DNA from: Butyrivibrio sp.
Lineage (GTDB): Bacteria; Bacillota; Clostridia; Lachnospirales; Lachnospiraceae
Assembly: GCA_017446685.1 (NCBI GenBank)
Contig: JAFSQI010000105.1
Coordinates: 1-64,000, forward strand
DNA length: 64,000 nt
Direction: 5' to 3'
Positions 1 through 64,000 of the stretch are shown here, piece after piece; position 1 is the stretch's first letter; each line of letters begins with the position of its first letter. The position numbers and the translations under genes were made by a program. The notes under the pieces are model-generated. The model searched no databases. It was not told the DNA's origin and worked only from the letters and a program-made list of their open reading frames with translations.

Positions 1-19
1 CTTTCTTTGGCTGATATTT

Positions 20-290
20 ATGCAGAATGTCAGGATAAATTTGAAATTTGAAAACGACAAACCTGCATTTCTGTCTCTATTAGAAAACCATATCGACATT
101 GATGAAATTATTCCGATTTCTTTTAGAAATCATTTCTATGCATCAACGGGTAGATCCCGTAAATACCCTTTACATGCAATGCTCTGGGCTTTAATTATCC
201 AGCGCATCTTTTCCATTCCTACTGATCAATTACTTCTTGTGTTTCTGACTTACTCAAAACCTCTTATTGCGTAGGACTTACCAACGTCAT
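20..290 (+). pseudogene. Transposase N-terminal fragment (IS1182/DUF772-like)
   Basis: An 84-codon reading frame resembles the N-terminal domain of IS1182-type transposases: a short beta segment, then a TGRSRKYPLHAMLWALIIQRIF block followed by a SIPTDQL and YSKPL stretch. Homologues continue after this with a CGLTNVP-like segment. Here the frame stops at 272-274, but the neighbouring frame reads CVGLTNV, so a frameshift occurred near 268. Similarity ends near 290, and the DDE catalytic part is absent. It is a dead insertion-sequence remnant bordering the decayed defence locus. Family assignment is from memory of the motif pattern. Confidence 0.6.
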
Positions 291-299
291 CCTGCCTTA

Positions 300-730
300 T
301 CACTGTTTTAGTCTTCTCTTAAGGAAATAAAGCATAACTCCCGCCAATTCAGGATATTCACTTTGGCTTTCAATTTCTGAAATCATCTTTTTAACTAAAT
401 TTTTTATTTGTTCGTTAGTTAATTTCTTTTTCTCAATTCTCTTCATTTCATTCGTATAGGCTCTGTATATTGCTTTACGCCCTCCAATGAGATGAGTGGA
501 TGTATCATACTTTAAATTTCCATTTTTATCCTTTTCATGCAATAAGCACATAAACCATGCTGCTCTTTAATTAAAGACTCACGAATCTTTTCTTTTGGCA
601 ATTCATTAAATCTGCATCTAATTCCATTTGTGTCTGTATCATCCAGCCTTTTCCAGCCTTCTGTTTTCTTTATATTGATAACTGCCTCTTTAACATCATT
701 TGGCTCAAACGTTTTCTTAATATATAACAT
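300..730 (-). pseudogene. PtuB-like HNH protein (TIGR02646 type), internally deleted and frameshifted
   Basis: Two overlapping frames together look like one broken gene. The upstream frame (730 to 512) has the family's N-terminal part, ending in an HGLCAYCMKRI zinc-knuckle-like motif. The downstream frame (551 to 300) supplies a C-terminal part ending in SEYPELAGVMLYFLKRRL, which matches the tail of this family. The middle that should hold the HNH catalytic histidines is missing, and the join is out of frame. The family is normally about 200-230 residues, while only about 150 codons remain. In Septu systems PtuB is the nuclease partner of the PtuA ATPase. The intact ATPase gene ends 2 bases upstream, so the pair was probably an operon. 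Nuclease activity is unlikely. Confidence 0.6.
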
Positions 731-731
731 T

Positions 732-2381
732 TTAATTTTCCCAACTATTTAGCTTATAAGTCTGATATAATTCCTGATAGAATGCCGATTTAAGCCCATA
801 TTCCTCTTTAGCCCTGTCAATAATCTTTTTAGCAGAATCAGTATCTGCATTATCCAACGCCTTTTCCAACTCATCAAGGTATTCTTTTGATTTCATTGGC
901 ATATCAAGAGTTCCTTGCCTTAATGTCAAAACATCTCCAGCAGAATAACCATAGGCTGAATCAAGATAGTCAACCCCTATTTCGTCATCTAAAACAATGA
1001 TATTAGCATTTTTTGCAGATGATATTATCATTGGAGAATGGGTTGCAACAATAAACTGTACCCGTGGAAAAATATTTTCTAATACATTTATTACCTTCCA
1101 CTGCCATTTAGGATGAAGATGCGCATCAATCTCATCAATCAAAACAATTCCACTTATTTCTTTAGAATCATCAGTATCGGGATTAAGAAGTACAGAACGG
1201 TATGCTAATTCCATGACCATGGATAAAAGTGCTTTGTAGCCAGTACTAAGCTCTGAAAGAGGAGTTATACCATCACTTGTTTCATAAACTAATCCTGAAA
1301 AATCTGTTGAATACCTTACCTCACATAATTCTTCCTTCTCTTCCATCATTTGCATAAAATTTCTTATTATATTTTGAAAAGTTCTGAATTCTTTAACTTC
1401 TGATTTTCTTTCATACTCAAGAAGAGACATCTTGAGACACCATTTTTGAATTGAATCTTCAATTCCATCACCATTAAGACAGTTTATGTACCCATCTATT
1501 CTTTCTGTTAACCCTGTCTTAATAACCACTTCAGTCCCTTTTTTACTAGCTGGAAGTTTCCACTCTCTGTCAAATTTTTGGAAACTAAGTAGCGGAAGAT
1601 TCTTTGAGCCTTCCAAAATATCTTTTGTACTAGGCAATGCCTGCATATCCACAATACTATTAGGCTGCTCTTTTACCTGGCTTAATAAATATGTTGAATG
1701 ATAAGCGTGAATAGCAGAAACCAACTCTATCGGAAAATTTCTACTTACGTCATATGTCGCCTCTCCATGTTTATATATTGAAAGTCTTGATTCATCACCT
1801 GAAAGAGTAAAATCCAATATTCCCGACAAAGCACATTGAAAATTTGATAGCGATGTAGCCATACCTGACAAAACACTTGTTTTTCCTGCTCCATTATTGC
1901 CAATAATAATATTCGTACCTTTTTTTAAATCTATCCTCTGAGCTATATATTTCCTATAGTTAGACAAATATACACTTCTCAAGTAAACCAACTTATCGTC
2001 TGAATCTTTTTCTGCTAGATTACACAACACTTTTGCATTTTTGGCTTTTGAAACAACTTCGGTAAAAGTAACTTCATCTAGCTCTCCCAAACATTCCCCC
2101 AAAGTATCACTTGATAGAATAAAAATTATATCAGCAAGAATGCAATTCTTTTTGCTCTTACCATTTATTGTAATATCCGCATATACCCTGCTTTCGTCCT
2201 TCTCAGGAGTCACATTTATTGTTGTAGTAACTGCCTTGAATCTATTATCCCCCCTATCTTCCAATATTATAAAAACACGTTTTATCTTCTTTATAGTATT
2301 GAAGATTCCCTCTGGTATATCACAGGAATATAAGCCTTTAACTTTTATCATTTCATTTTTCCTCATATTGTTTTTGTCCAT
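732..2381 (-). CDS. Septu PtuA-like AAA/ABC-type ATPase
   Basis: A 549-residue SMC/ABC-like ATPase of the type found in Septu (PtuA) and retron-associated defence operons. Walker A GNNGAGKTS lies at residues 161-169, a degenerate signature LSELSTGYKALL at about 375-386, Walker B VLIDEIDAHLHP at about 413-424, and a switch histidine in ATHSPMI at about 446-452. The protein normally works with the HNH protein encoded just downstream, which is broken here. The ATG at 2381 lacks a clear ribosome binding site. An internal ATG at 2351 has GAGG nine bases upstream and may be the true start. A 164-bp inverted-repeat element begins only 20 bases upstream, so it may have replaced the native promoter. 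An OLD-family or other stand-alone ATPase is an alternative. Confidence 0.7.
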   Translation of the reverse strand: MDKNNMRKNEMIKVKGLYSCDIPEGIFNTIKKIKRVFIILEDRGDNRFKAVTTTINVTPEKDESRVYADITINGKSKKNCILADIIFILSSDTLGECLGELDEVTFTEVVSKAKNAKVLCNLAEKDSDDKLVYLRSVYLSNYRKYIAQRIDLKKGTNIIIGNNGAGKTSVLSGMATSLSNFQCALSGILDFTLSGDESRLSIYKHGEATYDVSRNFPIELVSAIHAYHSTYLLSQVKEQPNSIVDMQALPSTKDILEGSKNLPLLSFQKFDREWKLPASKKGTEVVIKTGLTERIDGYINCLNGDGIEDSIQKWCLKMSLLEYERKSEVKEFRTFQNIIRNFMQMMEEKEELCEVRYSTDFSGLVYETSDGITPLSELSTGYKALLSMVMELAYRSVLLNPDTDDSKEISGIVLIDEIDAHLHPKWQWKVINVLENIFPRVQFIVATHSPMIISSAKNANIIVLDDEIGVDYLDSAYGYSAGDVLTLRQGTLDMPMKSKEYLDELEKALDNADTDSAKKIIDRAKEEYGLKSAFYQELYQTYKLNSWEN

Positions 2382-2400
2382 GGTCGGAGACTCTACCTTC

Positions 2401-2564
2401 TAGTGTAGCTGTTTTTATATTTCTCGACTATATTGATTAGATATGATTTGTAATCTACAAGGCGGAAGAAGACGTCGATGGGGTTCCATCGACAACTGAT
2501 GACAACGCAGTAGATTCAAATTATAGCAAGCATATAGTCAAGTTAATATAAAACAGCTATATAT
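2401..2564 (+). mobile_element. 164-bp inverted-repeat element, copy 1
   Basis: One of three full-length copies of a 164-bp non-coding element in the window (others at 34539-34702 and 56720-56883; a half copy at 50639-50716). It begins TAGTGTAGCTG and should end CAGCTACACTA. About 55 bases at each end are imperfect inverted repeats, and a small GTCGATGG/CCATCGAC hairpin sits in the middle. The right terminus of this copy is degenerate (GCTATATAT). It has no coding capacity, so it resembles a MITE or a mobile structured repeat. Confidence 0.75.
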
Positions 2565-2686
2565 AATCTTTCCCAAAAATATAAATCGTATTTCCTCCAA
2601 TTTCCGCTGTTTCATAATTTGTATCCACTCCATATGTCATCTGAGCTATACTTGAATCAGTTTTAGATGGATAAAATATAAAAAAG
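2562..2686 (-). pseudogene. Unidentified C-terminal coding fragment
   Basis: The minus strand reads about 40 protein-like codons (FIFYPSKTDSSIAQMTYG, then VDTNYETAEIGGN and TIYIFGKDYI) before a stop at the edge of the 164-bp element. No start or upstream part is present. I do not recognise the family. It is probably the tail of a gene cut when the element or the neighbouring remnants arrived. Confidence 0.3.
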
Positions 2687-2689
2687 ATT

Positions 2690-2868
2690 AGAAAAATTCT
2701 GAATTTTCTAACTTCTGATTTATTTCAAACTCAAGAATAAACATCTTGAGACTCATTTTTGAATTAAATCTTCAATTCCATTACAATTAAGCTTCTCTTT
2801 TATCTATCTTAATAAATTTGTTGAATGATAAGCATGAATAAAAGAAACCAACTCTGTTGCAGAGCAAA
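2690..2868 (-). pseudogene. Degenerate partial second copy of a ptuA-like gene
   Basis: Two stretches are clearly similar at DNA level to the ATPase gene at 732-2381. Bases 2690-2785 match about 1378-1477 (TTCTGAATT, ACTTCTGATTT and CATCTTGAGAC blocks in the same order). Bases 2795-2868 match about 1667-1730 (GTTGAATGATAAGC and GAAACCAACTCT). The roughly 190 bases between these blocks in the intact gene are deleted, and no reading frame survives. A paralogous or duplicated Septu ATPase gene once stood here. Confidence 0.6.
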
Positions 2869-2935
2869 ATCACCAAACAAACAGAAGTATTTTTTAATAC
2901 ATAAGACACCTGTAAGAGAAGCAACCTGCAGCTTA

Positions 2936-3091
2936 AAGGAAAATGCTATCCGAAAAGCTGAGAAGAACTATGGTTGCTTCACCCCCATAAGCAATGGAAT
3001 CTAGAATCCAGTGAAAAAACTGCGCATTTACTGCCTAAAAAATCAAATTGAAAAATCCTTTTACAACTTTAAAGAAATACTTATCACTTAA
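2936..3091 (+). pseudogene. Transposase C-terminal remnant (IS1634/IS4-like)
   Basis: Plus-strand codons read ENAIRKAEKNYGCFTPISNG, one in-frame TAG, then KKLRIYCLKNQIEKSFYNFK and a stop. This matches the end of IS1634-type transposases, where a 'Y-N-K-x-x-V-E-K-x-F-x-N-x-K' block carries the last catalytic glutamate. Only about 50 codons remain. It overlaps the 3' end of the aminotransferase gene by a few bases and marks the left border of the glycan locus. Confidence 0.5.
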
Positions 3092-4409
3092 AACATCTCT
3101 TGATTATTTCTATCACAAAGTCTTGTTGTTTATCTGTCATTTTAATATCAGATGGTAGGCAAACACCTCTATTAAATATGTCTTTGCCAACATCAATACC
3201 CTCACACTCTATATAAGCATTACTCCTTGCTCGTCCATTTCCATCAACTGTTATAAATGCATTATTCCTATAGATTGGTTGCATATGCATCGGTTTCCAA
3301 ATAGGCCGTCCTTCACATCCATACGCAGATAAAACATCTAAAATTTCTTGTGGGCAACTCTTTCCTTTCTCAGACAGATATAAATAATCTTTTTCTCCTC
3401 TACATTGCCTCGTCATAGCATCTTCATCTATCATAAGGCAACTAAGCCAATAATTCGGTAATGAATTTATAGTATCATAAGGATTCATTTTTATTGGTAA
3501 TTCACTTAAACCAACCCTATATTTTTCATATATTTTTCTTTTTCTTTCAATATGCGAATCTAAATAAGGTATTTGCCCTCTTATAACTCCCGCGATCAGA
3601 TTACTCATACGATAATTATAACCAATTTCTTCATGTTGATACCACTGTGCAGCTTCTCTACTTTGTGTACTCCATTTTCTTACTTTATCCGCATCTTCTT
3701 TTGAATTAGTCAAAAACATTCCACCAGAAGAACCTGTTATAATTTTATTTCCATTAAAAGATATAGCATTATAATCTCCAATACCTCCAGTTTCCTTCCA
3801 CTGCCCCTTTATCATATATCTAGCACCAAGTGATTCTGCCGCATCTTCAACAATTAAAGCACCATGTTCATCTGCTATTTGTCTTATTTCTCTTACCTTT
3901 CCTGGCGTTCCATATAAATGTGCTAATACAATTAACTTAACTTCCGGATATATTTCAAATGCCTTTTGCAAAGCTTTAGGATCCATATTCCAAGTGTTTT
4001 CTTCACTATCTATAAATATAGCATCCCCGTTTTCATATGCTACAGGATTAACAGAAGCATCAAAAGTAACATCTGAGCAGAAAACTTTCTTTCCTGCCAA
4101 AGCCCCTTCATTAGGCCTGCACTGACCATAGATTTTTTCGGCAGCAAGCTTTATCGCCATATGCAATGCAGCTGTTCCGGAGCATAATCCAACAGCGTAC
4201 TTAACTCCAACATAATCAGCAATTGTTTTTTCAACAATAATAATATTTTCACCTTCGGTAGCTACCCACCCGGTCTCAAAAGCCTCATGAACATATTTTT
4301 CTTCATCTCCATGCATCGTAGCGCTGGAGAGCAATATTTTTCCTTCTGGCCTTTTAAGTCCATAATACTTAGGATTATCTTTAATTTGCTTTATCATTTT
4401 TTCATTCAT
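3084..4409 (-). CDS. legC: LegC-like PLP-dependent sugar aminotransferase (DegT/DnrJ/EryC1/StrS family)
   Basis: This 441-residue enzyme belongs to the DegT/DnrJ/EryC1/StrS fold. It would transfer an amino group from glutamate to a nucleotide-linked 4-keto-6-deoxy sugar. The family landmarks are visible: an N-terminal GWVATEGENI segment, CSGTAALHMA that binds PLP phosphate, VEDAAES with the PLP-nitrogen aspartate, and the Schiff-base lysine in SFNGNKIITGSSGG. The length is typical of the LegC subgroup. LegC converts the 4-keto product of LegB to a 4-amino sugar in legionaminic acid synthesis, and the LegB-like gene lies 46 bases upstream in the same orientation. AAAGGA precedes the ATG. It is the last gene of the large minus-strand glycan locus. 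Confidence 0.8.
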   Translation of the reverse strand: MNEKMIKQIKDNPKYYGLKRPEGKILLSSATMHGDEEKYVHEAFETGWVATEGENIIIVEKTIADYVGVKYAVGLCSGTAALHMAIKLAAEKIYGQCRPNEGALAGKKVFCSDVTFDASVNPVAYENGDAIFIDSEENTWNMDPKALQKAFEIYPEVKLIVLAHLYGTPGKVREIRQIADEHGALIVEDAAESLGARYMIKGQWKETGGIGDYNAISFNGNKIITGSSGGMFLTNSKEDADKVRKWSTQSREAAQWYQHEEIGYNYRMSNLIAGVIRGQIPYLDSHIERKRKIYEKYRVGLSELPIKMNPYDTINSLPNYWLSCLMIDEDAMTRQCRGEKDYLYLSEKGKSCPQEILDVLSAYGCEGRPIWKPMHMQPIYRNNAFITVDGNGRARSNAYIECEGIDVGKDIFNRGVCLPSDIKMTDKQQDFVIEIIKRCFK

Positions 4410-4455
4410 TACTATAGTTTCCTTTAAAGACGAAATAATTACCTAACAAACAAAT

Positions 4456-5661
4456 TTACATTTTTCCTTCCAAAAACTTACCTGTTTCTTTGTGTTTAAA
4501 CTCTGGAATCATTTCGCTAAATAAATTAATCAATTCAATACGATCCCAATTTCCTTTTTCTTTAATTTTTTCTATTTCACGCGTAAATTCATCTAATTTA
4601 TTTGAATCATAACACAATTCATTTTTTATAATTCCTATAGATTCAAATTTGTTCATATCTAAAAATTCTTTATCAGTATAAAACTCTTCAAAGTCCTTCT
4701 CGCCTGTAGTGTCACTGTTGAAAAAAAATACAGGATACTTATTTTGTTCTTTCAATTCTGTTACTCTCTCTCTTGCCTCTTGCTCAGTCTCACACAGCAC
4801 AGGTTCATATCCACGTTTTTCTAAATATTTTTCAGCAATACTACTAAAAGTAACGAGATTTAATTCTTCATCCAGCTTTGGAAAAAATATATCTCGGTTT
4901 TCACCTATCATACCTGATAACAGACACAATTCTCCTGCTTCCTTAGGAGTAACAAAATATCTTTTAACATCTTTAGGCGCAGCAATTGGTTGATTTTTTT
5001 CCATTCTCATATTAAATCCATATAAAAGACTTCCATCTGAAAAAGCCACATTAGCAAATCTAGCTGTCGAAACAGGTATCCTTTCGCTCCTACGATTTAA
5101 GAACATTTCCATAATTCTTTTTGATGCCCCCATCATATTAACAGGATTAGCTGCTTTGTCAGTAGAAACGCAAAAATACTTTTTTGTTCCCATTTTCTCA
5201 GCAATTTCCATGGTCAAATCTGTATTAAAAATATTTGTATCTATCATTCGCATAAGTGTATATGGATCTTTTTCTGATCTAACATGTTTTAAAGCAGATG
5301 TATTAAAAATATAATCATATCTACCAATTCTTTTTTTCTGAGAATTGATAAATGCCTTAAAAATTTCACTTCCACAATCTATGGAAAAAGTTGCAAATTC
5401 CCCACTTCCATATCCTATTGAAGATCTTATATCTCGCACCAGCTCAACCATATTATTTTCACTAATATCAACAACATGCAATGTTCTGGGATTTCTTTTA
5501 AATATTTCACGGCATATAGCTGAACCGATTGTACCTGCTCCACCTATAACAAGAATATTTGAATTATGAATTTCTTCTGTTATTTCATAATTGTTTTTTT
5601 CAATATCACTTTCAAAAAGAGCTTTGTTTCTTCCTACTAATTCTAAAATATTATCTTTCAA
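4456..5661 (-). CDS. legB: LegB-like nucleotide-sugar 4,6-dehydratase (SDR family)
   Basis: An extended short-chain dehydrogenase of 401 residues with an N-terminal extension, as in LegB/CapD-like dehydratases. The Rossmann motif GGAGTIGSA lies near residue 39 and an N-T-S-A-L-K-H-V-R-S catalytic-region motif is visible. STDKAANPVNMMGASKRIME follows, in which the usual tyrosine of YxxxK is replaced by methionine, as in inverting 4,6-dehydratases. In the legionaminic pathway LegB acts on GDP-GlcNAc. The start is a TTG at 5661 with AGGAAG six bases upstream, and no better start exists. The C-terminal ~100 residues are an additional subgroup-specific region. It lies between the ABC flippase and the aminotransferase. 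A UDP-sugar dehydratase role is the alternative. Confidence 0.75.
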   Translation of the reverse strand: MKDNILELVGRNKALFESDIEKNNYEITEEIHNSNILVIGGAGTIGSAICREIFKRNPRTLHVVDISENNMVELVRDIRSSIGYGSGEFATFSIDCGSEIFKAFINSQKKRIGRYDYIFNTSALKHVRSEKDPYTLMRMIDTNIFNTDLTMEIAEKMGTKKYFCVSTDKAANPVNMMGASKRIMEMFLNRRSERIPVSTARFANVAFSDGSLLYGFNMRMEKNQPIAAPKDVKRYFVTPKEAGELCLLSGMIGENRDIFFPKLDEELNLVTFSSIAEKYLEKRGYEPVLCETEQEARERVTELKEQNKYPVFFFNSDTTGEKDFEEFYTDKEFLDMNKFESIGIIKNELCYDSNKLDEFTREIEKIKEKGNWDRIELINLFSEMIPEFKHKETGKFLEGKM

Positions 5662-5699
5662 AATATACTTCCTATTCTGCCAAGCTCATATTTTTTGCT

Positions 5700-7505
5700 T
5701 TAGCCATTTTTATTCTGTGTTATTTCTCGTGCGACTCCGTTTTTTATTTCGTAAACCCTATCACACTTTCTTATGGTAGTTAACCTATGTGCCACAATAA
5801 CCAAAGTCATTTGTCCTTGAAGCGCCTCTATCGCTTCCATAACTGCATTTTCAGTTTCATTATCAAGTGCTGCAGTAGCTTCATCCATAACGAGAATTTG
5901 CGGTTTAGTGTATAACGCTCTGGCAATTGCTATTCTTTGGCGTTGTCCACCTGAAAACTTAATTCCGCGTTCGCCTACTACTGTATCTAAACCATCTGGT
6001 AATGTTTTAATAAACTCAGAAATTTGTGCCATTGCTAACGTTTCCCACACCTGACTATCAGATTCGCATTTGAGTCCAAACACAATATTGGCTCTAACAG
6101 TATCATCAATCAAAAAAACATTTTGTGGAACATAGCCAACAATATTTGCCCATATTTTTGGCATTAAAAAAACATCTAAATTATTTATTTTTACACTCCC
6201 ACCTTGTGGTCTTAACAGTCCCAATAAAACATCTGCCGTAGTTGTTTTTCCCGCTCCAGATGGCCCAATTAAACCAATAGATTCGCCTTTTTTGAAGCTA
6301 AAGCTCAAGCTATCAAGAACCGCACATTTTTGCCCCTCATATTTCCATCTAACATCAGATACCTCCACAACAAAATCAGAATCTACAATACTCTTCACCT
6401 TATCCATTGTTTGTTTCAAGTTTGTATCCCTTGATCTGTCATTTTCTATTTTAAAACTATCATATTTTTCAGTTTCTTTGATGTTTGTATAAATATTATG
6501 CTGCAGAGGTTTTCCAAACATACATGCATTTAAAGCATTAGAAATTTTACCTACAGATGGTAAGATTTTAAAAGCAGCCATCGCAAAAGCAGCAAGCTTC
6601 GGAATAAATGCATCAATTGAGTCATCACCAATCAGAATTCTAATACATACTATACCAATAGTTCCACTAATACACACTCCTTCTGTAACTCTATCTGGTA
6701 ATGCTCCAATAAAATTTCTGTTTCTATTACTAATTCTTGCTTTATCAGCTGCTTTTTCATATAGCAAAACAAAGGGTTCTCTTCTTTGCATTACTAATAT
6801 ATCTTTTATCCCTTGAATAGCCTGTGTTATGCTTTTATTTCGTTCTGTCAAAGCCTCCACATTAAGATAACCAGCCTTTTTTATAGCTGGCTTAAAAAAT
6901 ATCACCATACCGCCAAGCACAATTGCCATCAACGCAAGTACACCAATTGCTGTAAAAAAATCAGTAACTATCAGATATGCCCCAATGATGATTACTGTTA
7001 CACTTTCCATAATAAAAACAAATAAATAATTTAATAAATCAAAAAAGCCATTCGTATCATCTGAACAGCCTCTTAATACCTCTGAGCTATTTACATTTAA
7101 AAAATATGTATATGGCCTTGCCATATAAGACCTTAGCATCCTAATTGAAAGATTTTTTTGCCATTGAGTAGTGTAATTAAACCTCATATATGCAATATAA
7201 ATCAAAAAAAAATTTTTTATAACATATACCAAACTCAACAATAAACCAAAAGCAATAATAGGATAATTCATTCCATCCATGTTCAATAAATCCCATATTA
7301 CTCCAGTTATAGAACCATTTTTTAATTGCTCTGGTGTAATCACAGCTTGAATAAAAGGGACTATAGCGCTAACTCCTAATAACTCAAGTGCTGAACCAAT
7401 AATCATAAGAAAAAGAAGATAGGATGCTTGTAACTTTTCTTTTTTTGATAAAACATATCCTATTTCTGTAATTATTTCTTTAAAACCACAAATATTTTTA
7501 ATCAT
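5700..7505 (-). CDS. ABC transporter, PglK/MsbA-like lipid-linked oligosaccharide flippase
   Basis: A 601-residue fused permease-ATPase half transporter. The N-terminal ~330 residues hold about six hydrophobic segments. The C-terminal ATPase has Walker A GPSGAGKTT, a Q-loop in VGYVPQNVFLID, the signature FSGGQRQRIAIARAL, Walker B ILVMDEATAALD and the switch histidine in VIVAHRLTT. Close relatives sit in glycan loci and flip undecaprenyl-diphosphate-linked oligosaccharides, as PglK does in Campylobacter. AAGGAAATTTA precedes the ATG at 7505. Its place inside the nonulosonate gene set suggests that the oligosaccharide is assembled in the cytoplasm and flipped before transfer. No oligosaccharyltransferase gene is visible in the window, so the acceptor is unknown. 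Confidence 0.8.
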   Translation of the reverse strand: MIKNICGFKEIITEIGYVLSKKEKLQASYLLFLMIIGSALELLGVSAIVPFIQAVITPEQLKNGSITGVIWDLLNMDGMNYPIIAFGLLLSLVYVIKNFFLIYIAYMRFNYTTQWQKNLSIRMLRSYMARPYTYFLNVNSSEVLRGCSDDTNGFFDLLNYLFVFIMESVTVIIIGAYLIVTDFFTAIGVLALMAIVLGGMVIFFKPAIKKAGYLNVEALTERNKSITQAIQGIKDILVMQRREPFVLLYEKAADKARISNRNRNFIGALPDRVTEGVCISGTIGIVCIRILIGDDSIDAFIPKLAAFAMAAFKILPSVGKISNALNACMFGKPLQHNIYTNIKETEKYDSFKIENDRSRDTNLKQTMDKVKSIVDSDFVVEVSDVRWKYEGQKCAVLDSLSFSFKKGESIGLIGPSGAGKTTTADVLLGLLRPQGGSVKINNLDVFLMPKIWANIVGYVPQNVFLIDDTVRANIVFGLKCESDSQVWETLAMAQISEFIKTLPDGLDTVVGERGIKFSGGQRQRIAIARALYTKPQILVMDEATAALDNETENAVMEAIEALQGQMTLVIVAHRLTTIRKCDRVYEIKNGVAREITQNKNG

Positions 7506-7534
7506 TAAATTTCCTTATCTAATATAAGAATTCA

Positions 7535-8809
7535 CTATTTAATTAAACACTCTATCATATGAGTATCAAATACTGGTATTCCTAACTTTTCCTTTATAGC
7601 CTTACGTTCACCGTACGAATCATCCACAAATATAGATTTTTCTCCAGAAATATAATCAGCTTTGCTTTCATTATAATTAATATGTATCACCTCATCAAAA
7701 ATTTCTGTAAGTCTATATTTTTTTAGTTCTTCACTTAAATTTCCCAAATGTTTACTCAACAAAAAAATTTGTACTCCATCATTAATGCATTGGAAAACAA
7801 ATTTTAATATATCAACATTTATTACTCCATTATGAACCACAGTATCATCATAATCCAAATAAACTCTATCATATGTCAAAGATGTCTTGAAAACATTTCC
7901 CAAAGCTCTATCAAGAACAATATCGTAATCATTAACTACCAATTCATTTATTTGAATTCCATTAAAGCAATCTATTGTCATAAGTGGAAGGTTTGCGCCA
8001 ATATTTCTACTTATGGCTGAAGTTCCTGCTATCCTAGATGCAATTTCCAACAATTTTAGTTTTCCATTCTTGTCTTCCTTTAATTGAAAAAACCATCCAC
8101 CTTTTTGTTTGAGTTTAGCATTGATTTTTTGAGCGAATTCATAAAACTGGGGATTGTCACAAAAAAAAGCATTTACACTAATACCATTTTTTATTCTATT
8201 TCTGCTTCTTCCCTTACAATATATCAAATCACCATCATAATTAGTAAAACAATCTATAGTATATTCGTTTCCAGGTAAATACTCCATCACAACATACTTA
8301 TAAAAATCAACTTTTTCCAATTCTTTTTTATCTTCAATTAGTCGCGCCCCAACTGCTCCCTGCCCTTTATCCGGTTTAATAAAAACAGGCCAACAATTTA
8401 CTTCATCTATTGTATTATATACTTTAGGAACGTCCACAACGTATTGAAATTCTTCATATGTCTTTTTCTTTGATCTACACAATTCTGTAGTATATATATC
8501 TGCACTTATGAGCACTTCCTTAAACAAATGCCTATATCTACTAAAAACAGCAATTACTCCATCCATGGCTGGATAAATAAAATCAATATTATAATTCGAA
8601 ATAATTTTTTCAAACAACCTTATTTCTTCTTCATCACTATCATCACTTATAAAAGGTAATCCAAAAATAATTTCGTCATATACAAATCTACCATGATCAT
8701 TCTCGCATCCTCCTCCAATCAATTCATAATGCGTAGAATAACGCAATGATTTGTATATTTCAAGTCCGATTTCGGTACCACATGGGTAAACTAGTACTCT
8801 CTTCTTCAT
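7535..8809 (-). CDS. ATP-grasp ligase fused to a HAD-like phosphatase domain
   Basis: The N-terminal ~300 residues are an ATP-grasp enzyme (CarB-like). They include a Rossmann-like start KKRVLVYPCGTEIG, the lysine segment WPVFIKPDKGQGAVGARL, VVMEYLPGNEYTIDCF and the metal-binding LLEIASRIAGTSA. The C-terminal ~120 residues carry a HAD motif I DYDDTVVHNG, motif II LLSKH and a FVDDSYGERK motif. ATP-grasp enzymes of this kind join a carboxylate to an amine through an acyl phosphate. I chose the ATG at 8809 because GAGG sits seven bases upstream and the protein begins as relatives do; the earlier ATG at 8830 would overlap the upstream gene. It lies in a cassette with an AMP-ligase, carrier protein, acyltransferase and DUF4910 peptidase. 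Substrate unknown. Confidence 0.7.
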   Translation of the reverse strand: MKKRVLVYPCGTEIGLEIYKSLRYSTHYELIGGGCENDHGRFVYDEIIFGLPFISDDSDEEEIRLFEKIISNYNIDFIYPAMDGVIAVFSRYRHLFKEVLISADIYTTELCRSKKKTYEEFQYVVDVPKVYNTIDEVNCWPVFIKPDKGQGAVGARLIEDKKELEKVDFYKYVVMEYLPGNEYTIDCFTNYDGDLIYCKGRSRNRIKNGISVNAFFCDNPQFYEFAQKINAKLKQKGGWFFQLKEDKNGKLKLLEIASRIAGTSAISRNIGANLPLMTIDCFNGIQINELVVNDYDIVLDRALGNVFKTSLTYDRVYLDYDDTVVHNGVINVDILKFVFQCINDGVQIFLLSKHLGNLSEELKKYRLTEIFDEVIHINYNESKADYISGEKSIFVDDSYGERKAIKEKLGIPVFDTHMIECLIK

Positions 8810-8816
8810 GATATCC

Positions 8817-10103
8817 TCAAACTGTCTCAATCAATTTTTCTTCCATTAATCTCTTAACAATCGGAATCAAATCATTTACTGATTCTTCTATTTTATTAGA
8901 TATATCAAACAAATCATTTGTCCCATCAGCATATGCGATAAAATTCGTCATTGCTCTTACACCATCATATGACCCCTTTTTACTTATAGCTACGTGTAAT
9001 CCTCTTTTTCCAAGTTGAGGTTCACAAAAAACTTTAATTCTATACTTATAATTCCATTCAAGTCCATCTATTACATTTCTCATTACATCATAACTGCCCT
9101 GAAACCCTTTTGGACTAATATACTCCATATTATCAGCAGACGTATGATATTCAGGATACTCACAAAACTTAGATCGGCAAAAACATGCTACAGGTAAATC
9201 AACCCCAGGAGCATTGTATTGTCTCTCATCAGATCCTCTCTTTAAAAAAGTATACGTTGAATAATTATCATTTGTATAAAAATGCAAGACATTTTTCAAA
9301 ATCTTATCTGAAAGAGTATTCGCATACCTAGTTTCCACTATTGAATAATCATTATCATCACCCACACATGAAAGATTAAATCCTGCAACCATATTCTTTT
9401 TCAAATAATGTAGGTTATTATTCTGACTTAGAAACGATATAGCACCAATAGTTTCTGGCACAAATACAAATCTATAATTATATCTTCTCTTTTCTAATAA
9501 ACTTATATACTTAATAAGTTCACAAGCCAATGCCGGTCCTGAACATTCATTATTAGCCATTGAAGGATGACAAATATATGTTGAAAAAAACACCTCTTCC
9601 GAATTACATTCTGTCGATGAAATAAAAACCTCTCCATAATTTAACTCTCCCTGGACAAATTCACTGTCAATAAACATATGATAACTACCTTCAGGAAGTG
9701 AATTCAATTGATTTTCAGACATGCAAAAACCAACTCTATCATTGTAATATGAAGTGACATAAGGAATTACATCCGGCTGATCTTTTTGTGTAAAAACATA
9801 TTCTTTCAACTCATCCAAAGATACCCACTTATCAATGGGCTGTGAGTACCCCATTACATGAAGATTATGATTATTAAAATCAATAATATGTTTTCCACTT
9901 TCATTTTCAATATAGCCATTACGTATTACCCATTCCATAGGAACTGTCCAATCAAAAACTTTGGTTCCACATGGAACACTTTTCATCTCAAGTTTTACAT
10001 TGTTTTCTCTTAACTTTTGTGAAATGGCAAAGAGAGTTTTTCTTACTCCTTCTCCTGTAATACTCCTGCAAATCGGAAAAATAGTATTTGCAAATTCGTA
10101 CAT
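8817..10103 (-). CDS. DUF4910 (DUF2172) zinc aminopeptidase-like protein
   Basis: A protein of about 428 residues that begins MYEFANTIFPICRSITGEG, the hallmark start of the DUF4910/DUF2172 family. The family has an M28-like zinc peptidase fold. Likely metal or catalytic residues are in ICHPSMANNECSG, VPETIGA, the RGSDERQYN stretch and EYHTSADN near the end. The longer frame starting at 10208 would add 35 unconserved residues and overlap the neighbouring gene. The ATG at 10103 has GAAGGAA upstream and is preferred. Members commonly sit in surface-polysaccharide loci beside amino-sugar genes, and their substrate is unknown. Here it is flanked by an acyltransferase and an ATP-grasp enzyme, so hydrolysis of an amide on a sugar intermediate is a plausible inference. 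Confidence 0.7.
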   Translation of the reverse strand: MYEFANTIFPICRSITGEGVRKTLFAISQKLRENNVKLEMKSVPCGTKVFDWTVPMEWVIRNGYIENESGKHIIDFNNHNLHVMGYSQPIDKWVSLDELKEYVFTQKDQPDVIPYVTSYYNDRVGFCMSENQLNSLPEGSYHMFIDSEFVQGELNYGEVFISSTECNSEEVFFSTYICHPSMANNECSGPALACELIKYISLLEKRRYNYRFVFVPETIGAISFLSQNNNLHYLKKNMVAGFNLSCVGDDNDYSIVETRYANTLSDKILKNVLHFYTNDNYSTYTFLKRGSDERQYNAPGVDLPVACFCRSKFCEYPEYHTSADNMEYISPKGFQGSYDVMRNVIDGLEWNYKYRIKVFCEPQLGKRGLHVAISKKGSYDGVRAMTNFIAYADGTNDLFDISNKIEESVNDLIPIVKRLMEEKLIETV

Positions 10104-10125
10104 TCTGTTTCCTTCAATTATTTTT

Positions 10126-10935
10126 TTATCCACAATGATCGCTCCAAATTTTCTCTCTTTCAATTTTAAAATCAAATAAATTCCTACATTGGTTATATAA
10201 AATATCATTTTGAATAAATGGATAACAATCAGCTAAGTTCATCTTATAACATTGTATCCCATTTATTACATACTGATGTGAAACACCATTTTTCTCTAAA
10301 ATTTGCCCTATTCTATTGAATTTTTCAACACTACCATATTCAAGATATTTCGCAGGATATTCTATTGTTATAGTACTAGATGTACCATCCGCTTTAACAT
10401 ATGTTCCAGTAAACTCCTTGTGAAATCTGTAAGGGACTTTTTCTTTAGTCTCAACATAATGAACAAATGTCATTCCTCTTTGATAGTCAGTTCCTAAAAG
10501 AATCTGAATAGCATTATTCTTATACATCCAAGCAAACGGAGAATCCTGTCCAAAAGAATTTAGGTTTTGAATACTACATAATTCATCCTTGTACTTTCCC
10601 CATATAGCATATGAATGCATTGGATTCCACGTTCTCTTAAAATCAGACCTTTCTAAAGCTATATTTCCTAACGCACCAGTAGTGCATTTTGTGTTTTTAT
10701 AATCATAAAAACCTTTATTACTAAAGTCAAAGTTAAAAGTAGGTACTAGCAAAGTTCCTTCACTACCGATGCAATCAATAAATGAATCCAATATATTATT
10801 TGCATCAAATGTTCCTTCTTTATTTTTGGCAATATATGCAAGGGCTAATATATCTGATGATAGATTTATAATATCACCTTTTTTTATTTCAAATTCTCGA
10901 GCAATATTATTGATAGAAATATACTTGTCACTCAT
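10126..10935 (-). CDS. AAC(3)-fold N-acyltransferase (antibiotic_NAT family)
   Basis: A 269-residue member of the family that includes aminoglycoside 3-N-acetyltransferases. Family landmarks are GDIINLSSD near residue 18, GTLLVPTFN, the NPMHSYAIWGK block, and LLGTDYQRGMTFVHYVE with the conserved histidine and glutamate. The gene overlaps the preceding carrier-protein gene by 8 bases, which points to translational coupling and to a working partnership. Resistance is unlikely given the location. In glycan loci such proteins can acylate an amino sugar, and a neighbouring acyl carrier protein suggests the donor is acyl-ACP rather than acetyl-CoA. It could replace the LegH acetyltransferase missing from this nonulosonate set. 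That is inference. Confidence 0.75.
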   Translation of the reverse strand: MSDKYISINNIAREFEIKKGDIINLSSDILALAYIAKNKEGTFDANNILDSFIDCIGSEGTLLVPTFNFDFSNKGFYDYKNTKCTTGALGNIALERSDFKRTWNPMHSYAIWGKYKDELCSIQNLNSFGQDSPFAWMYKNNAIQILLGTDYQRGMTFVHYVETKEKVPYRFHKEFTGTYVKADGTSSTITIEYPAKYLEYGSVEKFNRIGQILEKNGVSHQYVINGIQCYKMNLADCYPFIQNDILYNQCRNLFDFKIEREKIWSDHCG

Positions 10936-11167
10936 ATTTTTTCCTATTTATGTAATCTGTAATTTTAGATGGTGTCTCAAAATTTGAAGGCACTAACTCT
11001 AATGGATGTATTTCAATACCATACTCCCCTTCTATTATTGGCAAAATTTTATCAAACAAGGAAATTGAATCAATTATTCCTTCTCCAAAAAGATCTGTAT
11101 TAGCAGTTATGTCATCATATTTAAGCACATCCTTCAATTTTAATATTATTTCACTTACTTTAATCAT
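10928..11167 (-). CDS. Stand-alone acyl carrier protein
   Basis: A 79-residue phosphopantetheine carrier. The attachment serine is Ser34 in EGIIDSISLFD, the usual D-S-I/L context at the start of helix II. The protein is acidic and ends in a short lysine-rich tail. GGAAGAGG precedes the ATG. It lies between the AMP-ligase gene (18-base gap) and the AAC(3)-fold acyltransferase gene (8-base overlap). The expected sequence of events is that the ligase loads an acyl group on this carrier and the transferase takes it off to an amine. It is not the housekeeping AcpP, which has the DSLD motif and lies with fab genes. Confidence 0.85.
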   Translation of the reverse strand: MIKVSEIILKLKDVLKYDDITANTDLFGEGIIDSISLFDKILPIIEGEYGIEIHPLELVPSNFETPSKITDYINRKKYE

Positions 11168-11185
11168 TTTTCCTCTTCCTTGGAA

Positions 11186-12712
11186 TTATCCTATATACTC
11201 ACTATATAACTTAACTCTATCAATTTTTCCATTCGCATTATATGGCATCTTAGCAATGTTCTCAATTCTATCTGGAAGCATATATGCAGGTAAATACTTT
11301 TCTCGAAGCGTTCCCAGCACCCTACCACTGTCATTTCTTCCTTGATAAAGCAATACAATATGATCTTTTTTGGAATCATACAATGCTACACATACATCTA
11401 TATCTGGAATACAGTTTGCAGCATGCTCTATTTCACCCAATTCTATTCTATACCCACTATGCTTTATTTGGGAATCAACCCTTCCTATATACTCATACTC
11501 TCCAAACTCATTTATTTTTACTAAATCGCCTGTTTTATAAACCTTCTCTGAAAACTTGTTATTCAAAGGATTTTGAACAAACACTTCATCTGTTTTTTCT
11601 TTCAAACAATAATATCCATTACCTAAAAATGGTCCCTTAAAATATAATTCCCCTATCTCTCCTTGTGTTATTACATCATTATTTTCATTCAAAGCAAACG
11701 CATTCATTGAATTAGCACAAACTCCAATTGGCAAAATATCCTCATCCTTAAATTCTCTGTCAACTATATAATAAAGTGCTATATCAGTTATCTCAGTTGG
11801 TCCAAATAAATTAGCATACATGGCATTAGGAATATGTTCTCGCCATCTGTTCAATACTTTATTAGGCATTACTTCACCAGCAAACAATATAGTTTTAAGC
11901 GTTGTAACATCAACATAATCTAATGCTTTCCATTTTGCCACAATTCCCATTGCAGATGGAACCCAATATATTGTATTTATCTTACTCTTATTTAAATACT
12001 CAAGAAGTTGAATTGGAAAAGAAAAAAGTTTTTTGGGAATCAGGACTAATGTTGCACCATTTTTTAATGTAGAAAAAATATCTAGAACAGACATACTAAA
12101 ATAAAATGGGGTTTGACTCCCAAAGATAGTTTCATGATTAAAATTAAAAGTTTCTTGAAGCCAATCTGCATATGCTATAAGTGCACCGTGAGAAATAACA
12201 CTTCCTTTAGGAATTCCAGTTGAACCAGAAGTATATAATATATACGCAGGATCCGTAGAAATGACAGATTTCCTCGCAAAAGCTATTGCATCATCAATTT
12301 CTTTTTCGGGATAAACAATTTCATTATTAATATATATAGTCAAAATAGCATGTTTTTCTTGAATAATTCTTGACTTCTCATCATTTTTTAAACAAATCAT
12401 AGCTATAGGTTGTAAATTATTAATGATTGCATCAAGTCTTTCATTAGGCATATCCCTATCAATACAAACATAATAATTTCCGCTGTAAAGAACACCTAAC
12501 ATAGCTATCATACAGTCTATTGATTTATCAATAAAAATAATAATTGGAGAATTAGTTACTTTCCCTACAGTTTTAATAATTTGATATCCTAAAGTTTTAG
12601 ACTTTTTCTCTGTTTCTTTATAAGTAATCTCCTTATCCTCTTCTTTGCAAAAAATATGACTTGGATATTTTTTTACACTATTATCCAAATATTCCAACAC
12701 ATTTTTTTTCAT
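11186..12712 (-). CDS. AMP-forming acyl/aminoacyl ligase (stand-alone adenylation domain)
   Basis: A 508-residue DltA/NRPS-type adenylation enzyme. Core motifs are present: A3 ILYTSGSTGIPKGS at about 158-171, A5 NLFGPTEITD, A7 YKTGDLV, A8 GRVDSQIKHSGYRIELGE and the catalytic lysine in the A10 motif NANGKIDR. At the A4 site the usual F-D-x-S-V reads F-S-M-S-V (residues 205-209). The aspartate that normally holds the alpha-amino group is therefore serine at position 206. That suggests the substrate is not a standard alpha-amino acid. There is no fused carrier domain; the separate carrier protein follows. The ATG shares an ATGA overlap with the upstream cytidylyltransferase gene. Confidence 0.8.
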   Translation of the reverse strand: MKKNVLEYLDNSVKKYPSHIFCKEEDKEITYKETEKKSKTLGYQIIKTVGKVTNSPIIIFIDKSIDCMIAMLGVLYSGNYYVCIDRDMPNERLDAIINNLQPIAMICLKNDEKSRIIQEKHAILTIYINNEIVYPEKEIDDAIAFARKSVISTDPAYILYTSGSTGIPKGSVISHGALIAYADWLQETFNFNHETIFGSQTPFYFSMSVLDIFSTLKNGATLVLIPKKLFSFPIQLLEYLNKSKINTIYWVPSAMGIVAKWKALDYVDVTTLKTILFAGEVMPNKVLNRWREHIPNAMYANLFGPTEITDIALYYIVDREFKDEDILPIGVCANSMNAFALNENNDVITQGEIGELYFKGPFLGNGYYCLKEKTDEVFVQNPLNNKFSEKVYKTGDLVKINEFGEYEYIGRVDSQIKHSGYRIELGEIEHAANCIPDIDVCVALYDSKKDHIVLLYQGRNDSGRVLGTLREKYLPAYMLPDRIENIAKMPYNANGKIDRVKLYSEYIG

Positions 12713-13410
12713 AAAACATGCCTCTTCTTATTTATTAAATACTCAGCAAATTCAAAATCGCTAATACTATCTATATCTACAGAATCGCTACTATTCATAA
12801 TATATGGCACCGTATTATCACAAAAATAGGTTCTTTTATTTTTTAGCAACTCATAATTCAATATATAAATTGCTCCATTGCATACATAATATTTCTGAGC
12901 AAACTGTCTATTATTTGTTAAATTAATATCCATACCAAAGTTGCAAGCCTGAATTTTTCCATCTACAGATTTTGACAAGTACCAACTTGGCGGAATTTCT
13001 GCCTCCTTAACAGATACCAACGTAGTAGCATTTGTTTTTCGAAAAAGCATCTCTGCTTCACAAATATGTTTTGAAGTACGAAATGGTGCTGTCGGTAACA
13101 GCACCATAAATGAATCTATATTCTCATTATCTTGTTTCTTTAGGTATTCAACCGCATGCAAATATACATCTGGTGCTACAGCAGTATCTGAAGCTAAATA
13201 GTCTGGTCTTATAAATGGTACCTCAGCACCATACTCTCTTGCTACATCAGCAATCTCTAAATCATCTGTTGTAACAACAACCCTACTTATACATTTTGAC
13301 TCTAAAGCAGCACGAATAGTATACGCTATAAGAGGCATTTCTCCTAGCAATTTTATATTTTTACGTGGAACCCCTTTAGATCCACCTCGAGCAGGTATCA
13401 ACGCAATCAT
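12709..13410 (-). CDS. legF: CMP-nonulosonate cytidylyltransferase (LegF/NeuA-like)
   Basis: A 233-residue cytidylyltransferase that would activate a nonulosonic acid with CTP. The N-terminal nucleotide-binding motif IPARGGSKGVPRKN, the VVTTDDLEIADVA segment and LLPTAPFR are classic for NeuA/PseF/LegF. It lies 3 bases after the NeuB-like synthase gene and overlaps the AMP-ligase gene by 4 bases, so it is co-translated with both. Legionaminate is the most likely substrate because LegB, LegC and PtmE relatives are in the same locus. Sialic or pseudaminic acid cannot be excluded from sequence alone. Confidence 0.85.
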   Translation of the reverse strand: MIALIPARGGSKGVPRKNIKLLGEMPLIAYTIRAALESKCISRVVVTTDDLEIADVAREYGAEVPFIRPDYLASDTAVAPDVYLHAVEYLKKQDNENIDSFMVLLPTAPFRTSKHICEAEMLFRKTNATTLVSVKEAEIPPSWYLSKSVDGKIQACNFGMDINLTNNRQFAQKYYVCNGAIYILNYELLKNKRTYFCDNTVPYIMNSSDSVDIDSISDFEFAEYLINKKRHVL

Positions 13411-13413
13411 ACC

Positions 13414-14454
13414 TTAAAAATCCTCCTGAGTTATAATTCTATCAAACTCAATATTTCTCTTTGCAACTCTTCCTACAACATATTCGTAATACTTAGGTGG
13501 AATTCCTGTTCCAGGACGTTTATAAGCCAAATCATCTTCAGTTATAACTGTTCCAGCTTTTATTGGACGAGCTGCTACTATACTTCTTTGAAATGCCTCA
13601 CGTCTTTCCTGATTTTCATTCACAACTTTTTCATACTTTCCAAGCATTTTATAGCCCTTTGCTGCAGCATCACACATTATTTTGAGTTCTTCAGGATTAG
13701 CAGATATCTTATGATCCCATCCAATCATATTTTTATCCATCGTAAAGTGCTTTTCAATAATACATACACCCTTCGCAATTGACATTATTGGTGCAACAAC
13801 TCCAATCGTATGGTCTGAATATCCAACAGGCAATCCAAAACATGTACGAAGCATATCAATATTATTGAGATTTACCTGATTATCCTCAGGAGGATAAATT
13901 GATACACAATGTAACAGTATGATATTCTCGCAACCATTCTCTCTAAGTGTCTCTACCGCAAGAGCAACATCGCTCATTGGACATAATCCATTACTTATTA
14001 CTATAGGTTTTCCTTTCTTTGCAACATATTTCAAAAAAGGAACATTATCTAGATCCATCGATGCGATTTTAATAAATGGAACATTCAATTCATCAACTAA
14101 CATATCAACTTCCCATTTTGTAAATGGTGTTGAAGCAAACTCAATACCAATTTCGTGACAATAAGCTTGAAGCATTTTATGTTCTTCTATTCCAATATGA
14201 TATTTATCAACTATTTCTTCTAATGTATAATCCGTACGGTTTCGATAATCATCTGTTAGAAAATAATTATCTTCATAAACTTTTCTAGAAAAAATTGAAT
14301 CTTTTGCCCATGATTGAAACTTAACACAATCTGCTCCACACTTTTTAGCTGTTTCAATCATTTTTTTTGCCAATTCCATATCACCATTATGATTTGCTCC
14401 TATTTCAGCAATCATGTAAGGCTTCTTATATTCTGCAATCTCATTAAATTTCAT
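13414..14454 (-). CDS. legI: Nonulosonic acid synthase (LegI/NeuB-like)
   Basis: A 346-residue PEP-dependent synthase that condenses PEP with a six-carbon amino sugar to give a nine-carbon acid. The NeuB barrel is marked by IAEIGANHNGDMELAKKMI, VKFQSW, FASTPF, HCVSIYPP, GYSDHTIG and IEKHFT. The C-terminal ~60 residues form an SAF (antifreeze-like) domain, RSIVAARPIKAGTVITEDDL, that closes the active site of the partner subunit. Length and domain order are normal. The start codon overlaps the stop of the upstream glycosyltransferase gene by ATGA. The 2-epimerase that would supply the hexose substrate (LegG/NeuC) is not in this window. Confidence 0.88.
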   Translation of the reverse strand: MKFNEIAEYKKPYMIAEIGANHNGDMELAKKMIETAKKCGADCVKFQSWAKDSIFSRKVYEDNYFLTDDYRNRTDYTLEEIVDKYHIGIEEHKMLQAYCHEIGIEFASTPFTKWEVDMLVDELNVPFIKIASMDLDNVPFLKYVAKKGKPIVISNGLCPMSDVALAVETLRENGCENIILLHCVSIYPPEDNQVNLNNIDMLRTCFGLPVGYSDHTIGVVAPIMSIAKGVCIIEKHFTMDKNMIGWDHKISANPEELKIMCDAAAKGYKMLGKYEKVVNENQERREAFQRSIVAARPIKAGTVITEDDLAYKRPGTGIPPKYYEYVVGRVAKRNIEFDRIITQEDF

Positions 14455-15317
14455 TTAGCAACCTCCACTTGTATTAAATCCCACCAATAATGCCTGTTTT
14501 TTTCATACTCTGCATTATTATAATTTATATATAATTCATCTATATCTAAATTGCTAATTTTTTTTAATAAATCCTCAAATAGCATATCATATTTGGCCAG
14601 CATTTCATAATGCTTTTTTTTAATTGTATATTCATATAATAAGTTTTCTCTAGAAAAAGATCTAACCCCAGCTATATTTCCACCATATATGCGATATTTT
14701 GTGCATGCATCATTAATTTTTATTCCATATCCACTATTTAATATAATACGTGAATATAAATACCAATCAAAAATATTACTGCAACATTCATTCAAGGAAT
14801 TTAAAAAATTATCATCTAATTTTTTTAGATTAATCGCAGTATTAGACATTCCCAGATAATTATACTGAGCAACATTATACAAGCTATCTGTTTTTTCAGG
14901 CAGTTTAGGCATCGCATCAGAACCATCCATATATACAATTTTATTATAAAAAAATGATGCATCCGAATATCGATTATATGCATCAATAATTTTTCCCGCT
15001 CTATCACTTGAAAACAAATCATCACAGTCTCCAATAATAAGCAAATCCCCGCCAAACTTTATAGCGTCATTTAATAATTGAATTCTATTCAATACCGGAT
15101 TATCTTTATTTTTTGCCTCCACAATATAATATGCATTTTCCACGCAAGCCATCATTTTCTTTATTTCATTACTATCTATTCCTTCATTAATTATTAAAAT
15201 AAAAAAATCCTTATTTGTCTGACATTGCAACGATACAATGTTTTCTTTGAAATATTGAATAGCACTTGGATATATAACAGTCCCCCAAATGTATTTTTTT
15301 CCCTTATTCGAACCCAT
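14451..15317 (-). CDS. GT2-like glycosyltransferase
   Basis: A 288-residue putative glycosyltransferase with a GT-A fold. After the N-terminal strand it has an internal LLIIGDCDDLFSSDRA block that serves as the DXD metal site, and a conserved FDWYLYSRI segment in the acceptor half. No membrane segments are seen. It overlaps the PtmE-like gene by 14 bases and the NeuB-like gene by 4, so it belongs to the nonulosonate operon. Sugar donor and acceptor cannot be told from sequence. Confidence 0.6.
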   Translation of the reverse strand: MGSNKGKKYIWGTVIYPSAIQYFKENIVSLQCQTNKDFFILIINEGIDSNEIKKMMACVENAYYIVEAKNKDNPVLNRIQLLNDAIKFGGDLLIIGDCDDLFSSDRAGKIIDAYNRYSDASFFYNKIVYMDGSDAMPKLPEKTDSLYNVAQYNYLGMSNTAINLKKLDDNFLNSLNECCSNIFDWYLYSRIILNSGYGIKINDACTKYRIYGGNIAGVRSFSRENLLYEYTIKKKHYEMLAKYDMLFEDLLKKISNLDIDELYINYNNAEYEKNRHYWWDLIQVEVAK

Positions 15318-16383
15318 TATTAATTCGCTCTTCCATTTTTTTCATTTCACCAAATTCTCCCATATCCAAAAAAGCTTGTTCACTTATAGGATACATTCCA
15401 ACATTCATACCCATACTCAACATTTTTTCTGCAAGATCTGTCATGTGGAACATAATATCTCTTGGTATATATTTAATAATATCCGGATTAATCACATACA
15501 TTCCTGTATTTACCAAATATGACAATTTAGGCTTTTCTTCAATTGAATTAATTTTTCCTTGCTCAGAAGTATGTAACACCCCATATGGTATTACTGTATT
15601 TTTTAAAGAAGACACTACTGTCATATCATTTTGCTTTTCGATATGGTACTTCATTATTTTGTCATAATCAGCTTCAATCAAAATATCACAATTTGTAACA
15701 ATTATAGGAGTTTCAAATTTTTTATGTATAAGTCTTATGCTACCAGCCGTCCCTAACGGCTTATCTTCCTCCACATATCTAACATTATAACTTGGCTGAA
15801 TATCCGCAAAATAAGAACGAATCATTTCTTTTTTATAATTAAGAGTTATCCAAAAATCACGCGCTCCATATTTATAAAATTTATTAATTATACGCTCAAT
15901 TATCGGTATATCTCCTATCGGAATTAGTGGTTTTGGAAGTATTTTTGTATAAGGGTACAATCTTGTTCCTTTACCACCAGCCATAATAATCACAGGAATA
16001 TCATTCAAACTTTTTTCAATTTCAGACTCATCATTTTCTTCAAACGCTTTATTATTAAAAATAACATCTATTATCCTGCAATCATTATCAACAATTGGAA
16101 CAGCTTTTATTCGATTTTTCAACATATACTCATTTGCAATCATTCTATCACTTTCATGCAAATATCTAGGGTTTTGTCCCATAATGTCAATCACTTCAGT
16201 ATCTAAATTACCTGTATTAATAAGCCATCTTCTAACATCACCATCAGTCAACGCACCTATAAGTTTTTCATCATCATTAATAATAAACAGTATTCCTACA
16301 CCACTTATATCCATCATTTTTAGTGCATCTACAATATCTATTTTATCTTGAGCAATATATTTTTTTATCTTTTCTTTTATCAT
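15304..16383 (-). CDS. ptmE: PtmE-like nucleotidyltransferase with N-terminal CBS pair
   Basis: A 359-residue protein. Residues 1-120 form two CBS modules (GVGILFIINDDEKLIGALTD and KAVPIVDNDCRIIDV blocks), and residues 125-359 form a sugar-1-phosphate nucleotidyltransferase. The latter starts PVIIMAGGKGTRLYPYTK and has an LPKPLIPIGD motif and TNCDILIEADY. This domain order is that of Campylobacter PtmE, which makes the GDP-linked glucosamine precursor for legionaminic acid. Together with the LegB-, LegC-, LegI- and LegF-like genes it supports the legionaminate assignment over sialate or pseudaminate. The CBS pair may sense nucleotides. The exact nucleotide used is inferred from the homologue. 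Confidence 0.75.
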   Translation of the reverse strand: MIKEKIKKYIAQDKIDIVDALKMMDISGVGILFIINDDEKLIGALTDGDVRRWLINTGNLDTEVIDIMGQNPRYLHESDRMIANEYMLKNRIKAVPIVDNDCRIIDVIFNNKAFEENDESEIEKSLNDIPVIIMAGGKGTRLYPYTKILPKPLIPIGDIPIIERIINKFYKYGARDFWITLNYKKEMIRSYFADIQPSYNVRYVEEDKPLGTAGSIRLIHKKFETPIIVTNCDILIEADYDKIMKYHIEKQNDMTVVSSLKNTVIPYGVLHTSEQGKINSIEEKPKLSYLVNTGMYVINPDIIKYIPRDIMFHMTDLAEKMLSMGMNVGMYPISEQAFLDMGEFGEMKKMEERINNGFE

Positions 16384-16406
16384 AATTACTTGCCAATCAC
16401 ATACAA

Positions 16407-17921
16407 TTATAAAATGTCATTTAACAATTCTTTAAGTTCACTAATTGTTTTTTTACTAAGTTCAGATGTTTTGTCCACTTCCCACAATGAAGTTCTATTA
16501 AAGAAAACTGCTTTTTTTTGTATTGCATAATAGTATCGTTTTAAATCATACATATTAATTGTTACACCATCTAATATCTTTTCAATCACTTGTTTTCCCT
16601 GACATGCATCTTGTATTTCAAACAATCCCGGCATTCCCTTTAAACAAAAACCATCTCCAAAAGTTATAGCTGGTTTTCCGTAAAAAGGTGCTTCAATTAA
16701 ACATGTCCCTGTTTGATTTGCTACGGCTAACGCATTTTCCATTAATTCACCGCTTGTCACATCTGATTTAATATATACTATGTTTCCCAGCCTTTCAAGC
16801 TCTTTCCAAAATAGTTTTTCCCTATAAGGCTGTAAATAATATTCTTTAACATATATTTTTATATCATAATCCTTCAAAACATATGACAATAGCTGAATTG
16901 CATTATATTGTTCGCCAAACACTCCCGATTGAGGTTTTGTAGTAGCTTCAGGCCACAACTGTAGTGGATAAAAAATATACTTATCACTTTTATTTGGATA
17001 TTGTGCTTTTTTATCGTACTCTTTCAAGGATACAAGATCATACTTATAATATAATGATAATCTTTTTAAATCTCTAATTTCCTTATAACCATATTTATTA
17101 TTTTTATACCTATCTATTGATTTATACTTAATAAGTGCACTCATTAAAAACTTAAGATTATGAAAAGAAGCTACAAAATATGGATGATTTCCTTTAGGAG
17201 CATTGAATTTTTCGACCTTGACTTGCTTCGTTATTTCTTTGCGCTTCGCATCACTTAATGTAGCTTCGCTAACTTTTTTAATACTGTTTTCAAAATATTT
17301 TTTTACTACACCTTCCAATTCATAAGATGTATCAACTTGTTCACATAACCTTTCATATTCATCTTTTACGGAACATCCAACTGTATCTATCGATTCACCA
17401 TATATATGCATTCCACTTTGCGATCCCGGTTCATGTATTCCCACAGGTGAAAGTATACATATTTTTTTTTGTAAAATTCTAGCAACAGCATATGCCGAAT
17501 ACATTATTGGCCAATGCGGCGTGTCATCAAACATAATAAATTCAATATTGTTCTGCAAAAAAAATTCATTCCAATATTTCAAATAATATAAATAATTTCT
17601 CTCACATTCATCAATTGAAGCAATAGGATAAGCAAATCTATAAGAATCTAAAGTAATAAAAGTAGATCTATACTCTAATGCTTTTTCCAAAAAAACTTTT
17701 CCCAATGGTCTTAATTTAGATTCCGCTTCGATATCAATCTTTCCGCGCATCATTTCTTCAATTTCCACATACTTAATATGATTAGAATCCATCAAATCAT
17801 CTTTTTCTTCATATATTCCCGGCAAATATGTAATATATACATTTTCGAAATTCTTATCTTTTACTAAATAATCTCCAATTTCATATTTATAACTTGCTAT
17901 ATTTAACAATAACGCATTCAT
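16407..17921 (-). CDS. Capsule-synthesis-like GT-B glycosyltransferase, candidate nonulosonate transferase
   Basis: A protein of about 504 residues with no membrane segment. The second half has a YIFYPLQLWPEATTKP stretch, then KIYVKEYY and a TGTCLIEAPFYGKPAITFGD block. These resemble the KDO/capsule glycosyltransferase family (KpsS/Capsule_synth). Those enzymes use CMP-activated acids, so transfer of the CMP-nonulosonate made by the neighbouring genes is a reasonable guess. A TTG at 17930 gives a longer frame, but GGGAG sits at the right distance from the ATG at 17921. The first half is not recognisable to me. Confidence 0.5.
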   Translation of the reverse strand: MNALLLNIASYKYEIGDYLVKDKNFENVYITYLPGIYEEKDDLMDSNHIKYVEIEEMMRGKIDIEAESKLRPLGKVFLEKALEYRSTFITLDSYRFAYPIASIDECERNYLYYLKYWNEFFLQNNIEFIMFDDTPHWPIMYSAYAVARILQKKICILSPVGIHEPGSQSGMHIYGESIDTVGCSVKDEYERLCEQVDTSYELEGVVKKYFENSIKKVSEATLSDAKRKEITKQVKVEKFNAPKGNHPYFVASFHNLKFLMSALIKYKSIDRYKNNKYGYKEIRDLKRLSLYYKYDLVSLKEYDKKAQYPNKSDKYIFYPLQLWPEATTKPQSGVFGEQYNAIQLLSYVLKDYDIKIYVKEYYLQPYREKLFWKELERLGNIVYIKSDVTSGELMENALAVANQTGTCLIEAPFYGKPAITFGDGFCLKGMPGLFEIQDACQGKQVIEKILDGVTINMYDLKRYYYAIQKKAVFFNRTSLWEVDKTSELSKKTISELKELLNDIL

Positions 17922-18034
17922 AATACTCAAACTCCCAAAATAAGTATTAGTACATTGTTTCTCAAAGATATAACCATATATTTGAAATTCAATCCACTAC
18001 TTGCACTATGTATCTCATACATAGTTCCATACTA

Positions 18035-18991
18035 TCATTGATGAGCATTGGTTATTTCACAATTTTCATCAATATAAACCCAATTATCCTCATATATATC
18101 AATTGGTTGATCATCTCGCTGCATCCATTTTGCAGGTGCAACTACAATCTTCTCCATATTGTCAGATAAATGTTGAGCCCACCAACTAAAAGTTGAATTA
18201 TGGATAATAAAATGTCTACACGCAGACATAAGTCTAATTTTTTCTCCAATAGTATTTCCATCATTTTCATAATACACTTCATCTTGAATAATTAGATTTT
18301 TTTTACACCACTCTATACTATCTGAAAAAATAAAAAAAACTGGATTAATCACTTTTGATTTAATATATTCAATACCTTTATAAAAATATGAAATATCATA
18401 CGAATATAAATCAGATGTTCTAGAATCTTCTATATCTTGTCTTTTTATTGTCACGCACACAGAATTACAACTATGTATTTTTTTATATAATTCTTCATTT
18501 TCTTCAGACATCTTATCTTTCATAACTAACTCAGCTCGTAGTTTATTATCTATCTCTTTAAAGTACTCTCCACTTTCAAAATATCCTCTTATATATATAT
18601 GTCTCCTTGGTCTAAATTTATATTGAAAATATGCTGCATCAAAGTAATAAATCCCCCAAAAAGGCAATAACTTTGCACACCACAAATAAAACTTATATGT
18701 TCTTTTATCAAAATCCTTTAATCTGAAGATGCCTCTTACGAATCTTAATAATTCAAAAATTAGATATCCAAAATCTATATTGTTTTTATATGAATAATTA
18801 ACAACATTAAAACTATGTAATAAATCATCATTTCCAATTCTTTTTTGTTGATAACGTCTAATAAGTATATAATTAATTATTAGCTCAGCATCATACATTT
18901 CTTGTATTTTTCTTGCAAAGGCATATTGAAAAAATTGATTTCCACATCCACCACTTATATATAAATGTATTTTTGTTTTCTTATTTTTCAA
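18035..18991 (-). CDS. Alpha-1,2-fucosyltransferase-like GT11, divergent
   Basis: A 318-residue GT11 family protein. The N-terminal GDP-binding loop reads SGGCGNQFFQYAFARK, and the C-terminal block is IIHNSTFSWWAQHL, both diagnostic. The central motif, usually H-x-R-R-x-D, reads TIKRQD here, so the first histidine is lost; this may mark altered donor binding or reduced activity. It is followed directly by a second, more typical GT11 gene, suggesting tandem duplication and divergence. GT11 enzymes add fucose (or a related deoxy sugar) in alpha-1,2 linkage. Confidence 0.75.
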   Translation of the reverse strand: MKNKKTKIHLYISGGCGNQFFQYAFARKIQEMYDAELIINYILIRRYQQKRIGNDDLLHSFNVVNYSYKNNIDFGYLIFELLRFVRGIFRLKDFDKRTYKFYLWCAKLLPFWGIYYFDAAYFQYKFRPRRHIYIRGYFESGEYFKEIDNKLRAELVMKDKMSEENEELYKKIHSCNSVCVTIKRQDIEDSRTSDLYSYDISYFYKGIEYIKSKVINPVFFIFSDSIEWCKKNLIIQDEVYYENDGNTIGEKIRLMSACRHFIIHNSTFSWWAQHLSDNMEKIVVAPAKWMQRDDQPIDIYEDNWVYIDENCEITNAHQ

Positions 18992-19003
18992 TTCAATCTC
19001 CCA

Positions 19004-19876
19004 TCAAATCAAATGCCAATTTAGAGGTACTACTTCCTTAGCATCAATATCTTTCATCCATTTAGAGGGCGCAACTGTTATTGAATCTGCCTTTTCTCCC
19101 AAATATGCCCCCCACCAACTAAAAGAACTATTCGCTATAATGTGATGGTTACACATACTCATTAAATTCATATCTATATATCCATCGCTTTCAGAATGCC
19201 CCCTAACAAAAACTGCATTTGAAATATTCAAAATTTCTTCAGCCTTTTTTATATCATTAGAAAACACATAAAATAAAGGTTCTTCACCATTAAACATCTC
19301 TTTCTTATCTTTGATATATCCAATAGCCTTTTCATAATAATCCAAAGTACATATTCCACCATATATATCAGATAACTTTTCATAATCACCCAATCTAACA
19401 TGAATGGAAACTGTATTTTTTCTCTTTGATATTTCAGAAAAAATATTATTTGTATACGTATCCTCCTTATCAATATCAGGAAAACAAATGGAGCTTTTTA
19501 TAACATCTGAAATATCTTTGAAATATTTATCATTTTGCCAATATCCATCAAAGTATCCATGTTTGGTTTCAAGTATTTTTTCATTATAAAATAAATCCCT
19601 TTGTCTGTAATATGTTTGCTTCCCAATTCTTTTAATTAACGCCTTTGTAAATTTATTTCCAGCATAGTAAGCACTAATATCCTTTTTAGCAGCTTCTTTA
19701 AGTCGAATACCGAGAATATCTAACTGATAATTTCTCCCACAAACACCCCTTCTAATTTCTGACGTATCAGCATATGTTTCATATCCCATATATTCAAATT
19801 TTTTGTATAGCGCATACTGAAAAAGTTGATTTCCTAACCCACCATATATTCTAACTATGTGTTTATCACTTGTCAT
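19004..19876 (-). CDS. Alpha-1,2-fucosyltransferase GT11
   Basis: A 290-residue GT11 enzyme. Motifs are IYGGLGNQLFQYALYKK at the N terminus, VSIHVRLGDYEK in the middle (the H-x-R-x-x-D donor motif) and IIANSSFSWWGAYLG near the C terminus. It should transfer fucose from GDP-fucose in alpha-1,2 linkage. GDP-fucose synthesis genes are not in the window. It lies 12 bases upstream of the divergent GT11 paralogue and overlaps the end of the upstream GT2 gene. Confidence 0.85.
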   Translation of the reverse strand: MTSDKHIVRIYGGLGNQLFQYALYKKFEYMGYETYADTSEIRRGVCGRNYQLDILGIRLKEAAKKDISAYYAGNKFTKALIKRIGKQTYYRQRDLFYNEKILETKHGYFDGYWQNDKYFKDISDVIKSSICFPDIDKEDTYTNNIFSEISKRKNTVSIHVRLGDYEKLSDIYGGICTLDYYEKAIGYIKDKKEMFNGEEPLFYVFSNDIKKAEEILNISNAVFVRGHSESDGYIDMNLMSMCNHHIIANSSFSWWGAYLGEKADSITVAPSKWMKDIDAKEVVPLNWHLI

Positions 19877-20888
19877 AGCACTCTTTTACTTTCTTATATC
19901 TTTTATATTTTGAACATATTTTGCATGTATTACGAACTCCAATCGTTTTACACAACAACAAAACTATTTTTCCCTTTTTATTCAAATAATTTAACCAAAT
20001 AATATTATTATTTACCACTTGAAAAGCTTTTGGTATATCACCTTCTATGACATTATAAACGTTAGAAAAAGCAACATCAAAAAAACTCTGTGCCAAATAG
20101 AACCTTATTCCATTTTCTAATTCACGCTTAATATGCATATGTTCAAAATAATCATTCCAATCTTTTAAATTGTCCACTATAGAAATAATACTGTTTATTT
20201 TTACCTCATTTACAATTGAACCTTTTCTAAATCTATAATATACAAATGGACTAATCATGCAAACATTTTTTGCTTCTAATATAGTTTGATCAATTATTTG
20301 CATGTCTTCAGACAATCTTCCCTTCAAAAAACTATATTTATTCTCATTCCAAAATTGTCTTCTATAATATTTTCCCCAAGCTGCCCAGTTACAATGAATT
20401 CCTAACGTATATCCAAGCATCATTTCTCCCGTCACACACCCAGCCGAGGTATTCGCACTTTTTTTGTCAAACCATTTTTCACATCTGGTTTTTCCATATC
20501 TGTCAAAATATTGACCTTCAGATATAATTACATCTAAATCTATTTTTTTTCTCTTAGCCTCAGAAATAGCTTCTCTGCATTCTTTTAGTGCCGTTTTTTT
20601 TATATAATCATCACTATCTAAAAATAAAATATATTCACCACTAGCTCGCTTGATTCCATAATTTCGCGCATCTGACAAGCCTCCATTTTTTTTATGAAAA
20701 GTTTTTATAAACGAATACTTAATAGCATACTCATCACAAAGATTTTCACTACCATCATTTGATCCATCATCAACCAATATTATTTCATAATCTATTGTGC
20801 CTTCTTGAATTAATATACTATCAAGACAATCTGATAGAAAGTCTTTTACATTGTAAACCGGTACTATTATAGAAAAAATAATATCCAT
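19866..20888 (-). CDS. GT2 family glycosyltransferase
   Basis: A GT-A glycosyltransferase of about 340 residues. IIFSIIVPVYNVKDFLSDCL, IILVDDGSNDGS and the DXD site in ILFLDSDDYIK are standard. A WAAWGKYYRR and LSEDMQI segment fits the acceptor half. The open frame extends to an ATG at 20945, but the extra 19 residues are not typical of the family. I prefer the ATG pair at 20891/20888, which has a weak GTGAG upstream. No membrane segments. Donor and acceptor unknown. Confidence 0.7.
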   Translation of the reverse strand: MDIIFSIIVPVYNVKDFLSDCLDSILIQEGTIDYEIILVDDGSNDGSENLCDEYAIKYSFIKTFHKKNGGLSDARNYGIKRASGEYILFLDSDDYIKKTALKECREAISEAKRKKIDLDVIISEGQYFDRYGKTRCEKWFDKKSANTSAGCVTGEMMLGYTLGIHCNWAAWGKYYRRQFWNENKYSFLKGRLSEDMQIIDQTILEAKNVCMISPFVYYRFRKGSIVNEVKINSIISIVDNLKDWNDYFEHMHIKRELENGIRFYLAQSFFDVAFSNVYNVIEGDIPKAFQVVNNNIIWLNYLNKKGKIVLLLCKTIGVRNTCKICSKYKRYKKVKECYDK

Positions 20889-20958
20889 CATCAACTCACA
20901 CTTGCTCATTTTCTTGTTACACAGTTTCACAAGAAAACATTTCATTTTATTATAATAA

Positions 20959-22005
20959 TCATTCTTTTCCTAGCCCAAATAAATTCGCAATCTTAGTTAA
21001 ATGATACAATATATAATAACACCGTTTTACAAATAACAAAGCAAACACTTTAGTTGAAAAAGAATAATTAGATATACTTAAATTATTATAAATAACTTTT
21101 ATCGTAGAATCCATTCGCACTTCTTTAATATGTTTACAAACTACTTCTTTTTTTTCAGGACTTCTACATATTTCTTTTTTTAAAAAAACCAACACATATG
21201 AAAAGAAAAAATTATCAATTTGATATTGATGATTAAATCCATATTCATTCGCTATACTATTCAACGATTTTCTTAAAACACATAGTTTTTCATACCATTT
21301 CTTATCATATCCGCCTATCATAGAGGTTGCATTCCTAACATAATGATACGGAAAATAATTGTCCATACAGTATAATTTACTAACATTCAACATCACGGCA
21401 TACGTAGTAACTGCGTCTTCTCCAAAAGTCAACTCATCGCTTATTTTTTCAAATATTTGAACGAGTAACTCTTTTTTATAAACCTTAGACCACCTGCTAT
21501 TAATAAATAATTCAGATTGCATTTTTGACGAAAACAACAATTTACTCAGATTAGTTTCCATCTTCTTTCTATCATAATAACCGGGAGATATTAGATTAGA
21601 CGCCCTTACAACTTTACCTTCAGAATATTCAACCTGCATACCAAATGTCACAACATCAACCTGGTATTTGGCAATAACATCAGTTACTGAGCAAGCAAAG
21701 TCATTATCTATATAATCATCTGAATCACAAAAAGCTATATAATTACCAGTTGAATATTTGACTCCTGCTTTCCACGCGCTTACAAGTCCACCATTATCCT
21801 TATGTAAAACTTTAATTCTAGAATCACTTTTTTTATTTTCATCACAAAGTCTAGAAGTATCATCAGTACTCCCATCATCTACCAACACTATTTCGATGTT
21901 TTTATAGCTTTGCTCCTTAAGACTGTTCACACATCGATTAATTGTTTTCTCACAATTAAAACAGGGAACAACTATACTTAATTTGATTTTTTCTTTACTA
22001 TCCAT
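20959..22005 (-). CDS. GT2 family glycosyltransferase
   Basis: A 348-residue GT-A glycosyltransferase. It begins KLSIVVPCFNCEKTINRCV, has IVLVDDGSTDDTS, the DXD site FCDSDDYID and a FGEDAVTTYAVML segment for the catalytic-base region. It has no transmembrane span. It sits in a run of five glycosyltransferase genes on the same strand. The specific sugar is not predictable. Confidence 0.78.
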   Translation of the reverse strand: MDSKEKIKLSIVVPCFNCEKTINRCVNSLKEQSYKNIEIVLVDDGSTDDTSRLCDENKKSDSRIKVLHKDNGGLVSAWKAGVKYSTGNYIAFCDSDDYIDNDFACSVTDVIAKYQVDVVTFGMQVEYSEGKVVRASNLISPGYYDRKKMETNLSKLLFSSKMQSELFINSRWSKVYKKELLVQIFEKISDELTFGEDAVTTYAVMLNVSKLYCMDNYFPYHYVRNATSMIGGYDKKWYEKLCVLRKSLNSIANEYGFNHQYQIDNFFFSYVLVFLKKEICRSPEKKEVVCKHIKEVRMDSTIKVIYNNLSISNYSFSTKVFALLFVKRCYYILYHLTKIANLFGLGKE

Positions 22006-22038
22006 TTTAATTCTTTCAATTCAAATTTTTTATGTTAA

Positions 22039-23241
22039 TTAGTTCATGCATACTTCTCTATATCTTCTTAACATAATTTCCATGCTAAATTTTTTTATTG
22101 CCTCTCTACTTGATTTTATATATTGTTCACAAACTGCATTATCATTTAGCATCCTATCAATTGCATCAGCCAATATCATTTCTTCATTAGTTACTGGATC
22201 TTTAGATGAATATTCTATTCCATCACAAAGCGGGGTAATTATGCCATATTCCGCTTCAATATATGAATCAGAAATTTTTATTTTTTCATCCAATGTTGGT
22301 GCTAAAATCTCACGGGCTCCCGACTGAAAATCTGTGGCTATACATGGCTTATTTAAAACTAAGGCCTCTATTAATGAACTTGGTAATCCTTCATACAAAG
22401 ATGACATTACAAAAATATCAGATGCTCTAATATACTTAAAGGGATTATTAACAAAACCCATGAATTTTATTTTTTTTTCAAGCCCTAAATCTCTTGACAA
22501 GTTTTTTAAATAATTCTTTTGTTCCCCATCTCCAATAATCAATAACTTTGCATCATGCTTATAAGCTATTTCATTAAACGCTCGTATTAAATGCCAAAAT
22601 CCTTTTGCTTTACAAAGCCTGCCAACTGCAACAATAACTTTTTGCTCACTCATAAAGAATTCTTGTTCCTGTAAAGATATTTTTTCTTCAGCCAGCAATC
22701 TAATTCTATCAAATTCAAATCCATTATATATAGTCATTAAATTTTTTCCAGAACATCCAAGTTTGTGTCTTAAGTCTTCCTCAACACCTTTTGAAACTGC
22801 AACAACATAATCCGCCCTATCGTACAGTAATCTTACAAGCGGAAATACTATATACTTGTACCTCCAATCAAATCCAGATGCCGATAATTTTGAATGAACT
22901 GTAACAACTACTTTTGAATTTTTCTTTCCTGTTAATATATTGACTATATTCGCACTATCCAAAAAGCTTATAACAGCATCATAATTTTCTTTTCTTTTTA
23001 AACTACTTAACCTATAAAACCTTTTACAAAACACTTTCAACTGATAAAGTAGCTTGCCTTTATCCGCCTCTGCCTTAAAACCAAGATCAAAAATACGCCC
23101 CTTATACGGATAAGTAATATCCTCCGTATCGTTAAGCAATATATCAACATGATCTTCTCTAGCTAAGCCAACCATAAGATTAGATGCTACTCTTTGAGCG
23201 CCACCTTCACTTAAACTTGAAACAACTAACAACAATTTCAT
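22039..23241 (-). CDS. GT4 family glycosyltransferase
   Basis: A GT-B retaining glycosyltransferase of about 400 residues. The N-terminal loop is VSSLSEGGAQRVASNL, the middle has VAVGRLCKAKGFWHLI, and the donor-site E-x7-E motif is in SLYEGLPSSLIEALVLNKP. The frame extends to a TTG at 23280, but the ATG at 23241 begins MKLLLVVSSLSEGG as the family does. Such enzymes commonly transfer GlcNAc, GalNAc or other hexoses during repeat-unit assembly. Confidence 0.75.
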   Translation of the reverse strand: MKLLLVVSSLSEGGAQRVASNLMVGLAREDHVDILLNDTEDITYPYKGRIFDLGFKAEADKGKLLYQLKVFCKRFYRLSSLKRKENYDAVISFLDSANIVNILTGKKNSKVVVTVHSKLSASGFDWRYKYIVFPLVRLLYDRADYVVAVSKGVEEDLRHKLGCSGKNLMTIYNGFEFDRIRLLAEEKISLQEQEFFMSEQKVIVAVGRLCKAKGFWHLIRAFNEIAYKHDAKLLIIGDGEQKNYLKNLSRDLGLEKKIKFMGFVNNPFKYIRASDIFVMSSLYEGLPSSLIEALVLNKPCIATDFQSGAREILAPTLDEKIKISDSYIEAEYGIITPLCDGIEYSSKDPVTNEEMILADAIDRMLNDNAVCEQYIKSSREAIKKFSMEIMLRRYREVCMN

Positions 23242-23336
23242 ACCTTTTACCGTGCCATCCTCGTTTTTGTTTCCTCTCAATTCTATTTTTTCGCCAACAA
23301 TTACTCTATCTATTGCTTTATATTAAAAATTTAACT

Positions 23337-25244
23337 TTACATATATCTTTCCCACCATCTCTGGAACATATAATAGGACCAAAGTATAGAACTATATAGC
23401 ACCTTATCATTTTTTTTCTGCATATATATAAGCTTTTGAACACCATCCGGATCAAAAATACCCTGTTTTTTCAGATACTGAGAATCGGCATATTTCAATA
23501 TTTCATCGCTCAATGGGCCTCTTAGCCACTTTGCCAATGGAACACCAAATCCTTTCTTAGGTCCTGATAACAAGTCCTTAGGAATATAATCATAAGCTAA
23601 ACTCTTTAAAATATATTTCTTATCTCCAAGAATCGCATTTTTCACATTACTATTGTCTTTAAATCCCCGTCTGCATTTTAAATCATGCGAAATTTCAAAC
23701 GATTTCTCTACCACTCTATAATCAAGTATTGGGCTTCTGACCTCAAGAGAATATTTCATCGATGCTCTGTCAGTCTTGCACATTACTTCATCGGGAAGAT
23801 AAGTCACCATGTCAAGAAGCATACGCCTTTCCTGCCAATTATGATAAGTCAGTTCCTTTTCAAAATCAAATTTACAATTATTTTGTAATACACAGTAACT
23901 TGTTTGATTATCAAAAAGCTGTTTCACTTGCTTTGAAAAAACATCTGCAAATAATTGTGTTCTATAAGCCCCTCTATTATCAATAAAAGCCTTAATTTCT
24001 GGAGAAATTCCACAAAATAAATCATTCAGTGCAGAGAATTTATGTATAACTTCCCCTATCGGATCAGTTAGCTGCGCCACATGCACCAAATCATACATTT
24101 TATATCCACAAAAAAGTTCATCTCCACCATCACCAGAAAGTGCAACTGTAACATTATCTGATGCAAGTTTTGATACCAACATCGTTGGCAATTGAGATGA
24201 ATCTGCAAATGGTTCATCATAGTAATCTGTAATATCTCCAAGCATATCATAGATTTCTTTTTCGCCAATATAAAGCTCTGTATGATCCGTCCCTAAATAT
24301 TCCGCTATTTTTTTTGCCCGATCAGCTTCATTTCTCTCTTTTTCATTAAAACCAATAGTAAATGTTCTGACCGGAGAATTACTGTTTTTCTGAGCTATTG
24401 CGGTAACAAGTGCTGAATCTATGCCGCTACTAAGAAACGTTCCTACCGGAACATCCGCAACCATTCGCTTAATTACAGCATCTGTCAGAATATCATTAAG
24501 TTCCTTCTTTGCTGTTGCAAAATCCGTTATAATTTTCTTAGATCTTTCTTCTTTTTTTTCAGTTATATTCCAATAGCATTTCACTTTAAGTTCATTATTT
24601 TTGTAAATTGCGCAATAGCCAGGATTAAGTTTGTAAGTATTCTTAAAAATTGTTCTAGGGGATGCAATATATTTATAGCACAAATAATTGCCAAGCGCTT
24701 CCATGTCTATATCTTTATGAAAATACGGATACTCCATTATGGGCTTAAGTTCAGAAGAAAAAACAAAATCATTACTTTCTTTATTCCAAAAGTAATAAAA
24801 TGGCTTTACACCCATTCGGTCTCTTGCTATGACAAGTTTTTCCTCCCTGCTATCCCAAATCGAAATAGCAAACATACCATTGAACTTAGAAAAACACTCT
24901 TCTTTCCATTTTGCATATGAATATATTATTACTTCGGTATCACAATTTGATTTGAATTTAAAGCCATCTTTTTCTAGTTCTACACGTATTTCTTTAAAAT
25001 TATATATTTCACCGTTAAATACAACAGAAATAAGGCCATCTTCCGAGTGCATCGGTTGATGACCAAGTTCTGATAAATCAAATATTGACAATCTTCTATG
25101 AGCAAGACCCACATATCCTTGTGACGTATTTTTTTGCCAAATTCCCGCATCGTTAGGTCCGCGATGAATCATAGTATCGCGCATCTGCTCAAGTATTTTA
25201 TCTTCTATTTTCTTTTTACTTATATATCCGCATATTCCACACAT
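23337..25244 (-). CDS. asnB: AsnB-type glutamine-dependent amidotransferase (asparagine synthetase family)
   Basis: A protein of 635 residues with both family domains. The N-terminal glutaminase begins MCGICGYISKK, where Cys2 is the nucleophile after Met removal, and this fixes the start at 25244 rather than 25262. IHRGPNDAGI and NGEIYNF follow. The synthetase half has the pyrophosphate loop LSSGIDSALV and LSGDGGDELFCGY. It could be a housekeeping asparagine synthetase, but its position in a run of glycosyltransferases suggests a glycan-dedicated amidotransferase, for example one that amidates a uronic or other sugar acid. Sequence alone does not decide. Confidence 0.8.
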   Translation of the reverse strand: MCGICGYISKKKIEDKILEQMRDTMIHRGPNDAGIWQKNTSQGYVGLAHRRLSIFDLSELGHQPMHSEDGLISVVFNGEIYNFKEIRVELEKDGFKFKSNCDTEVIIYSYAKWKEECFSKFNGMFAISIWDSREEKLVIARDRMGVKPFYYFWNKESNDFVFSSELKPIMEYPYFHKDIDMEALGNYLCYKYIASPRTIFKNTYKLNPGYCAIYKNNELKVKCYWNITEKKEERSKKIITDFATAKKELNDILTDAVIKRMVADVPVGTFLSSGIDSALVTAIAQKNSNSPVRTFTIGFNEKERNEADRAKKIAEYLGTDHTELYIGEKEIYDMLGDITDYYDEPFADSSQLPTMLVSKLASDNVTVALSGDGGDELFCGYKMYDLVHVAQLTDPIGEVIHKFSALNDLFCGISPEIKAFIDNRGAYRTQLFADVFSKQVKQLFDNQTSYCVLQNNCKFDFEKELTYHNWQERRMLLDMVTYLPDEVMCKTDRASMKYSLEVRSPILDYRVVEKSFEISHDLKCRRGFKDNSNVKNAILGDKKYILKSLAYDYIPKDLLSGPKKGFGVPLAKWLRGPLSDEILKYADSQYLKKQGIFDPDGVQKLIYMQKKNDKVLYSSILWSYYMFQRWWERYM

Positions 25245-25380
25245 ATGATATCTGCATTTCACTATTCCATTATTTTGTTTTCAAAACTTAGTTTTTTGAC
25301 TAGCGTAAAAACAATATCTAAAGTATAAAATATGTCAATCCGAAAAGCAACGGAAGTAATAGTTATATCACTATAGACAA

Positions 25381-27018
25381 TTACCCTACATTTCCCATCG
25401 TAACACTATGAAATGAATATTGGTAAGTATTAGCAAGCCATTCAACCGTATATCCTTCTTTTTCGAACATACTGATCACATCTTGCATATCAGTTCCAAA
25501 ATAACCAACAAGAATCATTTTATCACGTAATTGCCCCTCAAGATGCTCTACTGAGCCCTCTATATCAGGGCTATAGACATAAAATTCATCATTAGGATTT
25601 AATACAAATCCTGCCTGATATGTAATAAATGTAGTATGTGCCCCTGCATATAACACAAAAGAATCACAGTCAAATTCTCTAATTCTTTCTATGTTTTCTC
25701 TATCTCCCGAATACAGCATATCAACTTTGCCCTTTAAATTTACACTCAGCATCATTAATACTATCAAAGAAAAAGCAAAACCGTATCTTATTTTTTTATT
25801 ATTAAAAGTCTTATATAATAATGCCATATTTAGCAAAGCAAGTTCCGGAAACACAAAAGATATATATCTAATCTGCTCATATAATCCAAAAACAGTAAAA
25901 AATAGTAAATAAAGCGCAGTGCCTATAAACACAACATAAACATACGGCAAAAATAAAGACTCTTCTCCGAAATGATTTTTCTTTATCAATCTGAATGCAA
26001 ATACTACTATAGCTATAATCAGGAAAATAAGCATCATATAATAACTACCAAACATATATTTTCCAAAATTATGCATCATATCCTCAATTCTAACTGGAAG
26101 ATATGAAAATTTGAACTCCGCAATTTCATCCAAAGTAGCTGTTAAAGCACCTTCTGATGAATCATATGCATTTTTAAAATCAAATAAAACCTGCAAATAA
26201 TTTGTCTGAGTATAAAGATATACTATTCCACCACCATAAATAGGTAATGAATATCGAAAGAATCTTCTTTTTCCCTTTTTTAGTAATAACAATACAGAGA
26301 ATGGAATTACAAGAAAACACGCAAAAATAACAGTATACTGAGCATTATTATACGCAAGCAATAAAGATACTCCTGCAAGCACCAAATAAGCTATTCTCTT
26401 AATACATCCACTTATACTTGCTGAATCTTCCTCATAATACAGCAGATGAGCATAAGTAAACAAAGTGACCAGTAATGCTGCAAACATATAGAATCTGATA
26501 AAAATAGTCATCGATATACAAATGCTGCTAAAACCATAAAAAGCACACGTTGCAATTGCAAAGCTGTCATCTTTAGCTAATCTTCTGCACATCAAAAACA
26601 AAACAATTTGATGAAAAATAAATAATACTATGTTTAATATAATAGATGGCCAAAGAGAAAACTTTCCCATAAAAAAGATGGATTCTAGTATATTCAAAAG
26701 AAACATATAACTGTTAGTTTTAAAAATTTTAGATAATAACCTTATCGGAGATTCAGTCAGGACAGTTGAATTTTCATCAACTATCAATGTATCTTGTACC
26801 ATTGAAATCGGTAGCCAGGTCTCAAGTTTATATGCATCATCATCGTCAATATAATGTTCCACGGGAGTTGAGTCTGAAATATAATGCGCTTTTTCAAGCG
26901 TATAAAACTCATCCCAGTACATATTTTCTTTCTGCGTGCCCCAATAAATTATTAATAACACCTGCATAACTACTATTGTGAACAGTACGACAAATCTGCT
27001 ATATTTTTTTATTTTCAT
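25381..27018 (-). CDS. Multi-pass membrane GT-C-like glycosyltransferase
   Basis: A membrane protein of about 545 residues with roughly ten or more hydrophobic helices. Right after the first helix comes an acidic loop NMYWDEFYTLEKAHYI, which resembles the D-E metal site in the first extracytoplasmic loop of GT-C enzymes such as ArnT or GT39 transferases. The C-terminal ~90 residues are soluble and look extracytoplasmic. A TTG precedes the ATG at 27018; GAGGAG lies at the right distance from that ATG. It probably transfers a sugar from a polyprenyl-phosphate donor outside the membrane, and the GT2 at 29229-30173 could make that donor. Substrate unknown. Confidence 0.6.
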   Translation of the reverse strand: MKIKKYSRFVVLFTIVVMQVLLIIYWGTQKENMYWDEFYTLEKAHYISDSTPVEHYIDDDDAYKLETWLPISMVQDTLIVDENSTVLTESPIRLLSKIFKTNSYMFLLNILESIFFMGKFSLWPSIILNIVLFIFHQIVLFLMCRRLAKDDSFAIATCAFYGFSSICISMTIFIRFYMFAALLVTLFTYAHLLYYEEDSASISGCIKRIAYLVLAGVSLLLAYNNAQYTVIFACFLVIPFSVLLLLKKGKRRFFRYSLPIYGGGIVYLYTQTNYLQVLFDFKNAYDSSEGALTATLDEIAEFKFSYLPVRIEDMMHNFGKYMFGSYYMMLIFLIIAIVVFAFRLIKKNHFGEESLFLPYVYVVFIGTALYLLFFTVFGLYEQIRYISFVFPELALLNMALLYKTFNNKKIRYGFAFSLIVLMMLSVNLKGKVDMLYSGDRENIERIREFDCDSFVLYAGAHTTFITYQAGFVLNPNDEFYVYSPDIEGSVEHLEGQLRDKMILVGYFGTDMQDVISMFEKEGYTVEWLANTYQYSFHSVTMGNVG

Positions 27019-27032
27019 CAAAGCTCCTCAAA

Positions 27033-28061
27033 TTATCTTTTCATAAGCCATTTGTAACACTTGCTTCCAAACATCAATATTTTACTGCTTTTTAATTTTT
27101 CATACCTATGCATAATTAAAGAATAGTTTTCTTCATAAGCAGCCATTTTTCCATGAACAGGACGTCTTCTGGCCTTTTCCATATCTTTGTCTATTATCCC
27201 ATACAACCATTCTGCTAATTTTTTCTCCGTTTTTTCACGAAGATTGTCATCCAATAATGGTTTCTCTCTAAGCATTTCCATATATAGATTATCATTCAAA
27301 TCAACTTTTTTTACCTTTTCAACGGCTTCTTCAATTGTCATTCCGCAACAATTTATATATGCCTTTTCATTAAATTGATCAACCGCTGTAGGATCGCCCC
27401 AATAAATTGGTACATTTCCGGCAGCAAAAGCCTGCATAAGTTTTTCTGTACAATACCCTGGATAGCTTGAATTTTCAAATGCAATACTAAATTTATAATT
27501 TTTCAGGAAATCTCTTTTATCTTCAACTCCTTCAGGCATCCCTATGTTATTGTACGCTCTACCACCAGATGCTACATGTTTATATCGTGAAAGCGCATAG
27601 AAAAAGTTTTCTCTAGTAGGATCTGCAAAAGTATTATTAGTTGCAACAATACCACAAAAATCCCTTTTTTCCGGTTCATCACCCGCCAACTTTATTCTAT
27701 CTGAAAGTAATAAATCATAATCATCTTTGTACTGCTTCCAAAAATATATTGGGAGTCTAAAAAACCTATCGCCGAATTCCATATGTTCAAATCCCAATGC
27801 ATAATCACAAAGATTAAAATTTGGGACTAAATTCTCACCTGTTACAAAAATTCTGATACAATTAAAATCTAAATATCTATTACCACATGCAGAATAAAAT
27901 AAATATTGGATTTTTTCATTATTCTCAGGAATACTTGTATCAACTACCTCAATATCATATCTTTCTTTTAATATATTATAAATTACATTGTCTGTAGGAT
28001 TAAAATCCGGATATATATCTGTATAACCGATGTAAATTTTTTTTTTAAACATTTCCACCAT
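27033..28061 (-). CDS. GT10 family alpha-1,3/4-fucosyltransferase
   Basis: A 342-residue GT10 enzyme. The diagnostic block FSIAFENSSYPGYCTEKLMQ, followed by AFAAGNVPIYWGDP, is the GDP-fucose site. Bacterial and animal alpha-1,3-fucosyltransferases share this block. A short basic C-terminal tail (KLKSSKILMFGSKCYKWLMK) may attach the protein to the membrane, as in Helicobacter FucT. GAAGGAATA precedes the ATG, and the gene overlaps the end of the upstream GT4 gene by one base. With the GT11 genes in the locus it suggests a multiply fucosylated glycan. Confidence 0.88.
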   Translation of the reverse strand: MVEMFKKKIYIGYTDIYPDFNPTDNVIYNILKERYDIEVVDTSIPENNEKIQYLFYSACGNRYLDFNCIRIFVTGENLVPNFNLCDYALGFEHMEFGDRFFRLPIYFWKQYKDDYDLLLSDRIKLAGDEPEKRDFCGIVATNNTFADPTRENFFYALSRYKHVASGGRAYNNIGMPEGVEDKRDFLKNYKFSIAFENSSYPGYCTEKLMQAFAAGNVPIYWGDPTAVDQFNEKAYINCCGMTIEEAVEKVKKVDLNDNLYMEMLREKPLLDDNLREKTEKKLAEWLYGIIDKDMEKARRRPVHGKMAAYEENYSLIMHRYEKLKSSKILMFGSKCYKWLMKR

Positions 28062-29227
28062 TATTCCTTCACAATCTTATCAAACATCTCCAAGTACATC
28101 TTTGCCGTATTTCCCCAAGAGAACTTATTTTTCACAAGTTCAAGGCTCTTTTTCCCCATATCTTCTCGTAGCTTATCATTTGTACAGAGCTGTAGTATGC
28201 TTTTCTCAAAATCCGAAGTCTGCGAAACATACCCATTTCCATCAATTAGTTCATCACTTCCCTGACATGGAGTCATAATAATCGGAATGCCATATGACAT
28301 CGCCTCCAATACCGCATTGGGCATACCTTCTTTTCTTGATGGGAAAAGAAAAATATCACCCTGCGAATAGTATTGCGGAAGCTGTTGTTTATTTTTTTGC
28401 CCATGAAAAGTCACAAGATCAGAGATGCCCTGCTCTTTTACAATTTGTTCAAGTGTCTCTCTGTATGGTCCGTCACCTACTATATCGAGTGTGATGCTTT
28501 TTTCTTCATTTAGAAGTTTATCAGATATTGTTTTTAGCTGAGGAAGAATGTCCTGAAGACCTTTTCTTTCAATAAGACGAGAGACAAAAAGAAGTCGGAT
28601 AATCTTGCGCTCCGATTTGATATTTTCATCTTTACCTGCATCTAAATATGACTGTTGTGATAAATCAACAGCATTCGCTCCATTAGGAATTATTAAAATT
28701 TCCTTTTTGTCATAAAAATTCTCTGCAAGCTTTTTTAGTCCCTGACTATTGGCTACAAGCGCATCAGCATTTTTCCACAAGCTTATGATAAATGGAGCCA
28801 AAAGCTTATAAATAAAGGAAAATCTATCCTGGAATCCCGGAATGTCCCCTCCACCAAATCTTATTACATAAGGCAGGCTATATTTGCGTTTTAAATATAG
28901 GCCAATTGGTCCACTCGGTATTCCAAAAAACACCTGACATATATCAAAAGCGTTTTCTTTTTGCAATCTGGCTGTAAAAGGAATAGCCTTAACCAAATAA
29001 TCAAGCATCTCTGGAAAAACACAGTGTTCTAAGTGTTTTCTTTTGGCTTTTATTCTATAGATTGTTATATTTTCTTTATGTTCTAACTCTTTTTCGCCTT
29101 CAAACCAAACTGTGACGATGGTTACCTGATTTCCTTCTTTGCTATACTCTTTTGCAAGATTCATGCAGGCATTGGCTCCACCGCCTCCTATTGGAGGATA
29201 TTCATGTGATACTATAAGAATTTTCAT
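28061..29227 (-). CDS. GT4 family glycosyltransferase
   Basis: A GT-B glycosyltransferase of about 388 residues. It starts MKILIVSHEYPPIGGGGANA, has LLFVSRLIERKGLQDIL and the donor-site motif FPSRKEGMPNAVLEAMSYG. The frame could begin at 29254, but the ATG at 29227 matches the family N terminus, has GAGAAAAAG upstream, and lies one base after the stop of the upstream gene. Sugar unknown. Confidence 0.82.
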   Translation of the reverse strand: MKILIVSHEYPPIGGGGANACMNLAKEYSKEGNQVTIVTVWFEGEKELEHKENITIYRIKAKRKHLEHCVFPEMLDYLVKAIPFTARLQKENAFDICQVFFGIPSGPIGLYLKRKYSLPYVIRFGGGDIPGFQDRFSFIYKLLAPFIISLWKNADALVANSQGLKKLAENFYDKKEILIIPNGANAVDLSQQSYLDAGKDENIKSERKIIRLLFVSRLIERKGLQDILPQLKTISDKLLNEEKSITLDIVGDGPYRETLEQIVKEQGISDLVTFHGQKNKQQLPQYYSQGDIFLFPSRKEGMPNAVLEAMSYGIPIIMTPCQGSDELIDGNGYVSQTSDFEKSILQLCTNDKLREDMGKKSLELVKNKFSWGNTAKMYLEMFDKIVKE

Positions 29228-29228
29228 T

Positions 29229-30173
29229 TTACTTTTTCTCATCAATGTTCTCAATTTTCTTGATACTATATGGCGTATCTACATGAACACCATAATATGT
29301 CTTAATAAGGATTTCGCTCATAAGACCAAATATGATCATAAGAAGCCCTATAATAACAAAGAAAATTGTCAAAAGAGGTGGAAAAATATTGTTGGACATT
29401 TTTCTGCCCATTGCAAAAAGCACAATTGACCATATTCCGCAGGCAAATCCAAGTAATTCGAATATAAATCCGATACCTCCGAGAAGATGCAGCGGTCTTG
29501 TCGCAAATTTGTTCCAAAACCATACTGATATCATATCAACAAAACCTTTGATAGTACGTTTCCAGTTGTACTTGGTGTAACCTGAGGTTCTGGGACGATG
29601 ATTGACCACAACTTCTCCTACCGTAAATCCCTTTATCTTGAGTATTGCAGGAATAAATCTATGCTGTTCACCATATAAAGTTAAGCCATTAAAGCACTCT
29701 CTTCTATATACTTTAAGTGAGCATCCACTATCGTGTATTCCATCATGCACAAGGAGATATCTTAAGAAATTAGCGCCACGAGACACAAATTTTTTCATAA
29801 AAGTATCTTTTCTGTGCTTTCTCCAACCTGAAACCACATCAAGATTATTGTCTTTTAGATAACCAAGCATATTTGGAATATCTGCCGGATCATTCTGTCC
29901 GTCACCATCCATAGTTACTATATAGTCATACTTGGCAGCTTTGATTCCTGCATCCATAGCAGCAGTCTGTCCAAAGTTTTTACGCATGGTAATAAGCTTT
30001 AACGGTGTAAGTGTCCTACATACTGCATCTGTTCCATCAGATGAGCCATCATTAATAAAGATGATCTCATATTTATAGCCATTTGCTTCACATACATTTT
30101 TTATTTCCTGATGAAGCTTGGCGATATTTCCTTCTTCATTGTAAACAGGAACAACTACTGAAATACTGTCCAT
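29229..30173 (-). CDS. GT2 polyprenyl-phosphate glycosyltransferase (GtrB/DPM1-like)
   Basis: A 314-residue membrane-attached GT2. The catalytic domain (residues 1-225) has VVVPVYNEEGNI, IFINDGSSDGTD, MDGDGQNDPADIP and a GCSLKVYRRE segment. Two C-terminal hydrophobic helices (about 232-258 and 265-295) anchor it, as in GtrB and dolichol-phosphate mannose synthase. It should make a polyprenyl-phosphate sugar used outside the membrane by a GT-C enzyme, and one such gene lies at 25381-27018. Confidence 0.82.
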   Translation of the reverse strand: MDSISVVVPVYNEEGNIAKLHQEIKNVCEANGYKYEIIFINDGSSDGTDAVCRTLTPLKLITMRKNFGQTAAMDAGIKAAKYDYIVTMDGDGQNDPADIPNMLGYLKDNNLDVVSGWRKHRKDTFMKKFVSRGANFLRYLLVHDGIHDSGCSLKVYRRECFNGLTLYGEQHRFIPAILKIKGFTVGEVVVNHRPRTSGYTKYNWKRTIKGFVDMISVWFWNKFATRPLHLLGGIGFIFELLGFACGIWSIVLFAMGRKMSNNIFPPLLTIFFVIIGLLMIIFGLMSEILIKTYYGVHVDTPYSIKKIENIDEKK

Positions 30174-30251
30174 TTTTAACCTCTTAAATAATAAAAAAAT
30201 TTCAAAACAACCTTCATTTTAACACTATAGCGCTCTTTTAGCTACAATTTG

Positions 30252-31745
30252 TTAAAAGCTTGAATAAATAAATGACGCTGCATCATATCCGGGGCCCCAT
30301 ACTCCGCAGGTAATCACAAACAGTACTGCAGCAATGTATACAGCCCATCTAAGCCACAAGGGCTGAGAGTATATTTTTTCCCTTACACTTATTCCCCTTA
30401 AATTCAATATATCTACAACTGTTAACAATATAAGTGCCATTATTACCAATCGAATTTCGGCCTCAGCAAGACCAAATGTAAATAGAGTTCCATCAAAAAG
30501 TACCCATGGTGAAAGCTTCCACATTCCTGTCAAAACATACATCGCACTGCCAAATGATGGGGCTCTAAAAAATATCCATCCAATATTTACCAGCATAAAA
30601 GTCACAATAATTTTTACTAACCTATGTGAAAAGCTATTTCTATCAATTCCAAGTATTTTTACAAGCTTATCGCGCACAGGCTTTAGAATTATGCCAATAA
30701 CCTGATACAATCCATGTAAAAGTCCCCAAAAAACAAATGTCCAGGCAGCACCATGCCATAATCCGCTTATTGCAAACACTATGCAAATATTCACAAGTTT
30801 TCTTACATATCCTTTTCTGTTTCCGCCAAGCGGAATATAAATATAGTCCTTTAACCATGAAGAAAGGGAAATATGCCATCTTCTCCAGAATTCTGCAATA
30901 GATCCTGAAAGATACGGCTGCTTGAAATTTTCCATAATATCTATTCCCATTATTCTGGCTGAGCCGATAGCAATATTAGTATAACCGGCAAAATCGCAGT
31001 ATATCTCGAAGGTGTAAAAGATTGTTGCAACAAATAATAATGTTCCGGAATAACTTTCATAGGATTTATATACTTTATCAACAACCACTGCCAATCTGTC
31101 TGCGATGATGATTTTCTGAAAGTATCCCCATATCATCAGCATTAGCCCATCTCTCATCCTTTCATATGAAAAAGACCTGGGCTCTTTAAACTGCTTCAAC
31201 ATATTTCCGGCTCTTTCAATAGGTCCCGACATAACCTGTGGAAAAAAAGAAATAAAAAGCGCGAGCTGAAGATAATTCTTTTCCACGGTCACAGTTCCTC
31301 TATAGCAATCCACAAGATAACCGATTGCCTGGAAAATGTAAAAAGATATACCTATAGGAAGCGCAATTTCTGCAACAATTCCAAGTGGCTCAATTCCCAT
31401 TGCACTCTGCAGACATTTTACCGTTTCAAGCATAAAACCTGTGTATTTGAACACAGCAAGAATTAAAACAAGTACTGTTACTGCTACAATGAGCGCTGTC
31501 TTATTTCCGTGTCTACCTGTATCCGTCCCGTTTTTTGCATCTTTAGAGTTTCCTATCAAAAGACCTCCGGCATAAGCAACAACAGTTACCAGAACAAGCA
31601 TCACTAAAAGCTTTCCGCTCAGTTTATAATAAAAGCCCCAGCTTGCCGCCAAAAGCCATATATATCTGTATTTCTTTGGAAAGACAAAATATAAAACAAT
31701 AGTAATAAGTAAAAAAACAAAAAATTCTAATGAAACAAACTGCAT
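30252..31745 (-). CDS. MBOAT family O-acyltransferase (AlgI/DltB-like)
   Basis: A 497-residue polytopic membrane protein of the MBOAT family. The signature block RRWHISLSSWLKDYIYIPLG and the catalytic histidine region LWHGAAWTFVFWGLLHG are intact. It moves acyl groups, usually acetyl, across the membrane onto an exported polymer. It is paired with an SGNH-type protein encoded 12 bases upstream, the standard AlgI-AlgJ or PatA-PatB arrangement. GGGGGAAATT precedes the ATG. The target is presumably the glycan made by this locus. Confidence 0.88.
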   Translation of the reverse strand: MQFVSLEFFVFLLITIVLYFVFPKKYRYIWLLAASWGFYYKLSGKLLVMLVLVTVVAYAGGLLIGNSKDAKNGTDTGRHGNKTALIVAVTVLVLILAVFKYTGFMLETVKCLQSAMGIEPLGIVAEIALPIGISFYIFQAIGYLVDCYRGTVTVEKNYLQLALFISFFPQVMSGPIERAGNMLKQFKEPRSFSYERMRDGLMLMIWGYFQKIIIADRLAVVVDKVYKSYESYSGTLLFVATIFYTFEIYCDFAGYTNIAIGSARIMGIDIMENFKQPYLSGSIAEFWRRWHISLSSWLKDYIYIPLGGNRKGYVRKLVNICIVFAISGLWHGAAWTFVFWGLLHGLYQVIGIILKPVRDKLVKILGIDRNSFSHRLVKIIVTFMLVNIGWIFFRAPSFGSAMYVLTGMWKLSPWVLFDGTLFTFGLAEAEIRLVIMALILLTVVDILNLRGISVREKIYSQPLWLRWAVYIAAVLFVITCGVWGPGYDAASFIYSSF

Positions 31746-31757
31746 AATTTCCCCCTA

Positions 31758-33239
31758 CTATCTAATATCAAAATCGTAAACAAAATGATCGCTTGTGTAA
31801 ATCTGCTGAGCTGACACAACTCCTTCATCAAAAAACAAAAGCTGAACATCAGCATATGCGTGATCATCTGAGTACAGATAATTATTTTCGCTATCACCAT
31901 TTATATTGAGGACTCTAAAAATATCACTTGCAGGTATATATGTAAGAGTACCCTCAGATGTATCTATTACCTTTTCCTCTCCGTCACCTGCAAATTCCGT
32001 AATATTTCCGTGATCAGATATAAACATATATGAACATTTATTTGCTATAGCACTATCAAGCATCCCGGAAGCTCCAAGTGCCTTAAGCTGACGTATCAGA
32101 GTATTATCCGCATATGCGGATGATGCACCTCTGATTGAAACAGCAAATGTTTCTTTTTCCTGATTAAGTTTAAGCATCATAAGCTGTGTATATATATCTT
32201 TATTTCCCACACTCATTTCACTGATTTCATTACAAAAATCTCCGTAAAAAACATCCCAATTACTGTAGGCCGCATCTCCCCTGTGGTCTTCAAGTTCACA
32301 ATTAGCCTGCAAAATTTTCCCCAGATAACCTGTAACCTTTTGACATCCCAGTATATTAAGATGTCCCGGATCTTCCATATCAGAATTAATATCTATAAGC
32401 CCCGGAACTTCCAGCATATTAACCGACAAACAGCCATATTCCTCAGCAATCTGCTCGGCTGTATGCGCCGCTGCCTGATTCTGTTCCATTGCCAGAAATG
32501 GAAGTGTTACAACAACCACCTGAATATTTCTCCCCTGACACTCCTCTATAATACGTCTTAGATAAGTTGTTCCGACTGTCTCCTGTGATAACCCTCCGGT
32601 CTGATAGTCTACATAAGTATATTCAGCATCATGAACTCCATATTCGATGACAGCTCCCATTTTTTTATTGACATCAGCTTCAGGTGTAAATCGCTTAAAA
32701 TCACTTGAATCAAGTTCTTGCCATCTATTATGATAAACAATAAAGTCCCATAAAAAAGGATATTTTTCTTTTTCATCCAAAAACATATCATTAATAGCTG
32801 ATACTTTTGTCCTGCTTAGTGGAAATCTGTCAATATTCAGATGAAGCTCATCACTGTCAACATTTGCATTTTGATCATCAACATACCTCACATCATTTTC
32901 CAACATGTAAGCATCAACAACCACTACTTTGGGCGTGCAGTAATCCAGCGCCAGTCTAAACTGCCAATAGCTCGATAGCAGCACGCTTCCATATCCTCCT
33001 AAATTATAAGAGGTAAAACCATGTTCATTGTATAGCTGCAACGGATTTATACCATTAATAACATGAGAAGAACCAAATAAAAGAACATCTAAGTGTCCCT
33101 GTTTTGCCTCTTCAAAAAACATCTGATTCTTTTCAAAACTTGATTTTCGCTCGACCAAAAGACTTACTGTCACAATAAAAAAAGATAACAGTATGATGAA
33201 TAAACCAGTCTTCACCATAAGCTGCAATTTTTGTTTCAC
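31758..33239 (-). CDS. Membrane-anchored SGNH acyltransferase/esterase-like protein
   Basis: A 493-residue protein with one N-terminal membrane helix (residues 8-30) and an extracytoplasmic SGNH domain. The nucleophile motif is LLFGSSHVINGI, the YNLGGYGS block supplies oxyanion glycines, and the D-x-x-H motif is DPGHLN near residue 300. A further C-terminal domain of about 140 residues (SIRGASSAYADNTLIRQL onward) is unfamiliar and beta-rich in appearance. With the adjacent MBOAT gene it should complete O-acylation of an exported glycan. Translation starts at GTG with AAGGGAG upstream. It is the first gene of the large glycan locus. Confidence 0.72.
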   Translation of the reverse strand: MKQKLQLMVKTGLFIILLSFFIVTVSLLVERKSSFEKNQMFFEEAKQGHLDVLLFGSSHVINGINPLQLYNEHGFTSYNLGGYGSVLLSSYWQFRLALDYCTPKVVVVDAYMLENDVRYVDDQNANVDSDELHLNIDRFPLSRTKVSAINDMFLDEKEKYPFLWDFIVYHNRWQELDSSDFKRFTPEADVNKKMGAVIEYGVHDAEYTYVDYQTGGLSQETVGTTYLRRIIEECQGRNIQVVVVTLPFLAMEQNQAAAHTAEQIAEEYGCLSVNMLEVPGLIDINSDMEDPGHLNILGCQKVTGYLGKILQANCELEDHRGDAAYSNWDVFYGDFCNEISEMSVGNKDIYTQLMMLKLNQEKETFAVSIRGASSAYADNTLIRQLKALGASGMLDSAIANKCSYMFISDHGNITEFAGDGEEKVIDTSEGTLTYIPASDIFRVLNINGDSENNYLYSDDHAYADVQLLFFDEGVVSAQQIYTSDHFVYDFDIR

Positions 33240-33273
33240 AATATATTCTCCCTTATGAATTAATGTTACATAA

Positions 33274-33302
33274 AGTATAAATTATCTAGCCATTAAAAGC
33301 AA
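33274..33302 (-). promoter_or_regulatory. Candidate sigma-A promoter of the glycan locus
   Basis: On the minus strand TTGCTT (33297-33302) and TATACT (33274-33279) are separated by 17 bases. The -10 matches five of six consensus bases. It lies 35 bases upstream of the GTG start of the SGNH gene, the first gene of the minus-strand run. Confidence 0.45.
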
Positions 33303-33304
33303 TT

Positions 33305-33345
33305 AAGGTCACAAGCCGAAACTACGACTTATGACCTTTTGTTTT
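33305..33345 (+). terminator. Hairpin with T-rich tail upstream of the glycan locus
   Basis: An 11-bp stem, AAGGTCACAAG with CTTATGACCTT (one A-C mismatch, which becomes a G-U pair in the minus-strand RNA), is followed on the plus strand by TTGTTTT. It may insulate the glycan promoter from upstream transcription. No plus-strand gene feeds it. Confidence 0.4.
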
Positions 33346-33883
33346 AAATTACGAACTTTTGTTTTTATAAAAAATATACAATAATAATTTATAAAATTTT
33401 TATAAATTATTATGAAAATCGTTTTTACGTTCTTTCAAAAATGTTAGTACGATATATGTTCATAATATTATTATTTTGTACAGTTAAATAATATCATTTT
33501 AAATCCGTCATATTAAGAACTATATCGCCTCATTTAAATTGATTGAATGCAATTTTTTTTCATGTTTATCAAAAAAGAAATATTGATTCTTTCATTCTTG
33601 ATAAAATAAGCTGTATTTTTTTATTTCATTTATTCAGAAAATATTAGAAAAAATCTATCCACATAACTTTTAACCGTTAATTTATTTTTTGTTAAAAAGC
33701 AACAATTGTCATAATATTATCAATGTGATAAAGTGCTTTTTGCATTTACGCCGAATGTTTATACATGCGGCATTTCGCAGTTGTTATGTGGTGTTTTCCT
33801 GGTTTCTGCCAAAAGTGCTTAATCCGTTTTTTCATAAAACGGATTGCCGATACACCGCCATATCATTTGGAAAGGTGCATCAG
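33346..33883. other. AT-rich spacer
   Basis: About 540 bases of strongly AT-rich DNA between sodA and the glycan-locus leader. I see no supported gene. The only structure is a perfect 10-bp inverted repeat, AATCCGTTTT/AAAACGGATT with a 5-base loop, at 33821-33845, described separately. A plus-strand frame at 33689-33967 overlaps sodA and does not look like protein. Confidence 0.5.
33821..33845 (-). terminator. Possible sodA terminator hairpin
   Basis: A perfect 10-bp stem (AATCCGTTTT/AAAACGGATT) with a 5-base loop lies 38 bases beyond the sodA stop. The sequence after it in the direction of transcription has only a short CTTTT run, so intrinsic termination would be weak. Confidence 0.4.
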
Positions 33884-34501
33884 TCACCCAACAGCTTTTT
33901 CATAATTTTCAGAAACTACTTTCCAATCAAGTACTTCAAAGAATTCCTTGATATAATCAGCTCGTAAATTTTTATACTTAAGATAATAAGCATGCTCCCA
34001 CACATCAAGTGCAAGAATAGGAGTTCTACCTGTTCCTTCACTTATAGGATTATCCTGATTAGGGGAAGCTGTCACAAAAAGGTTTCCTTCTTTATCTGTA
34101 GAAAGGAATGACCATCCGGAACCAAATTGTCCTGCTGCCGCTTTAGAAAGCAGCTCTATCACTGCATCGAGGCTTCCAAAAGTCTTGTCTATAGCTTCTG
34201 CCAGTTTCCCTGAAGGTACCTTATCAGGTGCTTCAGAAAGTGTAGAAAAATACAGATTGTGATTGTAGTAACCACCGCCCTGATTTCGCAGGCCTTTGCG
34301 AAGTGTTTCATCTGCCACCTTGTCAAGTGATGCAAGAACTTCTTCTACAGGGCGATCAGAAACTCCCGCCTTTTGGGCAAGTTCATTGAAGGTCTTTGTG
34401 TAGGTCGCATGATGCTTTCCATAATGTGTTTCCATGGTAAGCTGATCAATATGTGGCTCAAGAGCATTCATTTCATAGCTTAACTTAACCTGTTCAAACA
34501 T
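33884..34501 (-). CDS. sodA: Iron/manganese superoxide dismutase
   Basis: A 205-residue cytoplasmic superoxide dismutase. The metal ligands can be placed: the first histidine in ETHYGKHHATY, the second in GGGYYNHNLYF, and the aspartate and third histidine in LALDVWEHAYYLKY. A QFGSGWSFL segment carries the second-sphere region that helps set Fe or Mn preference. Length and order are normal. GAAAGGAG precedes the ATG. The gene stands alone, and a 164-bp inverted-repeat element begins 38 bases upstream of the start, so its promoter must lie in or beyond that element. Confidence 0.92.
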   Translation of the reverse strand: MFEQVKLSYEMNALEPHIDQLTMETHYGKHHATYTKTFNELAQKAGVSDRPVEEVLASLDKVADETLRKGLRNQGGGYYNHNLYFSTLSEAPDKVPSGKLAEAIDKTFGSLDAVIELLSKAAAGQFGSGWSFLSTDKEGNLFVTASPNQDNPISEGTGRTPILALDVWEHAYYLKYKNLRADYIKEFFEVLDWKVVSENYEKAVG

Positions 34502-34538
34502 AGGGACTATCTCCTTTCCAGTGATACACGCTGCGCCT

Positions 34539-34702
34539 TAGTGTAGCTGTTTTATATTAACTCGACTATATGCTTGCTATAATTTGAATCTACTGCGTTG
34601 TCATCAGTTGTCGATGGAGCCCCATCGACGCCTTCTTCCGCCTTGTAGATTACAAATCATATCTAAGCAATATAGTCGAGAAATATAAAAACAGCTACAC
34701 TA
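34539..34702 (-). mobile_element. 164-bp inverted-repeat element, copy 2 (inverted)
   Basis: A full-length copy of the element seen at 2401-2564 and 56720-56883, in the opposite orientation. Both ends are intact: TAGTGTAGCTG at the left and CAGCTACACTA at the right. The central GTCGATGG/CCATCGAC hairpin is kept. It lies between the csrA terminator and sodA. Confidence 0.8.
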
Positions 34703-34818
34703 GCATGCACATTTTATCGTAAAGTTATTAATATTTTATTATGCAGGCATATGCCATGTCAATTAGGAAAACACCTTCCTGACGTGCAAGTGCGCATACA
34801 TAGAGGAACTTTTTTGTA

Positions 34819-34857
34819 AAATAAAAAAGCCGATACACCATATTGGCATAACGGCTT
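34819..34857 (-). terminator. csrA terminator
   Basis: On the minus strand a stem AAAGCCG/CGGCTTT is followed by a T-rich run (TTTTATTTT). It lies about 30 bases beyond the csrA stop and ends the flagellar late-gene block. Confidence 0.8.
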
Positions 34858-34886
34858 TATATAGCAATAAGTTTTGTGCGGCTCAA

Positions 34887-35102
34887 TTACAGTAATTTCT
34901 TGAGTTCCTCAAGACCTGCTGCATCAGTCGCCTGCTTATTCTCATTCTGAATCTGGATGTAAACTTCTTTTCGGTAAATAGGAATATCCTTAGGTGCAGA
35001 AATTCCTAACTTGATCTGGTCCCCCCTGATATCCAGAACAGTTATTTCGATATTGTTGTTAATAACTATTGCCTCGTTCTTTTTTCTTGATAGTGCTAAC
35101 AT
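34887..35102 (-). CDS. csrA: Carbon storage regulator CsrA
   Basis: A 71-residue RNA-binding translational regulator. It begins MLALSRKKNEAIVINNNIEI and has the LGISAPKDIPIYRKEVY RNA-binding segment with the conserved arginine. In Firmicutes CsrA represses flagellin translation and is held by FliW; the fliW gene lies 80 bases upstream on the same strand. GGAGGGAG precedes the ATG. The C-terminal extension after the core (ENKQATDAAGLEELKKLL) is the region that in Gram-positive CsrA contacts FliW. Confidence 0.95.
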   Translation of the reverse strand: MLALSRKKNEAIVINNNIEITVLDIRGDQIKLGISAPKDIPIYRKEVYIQIQNENKQATDAAGLEELKKLL

Positions 35103-35182
35103 TTTTCGCTCCCTCCGTGGTCCAAGTCATATACTCAGCTATGTATAATTGTACACTAAAAAAGGTAAAATTGTATAGCTGA

Positions 35183-35641
35183 TTATGACTTATCTTCTTT
35201 ATTCTTTTTAAGGATCTCGTAAATAGGGAACTTTACAGGATAATCTTCATTATCAATTATAATTTGAACAGCTTTTTTCTCTTTAACGTTTATAATAAAC
35301 GGTCCCATGAGATTAACCGTCATCTGTTTCAAATCGTGAGGTACTGTAACAGTAACCAGCACCAGAAGATCATCCTCAGCCAGCCCGCCGATTTTCTCAG
35401 CAATAGTATCAGGTACCTCAGGCTTGTAGTCAGGATAAACAACAAGAGGATCCATTACCGGCATTGCAAAAGTCGGTTCATCGATGGATTGAAGCCACTT
35501 TATAGTATCGCTTCCTTTATCCTCATCATGCATCAGTGTAAATTTTTTTAAATCAGGGAATCCGATTATGCCATTAGGAAAAGAAATAATTTTATTATCC
35601 TCAATTTCTACTTCGCCAAATATTCTTGTTGCCAGTTTCAT
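35183..35641 (-). CDS. fliW: Flagellar assembly factor FliW
   Basis: A 152-residue FliW. It starts MKLATRIFGEVEIEDNKIIS and contains FPNGIIGFPDLKKF and the acidic KWLQSIDEPTFAMPVMDP segment typical of the family. FliW binds flagellin and CsrA in turn, so free flagellin releases or captures CsrA. The fliW-csrA order next to flgL matches Bacillus and Clostridium. GGAGG lies seven bases before the ATG. Confidence 0.95.
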   Translation of the reverse strand: MKLATRIFGEVEIEDNKIISFPNGIIGFPDLKKFTLMHDEDKGSDTIKWLQSIDEPTFAMPVMDPLVVYPDYKPEVPDTIAEKIGGLAEDDLLVLVTVTVPHDLKQMTVNLMGPFIINVKEKKAVQIIIDNEDYPVKFPIYEILKKNKEDKS

Positions 35642-35772
35642 GTCATAACCTCCATTGTCATGAAATCACACATATTGTAACTGTCACTTGCATAAAAAAC
35701 ATAGAGAAAATATCGTGACTTACAGTAATTATAAACGTTTTATCGTACTTTTACCACATATATAATATGCAT

Positions 35773-37851
35773 TTAAATGTAGTTCATAAGTGAACTCTGA
35801 CTTATTTTACCTGTTGCCATAAGGCTTGCCTCATAGGTTACCTGAGCGGTTGTAAGTCTGCTTGCTGCCTCAGCAAGATCTATATCCTCATTATCGGATT
35901 GCAAAGTTTTAAAAGTAGTTGTCTGATTCATAAGTCTTGAATTAACAAGATCAAGTCTCTTTGACCTTGTTCCGTTGGTTGTAACTGCAATGTTTGCTAC
36001 ATCAAGCGACTTCTGACTTGATGTTATCTTTTTCTCAAATTCTGTCTGAATCTCTTCTCTAAGATAACTGTATGCCTTACTTGCTGCATCTATCTCGGCG
36101 TTTATCTTCTTTATCATATCTTCATCGGTAATGCCGCTTAATTTCTGCTTGAGCGTGCTTAAGGTTGCATCCACTGATTTTAATTCTTCAAGCTTTCTTG
36201 AAAGATCAGTTACATCTCGTTTTACATTTGTGGAAAAGACTTCCTCTGCCATTGTGTTTACTACAACGGACTGTGCAAATCCGACATCATATGCAATGCT
36301 GTGTCCGGCAGTTCCTCTATTGTAGAGTATTGTCTCATTATTCTCATCAGTGTATGTACAGTTAAAAAGATTTTCAGGTCTGATATCACCGTTGACCCAC
36401 TCTTTTTTGTCATATACCACATCAAGCGTCTTTGTATTGATAATATTGGGAAGTGTAGATAACTTATTTTCAAGCTCCTCGCTCATAAGAATCTCACCAG
36501 TAAGAGCATTGAAAACAACCTGCCTGTCGCCTGAAGCCAGATCAGCGTAAGCTGCATCGATCTGCTCTTCCGTCGAAGTGGAATACAGTATATTTGGCCC
36601 TGTTATCGTCATTGTAGTTTCTTTATAGGAAGAATGAATACTTCCGTTTGCAGTAACCTGAATCATCGTGTTGGTGACTGCATTCTGCCACTTTTCGCTC
36701 TCAATATTTGCATTGTCGGAAACCGTGTAGGTTCCGTCACTATTGACTGTAGCAGTAAAGCCGGCAGTTTCAAGAGCTATGTTATAGGTCTGACCAATTG
36801 CCGGTAAAAGAGGTACTTTTACATCAACCTTTCCATCATCACCGGTATAGGTTATTGTGGTAACTGATTTTGTTTCTTTATTTGAAATAGCTGATTCTGC
36901 ATTTCCGAGATCAAACATTACACCTTCAGAAGATACTTCAAAGGTATTAAATTCCTTTCCGTCATCTGAATTAACAGCAGTAATCTTATATGTACCATTT
37001 ACAGTAGGCTTGGCACTATATTCGATACCTTCACTGGTAATTATGAGATTTTCTTTTTCATCAATTGGAACTGTTACATTTCTGGTAATTCCGTCTGATG
37101 TCTTGTAGGTAAGATTAATAACTTCACAGGTTGAATCAACTGAACTGGTTGCAGACTGAACAAGCTCTTCTCTGAACTTAAGAGATGCAGTATTTCCGTC
37201 ATTTACCGCATAGTTGAGATTATCATAGGACAGGCGCAGTCTTCCTACACTTTTTTCTACTATCTGATGCTCATATACAGATTCAGTCGTTGTATCAAGC
37301 ACAGTTGCTGAATTAAGAAGATGTCTGTTAAGCACTCTGCTGGATGAGCCGATACTGTCAGCATTAAATTCATCATTGATATCCGTATAATCCGCAGTTG
37401 TTATCCTGTCAAAAGATAGTGGTGTATCCGTTCTATATCCTGTAAAAATATATCTGCCTGCATAATCGGCATTTCCGGTTGAATAATATTCTTTTGCCAG
37501 AGCGTCCATCTGGGAAACAATGATATCAAGATCAGCTATTGTCAGATCCTTATTGGCTCCCTTTGTAGCCTGCTTAACACTGTCAGTAAGCACCGCAGTT
37601 ACCGTAGAAATGGCATCTGCTGTCACATCAAGCCAGCTCGTGGCATCTTTGGCATTCTTTTCATAATACTGCGAAAGCTGAACAACATTACTGCGAAGTC
37701 TGAGCGCTCTTATAGCAATAACAGGATCATCCGAAGGCCTTGTCAGCTTTTTGCCTGTGGCCATCATCGTATTTATCTGATCCTCATTGACCTTGTTATT
37801 GTTGATATTATAAAGAGAATTATTCTGCATGATCTTATTTGTAATGCGCAT
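35773..37851 (-). CDS. flgL: Flagellar hook-filament junction protein FlgL, with large insertion
   Basis: An FlgL (HAP3) of 692 residues, more than twice the usual length of about 300. Conserved ends are present: N-terminal MRITNKIMQNNSLYNINNNK with KLTRPSDDPV, and C-terminal SLDVANIAVTTNGTRSKRL with DIDLAEAASRLTTAQVTYEA. The extra ~350 residues lie in the middle, where the surface-exposed D2/D3 domains go, and consist of Thr/Ser-rich beta-type sequence. I chose the ATG at 37851 because GGAGGAAG precedes it and the protein then begins as FlgL does. It is the last gene of the flgM-flgN-flgK-flgK-flgL run. Confidence 0.9.
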   Translation of the reverse strand: MRITNKIMQNNSLYNINNNKVNEDQINTMMATGKKLTRPSDDPVIAIRALRLRSNVVQLSQYYEKNAKDATSWLDVTADAISTVTAVLTDSVKQATKGANKDLTIADLDIIVSQMDALAKEYYSTGNADYAGRYIFTGYRTDTPLSFDRITTADYTDINDEFNADSIGSSSRVLNRHLLNSATVLDTTTESVYEHQIVEKSVGRLRLSYDNLNYAVNDGNTASLKFREELVQSATSSVDSTCEVINLTYKTSDGITRNVTVPIDEKENLIITSEGIEYSAKPTVNGTYKITAVNSDDGKEFNTFEVSSEGVMFDLGNAESAISNKETKSVTTITYTGDDGKVDVKVPLLPAIGQTYNIALETAGFTATVNSDGTYTVSDNANIESEKWQNAVTNTMIQVTANGSIHSSYKETTMTITGPNILYSTSTEEQIDAAYADLASGDRQVVFNALTGEILMSEELENKLSTLPNIINTKTLDVVYDKKEWVNGDIRPENLFNCTYTDENNETILYNRGTAGHSIAYDVGFAQSVVVNTMAEEVFSTNVKRDVTDLSRKLEELKSVDATLSTLKQKLSGITDEDMIKKINAEIDAASKAYSYLREEIQTEFEKKITSSQKSLDVANIAVTTNGTRSKRLDLVNSRLMNQTTTFKTLQSDNEDIDLAEAASRLTTAQVTYEASLMATGKISQSSLMNYI

Positions 37852-37928
37852 TGTACTTCCTCCGTAGGTCTTTTCTTTACTGACCAAACTGCCTTTTACT
37901 GTTACTTTCTACAGTATTAATCGGCTCT

Positions 37929-39779
37929 TTATACGCCTGTCTGAAGTATCAGTCTGTCATAAATTTCTGTTAAAGTCTGAATCATCTTGGAGGATAAGGT
38001 ATAAGCATTCTGGAACTTTACAAGGTTTGATGCTTCTTCATCCTCATCTACTCCGGAATCAGACAGTCGCTGATTGGAAATCGTATTTTCAAGAGCAGTA
38101 TATGTATCCTCAAGAGTCTGCGAATTGCTCTTATTAAGCGCAATATCCGCAAGGACCTTAGTTAAAAACTCACCGGCTGTAGCTCCTCTGTAAATCTTCT
38201 TGTTGTCAAACATATCCTTTAACTTGGAAAGATTGGCAAATTCAGATTCACCCTCAGTAATATCGAGCTTTGTAGCAAGTCTTGATGCATCATCCATCAG
38301 GACTTCATTAACTGCAAAGTTACCACCTGTAAGGAAATAATAACCTTTGTTCTCAGACAATGTGGTAAGCTCTTCATAGCTGTACTGTGCCGCCGAATTC
38401 ATTGCGGTAGCACCTGTAAGCATATATACGCCTTCTATTGATTCAGAAGTGTATCCGTTCACCATGACTTCATTGGTGGATGATGAAAACTGACGGATCC
38501 ACTCATTCATCTGCGACATATAATATGGAATTCCCTGATAGCCGTTTGAAACTCCGATTGTGACATTTTTGTCATAATCAGGAATACTGGTAAGTGTATC
38601 CTCATCCATAGTGAATGTGTACGTATCGTATCCGTCATACTCCCAGGAATCATACTTATAGTCTTTTGCACCGATATGAATCTTCCCCTGCTGAGGAAGA
38701 GTACATTTCATCATGTCTTTCAGATAATCTGCGTCAACTTTAACAGATACCTTGACTGTTCCGTCCTTAAACTGTGTTACAGTCTGGCTGCGCCCATGGA
38801 AATACTGGGAATTATTTCCGTCTCTTATTGCCAAAAGACCTTGCAGTTCCCCACCAATAAGCTGTGAATCAAGAGCTATGTCAGATAATTCATTTGGATT
38901 ATCACCATCTTTAAATCCTGAATAGCCCCACTTTATATCATAAAGACCATCTACATCATTCTGATTTACGCCGCCATCATCATCTCGCGCAACGCAGATC
39001 ATTTTTCTGTATTCATAGGTATCTACAAGTTCATATGAACCTGCCACCCATATCTGAAATCTTGTGGCACCTGTAAGTCTGTCAGGATCTCTCTCGTCAA
39101 CGATAGGTGTCTCTTTTGTCTCAACAGTAATAATCTTAGAGAGGTCATCTATAAGAACGTCTCTCTTGTCTCTAAGCTCATTGGCTGTTGTTCCAGTCAT
39201 CTCAATAATATTGATCTGCTTGTTAAGTGAAGCAACTTCCTGCGCAATTGAACTTACTCTGTCGGCACAAAGCTTTATCTCATCGTTTACATCAGCCTGC
39301 TCATTTCTAAGTGAACTGTATATAGTATTAAAATACTCAGTGATGCTCTTTACCTGTGACATGAAGGTAGTCTTGGCTTCAGTAGTACCGGCTGCTGTCA
39401 TTACCGATTCAAGAGATGCTTCCATCTTGTTAAAAAGAGATGAAAATCCGGTAGTTCCGTCATCATCAAGATATTCTTCTATGAGTCTGTTGTAATAGTT
39501 TTTTTCCTGAACATTCCCAAGAAGCTGCTCATTATTTCTGTACTTTACGTCATAGAAAGAGTCGCGTATACGCTCAATAGCGATAGTATCAACACCTGCT
39601 CCGGCGCATCCGTATGTAGCAAACACTCTAAGTGCATCATTTGCACTTTGTTTTACTCCCTGCCTGCTGTAACCATCCGTATTGGCATTTGCAATATTAT
39701 TTGCTGTCGTATTAAGCGAAGCATTTGCCGCTCTAAGTCCCGACGCTGCAATATTTAATCCAAAAAATTGTGATACCAT
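37929..39779 (-). CDS. flgK: Flagellar hook-associated protein FlgK, second copy
   Basis: A 616-residue HAP1. The N terminus (FFGLNIAASGLRAANASLNT with ANTDGYSRQ) and the C terminus (SNLVKFQNAYTLSSKMIQTL) form the helical D0/D1 domains of the axial family. The centre is variable. It follows another flgK directly (11-base gap), so the cell makes two divergent HAP1 proteins. GGAGGCCGGT precedes the ATG. It may form a second junction disc or serve an alternative filament; sequence does not say. Confidence 0.88.
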   Translation of the reverse strand: MVSQFFGLNIAASGLRAANASLNTTANNIANANTDGYSRQGVKQSANDALRVFATYGCAGAGVDTIAIERIRDSFYDVKYRNNEQLLGNVQEKNYYNRLIEEYLDDDGTTGFSSLFNKMEASLESVMTAAGTTEAKTTFMSQVKSITEYFNTIYSSLRNEQADVNDEIKLCADRVSSIAQEVASLNKQINIIEMTGTTANELRDKRDVLIDDLSKIITVETKETPIVDERDPDRLTGATRFQIWVAGSYELVDTYEYRKMICVARDDDGGVNQNDVDGLYDIKWGYSGFKDGDNPNELSDIALDSQLIGGELQGLLAIRDGNNSQYFHGRSQTVTQFKDGTVKVSVKVDADYLKDMMKCTLPQQGKIHIGAKDYKYDSWEYDGYDTYTFTMDEDTLTSIPDYDKNVTIGVSNGYQGIPYYMSQMNEWIRQFSSSTNEVMVNGYTSESIEGVYMLTGATAMNSAAQYSYEELTTLSENKGYYFLTGGNFAVNEVLMDDASRLATKLDITEGESEFANLSKLKDMFDNKKIYRGATAGEFLTKVLADIALNKSNSQTLEDTYTALENTISNQRLSDSGVDEDEEASNLVKFQNAYTLSSKMIQTLTEIYDRLILQTGV

Positions 39780-39790
39780 ACCGGCCTCCT

Positions 39791-41449
39791 TTATGAACCA
39801 AGGGTTGTAACCAGGTGTTCCAACATTTCACTGACTACATTTATAAACCTGCTAGAAGCATTGTAGGCGTTCTGGAACATGATCATATACTCAAGCTCCT
39901 CATCACTTGAAACGCCTGTAATCTGCTCTCTTGCTGCATCAACTGCGGAAACTGTTTCTTCCTGTGCCTTTGATATGCTGTTAAATACATCACCGGTGTT
40001 TGCCACCTGCGAAACAAGGCTGTTATAGTATGTAATAAAATTATTTCTGGTCGCCACATTAGGATTTATTACATATTCCTCTGAAGTAAAAGCTTTCTTA
40101 AGCTCTGTAGTAGTTGCATTGTCCTCTTTTCCCTCAATTGTTCTGAAGGTAAATACTGTAGGATCACGTACCAGAATCGGGTTTACTTCAGAATTCATTA
40201 TTGTAAAGCCGGTTAAAATAGTTCCTGCCTTCTTTTTATCGTTAAAATCATAATTCACTGTATCTTCTGTATTTGATACATTAAACAAAGAAAAGTCAGA
40301 CGGAAGTCCCGCCATATTGTCAAGAAATGCCGGATTACTCTCAGCACCTTCCAAGACATCATTTATTTTCGTCATAATTATATGGATCATCTGATCAAAC
40401 TCAGCCTCAACATTCATAATTACTGACTGAGCTATATTATCATTGTAATAATTCTCATCTTCAGTTATATCGTGGTAAGTAGCATTATGATCGCCTCTTG
40501 CCAAAAGAACTGCTTTAAGCTTTCCAATATCCGTATTGGTGCTTGTTGAAACAGCCTGGGTAAGGTCAAAGAGCTTACCGCCATCGATAGAAACCACGAC
40601 TTTTTCACCACTTTTATTTATTTCAGTCTTTGCGGCATATTCCCAGTACGGAGTTGCATAGCCCACAGGACTTACAAGTGTGGTATCAATTCCAATATGA
40701 TTTACATGCCCAAGTGATACAAAAGAAGAACCTTCAAATAAAACCTGCACATTCCCAAGTCTGTCTTCTTCGTAATCGATTCTTCCGTATTCACCGAGCT
40801 GATCAAGGAGCTTATTTCTCTCATCTCTAAGGTCGTTTGCTTTTTCCTGCTTGCCTGACTCAATGCCGGCAATACTCTCATTTATTTCTCTTATTCTTTC
40901 GCCTATACGATTTATCTCGGTTACCATGCTTGTTATAGTTTCATTCATATTATCCTGGTAGGAGACGAATCCGGAGTAAACGCTTTGCGCCCTCGTCAAA
41001 AATTCATTTGCTCTTGTAACGAGAGCACTCTGGTTAACGGCAGAACAAGGATCCTTATCAAGTTCCTGAACAGCAGTCCAAAGATTATTCAAAGATGTTG
41101 CAAATTCTGCGCCGTCAAGTTCCTGAAGCTGATCCTCTATTTCCTCAATAGCCTTCAATGACACATCATAAAAAGCTGCTCTTCCACTCTCCTGCCTATA
41201 AGAGGCATCAAGGAACTGGCTTCTGACCTGCTTACAATTATTGTAATTAACGCCTGTTCCAATCTGCTTCCAGGCTATTGAATGATAGTTTTTTTCAAGA
41301 GTCTGATAAGATCTTGTTCCCTGAGAAACCTGCTGCCTGGTATATCCGGCCGTATCAATATTGGCCATGTTATGTGCAGTTGTATTGAGAGCATTTTGAG
41401 AAGTTGTAAGACCGGACTGTCCTACATAAAGATTGGCCATCAGTGACAT
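39791..41449 (-). CDS. flgK: Flagellar hook-associated protein FlgK, first copy
   Basis: A HAP1 of 552 residues. It begins MSLMANLYVGQSGLTTSQNA, followed by NMANIDTAGYTRQ, and ends with YMIMFQNAYNASSRFINVVS, the axial-protein signature. GGAGGAAACACT sits in front of the ATG at 41449, while the longer frame to 41476 has no such site. It caps the hook and joins it to the filament. It is preceded by flgN, its export chaperone, and followed by a second flgK. Confidence 0.9.
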   Translation of the reverse strand: MSLMANLYVGQSGLTTSQNALNTTAHNMANIDTAGYTRQQVSQGTRSYQTLEKNYHSIAWKQIGTGVNYNNCKQVRSQFLDASYRQESGRAAFYDVSLKAIEEIEDQLQELDGAEFATSLNNLWTAVQELDKDPCSAVNQSALVTRANEFLTRAQSVYSGFVSYQDNMNETITSMVTEINRIGERIREINESIAGIESGKQEKANDLRDERNKLLDQLGEYGRIDYEEDRLGNVQVLFEGSSFVSLGHVNHIGIDTTLVSPVGYATPYWEYAAKTEINKSGEKVVVSIDGGKLFDLTQAVSTSTNTDIGKLKAVLLARGDHNATYHDITEDENYYNDNIAQSVIMNVEAEFDQMIHIIMTKINDVLEGAESNPAFLDNMAGLPSDFSLFNVSNTEDTVNYDFNDKKKAGTILTGFTIMNSEVNPILVRDPTVFTFRTIEGKEDNATTTELKKAFTSEEYVINPNVATRNNFITYYNSLVSQVANTGDVFNSISKAQEETVSAVDAAREQITGVSSDEELEYMIMFQNAYNASSRFINVVSEMLEHLVTTLGS

Positions 41450-41610
41450 AGTGTTTCCTCCAATATTCAGATCCAAAAAAAGGCAAAATTTAAGACACTA
41501 CCCCTTGTTACGGGTATCTGGACGGGTTATCTACATGCATCTCGCACCCCTTTTATGCTGCTGCCATCCCTATATTTCCAAGCAGTTTCCATAACTTACT
41601 AGGTGATGCG

Positions 41611-42132
41611 TTATTGCTTTGCATCAAACCCTCCCGATGTGTAATACCCGATAACATCACCGGTAGTGTCCGCATCTTTAGAATAATTAGCTGTCTGTGG
41701 AGCTCTTTTAGACGACTGGATGATGTTCATTTCGAATTTAACCATTTCAAGAGAACTTATCAAAAGTTCCTGATTCTGGCTGTTTACACGTCTGACATTT
41801 TCAACAACTCCCACAAGCCTGTCCCGTTGCAATGCCAGATTTTTCTGATCTGAAGGTTTTCTAACCAGTATTTCGATCAGATCGGTCAGTTTTAATGAAT
41901 CAACATCCTTGTTAAGTACGGTGGCGATTTCTTCCATAGCTCTGCGCCTTTGTTTATCCAAGCGCTGTATATCGCCAACTGCGCACTGCTCCTCATCCGT
42001 GATTTCCGCAAGTGCCTTCAGATCTCCCGATACAATTATCGCAGTCTTCCGGCTAGACAACCCCAGTAATTTTTCGTACATTGTACACTCATCATCAAGC
42101 GCCTGTACAAGATTATCAACCAAACTCGGCAC
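41611..42132 (-). CDS. flgN: Flagellar export chaperone FlgN
   Basis: A 173-residue all-helical protein. The sequence DNLVQALDDECTMYEKLLGL and the long amphipathic helices that follow (to about residue 130) match FlgN, which escorts FlgK and FlgL to the export gate. Start is a GTG with AGGAGG nine bases upstream. It lies between flgM and flgK, the common clostridial order. Confidence 0.85.
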   Translation of the reverse strand: MPSLVDNLVQALDDECTMYEKLLGLSSRKTAIIVSGDLKALAEITDEEQCAVGDIQRLDKQRRRAMEEIATVLNKDVDSLKLTDLIEILVRKPSDQKNLALQRDRLVGVVENVRRVNSQNQELLISSLEMVKFEMNIIQSSKRAPQTANYSKDADTTGDVIGYYTSGGFDAKQ

Positions 42133-42156
42133 TGGAATTATCCTCCTATATACATT

Positions 42157-42429
42157 TTAAAATTCAAAGTTTTCAAGAAGTTTATCAGCAAAAGCCTCAT
42201 TGCTTACATCATATGTGCCATTCTTAACTGCTGCTTTTATCGAAGCTACAAGATCTTCCCTGACGTTTGGAACTTCGTTCACAGCCTGCTTGGCAATCTG
42301 AATGTCTTTTCCTATAGAAGAAAATGATACTGTATCCCTGACATCATTTGTCTTCTTAGGTGCCTGAGCCTTATTAACTTTACTGTTTGAGTAAATCTGC
42401 TGAACCTGATTGTATGCTTCTATACGCAT
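42157..42429 (-). CDS. flgM: Anti-sigma-28 factor FlgM
   Basis: A 90-residue FlgM. It begins MRIEAYNQVQQIYSNSKVNK, typical of Firmicute FlgM, and its C-terminal half (VPNVREDLVASIKAAVKNGT, then YDVSNEAFADKLLENF) holds the sigma-binding helices. It holds sigma-28 inactive until exported through the finished hook. A sigma-28 promoter lies just upstream, so it is in feedback with its own target. GGAGG precedes the ATG. First gene of the late flagellar operon. Confidence 0.92.
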   Translation of the reverse strand: MRIEAYNQVQQIYSNSKVNKAQAPKKTNDVRDTVSFSSIGKDIQIAKQAVNEVPNVREDLVASIKAAVKNGTYDVSNEAFADKLLENFEF

Positions 42430-42470
42430 GTCTTTTTCCTCCTTCCCTGGAGTTTTTTTATCTACTACTT

Positions 42471-42497
42471 TTATCGGTAGATATCATCATTACTTTA
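42471..42497 (-). promoter_or_regulatory. Sigma-28 promoter of flgM operon
   Basis: On the minus strand TAAA (42494-42497) and ACCGATAA (42471-42478) are separated by exactly 15 bases. The sigma-28 consensus is TAAA-N15-GCCGATAA, so only one base differs. It lies about 40 bases upstream of flgM. Confidence 0.88.
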
Positions 42498-42685
42498 GTT
42501 TTTTTCGAAAACTTTTTTGTGTAAAAAAATACACATTCCCCATAAAAAGTCTCGAAATGCAATGATAAAAAACTCGAGGGTCAATTCTTAATTTTGTTCT
42601 ACGATTCTATTATCGTACAATATCTAAAAAAACTTTAGACTTATTTTATAATTTTTTTTATTCTACCCACTTGATTTTTTTTTGA

Positions 42686-42715
42686 TTGACAAAAAAGTCT
42701 TTTATGAATTACTAT
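42686..42715 (+). promoter_or_regulatory. Sigma-A promoter of glnA
   Basis: TTGACA at 42686-42691 is a perfect -35, and TACTAT at 42710-42715 follows after 18 bases. Transcription would start near 42722, giving a leader of about 95 bases that contains the hairpin at 42742-42786. Confidence 0.65.
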
Positions 42716-42741
42716 TTAAAACAGATATAGAAGCAGGCAAG

Positions 42742-42786
42742 GGCGCCAGAACAGGACAAAATTGTTCTTGTTTTGTGCGCCTTTTT
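42742..42786 (+). promoter_or_regulatory. Terminator-like hairpin in the glnA leader (candidate attenuator)
   Basis: GGCGC (42742-42746) pairs with GCGCC (42777-42781), enclosing partly complementary AGAACA/TGTTCT and CAAAA/TTTTG stretches, and is followed by TTTTT. This is an intrinsic terminator shape placed between the glnA promoter and its ribosome binding site. An ANTAR-domain antiterminator is encoded right after glnA, so regulated read-through is likely. I could not resolve the paired hexaloops that ANTAR proteins bind. Confidence 0.6.
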
Positions 42787-42816
42787 ATGATTAATACTAT
42801 AAAAGCGGAGGTTTTT

Positions 42817-44127
42817 ATGAGCAGATACACAAAAGAAGATATTTTCCGTATCGTAGACGAAGAAGACGTAGCCTTTATCCGTCTTCAGTTCTGCGATATT
42901 TTCGGTATTCCGAAGAATATAGCCATAGCAGCAAGTCAGCTTGAAAGCGCCTTAAACAACGAATGCATGTTTGACGGAATTTCAATAGAAGGCTTTGTCC
43001 GGGGCGAAGACAGTGAAATGTACTTATACCCTGATCTTGACAGCTTCGAGATTTATCCCTGGCGTCCTCAGTCCGGAAAGGTTGCAAGAATGTTCTGCAA
43101 TGTATATACCGCTGACAAAGAGCCATTTATGGCGGATCCAAGGAACATCCTTGAAAATGTGATCAAGAAGGCAAAAGACATGGGACTAACCTTTAAAATC
43201 AATCCTCAGCCGGAATTCTTTCTCTTCGACTTTGATGATGAAGGCCGTCCAACCAACAGAACTCATGAAAAAGCAGGTTATTTTGATGTTGCTCCTGCAG
43301 ATCAGGGTGAAAATGTCCGCAGAGACATCATCCTGAATCTTGAAGAAATGGGATTTAATATTTCCTCATCACATCATGAAAGTGCCCCTGCGCAGCATGA
43401 AATAGAGTTTAAAGAAAGCGACGCTTTAAGAGCTGCAGATATGATAATGACCTTCCGCATGGCTGTTAAAACCATCGCCAAAAAGCACGGTCTTTATGCA
43501 ACCTTCATGCCAAAGCCTGTAGAAGGAATAAATGGTTCCGGAATGCACATAAATATAGGTGCATATGATACAAATATGGAAACTCTGTTTATTTCAGACA
43601 AACAGGAGCTGACTGAAACCGCTAAACAGTTTATTGCCGGAATTTTATATCACGTTAAGGGAATGACTCTTGTGACAAACCCTCTTGTCAACTCCTATAA
43701 ACGCCTTGTTCCCGGATATGATGCACCTGTAAATATCAGCTGGTCATCATCTTCAGCAAACAGAAGTGCACTTATCCGTATTCCATCCAAAAAAGGCTCC
43801 GCTGCCATGATAGAGGTCAGAAACCCTGATGCAAGCTGTAATCCATACCTTGCAATAGCTCTTTTACTGGCGGCTGGTATGGACGGCATTGAGAAAAAGA
43901 TGACGCCTCCTGCTTCGCTTTCTTTTGAACAGACAGATGATCCGGGCAATACGCTTCCACTCACTCTCGGAGAAGCAATAGAAAGCTATGAGTCAGACAT
44001 TTTTGTAAAAGAAGTTCTTGGACAATCGCTATTTGACAGATTCCTTGAAGCAAAGAAATCTGAATGGAAAGACTTCCGCACCTGTGTAACTCAGTGGGAA
44101 TTAAAAAAATATCTTGAAATATTCTAA
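42817..44127 (+). CDS. glnA: Glutamine synthetase type I
   Basis: A 436-residue type I glutamine synthetase that makes glutamine from glutamate, ammonia and ATP. Landmarks are the beta-grasp domain with RLQFCDIFGIPKN, KINPQPEFFLFDFD, the SHHESAPAQHEIEFK metal-binding block, NGSGMHINI, and the substrate block NRSALIRIP. I saw no NxxY adenylylation motif at the C terminus, as in clostridial GSI-alpha. The open frame begins at 42682, but that would cover the promoter and hairpin; the ATG at 42817 has GCGGAGG in front and the family's normal start. The downstream ANTAR gene is 19 bases away. Confidence 0.93.
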   Translation: MSRYTKEDIFRIVDEEDVAFIRLQFCDIFGIPKNIAIAASQLESALNNECMFDGISIEGFVRGEDSEMYLYPDLDSFEIYPWRPQSGKVARMFCNVYTADKEPFMADPRNILENVIKKAKDMGLTFKINPQPEFFLFDFDDEGRPTNRTHEKAGYFDVAPADQGENVRRDIILNLEEMGFNISSSHHESAPAQHEIEFKESDALRAADMIMTFRMAVKTIAKKHGLYATFMPKPVEGINGSGMHINIGAYDTNMETLFISDKQELTETAKQFIAGILYHVKGMTLVTNPLVNSYKRLVPGYDAPVNISWSSSSANRSALIRIPSKKGSAAMIEVRNPDASCNPYLAIALLLAAGMDGIEKKMTPPASLSFEQTDDPGNTLPLTLGEAIESYESDIFVKEVLGQSLFDRFLEAKKSEWKDFRTCVTQWELKKYLEIF

Positions 44128-44146
44128 TTAACAGAGGCATAAGAGT

Positions 44147-44698
44147 TTGAACATAATCGTGGCATTTGCAAAAACTAATGATGCACAGAATTTCAAAAGC
44201 ATATTGAGTCGTGGCGGATACGATAATATACAGGCCTACACTTCAGGTGTCCAGGCTCTTTCCGCCATGCAGGATTTAGGGAGCGGTGTCATAGTTTGCG
44301 GGTATCGTCTAAGCGACATGCTGTACTCTGATCTTTTGGAAGATCTGCCTGACTACTTCAAGATGCTGATGATCTCTTCAAGCACAAATGCCCCTACAGA
44401 TATTGTAAATGACAGACTTATATATCTTCCGACTCCGTTGAAAAAAGACGATCTTTATTCCACCATAGGTCTCATGCTTGAAGGTGTAACACTACAGAGA
44501 AAGAAAGCCCGTGAAAAAAGGAAAAACCGCTCTTTAGAGGATAAAAAAACTATTGAAGCCGCCAAGGAAATTCTGATAGAAAGGCATCATATGACTGAGC
44601 CGGAAGCCCATAAATATCTACAAAAGTGCTCTATGGATTCCGGGACAAATATTCTTGAAACTGCAGAAATGATAATCTCACTAAGATTTAGCTCTTGA
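44147..44698 (+). CDS. ANTAR-domain antiterminator (NasT/AmiR-like)
   Basis: A 183-residue protein. Residues 1-110 look like a degenerate receiver domain: NIIVAFAKTNDAQNFKSIL, GVIVCGYRLSDMLYSDLLED, then YLPTPLKKDDLYSTI. Residues 125-180 form an ANTAR RNA-binding domain: LEDKKTIEAAKEILIERHHM, with TEPEAHKYLQKCSMD and ILETAEMII. ANTAR proteins bind two small hairpins in leader RNA and prevent terminator formation. The gene follows glnA directly, whose leader carries a terminator-like hairpin, so glnA is the obvious target. The start is a TTG at 44147 with GAGG nine bases upstream. Confidence 0.85.
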   Translation: MNIIVAFAKTNDAQNFKSILSRGGYDNIQAYTSGVQALSAMQDLGSGVIVCGYRLSDMLYSDLLEDLPDYFKMLMISSSTNAPTDIVNDRLIYLPTPLKKDDLYSTIGLMLEGVTLQRKKAREKRKNRSLEDKKTIEAAKEILIERHHMTEPEAHKYLQKCSMDSGTNILETAEMIISLRFSS

Positions 44699-44726
44699 GA
44701 GCAACCACAGCGCACTTACTTTTGTT

Positions 44727-44764
44727 GACTATTCAGTTGTCAGTCTCCTGACAACTGAATAGTC
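44727..44764. terminator. Perfect 17-bp inverted repeat between convergent genes
   Basis: GACTATTCAGTTGTCAG (44727-44743) and its exact reverse complement (44748-44764) are separated by four bases. It sits between the ANTAR gene and the convergent gene ending at 44773. Neither flank has a strong T run, so it may act as a bidirectional terminator or RNA-stability hairpin. Confidence 0.65.
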
Positions 44765-44772
44765 ACACCAAT

Positions 44773-45822
44773 TTATAGTGCAGCCATGTCTACCTGCTGA
44801 ACTGTGCCAACGCCGCCACTTTCTTTTAAAAATACTCCGCTTGCTCGTGTTCTTGCAGAAGCAATAAGGCTGCTGTTATAATCTGTGTACTCCGTATTAG
44901 CACTTCCAAGGTATATTGCACCTACATCTGCCTCCTTCAAGGTAAGAAGCGTATCAGTACCATCTTCATTTCTGATCCATACGCTAAGGCTATTGTAAAT
45001 CTCATCATTTTCATCTATCCAACCGTTATTATCACCGTCATATGCAGCAAGATCTCCAAATCCGTTTCCGCTTCTTGTTCCAAACAATTCAGACCCGTCG
45101 CCTATAATACCATCTCCATTTTTATCATAGGCAAGAAATCCCGAACCCTTTCCAAGACTTGAAATTTTCTCTTCCTTTCCATCTGCATCAAGGTCAAAAT
45201 AAAAACTCTGGTCAGATATATTTGTAATGCTGCTGTCTACATTTATGACAAGTGGATCTATAAGATTAATTTCCTTGGACAAATGCATTCCGGCATATTC
45301 TTCAAGGCGCTTTGATATGCTAAAATCAACTCCGAATTCGATGCTCCTGCCATCCTCTGTATAAGCTATTCCTTTTCCAGAAAAAGATGTCTCTTCTTCC
45401 TGAATATGTGTTGTTCTGACTGTTTCAACTGCCACATAAGAATGTGATGTAAGCATATTGGCTGTTCTTTTCATCAGATCATTATATCCACGTCCGGACT
45501 TATCACCTCCAAGTAGCTGCAAAAGATTTAAGATTCTCTCAAGAAGATTCATCCTAATCTCTGCAAGCTGATCCTCAATTGTAGCCTCCTGCTTTGACAG
45601 ATAAAGATTCTTAGTGGGCTTAAGGCTATTATAGTTTTCACTCCCAATAGCCTGTTCTTCACCATTGTTTGTAACTTCCAATACATCCATATTTTTTTGC
45701 TGTTCCTTGAGACTCTCCAAAAAAGAGCTTCTAGTCATCACACCACTTGTGACAGTAACGGAATTTTCCTCATAATAACGATGATTGGAAACCAGATTGA
45801 CGTTACTTTGTTTAATTTTCAT
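44773..45822 (-). CDS. Calcium-binding-like protein of the flagellar regulon, function unknown
   Basis: A protein of about 349 residues without a recognisable signal peptide. Near the C terminus are three EF-hand/dockerin-like acidic loops: DLDADGKEE, DKNGDGIIGDGSE and DGDNNGWIDENDE. The N-terminal half is Ser/Glu-rich, with a helical segment EDQLAEIRMNLLERILNLLQ. I chose the ATG at 45822 because AAAGGAGG precedes it; the frame runs on to 45912. A sigma-28-type promoter lies about 100 bases upstream, which puts it in the late flagellar regulon. I do not recognise a named family; an exported filament- or surface-associated protein is a guess. Confidence 0.6.
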   Translation of the reverse strand: MKIKQSNVNLVSNHRYYEENSVTVTSGVMTRSSFLESLKEQQKNMDVLEVTNNGEEQAIGSENYNSLKPTKNLYLSKQEATIEDQLAEIRMNLLERILNLLQLLGGDKSGRGYNDLMKRTANMLTSHSYVAVETVRTTHIQEEETSFSGKGIAYTEDGRSIEFGVDFSISKRLEEYAGMHLSKEINLIDPLVINVDSSITNISDQSFYFDLDADGKEEKISSLGKGSGFLAYDKNGDGIIGDGSELFGTRSGNGFGDLAAYDGDNNGWIDENDEIYNSLSVWIRNEDGTDTLLTLKEADVGAIYLGSANTEYTDYNSSLIASARTRASGVFLKESGGVGTVQQVDMAAL

Positions 45823-45924
45823 GGTGCCTCCTTTGCATGGGAAATAAACTTTTGTCATGTTTCGCAAAAATGCGCAGTTTAGTGTTTTTTTTCCGTAAAA
45901 ATGAGAAAACATCTTTCAAGTTTT

Positions 45925-45951
45925 ATATCGGCTCCATGCATATGTCCATTA
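45925..45951 (-). promoter_or_regulatory. Sigma-28-type promoter upstream of the calcium-binding-like gene
   Basis: On the minus strand GCCGATAT (45925-45932) is a perfect sigma-28 -10 element, and TAAT (45948-45951) lies 15 bases upstream of it, one base off the TAAA consensus. It is about 100 bases upstream of the ATG at 45822. Confidence 0.75.
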
Positions 45952-46013
45952 TATTAATAAAAAAAGACTAAATATTCAGACAACGTATCATCTGACTATT
46001 TAGCCTAAAAACA

Positions 46014-46625
46014 TCATTCTTCTATGTCGCGTTCTCTTTTTCCGTCTACTTCTCCGGAAATGAAATGCTTTCTGCATACAGACACATAGGATTCGTTTCC
46101 GCCCATCATTATCTGCTCTCCGTCTCTGACTATTTTGCCATCCCTAACTCTTGCATTAAAATGAGCCCTTCTTCCACACCAGCATACAGTAGGAACTTCC
46201 TCAATATAATTAGCTATCTCCATCAATCTCTTTGAACCGGAAAACAAATGACTTGTAAAATCAGTTCTAAGTCCGTAGCAAATGACAGGAAGATCATACT
46301 TATCAACTACTTCTGCCAGAAGATCAACCTGCTCCTCTGTCAAAAACTGCGCTTCATCAACTATTACACAATCAAGATCTTTCCAGGAATCAGATTTTTG
46401 TGTGAACCATTCATTTTTTACAGTATCAAGAAAATCTTCCACAAAGGAACATTCTTCACTAAGTCCCATTCTTGATTTGATTATCTTTTCCCCATCTCTG
46501 TTCTCAGTCATAGGCTTTAAGATTATGGCATTCTGCCCTTTCTCATAATAATTGTACCTTACCATCAGAGCATTTGCCGTCTTTGAACTTCCCATGGCTC
46601 CATATCTGAAATATAGTTTTCCCAT
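46014..46625 (-). CDS. tdk: Thymidine kinase
   Basis: A 203-residue type II thymidine kinase that phosphorylates thymidine in the salvage pathway. The P-loop is YGAMGSSKTANALM, Walker B is VIVDEAQFL, and the zinc lasso is formed by cysteines in VPTVCWCGRRAHFNAR and SVCRKHF. The substrate loop TDFTSHLFSGSKRL is present. GGGG lies eight bases before the ATG. It stands alone between the flagellar-linked gene and the MscS gene. Confidence 0.93.
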   Translation of the reverse strand: MGKLYFRYGAMGSSKTANALMVRYNYYEKGQNAIILKPMTENRDGEKIIKSRMGLSEECSFVEDFLDTVKNEWFTQKSDSWKDLDCVIVDEAQFLTEEQVDLLAEVVDKYDLPVICYGLRTDFTSHLFSGSKRLMEIANYIEEVPTVCWCGRRAHFNARVRDGKIVRDGEQIMMGGNESYVSVCRKHFISGEVDGKRERDIEE

Positions 46626-46722
46626 TATAATACCCCCAAATATTTTTTGAATTGCCAGCTAAAAGACATTTATTTGTTACTATGCAGTTGCAATTCACAA
46701 TGGTACTAAATTACCAAAAAAC

Positions 46723-47499
46723 TCACCCCTTGTAAACCACAAGTTTATTGTATGGAATCTCTATACCGGCTTCATCAAATCTCTTCATAATCTCTACGAG
46801 GCATTCAGAACATGCAACAGGGTTGTCTCTGAAATCCTTGGTTTCTACAAGTGCTCTTAATGTGACACCGCTGTCATCACAGCTTTTGCAAAGTACAGTA
46901 GGTCTATTTCCATGATGCTTTGGATATTCATATATCGCATCAGCCATTATATCCATTGCCTTTTTCATATCAGTGCCATAAGCAACAGAAACCGTAATAG
47001 GATACGAGTATGATTCTTCCTGGGTATAGTTTACTATTGTTGCGCTTCCCACTATAGAGTTTGGAACATATATAATCTCATTCTGATATGTCTTTATAAC
47101 TGTATGTCTCAGAGTAATATTCTCAACAAATCCAGGTTCTATGTTATCTATCTCAATTCTGTCCCCAATATCAAACGGACGTGACGATGATGCTGAGAGT
47201 GCAATTCCAGCAAAAACATTGGCAAGTGTTGACTGAGCTGCAAGACCGAGTACAACAGCCGCTATTCCTGAAGATGCTATCGCAGTCTCCCAGGTCTTTG
47301 AAAAGGCAGGTATCCAGTTAAGAACAGAAAGTACCGCAACTGCCCACAATATAGCAGTAATGATGCCCTTCAAAAAAATAAGATGAAGCTTGCCTCTTAG
47401 CATTTCTGTGCTAAGAAACTTATTCATCACCATATTTAATATATATGCCACTACAAAAGGTAAAATGTATTTTAGAAAAAACTGTAAAACAACTATCAT
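46723..47499 (-). CDS. Small-conductance mechanosensitive channel (MscS family)
   Basis: A protein of about 258 residues with three transmembrane helices in the first ~100 residues, then the pore helix GIAAVVLGLAAQSTLANVFAG with the Ala/Gly pattern of MscS TM3. The beta domain follows (RPFDIGDRIEIDNIEPGFVE, then TYQNEIIYVPNSIV). The cytoplasmic cage domain is complete. The frame extends to 47568, but the upstream codons lack a ribosome binding site; GGAAGG precedes the ATG at 47499. Confidence 0.87.
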   Translation of the reverse strand: MIVVLQFFLKYILPFVVAYILNMVMNKFLSTEMLRGKLHLIFLKGIITAILWAVAVLSVLNWIPAFSKTWETAIASSGIAAVVLGLAAQSTLANVFAGIALSASSSRPFDIGDRIEIDNIEPGFVENITLRHTVIKTYQNEIIYVPNSIVGSATIVNYTQEESYSYPITVSVAYGTDMKKAMDIMADAIYEYPKHHGNRPTVLCKSCDDSGVTLRALVETKDFRDNPVACSECLVEIMKRFDEAGIEIPYNKLVVYKG

Positions 47500-47621
47500 T
47501 CCATCATATCCTTCCCCAAAACTTATAGGTTCTTGCGGGTTATTTCCACTTTGCCAGCAAGAAGTCATGCAAATTTTATTTATTTTTGAACTTTGTGCAC
47601 ATTTCTATAGAACTGAAACGC

Positions 47622-47816
47622 TCATTCTTCTTCCATTTCTTCAAAGGCTATGATGGAATCTATGATATCTTCAAAGTCCTCTTTTAATTCTTCAAAGGTA
47701 TCTCCCTCATAGGTATATCTTTTACCATCTATCTCCACTTCTCCGGTATAATAATCACATTTGCTGTCATAATTTACTGTTCCCGTATAGCCTTCATAAT
47801 TTAACTCTTTTTCCAT
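47622..47816 (-). CDS. Orphan HicB-like protein
   Basis: A 64-residue acidic protein. YEGYTGTVNYDSKCDYYTGE and YTYEGDTFEELKEDFEDIID follow the partial RNase-H fold pattern of HicB antitoxins. It lacks a C-terminal DNA-binding domain, and no HicA toxin is encoded nearby, so a stand-alone role is likely. Its GAGG ribosome binding site lies inside the 3' arm of the terminator hairpin of the upstream hsp20 transcript, seven bases before the ATG. Confidence 0.6.
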   Translation of the reverse strand: MEKELNYEGYTGTVNYDSKCDYYTGEVEIDGKRYTYEGDTFEELKEDFEDIIDSIIAFEEMEEE

Positions 47817-47864
47817 AAAAAAACCTCAACTTTCGCGGCATCTATAAAGTCGCAAAAGCTGAGG
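47817..47864 (-). terminator. hsp20 terminator that also holds the hicB-like ribosome binding site
   Basis: On the minus strand the stem CCTCAGCTTTTGCG pairs with CGAAAGTTGAGG, followed by seven T and then the ATG of the next gene. The GAGG at 47827-47824 is both stem and ribosome binding site. Confidence 0.75.
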
Positions 47865-47953
47865 CTCATCACTTTCATTTCATATCTTTAAAAATTTGAC
47901 CGATATCGTACATTGCTATAACAAACTGCAAACGTCAGGTATAACACGAGTGT

Positions 47954-48418
47954 TTAGTCTTTTACTTCAATCCTGGTGACTTCTTCTTTCTCAGGAATTG
48001 CTTCCTTTTTAGGAATATCGACAGTCAGAATTCCGTTTCTGTACTGAGCAATGATATCCTCAGGCTTAAGACCGGCTACCCTGAATGATCTCTCGTATGA
48101 TGAAGTTCTTCTCTCACGGCGAATATATTTGCCATTATTATCTTTTTCATCACTATTTTCGCTGTGAGAGGCACTGATTGTCAAGACATCATTTTTAAGA
48201 TCTATCTTTATATCCTCTTTATTGAATCCAGGGAGCTCTGCATCAAGCTGATAGCAATTGTCCTTCTCAATAATATCAGTTCTCATCAGACTCTGTGACT
48301 TAACATTCTCACCGGAGCCAGGTCTTACTCCGCAGAAGTCATTCCAGAAACCATCACCAAAGAAGTCATCCATCTCGTTAAATAAATTATTATTACTCCA
48401 TAACATAGGCATCAACAT
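47954..48418 (-). CDS. Small heat-shock protein Hsp20
   Basis: A 154-residue alpha-crystallin-type chaperone. The N-terminal arm (MLWSNNNLFNEMDDFFGD) leads to the alpha-crystallin domain with the typical YQLDAELPGFNKEDIKIDLK start and the ERSFRV and YRNGILTVDIPK strands. It holds unfolded proteins for refolding. AAAGGAG precedes the ATG. A CIRCE operator just upstream predicts HrcA control, and a strong sigma-A promoter precedes that. Confidence 0.93.
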   Translation of the reverse strand: MLMPMLWSNNNLFNEMDDFFGDGFWNDFCGVRPGSGENVKSQSLMRTDIIEKDNCYQLDAELPGFNKEDIKIDLKNDVLTISASHSENSDEKDNNGKYIRRERRTSSYERSFRVAGLKPEDIIAQYRNGILTVDIPKKEAIPEKEEVTRIEVKD

Positions 48419-48466
48419 AAGTCTTCACTCCTTTTCTATAAAAAATTTTGTTGTTGTAGTTTTTTA

Positions 48467-48493
48467 TTAGCACTCTTTTATCTCGGCTGCTAA
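48467..48493 (-). promoter_or_regulatory. CIRCE operator (HrcA binding site)
   Basis: TTAGCACTC, nine bases, then GGCTGCTAA. The consensus is TTAGCACTC-N9-GAGTGCTAA, so only two bases of the second arm differ. It lies in the 5' untranslated region of hsp20 just after the promoter. Confidence 0.88.
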
Positions 48494-48510
48494 TTTCTTG
48501 TTACAAGTAT

Positions 48511-48539
48511 GTTATAGAACAAATAGAACAACTTGTCAA
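48511..48539 (-). promoter_or_regulatory. Sigma-A promoter of hsp20
   Basis: On the minus strand TTGACA (48534-48539) and TATAAC (48511-48516) are separated by 17 bases. The CIRCE element starts about 18 bases downstream of the -10. Confidence 0.8.
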
Positions 48540-48639
48540 CACCTTGATTATAAAAAAAATATAAACTCAAAACACTTATAAATTCTTGCAGACAAAAGTG
48601 AAAACGAAATCTATGTTGATGTCGGCATTCGCTCGTAAA

Positions 48640-48687
48640 AGCCCACCAATATTAAGTAAATTCAATAAAAGTGTAGTTGATAGAGAG
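48640..48687 (-). repeat. Left inverted copy of a ~48-bp repeat flanking the accessory segment
   Basis: The reverse complement of this stretch contains CTCTCTATCAACTACAC (then TTTTATTG) joined to TTGAATTTACTTAATATTG. Both parts recur at 50826-50904 in the opposite orientation, with one mismatch in the second part and in permuted order. Together the copies bracket 2.2 kb. Confidence 0.65.
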
Positions 48688-48865
48688 TATTGACTTTTAG
48701 ATATTGATAGGATATATTCATTTTTAGTTTCATTATATCTTGAGTATTGTCTATTTATTGGCAGATCGCCGTACTTTTCCATTTGGGCTTTGTATGGAAT
48801 ATGAGTATGTGATATTTATTGGAAATTAATTGTATGAATGGCTGGGGATAGGCTTAAATTGTTAG

Positions 48866-49158
48866 CTTACATGTTAAGAAAACAATCAAAAAGCATGTTG
48901 CAGGCGAAAAATGAGATAATACATGCCCAAAGAAAAATAAAAGACATGCAAAATGCATTAAACAAAAACTTACATGTTAAGAGAACAAATAAAAAGCATG
49001 TTGCATGTGAAAAATGAGATAATACATGCCCAAAGAAAAAATAAAAGACATGCAAAATGTATTAAACAAAAACTTACATGTTAAGAGAACAAATAAAAAG
49101 CATGTTGCATGTGAAAAATGAGATAATACATGCCCAAAGAAAAAATAAAAGACATGTA
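48866..49158 (+). repeat. Three-copy 103/104-bp tandem repeat rich in CATG motifs
   Basis: Units start at 48866, 48969 and 49073 (periods of 103 and 104). Each begins CTTACATGTTAAG and contains AAAAGCATGTTGCA, AATACATGCCC and AAAAGACATG. Copies 2 and 3 are nearly identical; copy 1 differs at a few sites; copy 3 lacks the last ~10 bases. Within each unit GCATGT and ACATGC can pair across 15 bases. Further CATG motifs continue to about 49262. The 103/104 period breaks any reading frame, so the array is not coding. Confidence 0.85.
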
Positions 49159-49400
49159 AAAAGAAGGAATGATGAAATGACATGTTAATAGCAGAATTGT
49201 AAAGCATGTGATATATAGATATTTAGGTATCGCATGTCTGGCTTAGAAAAAATTGACATGTAATAGATATAATTATCGTTTAAATATGTCTTAGCTAAAA
49301 ATAAAGAATATGTTTGTGATAGTTCTATGGCCTGTTTGTAGAAATATGATAAAGATATAATGCGAAGATTATATAAAAAAATAGGAAGCAGAGGACAATA
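49159..49400 (+). promoter_or_regulatory. Leader of the nuclease gene with more CATG motifs and a promoter-like box
   Basis: GACATGTTAA, AAAGCATGTG, TCGCATGTC and TGACATGTAA occur between about 49178 and 49262. A TATAAT box lies near 49354. AGAGGA precedes the ATG at 49401. No clear -35 is seen. The CATG motifs could be operators or part of a separate RNA. Confidence 0.4.
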
Positions 49401-50198
49401 ATGGAAAATTATTCGTTGCAGTTAAAAAAACAAGTAGAGCAAATTGATAAAATGATTCAAGAGGCAGATAGCAGAATCCAATCTAATACAGGTGCTGGTA
49501 ATAAAAAAATATGTGTTACAAACAGGAAAAATGGGTATCAATACTATGAAATTGATAAAGACGGAAACCGTACATATATTTCAAAGAATAATATAGCAAT
49601 GGTTAAATCTATTGCTCAACATGATTATGATTTAGCTGTTTTGAAGACTCTTATTGATACTCGACATAGAATTATGCGATTTTTAAAAAAATATGATATA
49701 GATTCCATAGAAAATGTTTATAATAATCTATGTGAAGGGCGCAAGGCTCTTGTTAATCCGATTATTCAGACGGATAAAGATTATGTTCAAGAGTGGAAGA
49801 AAACTTATAGTAGATATAAGAATAGTTATCCAATGGTAAAAACATATCAAACAGAATTGGGTGAGCAAGTCCGATCAAAATCTGAAAAAATTCTGGCTGA
49901 CATTTTTCTAAAGCATAAAATTCCATACATTTACGAACCACAAGTAGTTTTAAAAGATGGAAAAACATTATATCCAGATTTTGCATTGCTTAATCTACGC
50001 ACACGAAGAACTATATTTTGGGAGCATTTTGGATTGGTATCTAATGGTGAATATGCGACCAAAGCCTTCTATAAGTTGCGTGAATACGAAGAAAATGGAT
50101 TAGTAGTGGGAGATAATCTTCTGTATTCATTAGAATCAGAAGCTCAACCGTTTAATCAAAAAAAGATAGAGGAAAAAATAAGACAATATCTAATGTGA
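49401..50198 (+). CDS. Predicted PD-(D/E)XK-like nuclease, function unknown
   Basis: A 265-residue protein. Residues 1-130 are helical and charged, with a KNGYQYYEIDKDGNRTYIS stretch. The C-terminal half resembles a PD-(D/E)XK nuclease core: a conserved glutamate in QVRSKSEKILADIF, then IPYIYEPQVVLKDG, the aspartate in LYPDFALLN, and the second acidic residue in IFWEHFGLV. The usual lysine is not obvious. AGAGGA precedes the ATG. The gene stands alone on the plus strand in an accessory segment after a tandem repeat array. A defence, mobile-element or repair role is possible; I do not recognise the specific family. Confidence 0.55.
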   Translation: MENYSLQLKKQVEQIDKMIQEADSRIQSNTGAGNKKICVTNRKNGYQYYEIDKDGNRTYISKNNIAMVKSIAQHDYDLAVLKTLIDTRHRIMRFLKKYDIDSIENVYNNLCEGRKALVNPIIQTDKDYVQEWKKTYSRYKNSYPMVKTYQTELGEQVRSKSEKILADIFLKHKIPYIYEPQVVLKDGKTLYPDFALLNLRTRRTIFWEHFGLVSNGEYATKAFYKLREYEENGLVVGDNLLYSLESEAQPFNQKKIEEKIRQYLM

Positions 50199-50330
50199 AA
50201 TAGATATTGCCTGTAGTAAAATATATTTAATTTTGGTAATTATATGCAGAGCTTAATATGTATGAACTGCAATGCTATTTTGAGATGAATAAATACTTGA
50301 TTTTGCATTTGAAATATTAGGACAAGTATA

Positions 50331-50588
50331 TCAGCGAACTTGTGCCCATGTAATACCGTAAAGCTGCTCCATTAGCTTTCTAAGCTCATCTTTCATGCTA
50401 TTGCAGGCGGAAGCTTCATCGACGAAATTCATGACACCGATTCTCTCCTTATTATCCTGGAAAAAAACTGCCCAACCATTTTCAGTTTTATCCATACAAA
50501 TACGGTTTTTATGATGACCGCCTATTTTGTAAAGCTTCGACGGAACCAGGTGATCTTTAAAGTATTTCTTTAATTCTTTAGTTGTCAT
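50331..50588 (-). CDS. Small conserved-looking protein, unknown
   Basis: An 85-residue protein starting MTTKELKKYFKDHLVPSKLY and containing HHKNRICMDKTENGWAVFFQ and a C-terminal helix. TTGGAGG precedes the ATG at 50588, so the longer frame to 50657 is rejected. Composition resembles small single-domain immunity-type or stress proteins in Firmicutes, but no family is certain. Half of a 164-bp inverted-repeat element lies 51 bases upstream of its start. Confidence 0.55.
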   Translation of the reverse strand: MTTKELKKYFKDHLVPSKLYKIGGHHKNRICMDKTENGWAVFFQDNKERIGVMNFVDEASACNSMKDELRKLMEQLYGITWAQVR

Positions 50589-50638
50589 AATATATACCTC
50601 CAACATAGAAAATATTAGACTAAATGAATTATTACTAG

Positions 50639-50716
50639 CATCGACGACTGATGACAACGCAGTAGATTCAAATTATAGCAAGCATATAGTCGAGTTAATA
50701 TAAAACAGCTACACTA
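50639..50716 (+). mobile_element. Half copy of the 164-bp inverted-repeat element
   Basis: 78 bases match the right half of the element at 56720-56883, from the central CATCGAC to the terminal CAGCTACACTA. The break falls at the tip of the central hairpin. The left half is missing. Confidence 0.75.
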
Positions 50717-51180
50717 GGCATTAATATAATATATATTCCACTTAATATACGATGTGGTTATTGATTTCATTACATGTAGTTTTGATTACTACATACAATA
50801 TAACACGTTACTACATCTATTTCAAGTTGAATTTACTTAATATTGATGGGCTCTCTATCAACTACACTTTTATTGCTATCTCTCTATCAACTACACTTTT
50901 ATTGCACAAATAATTGTTACTATTTACTCTCATGCCTCTTACTCCAATAACTAATTCGCGAATTCATTCCGAATAGACTTCGACAAAGAAATTCGTCTGC
51001 TCCTGCATCATATTCACACAAAATGCGCATTTCTGTCTTTAAACCAACTATAACATTGGAACTTGCCTATTGTCGTTTACTGCGCAAGATTTTGATCGCT
51101 GAAAACAACATATTACTTTACAAAAGCTATGAACATTCTTGCGGAGCATTTTATAGTAAGCAACAAATTCATTTGACGAT
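50717..51180. other. Intergenic stretch with repeats and a possible coding remnant
   Basis: Contains ATGTAGT/ACTACAT inverted repeats at 50774-50794 with a third ACTACAT at 50810, then the repeat at 50826-50904. On the minus strand 51030-50920 reads about 36 protein-like codons (MRILCEYDAGADEFLCRSLF, then GMNSRISYWSKRHESK) without a ribosome binding site, possibly a gene remnant. Nothing else supported. Confidence 0.3.
50826..50904 (+). repeat. Right copy of the flanking repeat, with a tandem 29-bp duplication
   Basis: TTGAATTTACTTAATATTG is followed by two copies of a 25-bp CTCTCTATCAACTACAC... unit starting at 50851 and 50880 (period 29). The same modules occur inverted at 48640-48687. Confidence 0.7.
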
Positions 51181-51222
51181 ATAAAAATCCCCCAAGCAAT
51201 TAATTCTCCAGCTTGGGGGATT
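51181..51222 (-). terminator. Terminator of the DUF4353-type gene
   Basis: A perfect 12-bp stem AATCCCCCAAGC/GCTTGGGGGATT followed on the minus strand by TTTTAT. It lies 17 bases beyond the stop. Confidence 0.9.
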
Positions 51223-51238
51223 ACTATGTGCCTCATTT

Positions 51239-53722
51239 TCAATTATTTTCTTCAGAAGGTTGTTCGTTGGCTGAAGTATCTTCTGTTGTTTCAGAATTCT
51301 GTTCTGCATTCTGGTCCGTGCTTTGATTTTGTCCAAAGCCTCTTCCGCCCATCTTGCCTCCCATTCCGCCACCAAAGCCCATAGTCATTCCAGAAGAATT
51401 TGTGGCATTTATATCTGTAGCTTCAAGAGTTCCTGACTGATCACCTGCAGTGAATGTATATGTTTCACCTGATACAAGATCTCCGGAAGAATAGGTAACA
51501 AGATTTGAGGATTTCTTTGTTGTATATTCCGCAACAGTGTTTCCTGTTGAATCTGTTATTGTGATCGTAGTTCCTGCTTCGATTGTTTCATCAAAAACAT
51601 AGGATATAATCTGCTGTTTTGAAGAAGAATCAGCATTTTCAAACATTCCTGAAGTTCCGATTGCAATAACTATGCCGCCGTTAACTGCAAATACTCCCTG
51701 ATTCTCAGATCCCATATCTATTGCAGCATTCATTGATTCTGCAGGACCATCAACATAAACTGTTCCGCCATTTACAATGATATCCTTATTCGAATCAATG
51801 CCATCGCCTTCTGAATCAACATAAATATAACCATCATTTATGGTAATTACAGGATCAACCTCACTGCTTGATGCATTTAATCCATCATCGCTTGCAGTAA
51901 CACTTACATCACCGCCATTAACAGTTATTGTTGCACCTTCAAGGCCTTCATAAGATTCATCTATTGTAACTGTGCCGTTATTGATTATAAGATCTGTATC
52001 TGAATGAATTCCATCATCTCCAGATAAAATAGTAAATGTACCTCCGTTTATCGTTACTTCTGCCGCTGCATGTATTGCATCATCTACTGTATCAATTGTA
52101 AATGTTCCTCCATTGATTGTAAGAGTTCCCGCAGCCTTTATTCCTTTCCTGCTTACAGTATTGGAATCAGAATCAACAGAATCCATATTATCATTCATCA
52201 TCCTGCCGCCTGCAAACTGACTTCTGTCAAATTCTCCATTTTCTGTTTCACTTGGTGCCTGCGGCATCTCTCCGCTTTCTGTTCCACTTGGCGCCTGCGG
52301 CATTTCTCCGCTTTCTGTTCCAGTTGGCGCCTGTGGCATCTCTCCGCTTTCTGTTCCACTTGGCGCCTGCGGCATCTCTCCGCTTTCTGTTCCACCTGGT
52401 GCCTGTGGCATTTCTCCGTTTTCTGTTCCACTTGGCGCCTGCGGCATTTCTCCGCTTTCTGTTCCACTTGGCGCCTGCGGCATTTCTCCGCTTTCTGTTC
52501 CACTTGGCGCCTGTGGCATTTCTCCGCTTTCTGTTCCACTTGGCGCCTGTGACATTTCTCCGCTTTCTGTTCCACTTGGCGCCTGTGGCATCTCTCCGCT
52601 ACGTGCCCACATACCGCCGCCGAACATAGCTTCGGTCTTTTTCTCAGCAGATGCCGCTCCATCACCTGTTAAAATGTCAAATACTCCATCAACTATTTCA
52701 AGATCTCCGTCAGATTGAATTGCATCTCCTATCGCAGAAAGATTATAAGTTCCTGAGGTAATTGTCAAAAGTTCACCGGATTTGAGTCCATCATTTGCTG
52801 CTGTAAGATTCAAATTAACATCCATAATAGTAAGATTTGTCTTGGACTGAATACCATTATTTATATATCCCAAAATATTTAATGTGCCTGAGCCTTCAAT
52901 TGTAAGATCGCACTTAGCCATAATTGTAGCTTTCTGACTATTGCTAAAACCTTCATCTTTTTCTTCTGTAGCTAAATCCAAATCTGTGACATCTGCTTCA
53001 TCAGTCGCATTATCTGTAGTTTCCTCTTCACTATTTGTTTCAGCGGTTGTTTCATTTAACTTCGCCTCTTCACCACTTGTTTCAGTGGTTATTTCATTTG
53101 ACTTCGCCACTTCACTACTTGTTTCAGCAGACATTTCATCTGACTTTATCTCTTCACTACTTGTTTCATCTGTCTTCACCTCTTCACTGCTTGCTTCAGC
53201 AGTTGCAGTTTCTGTGTTTGTTGAATTAGCTTCTTCAACAGCAGCCTTTGCCGCCTCATAGGTCTCTGATGTTCCACTTGTGAGCGTATTTTCAGTTCCT
53301 TCCATCACATAAACAACAGCACTGTTTGCGTACTCAACATATATAGCATCCTTCTCGCTGTTTGTAATTGTCACGCCGTTTAGTACGATGACAACATCCT
53401 CACCCTCAGCTTCAACTTTTATCCTTCCTTCTGATAAATTTCCGCTAAAAGAATATGTTCCACCCGCGCTGATGATTACATCTGTGCCATCTACAGTAAC
53501 TCCGTCTCCGGAAACAGATGTGTTTGTATCATCCAGTGTCACTGTTGCTGTAACATTATTAAGATCTATATTATCCGCATTTATTTCTGCAACAATCGAT
53601 GCAGAATCCGAAGACTGCGAAGTAACCTTGGCATTATTCGAACACCCCGATATAACAAGCGCCATAGCAACTACAAGGGCGCATCCTAAACTCATTTTTG
53701 ATTTCATTCTACTATTTAGCAT
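51239..53722 (-). CDS. Cell-surface lipoprotein with DUF4353 carbohydrate-binding-like domains and 12-residue repeats
   Basis: An 827-residue protein. A signal peptide ends in the lipobox VISGC (Cys27). Residues 45-150 and 265-355, and again about 515-720, hold right-handed beta-helix-like repeats of the DUF4353/Cthe_2159 type (ISAGGTYSFSGNLSEGRIKV, INGGTFTIDTVDDAIHAAAE, DGIDSNKDIIVNGGTVYVDG). These bind calcium and polygalacturonate in the characterised homologue. Residues 175-236 are Glu/Ser/Thr-rich degenerate repeats. Residues 375-494 are ten tandem SGEMPQAPSGTE units. The C terminus is Gly/Met-rich then Glu/Asn-rich. GGAGG lies five bases before the ATG. Probably a pectin-adhering surface protein. 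Confidence 0.8.
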   Translation of the reverse strand: MLNSRMKSKMSLGCALVVAMALVISGCSNNAKVTSQSSDSASIVAEINADNIDLNNVTATVTLDDTNTSVSGDGVTVDGTDVIISAGGTYSFSGNLSEGRIKVEAEGEDVVIVLNGVTITNSEKDAIYVEYANSAVVYVMEGTENTLTSGTSETYEAAKAAVEEANSTNTETATAEASSEEVKTDETSSEEIKSDEMSAETSSEVAKSNEITTETSGEEAKLNETTAETNSEEETTDNATDEADVTDLDLATEEKDEGFSNSQKATIMAKCDLTIEGSGTLNILGYINNGIQSKTNLTIMDVNLNLTAANDGLKSGELLTITSGTYNLSAIGDAIQSDGDLEIVDGVFDILTGDGAASAEKKTEAMFGGGMWARSGEMPQAPSGTESGEMSQAPSGTESGEMPQAPSGTESGEMPQAPSGTESGEMPQAPSGTENGEMPQAPGGTESGEMPQAPSGTESGEMPQAPTGTESGEMPQAPSGTESGEMPQAPSETENGEFDRSQFAGGRMMNDNMDSVDSDSNTVSRKGIKAAGTLTINGGTFTIDTVDDAIHAAAEVTINGGTFTILSGDDGIHSDTDLIINNGTVTIDESYEGLEGATITVNGGDVSVTASDDGLNASSSEVDPVITINDGYIYVDSEGDGIDSNKDIIVNGGTVYVDGPAESMNAAIDMGSENQGVFAVNGGIVIAIGTSGMFENADSSSKQQIISYVFDETIEAGTTITITDSTGNTVAEYTTKKSSNLVTYSSGDLVSGETYTFTAGDQSGTLEATDINATNSSGMTMGFGGGMGGKMGGRGFGQNQSTDQNAEQNSETTEDTSANEQPSEENN
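52241..52600 (-). repeat. Ten tandem 36-bp repeats inside the DUF4353-type gene
   Basis: Ten units of 36 bp encode SGEMPQAPSGTE with changes in units 2, 6, 8 and 10. The units are nearly identical at DNA level. Array length is likely to vary by slippage without a frameshift. Confidence 0.92.
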
Positions 53723-53811
53723 CTTTACCTCCTAATGCTCTTCATCTCTTTTTCTCTTTCTTTAATTACATTTAACATATTACAGAGGTAACCTAAATTT
53801 TTCCTAAATAA

Positions 53812-53858
53812 AATGAGCTACCCGACAAAAGCTCAACAATCTTTTGCCGGGTGGCTCA
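53812..53858 (-). terminator. Terminator after the GH88/GH105-like gene
   Basis: GAGCCACCCGGCAAAAG pairs with CTTTTGTCGGGTAGCTC on the minus strand, followed by ATTTTATTT. It starts directly at the stop codon of the upstream gene. Confidence 0.8.
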
Positions 53859-53859
53859 T

Positions 53860-55110
53860 TTAAATAATTGCATCAAGCGCTGCCAGACATGCTCCCTGAC
53901 CCCAAGGATAGTTTCCATAGGTCTGATAGTGAACCGCAAAATCATCGCATGAACTAAGCGCATCTCCTACTTTTCCATCATCGGAATGAGCTAAAATACA
54001 GTCATAAGCTCTCTTTAATGCATTTGAAACCTTCTCGATATCCTCACCTTCAAATAATCCGTTCCTGAATCCTTTGGCAATAGAATACGCAATCATTCCT
54101 GTGGCTGACATATCTATATGAGCATCTACTGCCTGCAACTGCCAGCTCCAGCCACCATCAGGTCTTTGATATTCAAGTGCCATTTTGCTTATTTCAAGAA
54201 ATCCCGGAATAGTATGAAAACTACTCCAATCCCTGCTACTGCGCTGAATACTTTTTAAATACTTCTCCAAAAGAGCTGCCTCAGTCATTCCCATAATCAG
54301 CCAGCCAAATGCTCTTCCCCAGCAAAGAATTCCCTGCTTTTCACTAATTATCTCATCAATTCTGTCCATCGCATCTACACGAGCATTTCCGGGATATTTT
54401 TTTAAAAGAGATTCACTCTTACTTAACCTGTATCCGTGGTAAGGTAAATAACTTCTTCTATCACAACCAAAACTGTTGTAATTCATTAACTGAGTATAAA
54501 TCTTACCAATCTCATTTATAACATTTGATTCATTATAATAGTCTATATCTGTTTTTGAATTATTCCCGTAAAGCTTATCAATGTTCTCCATTTTTAAGCG
54601 AACATAAGAAGACATAAAAAGCGTGATCTGACCAATTCCATCAGCAAAAATATTTCTGCTGTTACGTCCGGGATTGTACAGAACTGAACCTGCAAAATCT
54701 GTAGGAGCCTCCATCAAAAAGCGATTTATCTCATCTGCAATTTTTAAATATCTGTCATCATATGTTTTCTGATAAAGGCGCACCATACTATATCCTACAA
54801 GAGCATCATCAACATAACTTATCCTTCCGCCGTATCTTTCTTCCCAATAACGTATATGCGAATCAATTGCTCTGTAAATTTCTTTATGAAATGACTCATC
54901 TATATCTGTTTCAAGAGTTTCTACCAGCCCCAGCATAAGCATTCCCGCCGGCCAAAAGAATGGATCCTTACTTCTTACAGACCTTCCCATTGTCTTTTTC
55001 ACAATATCCTTCAGAGCCTGTTTCGGGGTTACTTTCATTATCCGGTCAAGTTCTCTGATTGTCTCAGTAACAATAGTGGTGTGCTCTAAGCCTATCTTAC
55101 TATTTGCCAT
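53860..55110 (-). CDS. Glycoside hydrolase family 88/105-like (unsaturated glucuronyl/rhamnogalacturonyl hydrolase)
   Basis: A cytoplasmic protein of about 416 residues with an (alpha/alpha)6-barrel pattern. YVDDALVGYSMVRLYQKTYD has the first catalytic-region aspartate, NIFADGIGQITLFMSSYVRL and CWGRAFGWLIMG follow, and HIDMSATGMIAYSIAKG ends the core. Such enzymes remove unsaturated uronic acid from lyase products of pectin or other acidic polymers. The frame starts with TTG at 55131, but GAGG precedes the ATG at 55110. The next gene downstream encodes a possible pectin-binding lipoprotein; upstream is a flippase gene. Intracellular turnover of surface glycan is an alternative role. Confidence 0.72.
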   Translation of the reverse strand: MANSKIGLEHTTIVTETIRELDRIMKVTPKQALKDIVKKTMGRSVRSKDPFFWPAGMLMLGLVETLETDIDESFHKEIYRAIDSHIRYWEERYGGRISYVDDALVGYSMVRLYQKTYDDRYLKIADEINRFLMEAPTDFAGSVLYNPGRNSRNIFADGIGQITLFMSSYVRLKMENIDKLYGNNSKTDIDYYNESNVINEIGKIYTQLMNYNSFGCDRRSYLPYHGYRLSKSESLLKKYPGNARVDAMDRIDEIISEKQGILCWGRAFGWLIMGMTEAALLEKYLKSIQRSSRDWSSFHTIPGFLEISKMALEYQRPDGGWSWQLQAVDAHIDMSATGMIAYSIAKGFRNGLFEGEDIEKVSNALKRAYDCILAHSDDGKVGDALSSCDDFAVHYQTYGNYPWGQGACLAALDAII

Positions 55111-55158
55111 TCCAATCCTCTTTCTGTACAAAATATATTTTTCATTAATACTATTTGA

Positions 55159-56688
55159 TCAACTTTTCTTTAAAAAACGCTCCGACACTTTACCATATAG
55201 ATATTTAAATTCTTCGCTTCTTCCATACAGAATAAAATATACACCATTAAAAATAACGGTAATTATTATTCCCATGATTATAAATGTCAAAATATTGAGA
55301 TCAGAAAGAACTCTTATACTTATAAGATTGCAAACAATCATAACTCCAATCAGGCTGCAAAGGTACTTAACTGTATCTACAAAATATCCCCCTGCGTTCA
55401 TGTCAAAGCATGCCCTGTATATAATAACCGGCTTTGTCACATTGGCAATAAGTCCCGAAACAATAGTTCCAATATAAATACCTGTGAGCCCAAGCGGTGT
55501 CTGGACAAGCCAGATTGATATCACAAGATTTACTGCTCCCTGTATTAAAGCCAGATACTTATCCTGTTCAAATACTCCGGCGGCAGTCTTGAAATTGCTA
55601 AGCACAATCCTGTCACCTTTAAAATAATAATCCGTCAAAATGCAGTAAACCGCAGCAGGAGCAAGAATCCAAGAATCCCCAAGCCATATTCTGATTAGAG
55701 GAGTCAAAAGAATCATAAATCCCACACAGGAAAAACCATATACCCAGGATGCAAAAAATCTGTAAACCTTGAACATTGCATACTGTTTTTCCTTTGATTC
55801 TGTCGCGATAAGATTTCCAAAGCTTGAAATAACTGAATTAAAAATAATATTTACGAAATTTGAAACAGAACTGATTACCATGTTGTAGTTATCTACAACT
55901 CCTGCCATGGCAACTTCTATAAAAGAAGAAATTATGAGGGCATCTGTCTGAAGTCTTGCCACATCCCCAACTTTATGAAATACGAGTGCTTTTGTTTTTC
56001 TAAAGACTTTGTCGCTTTCTTCTTTTGACAGTTTAGTAACATTCTTGTCCCTTAGATAAGGATACATGTTGTCCAGAAATCTGGATACAAATATCTTCTG
56101 AATCAGCTGAATCACTGCATCAGTCAAAAGATAAAGATAAAAGTTTTCAGTAGCTACAACAATGATAATCTGGAAAAAGACTGTAACTATCTTAGTTATA
56201 GTTATTACATTGGTCTGAACATAATTTTTTTGCTCTGCATTGATAAGGCTATACTTATATGCAACAAAATAGCTGCTGACAGTATTAAAAAGAAATATAA
56301 AATAATAAATCGTCAGATCTCTTAACGAATTTTCACCAGGGTTTTTGATAAAAAAACTAAGAAATGGTGTAAGCGCAAGTCCTATAACCGCCACGACGGC
56401 CGCTATGCAATAATATGCCTTTTTGTACATTTGCATATAGGACTTTATTTTTTCTTTTTCTCCTCTGGCAACAGGCCCGTAGAGGCTGAAATTCAGTGCT
56501 GTACCAATTCCAAGCTCCGCCATATTAAGGAGTGAAAGAATATTTGTATATAAACTGTTTACACCAAGAAGAGTATCGCTCAGATGCATGATAAAGATCT
56601 TTCTAAGAATAAAAGACATTATCATTGTAGCCATTTGACCAACATAGCCAAATGCAATATTTTTTGTAGCTGATTTAACTCTTCCCAC
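55159..56688 (-). CDS. Wzx-type polysaccharide flippase (MOP superfamily)
   Basis: A 509-residue protein with about 12-14 transmembrane helices. The N terminus (KSATKNIAFGYVGQMATMIM, then LSDTLLGVNSLYTNILSLLN) is typical of Firmicute oligosaccharide flippases. It should move lipid-linked repeat units to the outer face. It is the last gene of the second glycan cluster before the GH88/105-like gene. A 164-bp element sits 32 bases upstream of the ATG, separating it from the GT11 gene. Confidence 0.85.
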   Translation of the reverse strand: MGRVKSATKNIAFGYVGQMATMIMSFILRKIFIMHLSDTLLGVNSLYTNILSLLNMAELGIGTALNFSLYGPVARGEKEKIKSYMQMYKKAYYCIAAVVAVIGLALTPFLSFFIKNPGENSLRDLTIYYFIFLFNTVSSYFVAYKYSLINAEQKNYVQTNVITITKIVTVFFQIIIVVATENFYLYLLTDAVIQLIQKIFVSRFLDNMYPYLRDKNVTKLSKEESDKVFRKTKALVFHKVGDVARLQTDALIISSFIEVAMAGVVDNYNMVISSVSNFVNIIFNSVISSFGNLIATESKEKQYAMFKVYRFFASWVYGFSCVGFMILLTPLIRIWLGDSWILAPAAVYCILTDYYFKGDRIVLSNFKTAAGVFEQDKYLALIQGAVNLVISIWLVQTPLGLTGIYIGTIVSGLIANVTKPVIIYRACFDMNAGGYFVDTVKYLCSLIGVMIVCNLISIRVLSDLNILTFIIMGIIITVIFNGVYFILYGRSEEFKYLYGKVSERFLKKS

Positions 56689-56719
56689 TTCTCTCTCCTT
56701 CAGTAAGACATGCTCATAC

Positions 56720-56883
56720 TAGTGTAGCTGTTTTTATATTTCTCGACTATATTGATTAGATATGATTTGTAATCTACAAGGCGGAAGAAGGCGTCGATGG
56801 GGGTCCATCGACAACTGATGACAACGCAGTAGATTCAAATTATAGCAAGCATATAGTCGAGTTAATATAAAACAGCTACACTA
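56720..56883 (+). mobile_element. 164-bp inverted-repeat element, copy 3
   Basis: Full-length copy with intact ends, same orientation as copy 1. Its right terminus CAGCTACACTA overlaps the 3' end of the GT11 gene and supplies that gene's TAG stop codon. It otherwise differs from copies 1 and 2 at only a few bases in the interior. Confidence 0.82.
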
Positions 56884-57805
56884 TATTACCTTTATTATCC
56901 ATCAAAATCCAATTTGCCCAGTAATCATGCATGATCTCAGGCTCGCAGTGCTGATTGTTTCTCATAGTTGATGTTCTTATTATCTCATTGTCAGCTCTCT
57001 TGTTAAGCCTTGCTCCCCAGAAGCTGAACGTTGAGTTAGCACAAATATTTCCTCTGCAATGGCTCATGAGCATAAGATCCTGAACACTGTCTTTTCCTGT
57101 ATTCCAATCTATTACAGTATATTTTGACTCATCACTGTAGTTTTCTCTGGCGTACTCATGATCACTGGTAAAAATATAAAAATGAACGTCATTATATTTA
57201 TCACTGAAATACTTCATCGCAGCAGAATAATAATCCTCTGTGGCAATATTTCCTAAAATCTGTATATTCTCAGGCGCAAGATAATCACCTCTTCTGATAT
57301 GAACACTTACAGAATTCTCTTTTTCCATTCTGGATGCAAGAAGCATATTTCTCTGATGAAGTTCTGCGATGGAATGTTCAGGGAACACAAACAATTCTCT
57401 AAGTTCATCCATAATGTCACCATAATATTTCTGACAAGCAAAATATCCTTCGATATATTTGTCATCCATATCAAAAATCTCCGGATGAAACATTTGTTTT
57501 TCCTGAAATACCTTTTCATTGGCGCTTTCTCTTTTTCCAAGCTTTTTCAGTACTTTGCCGGATATCTTGTCGATAAAAGACTGCTTTAGAAAATAATCCC
57601 TTTCCTCATCTGTACATACTTCATAAGGAATATCAACAAAAAGAGGCAATTCAAACTCTCGTCTTGCCAGCATCTTTTCCTGAACCTTAGGATCAAACCA
57701 GGAAAGATCAAGCTTTACCTCTTTTCCAAGACTCAATAATTTTCTATATAATGAATACTGCTGCATTTGGTTTCCCAGACCGCCTGCAATTTTTATTATT
57801 AGCAT
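56876..57805 (-). CDS. Alpha-1,2-fucosyltransferase GT11
   Basis: An enzyme of about 309 residues. Motifs are IAGGLGNQMQQYSLYRKL at the N terminus, VSVHIRRGDYLAP (the H-x-R-R-x-D donor site) and ICANSTFSFWGARLN near the C terminus. The ATG at 57805 is preferred because it gives the family start and avoids overlap with the upstream gene. The last codons (V then TAG) lie inside a 164-bp inverted-repeat element, so the native C terminus may have been changed slightly. Confidence 0.85.
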   Translation of the reverse strand: MLIIKIAGGLGNQMQQYSLYRKLLSLGKEVKLDLSWFDPKVQEKMLARREFELPLFVDIPYEVCTDEERDYFLKQSFIDKISGKVLKKLGKRESANEKVFQEKQMFHPEIFDMDDKYIEGYFACQKYYGDIMDELRELFVFPEHSIAELHQRNMLLASRMEKENSVSVHIRRGDYLAPENIQILGNIATEDYYSAAMKYFSDKYNDVHFYIFTSDHEYARENYSDESKYTVIDWNTGKDSVQDLMLMSHCRGNICANSTFSFWGARLNKRADNEIIRTSTMRNNQHCEPEIMHDYWANWILMDNKGNIV

Positions 57806-57827
57806 AACCCCAAATCCCCCGATTTTT

Positions 57828-59036
57828 TTAACTTTTTTCAATAATCCATTTGTATGCTCTTATCATCTCATCAGGTTCTGATATTTCCTGAACCGGCAAT
57901 ACATAGTGAGTGTAATCCCCAAAAAGATCTGTCGCAATACCGCGGCTCTTTACTGAATAACCTATTACAAGTGTCGGCACATTACTGCTGTAGGCAGCAA
58001 TTGTAGAATGAGTTCTCGCTCCGACAAAAAAACTGCACTTTGAAATAAAGCCTTTCAGTTCCTGTGCAGGAGCGTCATTTATCATCACAACCCTCTTTGT
58101 ATCCTTAAATTCAAGATACAGCTCCTCCAAAGGTCTTCTGTCATCACTATTATTCCATACAACATGCGGAATAAGTGCTATATTCTGGTCAGTTTCCTCT
58201 AAAATATATTTTATGAAATTCTTGTAATTCTCAAGGGTGATACCTTCTGTCTTTTCTTTGTTCTGAACCATAGGGCTCAAATTAATTCCGACAGTCTTCC
58301 CCGGTAAAAAATATTTTGGAAGCGATACTTTACTGGTCTCAAGCTCAAAAGCCGGATCTTTCCTAAGTTCCAGCTTTTCTTCAGGTATCCCGGCATCCAA
58401 AAGACCTTTATAGGTTATTGATTCTCTGGCATAAATTCTGCTATATGCCATAAGATCTTTACGAAGATTCTCATCTTTTAATGAATCCGGTTCTATTGAA
58501 CAGCCCCACAAAATTGTCTCAAAACCTCTTTTTCTAAAATATTCATGAGATAAAATGAGATCTGAAACCATTTCAGGGTAACAATAATTATCACCTCCGA
58601 TTGAAATTGCAAGAGGAGTATGATTGACTGCAAGACTTTCATCTTCCTCTTTATCAGGCTCTTGAACATCGCATCTGTTATGCTCTTTTACATAAGCTCT
58701 GTAGCCGTCTCTGAATCTGTACCGCATAAAGGACTGCTTATCTTTCGTAATCTTCCTCCATCCATAGTACAGAATATGTGAAAAGAAATCCTGGTCAATA
58801 TGTCTGTCACTTACAAGAATGCACATTCCCTGCTTCTCAAGATTTCCAAGTGAATATTTTCTATCCTCGTCAGCGTTGTTCGATATTACAACAGGAACCG
58901 GTGTAGTACTCATATCACAGCCCTGCTCAAGCCTCTTTTTGTATATAAGCTTAAGCGTACTGTTTGCGATTGCCTCACATCCATGATTTGCTGAACCTGC
59001 ATGAAAATATAAAATTATCGGTCTGTTTAGATCCAT
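57828..59036 (-). CDS. Polysaccharide pyruvyl transferase-like protein (CsaB/WcaK family)
   Basis: A 402-residue GT-B-like protein. YFHAGSANHGCEAIANSTLK at the start, SIGGDNYCY, GINLSPMVQ and the SFFVGARTHSTIAAYSSNVP block are family landmarks. These proteins transfer pyruvate from PEP to a sugar as a ketal, or act as related glycan-modifying transferases. It lies in the second glycan cluster between a GT2 and the GT11 gene. Confidence 0.82.
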   Translation of the reverse strand: MDLNRPIILYFHAGSANHGCEAIANSTLKLIYKKRLEQGCDMSTTPVPVVISNNADEDRKYSLGNLEKQGMCILVSDRHIDQDFFSHILYYGWRKITKDKQSFMRYRFRDGYRAYVKEHNRCDVQEPDKEEDESLAVNHTPLAISIGGDNYCYPEMVSDLILSHEYFRKRGFETILWGCSIEPDSLKDENLRKDLMAYSRIYARESITYKGLLDAGIPEEKLELRKDPAFELETSKVSLPKYFLPGKTVGINLSPMVQNKEKTEGITLENYKNFIKYILEETDQNIALIPHVVWNNSDDRRPLEELYLEFKDTKRVVMINDAPAQELKGFISKCSFFVGARTHSTIAAYSSNVPTLVIGYSVKSRGIATDLFGDYTHYVLPVQEISEPDEMIRAYKWIIEKS

Positions 59037-59053
59037 AACACTGCTCCCACCAG

Positions 59054-60043
59054 CTACTTTCGATTTTTAAATCCGCCATACAGCTTAAGATAAAACTGCG
59101 GATTTATTCTAAAAATAACAACTTTAATCTTATGCCCTAATGACAACGCTGCAAATGTCCCCTTTGTCTTAAGGGCATGTTCTATCTGTTCTTTGACCTG
59201 TTCTACAGCAAGTCTGTCAAGTTCCTTATCCTTCTCTTTTCCCTGAACTGCAACCTTTCCGGCGACCAAAAGCGCTGTAAGTATCTGAGATACACAAACG
59301 CTCACAAATGCAAACGGAGAAATATTATTCTTTACATCTATAAGCCTTTTTTCTGCGCCTCTCCAGCATACAATCTGGTCGAGGTAATTGCGCTTAAAAG
59401 GCTGATTCATAGCACCATTTTCATTATCAAAATAATTGTAATCGCCTTCAGGAAGGCATCTTATTATGCGACTTTTTCCCGCTGCAATCGCAGCATCCAT
59501 CATAAACAAAAGATCCTCTCCGATGGTAAGTCCTTCCTCAAACCTAATATTTGAAGATACCAGAAAATTTCTGTCAAAGATTTTTCCCCAAACATGCGTA
59601 TTCTCATTTAAGACTGAATTTTCCAAATACTGAAATCCCGATATCTTCTGAAGCGATATAAAGCTGTCAGTTTCATCAACTATAACTGTGCTTTCATCAG
59701 CATGCTTTATCAAATTGGCTGCAAAAGAATTGGTTACATAATCATCTGAATCCACAAAGGCTATAAATCTACCCTTTGCAGCATCTATTCCAACATTTCT
59801 TGCATGAGAAACTCCGCCGTTTTCTGTATGGATAACCCTCATCTTTCCTTCTCCATACCTGGAAGATAGTTTGTCACAGATTTCAGCACTTCCATCCGTC
59901 GAACCATCATCTACCATGATTATTTCAAGTTCGGAAGGTGAAATATCTTTTTGGAACAGACAGGACATAACGCATTTATTTATTGTCTCTTTTGCCTGAT
60001 AAACAGGAATTATTATGCTTAAAATAATATCGTTGTCACTCAT
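59054..60043 (-). CDS. GT2 family glycosyltransferase
   Basis: A GT-A glycosyltransferase of about 329 residues: ILSIIIPVYQAKETINKCVM, IIMVDDGSTDGSAEIC, FVDSDDYVT and a FEEGLTIGEDLLFMMD segment. The frame extends to 60127, but AAGGA precedes the ATG at 60043, which also avoids overlap with the membrane-protein gene. Donor unknown. Confidence 0.78.
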   Translation of the reverse strand: MSDNDIILSIIIPVYQAKETINKCVMSCLFQKDISPSELEIIMVDDGSTDGSAEICDKLSSRYGEGKMRVIHTENGGVSHARNVGIDAAKGRFIAFVDSDDYVTNSFAANLIKHADESTVIVDETDSFISLQKISGFQYLENSVLNENTHVWGKIFDRNFLVSSNIRFEEGLTIGEDLLFMMDAAIAAGKSRIIRCLPEGDYNYFDNENGAMNQPFKRNYLDQIVCWRGAEKRLIDVKNNISPFAFVSVCVSQILTALLVAGKVAVQGKEKDKELDRLAVEQVKEQIEHALKTKGTFAALSLGHKIKVVIFRINPQFYLKLYGGFKNRK

Positions 60044-60074
60044 AAAATATTCCTTGATCGCCGCATTTTTGCTT

Positions 60075-61439
60075 TTAATACTCTGTCCACTCTTCTCTAT
60101 CCACACCATGAATTGTTCCAAGACCATAGTGCTGCGCTGTAAAGAAATTAATCCAGAATTGCCAGTCTTCCTCTATATCAGCCTCGTAGGCAACCGAAAA
60201 TCTTGTCTCCCATAATGGCCTTAACATAGGCGCATATACATCATCAGCACCCTGAGAAGCAAGTTCAGTCAAATAAGCATCTCTTTCGTCAAACTCTCTT
60301 TTAATTCTTGCAAGATTTGCACCGTCATCAAAATAAGCAAGCAAAAACATAAGACAAGCAACCACAAGTACAGCAGATATTCCGGCAGAAATCAGCTCTT
60401 CTTTAGTATTCTCAAGAGCTGCAACGCCTTGTGCTATACCGGTCATAAGAAAAATGCTTGCCCCATAATATGACCTTAGTTCTGAAGAAGGAACCATTAT
60501 AAGCGCATAACAGGTTGCCAAAAATAACACGCCAAATAATGACATTGATTTTATACTTGCATAGAAATATGTATCTTTCCCGCTAAGATAAATTAAAAAA
60601 ACTACTATTACAGCGAAAATAGCTACCAGAATAAAATAATTGTCTTTAATATTCAAAGTTATTTTCAAAAATCTGGCAGCCATAGCCAAAAGCCCTGTAT
60701 GTTCTTCGTCAGTGGCGTCAAGTCTGTTATAATTTCCCGGAGAAAGAAGTAACATAACAAATCCCAAAAGGCTTCCTGCTAAACCACTTATCATCCATGG
60801 CTTCACAAATTTAAAGCTCTTTTTGCTAATAATAAAGTGATAAAACAGTTCTATCAAAACAAAAAGTATAAGTCCACCTGAAGTATTCTCATTGCACCAT
60901 CCTGCTGCCACTCCCAAAACAAACATTCCTATCGTCAACAGAACAGATTTTTTATTATCATTATCAATATTCCTTCGGTAAATAGTTACAAAAGTCATTA
61001 TTATCGTAGTGGTATACAGATAATTGCAGGTTCCTGATGCCCAAAAAACAGTATTGGCTATTGCAGGATCAAGAAACCACAACATTGCAAGAACACAACC
61101 GTATACTTTAATATCGTAATCTTTTTTCCCTCTTACATTTGAATAAATAAGAATAGAGAGAAGTACAAAGACCGCTCCGGAAACCACATTGAATATGCTC
61201 TTATGTCCGGAATACAGGAAAAATCTTAATATGATATGAGCGACACTTCTGCCTGAATGTGATATATAATGCTCGGCTTCCTGTCTGAAAAGATCAAAAA
61301 TACTACCGGCCGTAGCAACTGTATCTCCATAAATAATATCATCAGACATATATGGTGTTAAAAATTCATAAATGGTCACAGCCAAAAATGCAACTGCTGC
61401 CATGCAATAAAAGGTTATTTTTCTTGCTTTTTGTGACAT
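60075..61439 (-). CDS. DUF6056-type polytopic membrane protein, probable glycosyltransferase
   Basis: A 454-residue protein with about ten to eleven hydrophobic helices. The first extracytoplasmic loop has TPYMSDDIIYGD and HYISHSGRSVAHI, the pattern of the DUF6056/GtrC-like family thought to be GT-C glycosyltransferases. NTVFWASGTCNYLY and NENTSGGLILFVLIELFYHF are further family-like blocks. It probably adds a side-chain sugar outside the membrane. The C-terminal ~80 residues are soluble. Confidence 0.65.
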   Translation of the reverse strand: MSQKARKITFYCMAAVAFLAVTIYEFLTPYMSDDIIYGDTVATAGSIFDLFRQEAEHYISHSGRSVAHIILRFFLYSGHKSIFNVVSGAVFVLLSILIYSNVRGKKDYDIKVYGCVLAMLWFLDPAIANTVFWASGTCNYLYTTTIIMTFVTIYRRNIDNDNKKSVLLTIGMFVLGVAAGWCNENTSGGLILFVLIELFYHFIISKKSFKFVKPWMISGLAGSLLGFVMLLLSPGNYNRLDATDEEHTGLLAMAARFLKITLNIKDNYFILVAIFAVIVVFLIYLSGKDTYFYASIKSMSLFGVLFLATCYALIMVPSSELRSYYGASIFLMTGIAQGVAALENTKEELISAGISAVLVVACLMFLLAYFDDGANLARIKREFDERDAYLTELASQGADDVYAPMLRPLWETRFSVAYEADIEEDWQFWINFFTAQHYGLGTIHGVDREEWTEY

Positions 61440-61509
61440 AACTTAACATTTCCTTTTGATAATACATTACATGTACTGCTAACTTATTTGAAATTCATGA
61501 TATCAAACG

Positions 61510-62472
61510 TTACTTTTTTGTATTCTTTATCATCCTAAGCACCTTATGATAGGCTTTTCTGCAAAATCTCCCCGCGGTTATATCAAGCTTGTGATAGAAT
61601 CTTGAGAAACCTGTAATTTGGGGCATTATAAGGTACTCATATTCATCAAGATGCTCAATCAGATACTTGGGATATGAGCTGTCTATCTCAACCTGCTCAA
61701 ACCTTGCATCTCGTCCAAAAATATCCTGCCCAAGAACAAGTCTGTCCATTGTCTCTGCCAGTATTTCTCTGTCATTGTATTCCTGATGTGCTGCTGCCTT
61801 AACTTTAACACCGATTCGCTCTACAGGATTTTCTTCATGTCTTCCTCCCATATAGCCAAAATGCCAACCGCCATCAGCCACTCTGACAGACCTCTTATCA
61901 CAGACCGAAACAAGATCACGCAATCTTACAATTCCTTCCTTTGGGATATTGTCAAGAGACGTAATCTTTGTTCCAAGCCACTTTCTGTCTTCCTCATTTA
62001 TTCCCGGAAATTCACCTGTAATCGATAAGAGCTTTCCTGACTTTTCTTCCATATTGAGAAATGCATAAAAATTTCTCTGTGCAAGATGATAAACCTTTGT
62101 TTTATCAAAGTTCGCAATTATCTTAGTAAGAACCTCTGTGTTTGGTATTTCATCCACATCGCCAAATATGATAATATCATCTGACGTTGCCCCTACTTCT
62201 TTTAATCCTCTTATCAGGTTGTTTTTTTGAAAATAATCTCTCTCATGTGTAAGTGCCTTTATAGGAGTATCTTTTACAACAACATATGTTATCTTATCAA
62301 GATAATCTTTAAACAGCTCTTTATTTTTTTCAAAACACAGCTCTTTTTCCTCTCCGGAAAAAGTCATTGTCGCCTCTTCTATAATAAATTTATCTACAAA
62401 AGGATTCAAAATATTAAGCCTAAGGAGCAGAATATCGACCTCATTAAAAAAAGGTACACAATCTATTACCAT
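61510..62472 (-). CDS. GT17 family glycosyltransferase
   Basis: A 320-residue protein of the GT17 family, named for beta-1,4-GlcNAc transferase III. It begins MVIDCVPFFNEVDILLLRLN, has FIIEEATMTFSGEEK, IIIFGDVDEIPN as metal site, and a GGWHFGYMGG block. Bacterial members occur in glycan loci with unknown acceptors. It has a basic C-terminal tail. Confidence 0.82.
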   Translation of the reverse strand: MVIDCVPFFNEVDILLLRLNILNPFVDKFIIEEATMTFSGEEKELCFEKNKELFKDYLDKITYVVVKDTPIKALTHERDYFQKNNLIRGLKEVGATSDDIIIFGDVDEIPNTEVLTKIIANFDKTKVYHLAQRNFYAFLNMEEKSGKLLSITGEFPGINEEDRKWLGTKITSLDNIPKEGIVRLRDLVSVCDKRSVRVADGGWHFGYMGGRHEENPVERIGVKVKAAAHQEYNDREILAETMDRLVLGQDIFGRDARFEQVEIDSSYPKYLIEHLDEYEYLIMPQITGFSRFYHKLDITAGRFCRKAYHKVLRMIKNTKK

Positions 62473-62487
62473 AAAATTTTCCCCATT

Positions 62488-63537
62488 TTACTTCCATTTA
62501 ATGGCTTTTTTTATAATAGCCTTAACATCATGCCATCTGGCTGATTTCATCAGTTCATTTTTGGAATTGTCTGAAATTATCATGTCATGGACAAATTCGT
62601 CCTCTTGAGGTGCCCACTTTGGTAATGACAGCTTGCCATACTGTTTAAAGAATGGAATCTTCATTATTTCATCCAGCTTTTTTTCCTTCTCCCTCCAGGA
62701 CAGGCCGGAATAAATTAAAGATTTGACTCCTATAGAACAAGTCAATGCTTTGCGTGCTTCTATAACATCCCTGTAGGTATTTCCAGTCCACTTCACAGCA
62801 TAATTATCAAATGCCTTCCATGCCTTAATCTGATTGTCCATAAATTCGGCATGATAACTTCCTGTCAGTCCACCTGAATTTTCCCTGTAAAGATATAAAG
62901 CTTTATCTATATAAACGATTGCCTTAGCCCTGTCAATATAATCTGCAGTCTGCAAAAGATCCTCACCATGATTAAGCAGATTACCTGAAATTTCTTTGGT
63001 TTCAAGAGCAAGTTCTTTTTTTACGCATTTATTCCACATGGCATTTAGTGAATCACCCATGCACATAATTCGGTAAAATTCATCTTTATCAGCTTCTTCG
63101 TATATTTTTCCTTCAGTAAAGGGAAAAGAAAACATCTTAATTCCCGGAGTATCCATAGAAGCCGCATTATGTAAAACAATATCAGGTTCTTTACCTTTTT
63201 CTCTCCAAAAAGCTATTTCATTATATATTTCAGTAAAGATTTCACCTGACAATTCGTCATCTGCATCGGCAAATATTATCCACTCTCCGCCGGCAAGCCT
63301 TACGCCTTCATTTCTTGCTGCATAAGCTCCTATCTTGCCATAGTGGTAGCATTTCACCAATTCATACTTATCTGCGATGCTGTCACAAATCTCAGGGCTT
63401 TTATCAGTAGAACCGTTTTCAACCAGAATCACTTCTATCTCAGATTTTTCCGGAGGTTTTTGTTTTAATATGCTTTTTAACATATTTTCTATGTATTTTT
63501 CAGCGTTATAAACAGGAACTATGACTGAAAATATCAT
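62488..63537 (-). CDS. GT2 family glycosyltransferase
   Basis: A 349-residue GT-A enzyme: FSVIVPVYNAEKYIENMLKS, VILVENGSTDKSPEICD and IIFADADDELSGE with the DXD site. A GEDLLQTADYID segment marks the catalytic base region. The ATG overlaps the stop of the upstream gene as ATGA. Sugar unknown. Confidence 0.78.
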   Translation of the reverse strand: MIFSVIVPVYNAEKYIENMLKSILKQKPPEKSEIEVILVENGSTDKSPEICDSIADKYELVKCYHYGKIGAYAARNEGVRLAGGEWIIFADADDELSGEIFTEIYNEIAFWREKGKEPDIVLHNAASMDTPGIKMFSFPFTEGKIYEEADKDEFYRIMCMGDSLNAMWNKCVKKELALETKEISGNLLNHGEDLLQTADYIDRAKAIVYIDKALYLYRENSGGLTGSYHAEFMDNQIKAWKAFDNYAVKWTGNTYRDVIEARKALTCSIGVKSLIYSGLSWREKEKKLDEIMKIPFFKQYGKLSLPKWAPQEDEFVHDMIISDNSKNELMKSARWHDVKAIIKKAIKWK

Positions 63538-64000
63538 GAAACATTATGCTCCCTCTTCCATTTTTCGCTTTTTCTCCAGAACAACAAAGGTCTGACTGCT
63601 CTTTTAAACCGCTTCCCAGGACTGTAAAATCTTGGATAGTTCTCATTTTCGCCCCACCATTTATGAAAAACAAAGGGCTCAATTCCCTTATTCTCCGGCA
63701 GAGGATGCTCTCTTCCAAACAAAAGCGCAAGCTCAAAAGGTGCCCACTTTATCCCTGCTTCCTCCATTACATTCTTGGAATGACAACAAATGAAAATATC
63801 TTCATTATAAAAACCATCATATACTTTTTCCCATTTCAGATTATTCTTTTTGGGAAAATCCATAAGACGTTTGGATCTGATCGACACTGAATTGCCAACT
63901 CTGCAAATATTGCCCTTGCTGTCTCTGTATGCATAATCGTTTTTGGGAAGTGGCCATGGTGAGCCAATATAATCATAGTCCAAAAACTCGTCTCTCCAGC
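63534..64000 (-). CDS. DUF5672 family protein, 5' end outside window
   Basis: The C-terminal ~155 residues of a DUF5672 protein, thought to be glycosyltransferases. WRDEFLDYDYIGSPWP, GNSVSIRSKRLMDFP and YNEDIFICCHSKNVM are family landmarks. The frame is open to the window edge, so the N-terminal part lies beyond 64000. It overlaps the next gene by 4 bases and ends with a basic tail. Confidence 0.72.
   Translation of the reverse strand, partial: WRDEFLDYDYIGSPWPLPKNDYAYRDSKGNICRVGNSVSIRSKRLMDFPKKNNLKWEKVYDGFYNEDIFICCHSKNVMEEAGIKWAPFELALLFGREHPLPENKGIEPFVFHKWWGENENYPRFYSPGKRFKRAVRPLLFWRKSEKWKREHNVS

Follow-up and report, generated by a model that had tools for sequence, protein, structure and literature searches.

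Cj1295 is required for the 5-N-(2,3-di-O-methylglyceroyl) pseudaminic acid on C. jejuni flagellin, and the authors of that study, who called the protein aminopeptidase-like, proposed that it removes the 5-acetamido group (PMC3068675); that locus also contains cj1302, a gene with an FkbH domain (PMC7099621). In C. acetobutylicum, the neighbourhood CA_C2187-CA_C2199, tabulated in 2014, holds DUF4910, NeuB, ATP-grasp, aminosugar acetyltransferases and an ACP; CA_C2195 is the protein of PDB 3k9t, and a role in aminosugar modification was already proposed there (PMC4000134). The group II polar flagellin islands of Aeromonas carry an ACP and an AMP-dependent synthetase among pse genes (PMC7874193). 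An earlier sequence-only reading of the locus described here held that no described pathway has its full gene set. In view of the precedents in PMC4000134, PMC3068675 and PMC7874193 this was too strong, although we found no description of the exact four-gene unit reported below in the open-access literature. A literature search for O-antigen acyl-carrier systems came back empty, and one for Treponema denticola gave no useful match.

We analyzed a 64,000-nucleotide stretch of Butyrivibrio sp. DNA (the window), in which five open reading frames at 7535-12712, all on the minus strand, lie between a LegF-like gene and a flippase gene, as previously proposed (Table 1). Both neighbors are correct as homologues, below equivalog cut-offs. 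Pfam bore out the family assignments of the five genes, with the exception of the HAD part of the last protein, which has no Pfam match and was assigned by visual inspection of the motifs LDYDDT, LSKH, K and VDDS. Spacing is tight: the LegF-like and ligase (AL) genes overlap by 4 bp, an 18 bp gap separates AL from the carrier (ACP), and ACP and AAC3 overlap by 8 bp, as do AAC3 and DUF4910 if the latter begins at GTG 10133, which we consider its likely start (the mechanical ORF extends to 10208). With a start at ATG 8809, also our call (mechanical ORF to 8830), the ATP-grasp/HAD gene follows DUF4910 after 7 bp and precedes the ABC gene by 29 bp. The locus contains homologues of LegB, LegC, LegX/PtmE, LegI and LegF of the legionaminic acid pathway, assigned by homology and below equivalog cut-offs. 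Pfam and NCBIfam scans of the window found neither LegG (hydrolysing 2-epimerase) nor LegH, in a genome that is 88.75% complete; elsewhere in that genome the LegG search returned one weak TIGR03568 match (90 of 236 bits, contig C53), and PseG-like proteins are encoded on contig C54. Rfam gave no match over the window. The nearest named relative at the locus is a Lachnospiraceae.

Table 1. Genes of the cassette and its surroundings, with the match or reading on which each assignment rests.
Feature	Position	Strand	Evidence
LegC-like aminotransferase	3084..4409	-	TIGR04181, 268 bits (cut-off 420)
LegB-like sugar dehydratase	4456..5661	-	Polysacc_synt_2; LegB name is our reading
PglK-like ABC flippase/exporter	5700..7505	-	281 bits (cut-off 1000)
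ATP-grasp/HAD fusion, local neighbor outside the conserved unit	7535..8809	-	ATPgrasp_Ter 1.7e-20 (Pfam)
DUF4910/DUF2172/HTH_47 protein, proposed sugar N-deacylase or acyl-exchange partner	8817..10133	-	DUF4910 4.2e-89
AAC3: AAC(3)-fold acyltransferase, proposed to transfer acyl from ACP to sugar amine	10126..10935	-	Antibiotic_NAT 5.8e-30
ACP: stand-alone carrier, 79 aa, DS motif	10928..11167	-	PP-binding 9.2e-05, 23.1 bits (cut-off 20.8)
AL: DltA-like AMP-forming ligase, proposed acid loader	11186..12712	-	PF00501 1.5e-59
CMP-nonulosonate synthetase-like, LegF/PseF family	12709..13410	-	homology, below equivalog cut-off; best model PseF
NeuB-type nonulosonate synthase with SAF domain	13414..14454	-	Pfam/NCBIfam domains
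PtmE/LegX-like, CBS + nucleotidyltransferase	15304..16383	-	domain matches; PtmE name is our reading

We take Cj1295 to be a DUF4910/DUF2172 protein, Cj1296/1297 to be AAC(3)-like, Cj1299 to be an ACP and Cj1307/1308 to be ligase/ACP. As in the Cj1295 system, where such a protein from a nonulosonate/flagellin locus is needed for an unusual N-acyl group, the window encodes a DUF4910 protein with the HPSxxNNE, PETIG and YHTS motifs of its relatives here, with AAC3 and a dedicated ACP alongside and NeuB and a CMP-NulO synthetase in the locus. Unlike that system, the window cassette lacks an FkbH-type (glyceryl-ACP) loader and has an AMP ligase in its place, and it is therefore a variant and not the same subtype; in addition, no methyltransferase was matched among the scanned genes of the locus, and the window's NeuB is closer by score to the Neu/Leg model than to PseI. 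The C. acetobutylicum neighborhood likewise combines NeuB, SpsF, ATP-grasp, DUF4910, an aminosugar N-acetyltransferase and ACP, but there an N-acetyltransferase plus HAD protein, which we read as FkbH-like, is the additional acyl enzyme, no AMP ligase is listed, and Maf, which was not found in the genome of the window, is present. The Aeromonas islands share an ACP and an AMP-dependent synthetase beside nonulosonate genes, but include LuxE, LuxC and a 3-oxoacyl-ACP reductase, and the accessible text names no DUF4910 protein or aminopeptidase. The cassette is one form of a bacterial system for decorating sugars that is already known in part.

In DltA-type ligases, an Asp anchors the alpha-amino group of the substrate. 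This Asp is present in the six other DltA-like relatives aligned and is Ser in the window and in the related locus L032, so AL probably loads something other than a free alpha-amino acid; residue identity points instead to a probable hydroxy-, keto- or N-blocked acid. Since FkbH, the alternative loader, delivers glycerate, a glycerate-like acid would fit. The DS motif of ACP is its would-be phosphopantetheine serine site. All 10 aligned AAC3 sequences, that of the window among them, have the T..H..E motif. We rejected an aminoglycoside resistance AAC(3), as the best NCBIfam equivalog of that name scored 33.5 bits against 270; the 70 plasmid records matched by AAC3 were all below 60% identity, and a search of genome contigs with AAC3 led to one locus (L032).

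Das et al. described a DUF4910 protein whose M28 catalytic residues are replaced (PMC4000134). Alignment to 3k9t, with residue roles as given in that paper, places Ser and Pro at the catalytic Asp and Glu positions of the window protein too, which does not fit an M28 aminopeptidase and makes the trimming formerly ascribed to it as an ordinary peptidase unlikely; we rejected that reading. Sugar deacylation by such a protein would need unusual chemistry. We also considered that the window protein might have lost a zinc Asp (HPSMCNDN in the crystal versus HPSMANNE) and discarded the idea, as NNE occurs in 32 of 34 DUF4910 rows, window included, and is thus the norm among these proteins; of the other two, in which our pattern detected no such stretch, L095 is a split gene and L101 a truncated one.

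To place the cassette among its relatives, we compared 33 DUF4910 loci outside its genome (32 places scoring at least 115 bits plus L032, which entered via the AAC3 search). The stretches span up to 20 kb; L101 and L102 are truncated at the ends of their contigs, and some stretches without AAC3 also stop at a contig end. AAC3 is found in 20 of the 33 loci (19 of 32 without L032), and ACP accompanies it in all 20, versus 2 of the 13 that lack AAC3. In 13 of these 20 loci AAC3 lies directly beside DUF4910, in two the genes are fused (L034 and L087, Pfam having been run on L034 only) and in five they are apart. Ten AAC3 loci carry an AMP ligase, eight an FkbH-type loader, two neither (L078, L086) and none both. 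The ligase is DltA-like in six (L032, L033, L080, L081, L084, L098) and acyl-CoA-ligase-like in four (L040, L083, L090, L087), the last being weak at 64 bits in our profile, with the gene confirmed as acyl-CoA-ligase type. Pfam FkbH_N scores 33.0 in L036 against a cut-off of 27 and 25.0, just below it, in L034, and the remaining six FkbH calls rest on our own profile built from these two. Among the 13 loci that lack AAC3, no ligase or FkbH scored above thresholds, and the absence of AAC3 from these suggests that DUF4910 may have other partners. As a control, nine NeuB loci of at least 18 kb without DUF4910 contained no AAC3, ligase or FkbH, and ACP in three (one genus). They come from 13 such stretches, which leave out a third NeuB place of G222 and a weak one of G223; the four excluded short ones (L110-L113, 3-9 kb) have ACP in L111 and AAC3, ligase or FkbH in none. 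A DltA-like AMP ligase, ACP, AAC3 and DUF4910 thus form a recurring unit: these four members of the originally proposed five-gene cassette are conserved together, and the ATP-grasp/HAD gene is not.

On the AAC3 tree of 19 loci, loader state changes 6 times against a shuffled mean of 10.1, with 0 of 1000 shuffles as low, whereas on the DUF4910 tree of 19 loci it changes 10 times against 10.2 (598 of 1000). Both trees omit L037 and L038, near copies of L036, as well as L039, and L087 is labelled 'none' despite its acyl-CoA-ligase-type gene (64 bits). For ligase versus FkbH only, the AAC3 signal is weaker (3 changes versus 5.1; 47 of 1000). AAC3 follows loader type; DUF4910 does not. NeuB presence marginally tracks the DUF4910 tree (30 rows of at least 300 bits; 7 changes versus 9.6; 52 of 1000) and does not track the AAC3 tree (19 rows; 6 versus 6.3; 531 of 1000), L037 and L038 again being dropped.

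From the gene set and order, motifs, conservation, loader exchange and tree behavior of AAC3 and DUF4910 that we observed, we infer the reactions, sugar site and acid that follow. We lean towards a carrier-dependent N-acyl swap module acting on a nonulosonic acid, probably of legionaminic type, or on its nucleotide-sugar precursor. AL would adenylate a carboxylic acid and thioesterify it to ACP; DUF4910 would free an amine on the sugar, most simply by N-acetyl removal at the position becoming N5; AAC3 would move the acyl group from ACP to that amine; and the LegF-like enzyme would activate the sugar for the surface or flagellar glycan of the locus. DUF4910 would thus expose a constant sugar amine, to which AAC3 would add a variable acyl group. 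More tentatively, and with distinctly lower confidence, DUF4910 and AAC3 could be a general amino-sugar acyl-swap core with exchangeable loaders (DltA-like, acyl-CoA-ligase-like or FkbH), in which DUF4910 would be a new M28-fold N-deacylase or acyl-exchange enzyme removing an invariant N-acetyl group, AAC3 would co-evolve with the loader, and the window's loader would have exchanged its amino acid for a different acid, so that the product would be an N-acyl nonulosonate not described before.

An unlikely alternative is that AAC3 stands in for LegH and acylates, from ACP, the C4 amine made by LegB and LegC (later N7), DUF4910 having a different or later role. No hexapeptide LegH-like gene occurs among the Pfam-scanned genes of the locus (TIGR03570 has weak matches only in this genome, on other contigs), a PglD/hexapeptide protein is present in L107, which has similar PtmE-, GT2-like and NeuB/LegF genes, and L039 has AL, ACP and AAC3 without DUF4910. 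However, DUF4910 would be left unexplained, although in 15 of the 20 loci it is either next to AAC3 or fused with it, the only genetically studied DUF4910-type gene concerns N5, and LegH could be missing from an assembly of this completeness. Somewhat less probable again is that a different amino sugar within this glycan serves as acceptor in place of the nonulosonate. NeuB, present in 7 of the 20 loci that have AAC3 and in 5 of the 13 that lack it, is no commoner in the former, and it occurs in one of the eight FkbH-type loci; L032, the closest relative (AAC3 62%), has the four genes and no NeuB in 17 kb, the only NeuB found in its genome being on another contig, and L033 has the quartet without NeuB in its locus. 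Against this, the window cassette overlaps the CMP-NulO synthetase gene, the C. jejuni precedent acts on a nonulosonate, and the co-occurrence with neuB-type genes that was formerly anticipated is seen in six of the ten ligase-type relatives, with NeuB inside the locus (up to 20 kb). In L084, CMP-NulO synthetase, NeuB, DUF4910, AAC3, AL and ACP form one run, and L098 has the same run with one gene in between.

We give very little credence to all five genes making up one complete pathway, as earlier suggested, with the ATP-grasp/HAD protein carrying out an indispensable ligation once the acyl group has been transferred. Tight spacing in the window and ATP-grasp proteins in other NulO loci (CA_C2189, SO_3265, L084, L099 and a weak one in L102) favor it, but the window's subtype occurs in none of the 33 other DUF4910 loci, and its sole near-full-length relative among 295 genomes, in G257, has no AL, ACP, AAC3 or DUF4910 within its surrounding 20 kb by our profiles. 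Moreover, the proteins of the window and L068 have Ala or Ser at the Asn position of the ATP-grasp EINPR motif, which puts ligase activity in doubt. The HAD domain alone had no convincing solved relative (best E 0.2). The protein is probably only a neighbor outside the conserved unit, and may serve acid preparation or sugar tailoring, or be unrelated. Least credible is a Dlt-like D-alanylation system with a peptidase trimming the added residue: as with DltA/DltC, a ligase would charge a stand-alone carrier, DltA and DltC are among the top NCBIfam matches of AL (next-best model, 296 bits; cut-off 560) and ACP (best model, 27.9 bits; cut-off 68), and an MBOAT at 30252-31745 has DltB as its sole NCBIfam match (160 bits; cut-off 375), but all three fall below the curated cut-offs, on which ground we rejected a Dlt system, the amino-anchoring Asp is Ser, the transferase partner is a soluble AAC(3)-fold protein, DUF4910 lacks the M28 catalytic pair, and the MBOAT lies about 17.5 kb away.

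Pfam still lists DUF4910 as a domain of unknown function, and genetic work links one member of the family to an N-acyl group of a sugar on flagellin. The constant DUF4910-AAC3 core with its exchangeable loaders, together with the finding that AAC3 but not DUF4910 follows the loader, makes a long-standing hypothesis open to a simple in vitro test, and would allow unusual N-acyl groups on bacterial glycans to be predicted from gene content.

The five open reading frames proposed in the sequence-only reading are present and tightly packed on the minus strand; in our view, two of their starts should be revised (see table). They are flanked on one side by LegC-like and LegB-like genes and a PglK-like ABC exporter, and on the other by LegF-like, NeuB, GT2-like and PtmE-like genes. 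Beyond the PtmE-like gene lie many glycosyltransferases, including fucosyltransferases, an asparagine synthase, an MBOAT and an SGNH-like protein. Upstream are a superoxide dismutase and several flagellar genes (FliW, FlgN, two of FlgK type and one for a protein with a flagellin domain). The region is a nonulosonate/glycan locus adjoining a flagellar block.

Features of the window and of related loci, with their positions
Feature	Position	Strand	Remark
Five genes	7535-12712	-	
ATP-grasp/HAD fusion	7535-8809	-	most likely start ATG 8809, plausible ribosome-binding sequence
DUF4910 protein	start at 10133	-	most likely start GTG, plausible ribosome-binding sequence
GT2-like gene	14451-15317		between PtmE and NeuB; no family match of its own
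507-aa protein	16407-17930		no Pfam or NCBIfam match
Two GT11, one GT10 (FucT_N) fucosyltransferases	18035-19876 and 27033-28061		
MBOAT and SGNH-like protein	30252-33239		MBOAT DltB-like, below cut-off; SGNH-like protein without family match, so named on our reading
Locus L095, DUF4910 gene	9613-10676		split across two frames
Locus L080, 706-aa ORF	7976-10096	+	NeuB domain joined to radical SAM/SPASM-like domain

We searched for the DUF4910 protein in partly overlapping sets of 295, 398 and 397 genomes, which gave 32 places of at least 115 bits outside the window's own genome; L032, from an acyltransferase scan, brings the set to 33 loci. Profile searches found the AAC(3)-fold acyltransferase (AAC3) in 20 of the 33 and the stand-alone carrier protein (ACP) in 20/20 loci with AAC3 vs 2/13 without it; the profiles were built here, and their training set included L032-L040 and L069, where detection is by construction, whereas loci from L078 onward lie outside the training. 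The loader, the enzyme proposed to charge the ACP, is an AMP ligase in ten AAC3 loci (six DltA-like, four acyl-CoA-ligase-like), an FkbH-type protein in eight, neither in two and both in none. The ligase of L087 is a weak profile match (64 bits) whose acyl-CoA-ligase-like type was confirmed separately. AAC3 lies next to DUF4910 in 13 of the 20 loci, is fused to it in two (L034, L087) and stands apart from it in five. The order of the window, ligase-ACP-AAC3-DUF4910, recurs in L032 (UBA1748), there without NeuB. In L084, CMP-nonulosonate synthetase, NeuB, DUF4910, AAC3, ligase and ACP are consecutive, and L098 has the same type of run interrupted by one pyruvyl-transferase-like gene.

The expected co-occurrence of the cassette with neuB holds in part. 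Four of the genes recur together, and NeuB accompanies six of the ten ligase-type AAC3 loci, vs one of eight FkbH-type and neither of the other two. NeuB was found in 7/20 fetched loci with AAC3 and in 5/13 without, so that it is no marker of AAC3 loci as such. As a control we took nine NeuB loci (L073, L074, L103-L109) that span at least 18 kb and lack DUF4910. In these we detected no AAC3, ligase or FkbH; ACP occurs in three, all from one genus.

We left the ATP-grasp/HAD fusion, counted earlier as a fifth member, out of the core. The only near-full-length relative of its subtype in 295 genomes (G257, 37%) lies in a locus in which we saw no member of the four-gene cassette. The ATP-grasp/HAD_2 fusion of L084 is of another kind and is encoded on the opposite strand. 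In both the window and locus L068, another residue takes the place of Asn in the ATP-grasp EINPR motif.

Several further observations concern other nonulosonate loci. Contig C54 of the same genome (L074, L075) holds a second locus, of pseudaminic type, with NeuB, a PseG (190 bits, over the cut-off of 153.6), a second PseG-like protein, a PseH-like acetyltransferase (below cut-off), a LegF-like gene and a close LegC paralogue (6e-202). In the NeuB loci L105-L107, from one genus, ACP and a MaoC dehydratase (in L107 also a reductase) stand among the nonulosonate genes, as if an acyl chain were built there; their AAC3, DUF4910 and FkbH genes occupy another position of the same contig. The split DUF4910 gene of L095, beside NeuB, LegF and PseG homologues, probably reflects a broken gene or an error in sequencing. 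In L034 the gene immediately after NeuB encodes a radical SAM/SPASM protein; together with the joined ORF of L080, this raises the possibility of a radical reaction on the nonulosonate.

Within the window, the GT2-like gene may be part of nonulosonate synthesis; its relatives adjoin NeuB in L105-L107, and the one in L107 has a GT2 Pfam match and is preceded by a PIG-L de-N-acetylase gene. For the 507-aa protein, the fetched loci yielded a single, distant relative (L079, 26%); because no Maf (PF01973) was found in this genome, the 507-aa protein could be the CMP-nonulosonate transferase. Given the three fucosyltransferases, the glycan may bear Lewis-like fucosylation; one more GT11-like gene lies past the window, close to the end of the contig (L077). 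The MBOAT and SGNH-like pair suggests extracellular O-acylation of the same glycan.

Alignments of the ligase with solved adenylation domains and with relatives place a Ser, in the window and L032, at a site that is Asp in six other DltA-like relatives (L033, L039, L080, L081, L084, L098). This Asp corresponds to Asp235 of GrsA, the anchor of the alpha-amino group. Because Ser replaces it, the acid loaded in the window is probably not a free alpha-amino acid.

In the mechanism we propose, the ligase would charge the ACP, the DUF4910 protein would expose a sugar amine, and AAC3 would acylate it. The sequence-only reading knew of no described pathway with the full set. Our searches of an open-access library turned up no account of the ligase-ACP-AAC3-DUF4910 unit, but the individual parts have been published, as has the suggestion that DUF4910 takes part in acyl modification. 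Di-O-methylglyceroyl pseudaminic acid depends on Cj1295, which was proposed to take off the 5-acetamido group (Hitchen et al., PMC3068675). In the solved structure of CA_C2195, Ser and Pro stand in for the catalytic Asp and Glu of M28 enzymes, and aminosugar transacylation or, less readily, deacylation was proposed (Das et al., PMC4000134). Flagella lack dimethylglyceric sugars in strain 12664, where cj1302 (fkbH) is a pseudogene, and these sugars are also absent in strain 12661, where cj1301 is missing (PMC7099621). ACPs and fatty-acid CoA ligases also occur in enterobacterial flagellin islands (PMC4875605).

We compared AAC3 and DUF4910 trees on the same 19 loci (two near copies dropped, L039 also out, L087 labelled 'none'). 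The loader label required 6 state changes on the AAC3 tree vs a shuffled mean of 10.1 (0/1000 as low) and 10 vs 10.2 (598/1000) on the DUF4910 tree. Some AAC3 branches are long, and the shuffles ignore genome kinship. With three loader states only, the figures were 4 vs 7.3 (5/1000) and 8 vs 7.4 (900/1000); with ligase vs FkbH only, 3 vs 5.1 (47/1000) and 5 vs 5.1 (627/1000). Mean identity of same-label vs other pairs was 0.387 vs 0.314 for AAC3 and 0.562 vs 0.572 for DUF4910. In a separate analysis of 30 DUF4910 rows and 19 AAC3 rows, NeuB presence gave 7 changes vs 9.6 (52/1000) on the DUF4910 tree and 6 vs 6.3 (531/1000) on the AAC3 tree; AAC3 presence on the DUF4910 tree gave 6 vs 9.2 (18/1000). 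As the loader is tracked by the AAC3 tree and not by the DUF4910 tree, our interpretation is that AAC3 is adapted to the acyl-ACP, and DUF4910 to a constant partner that is probably the sugar.
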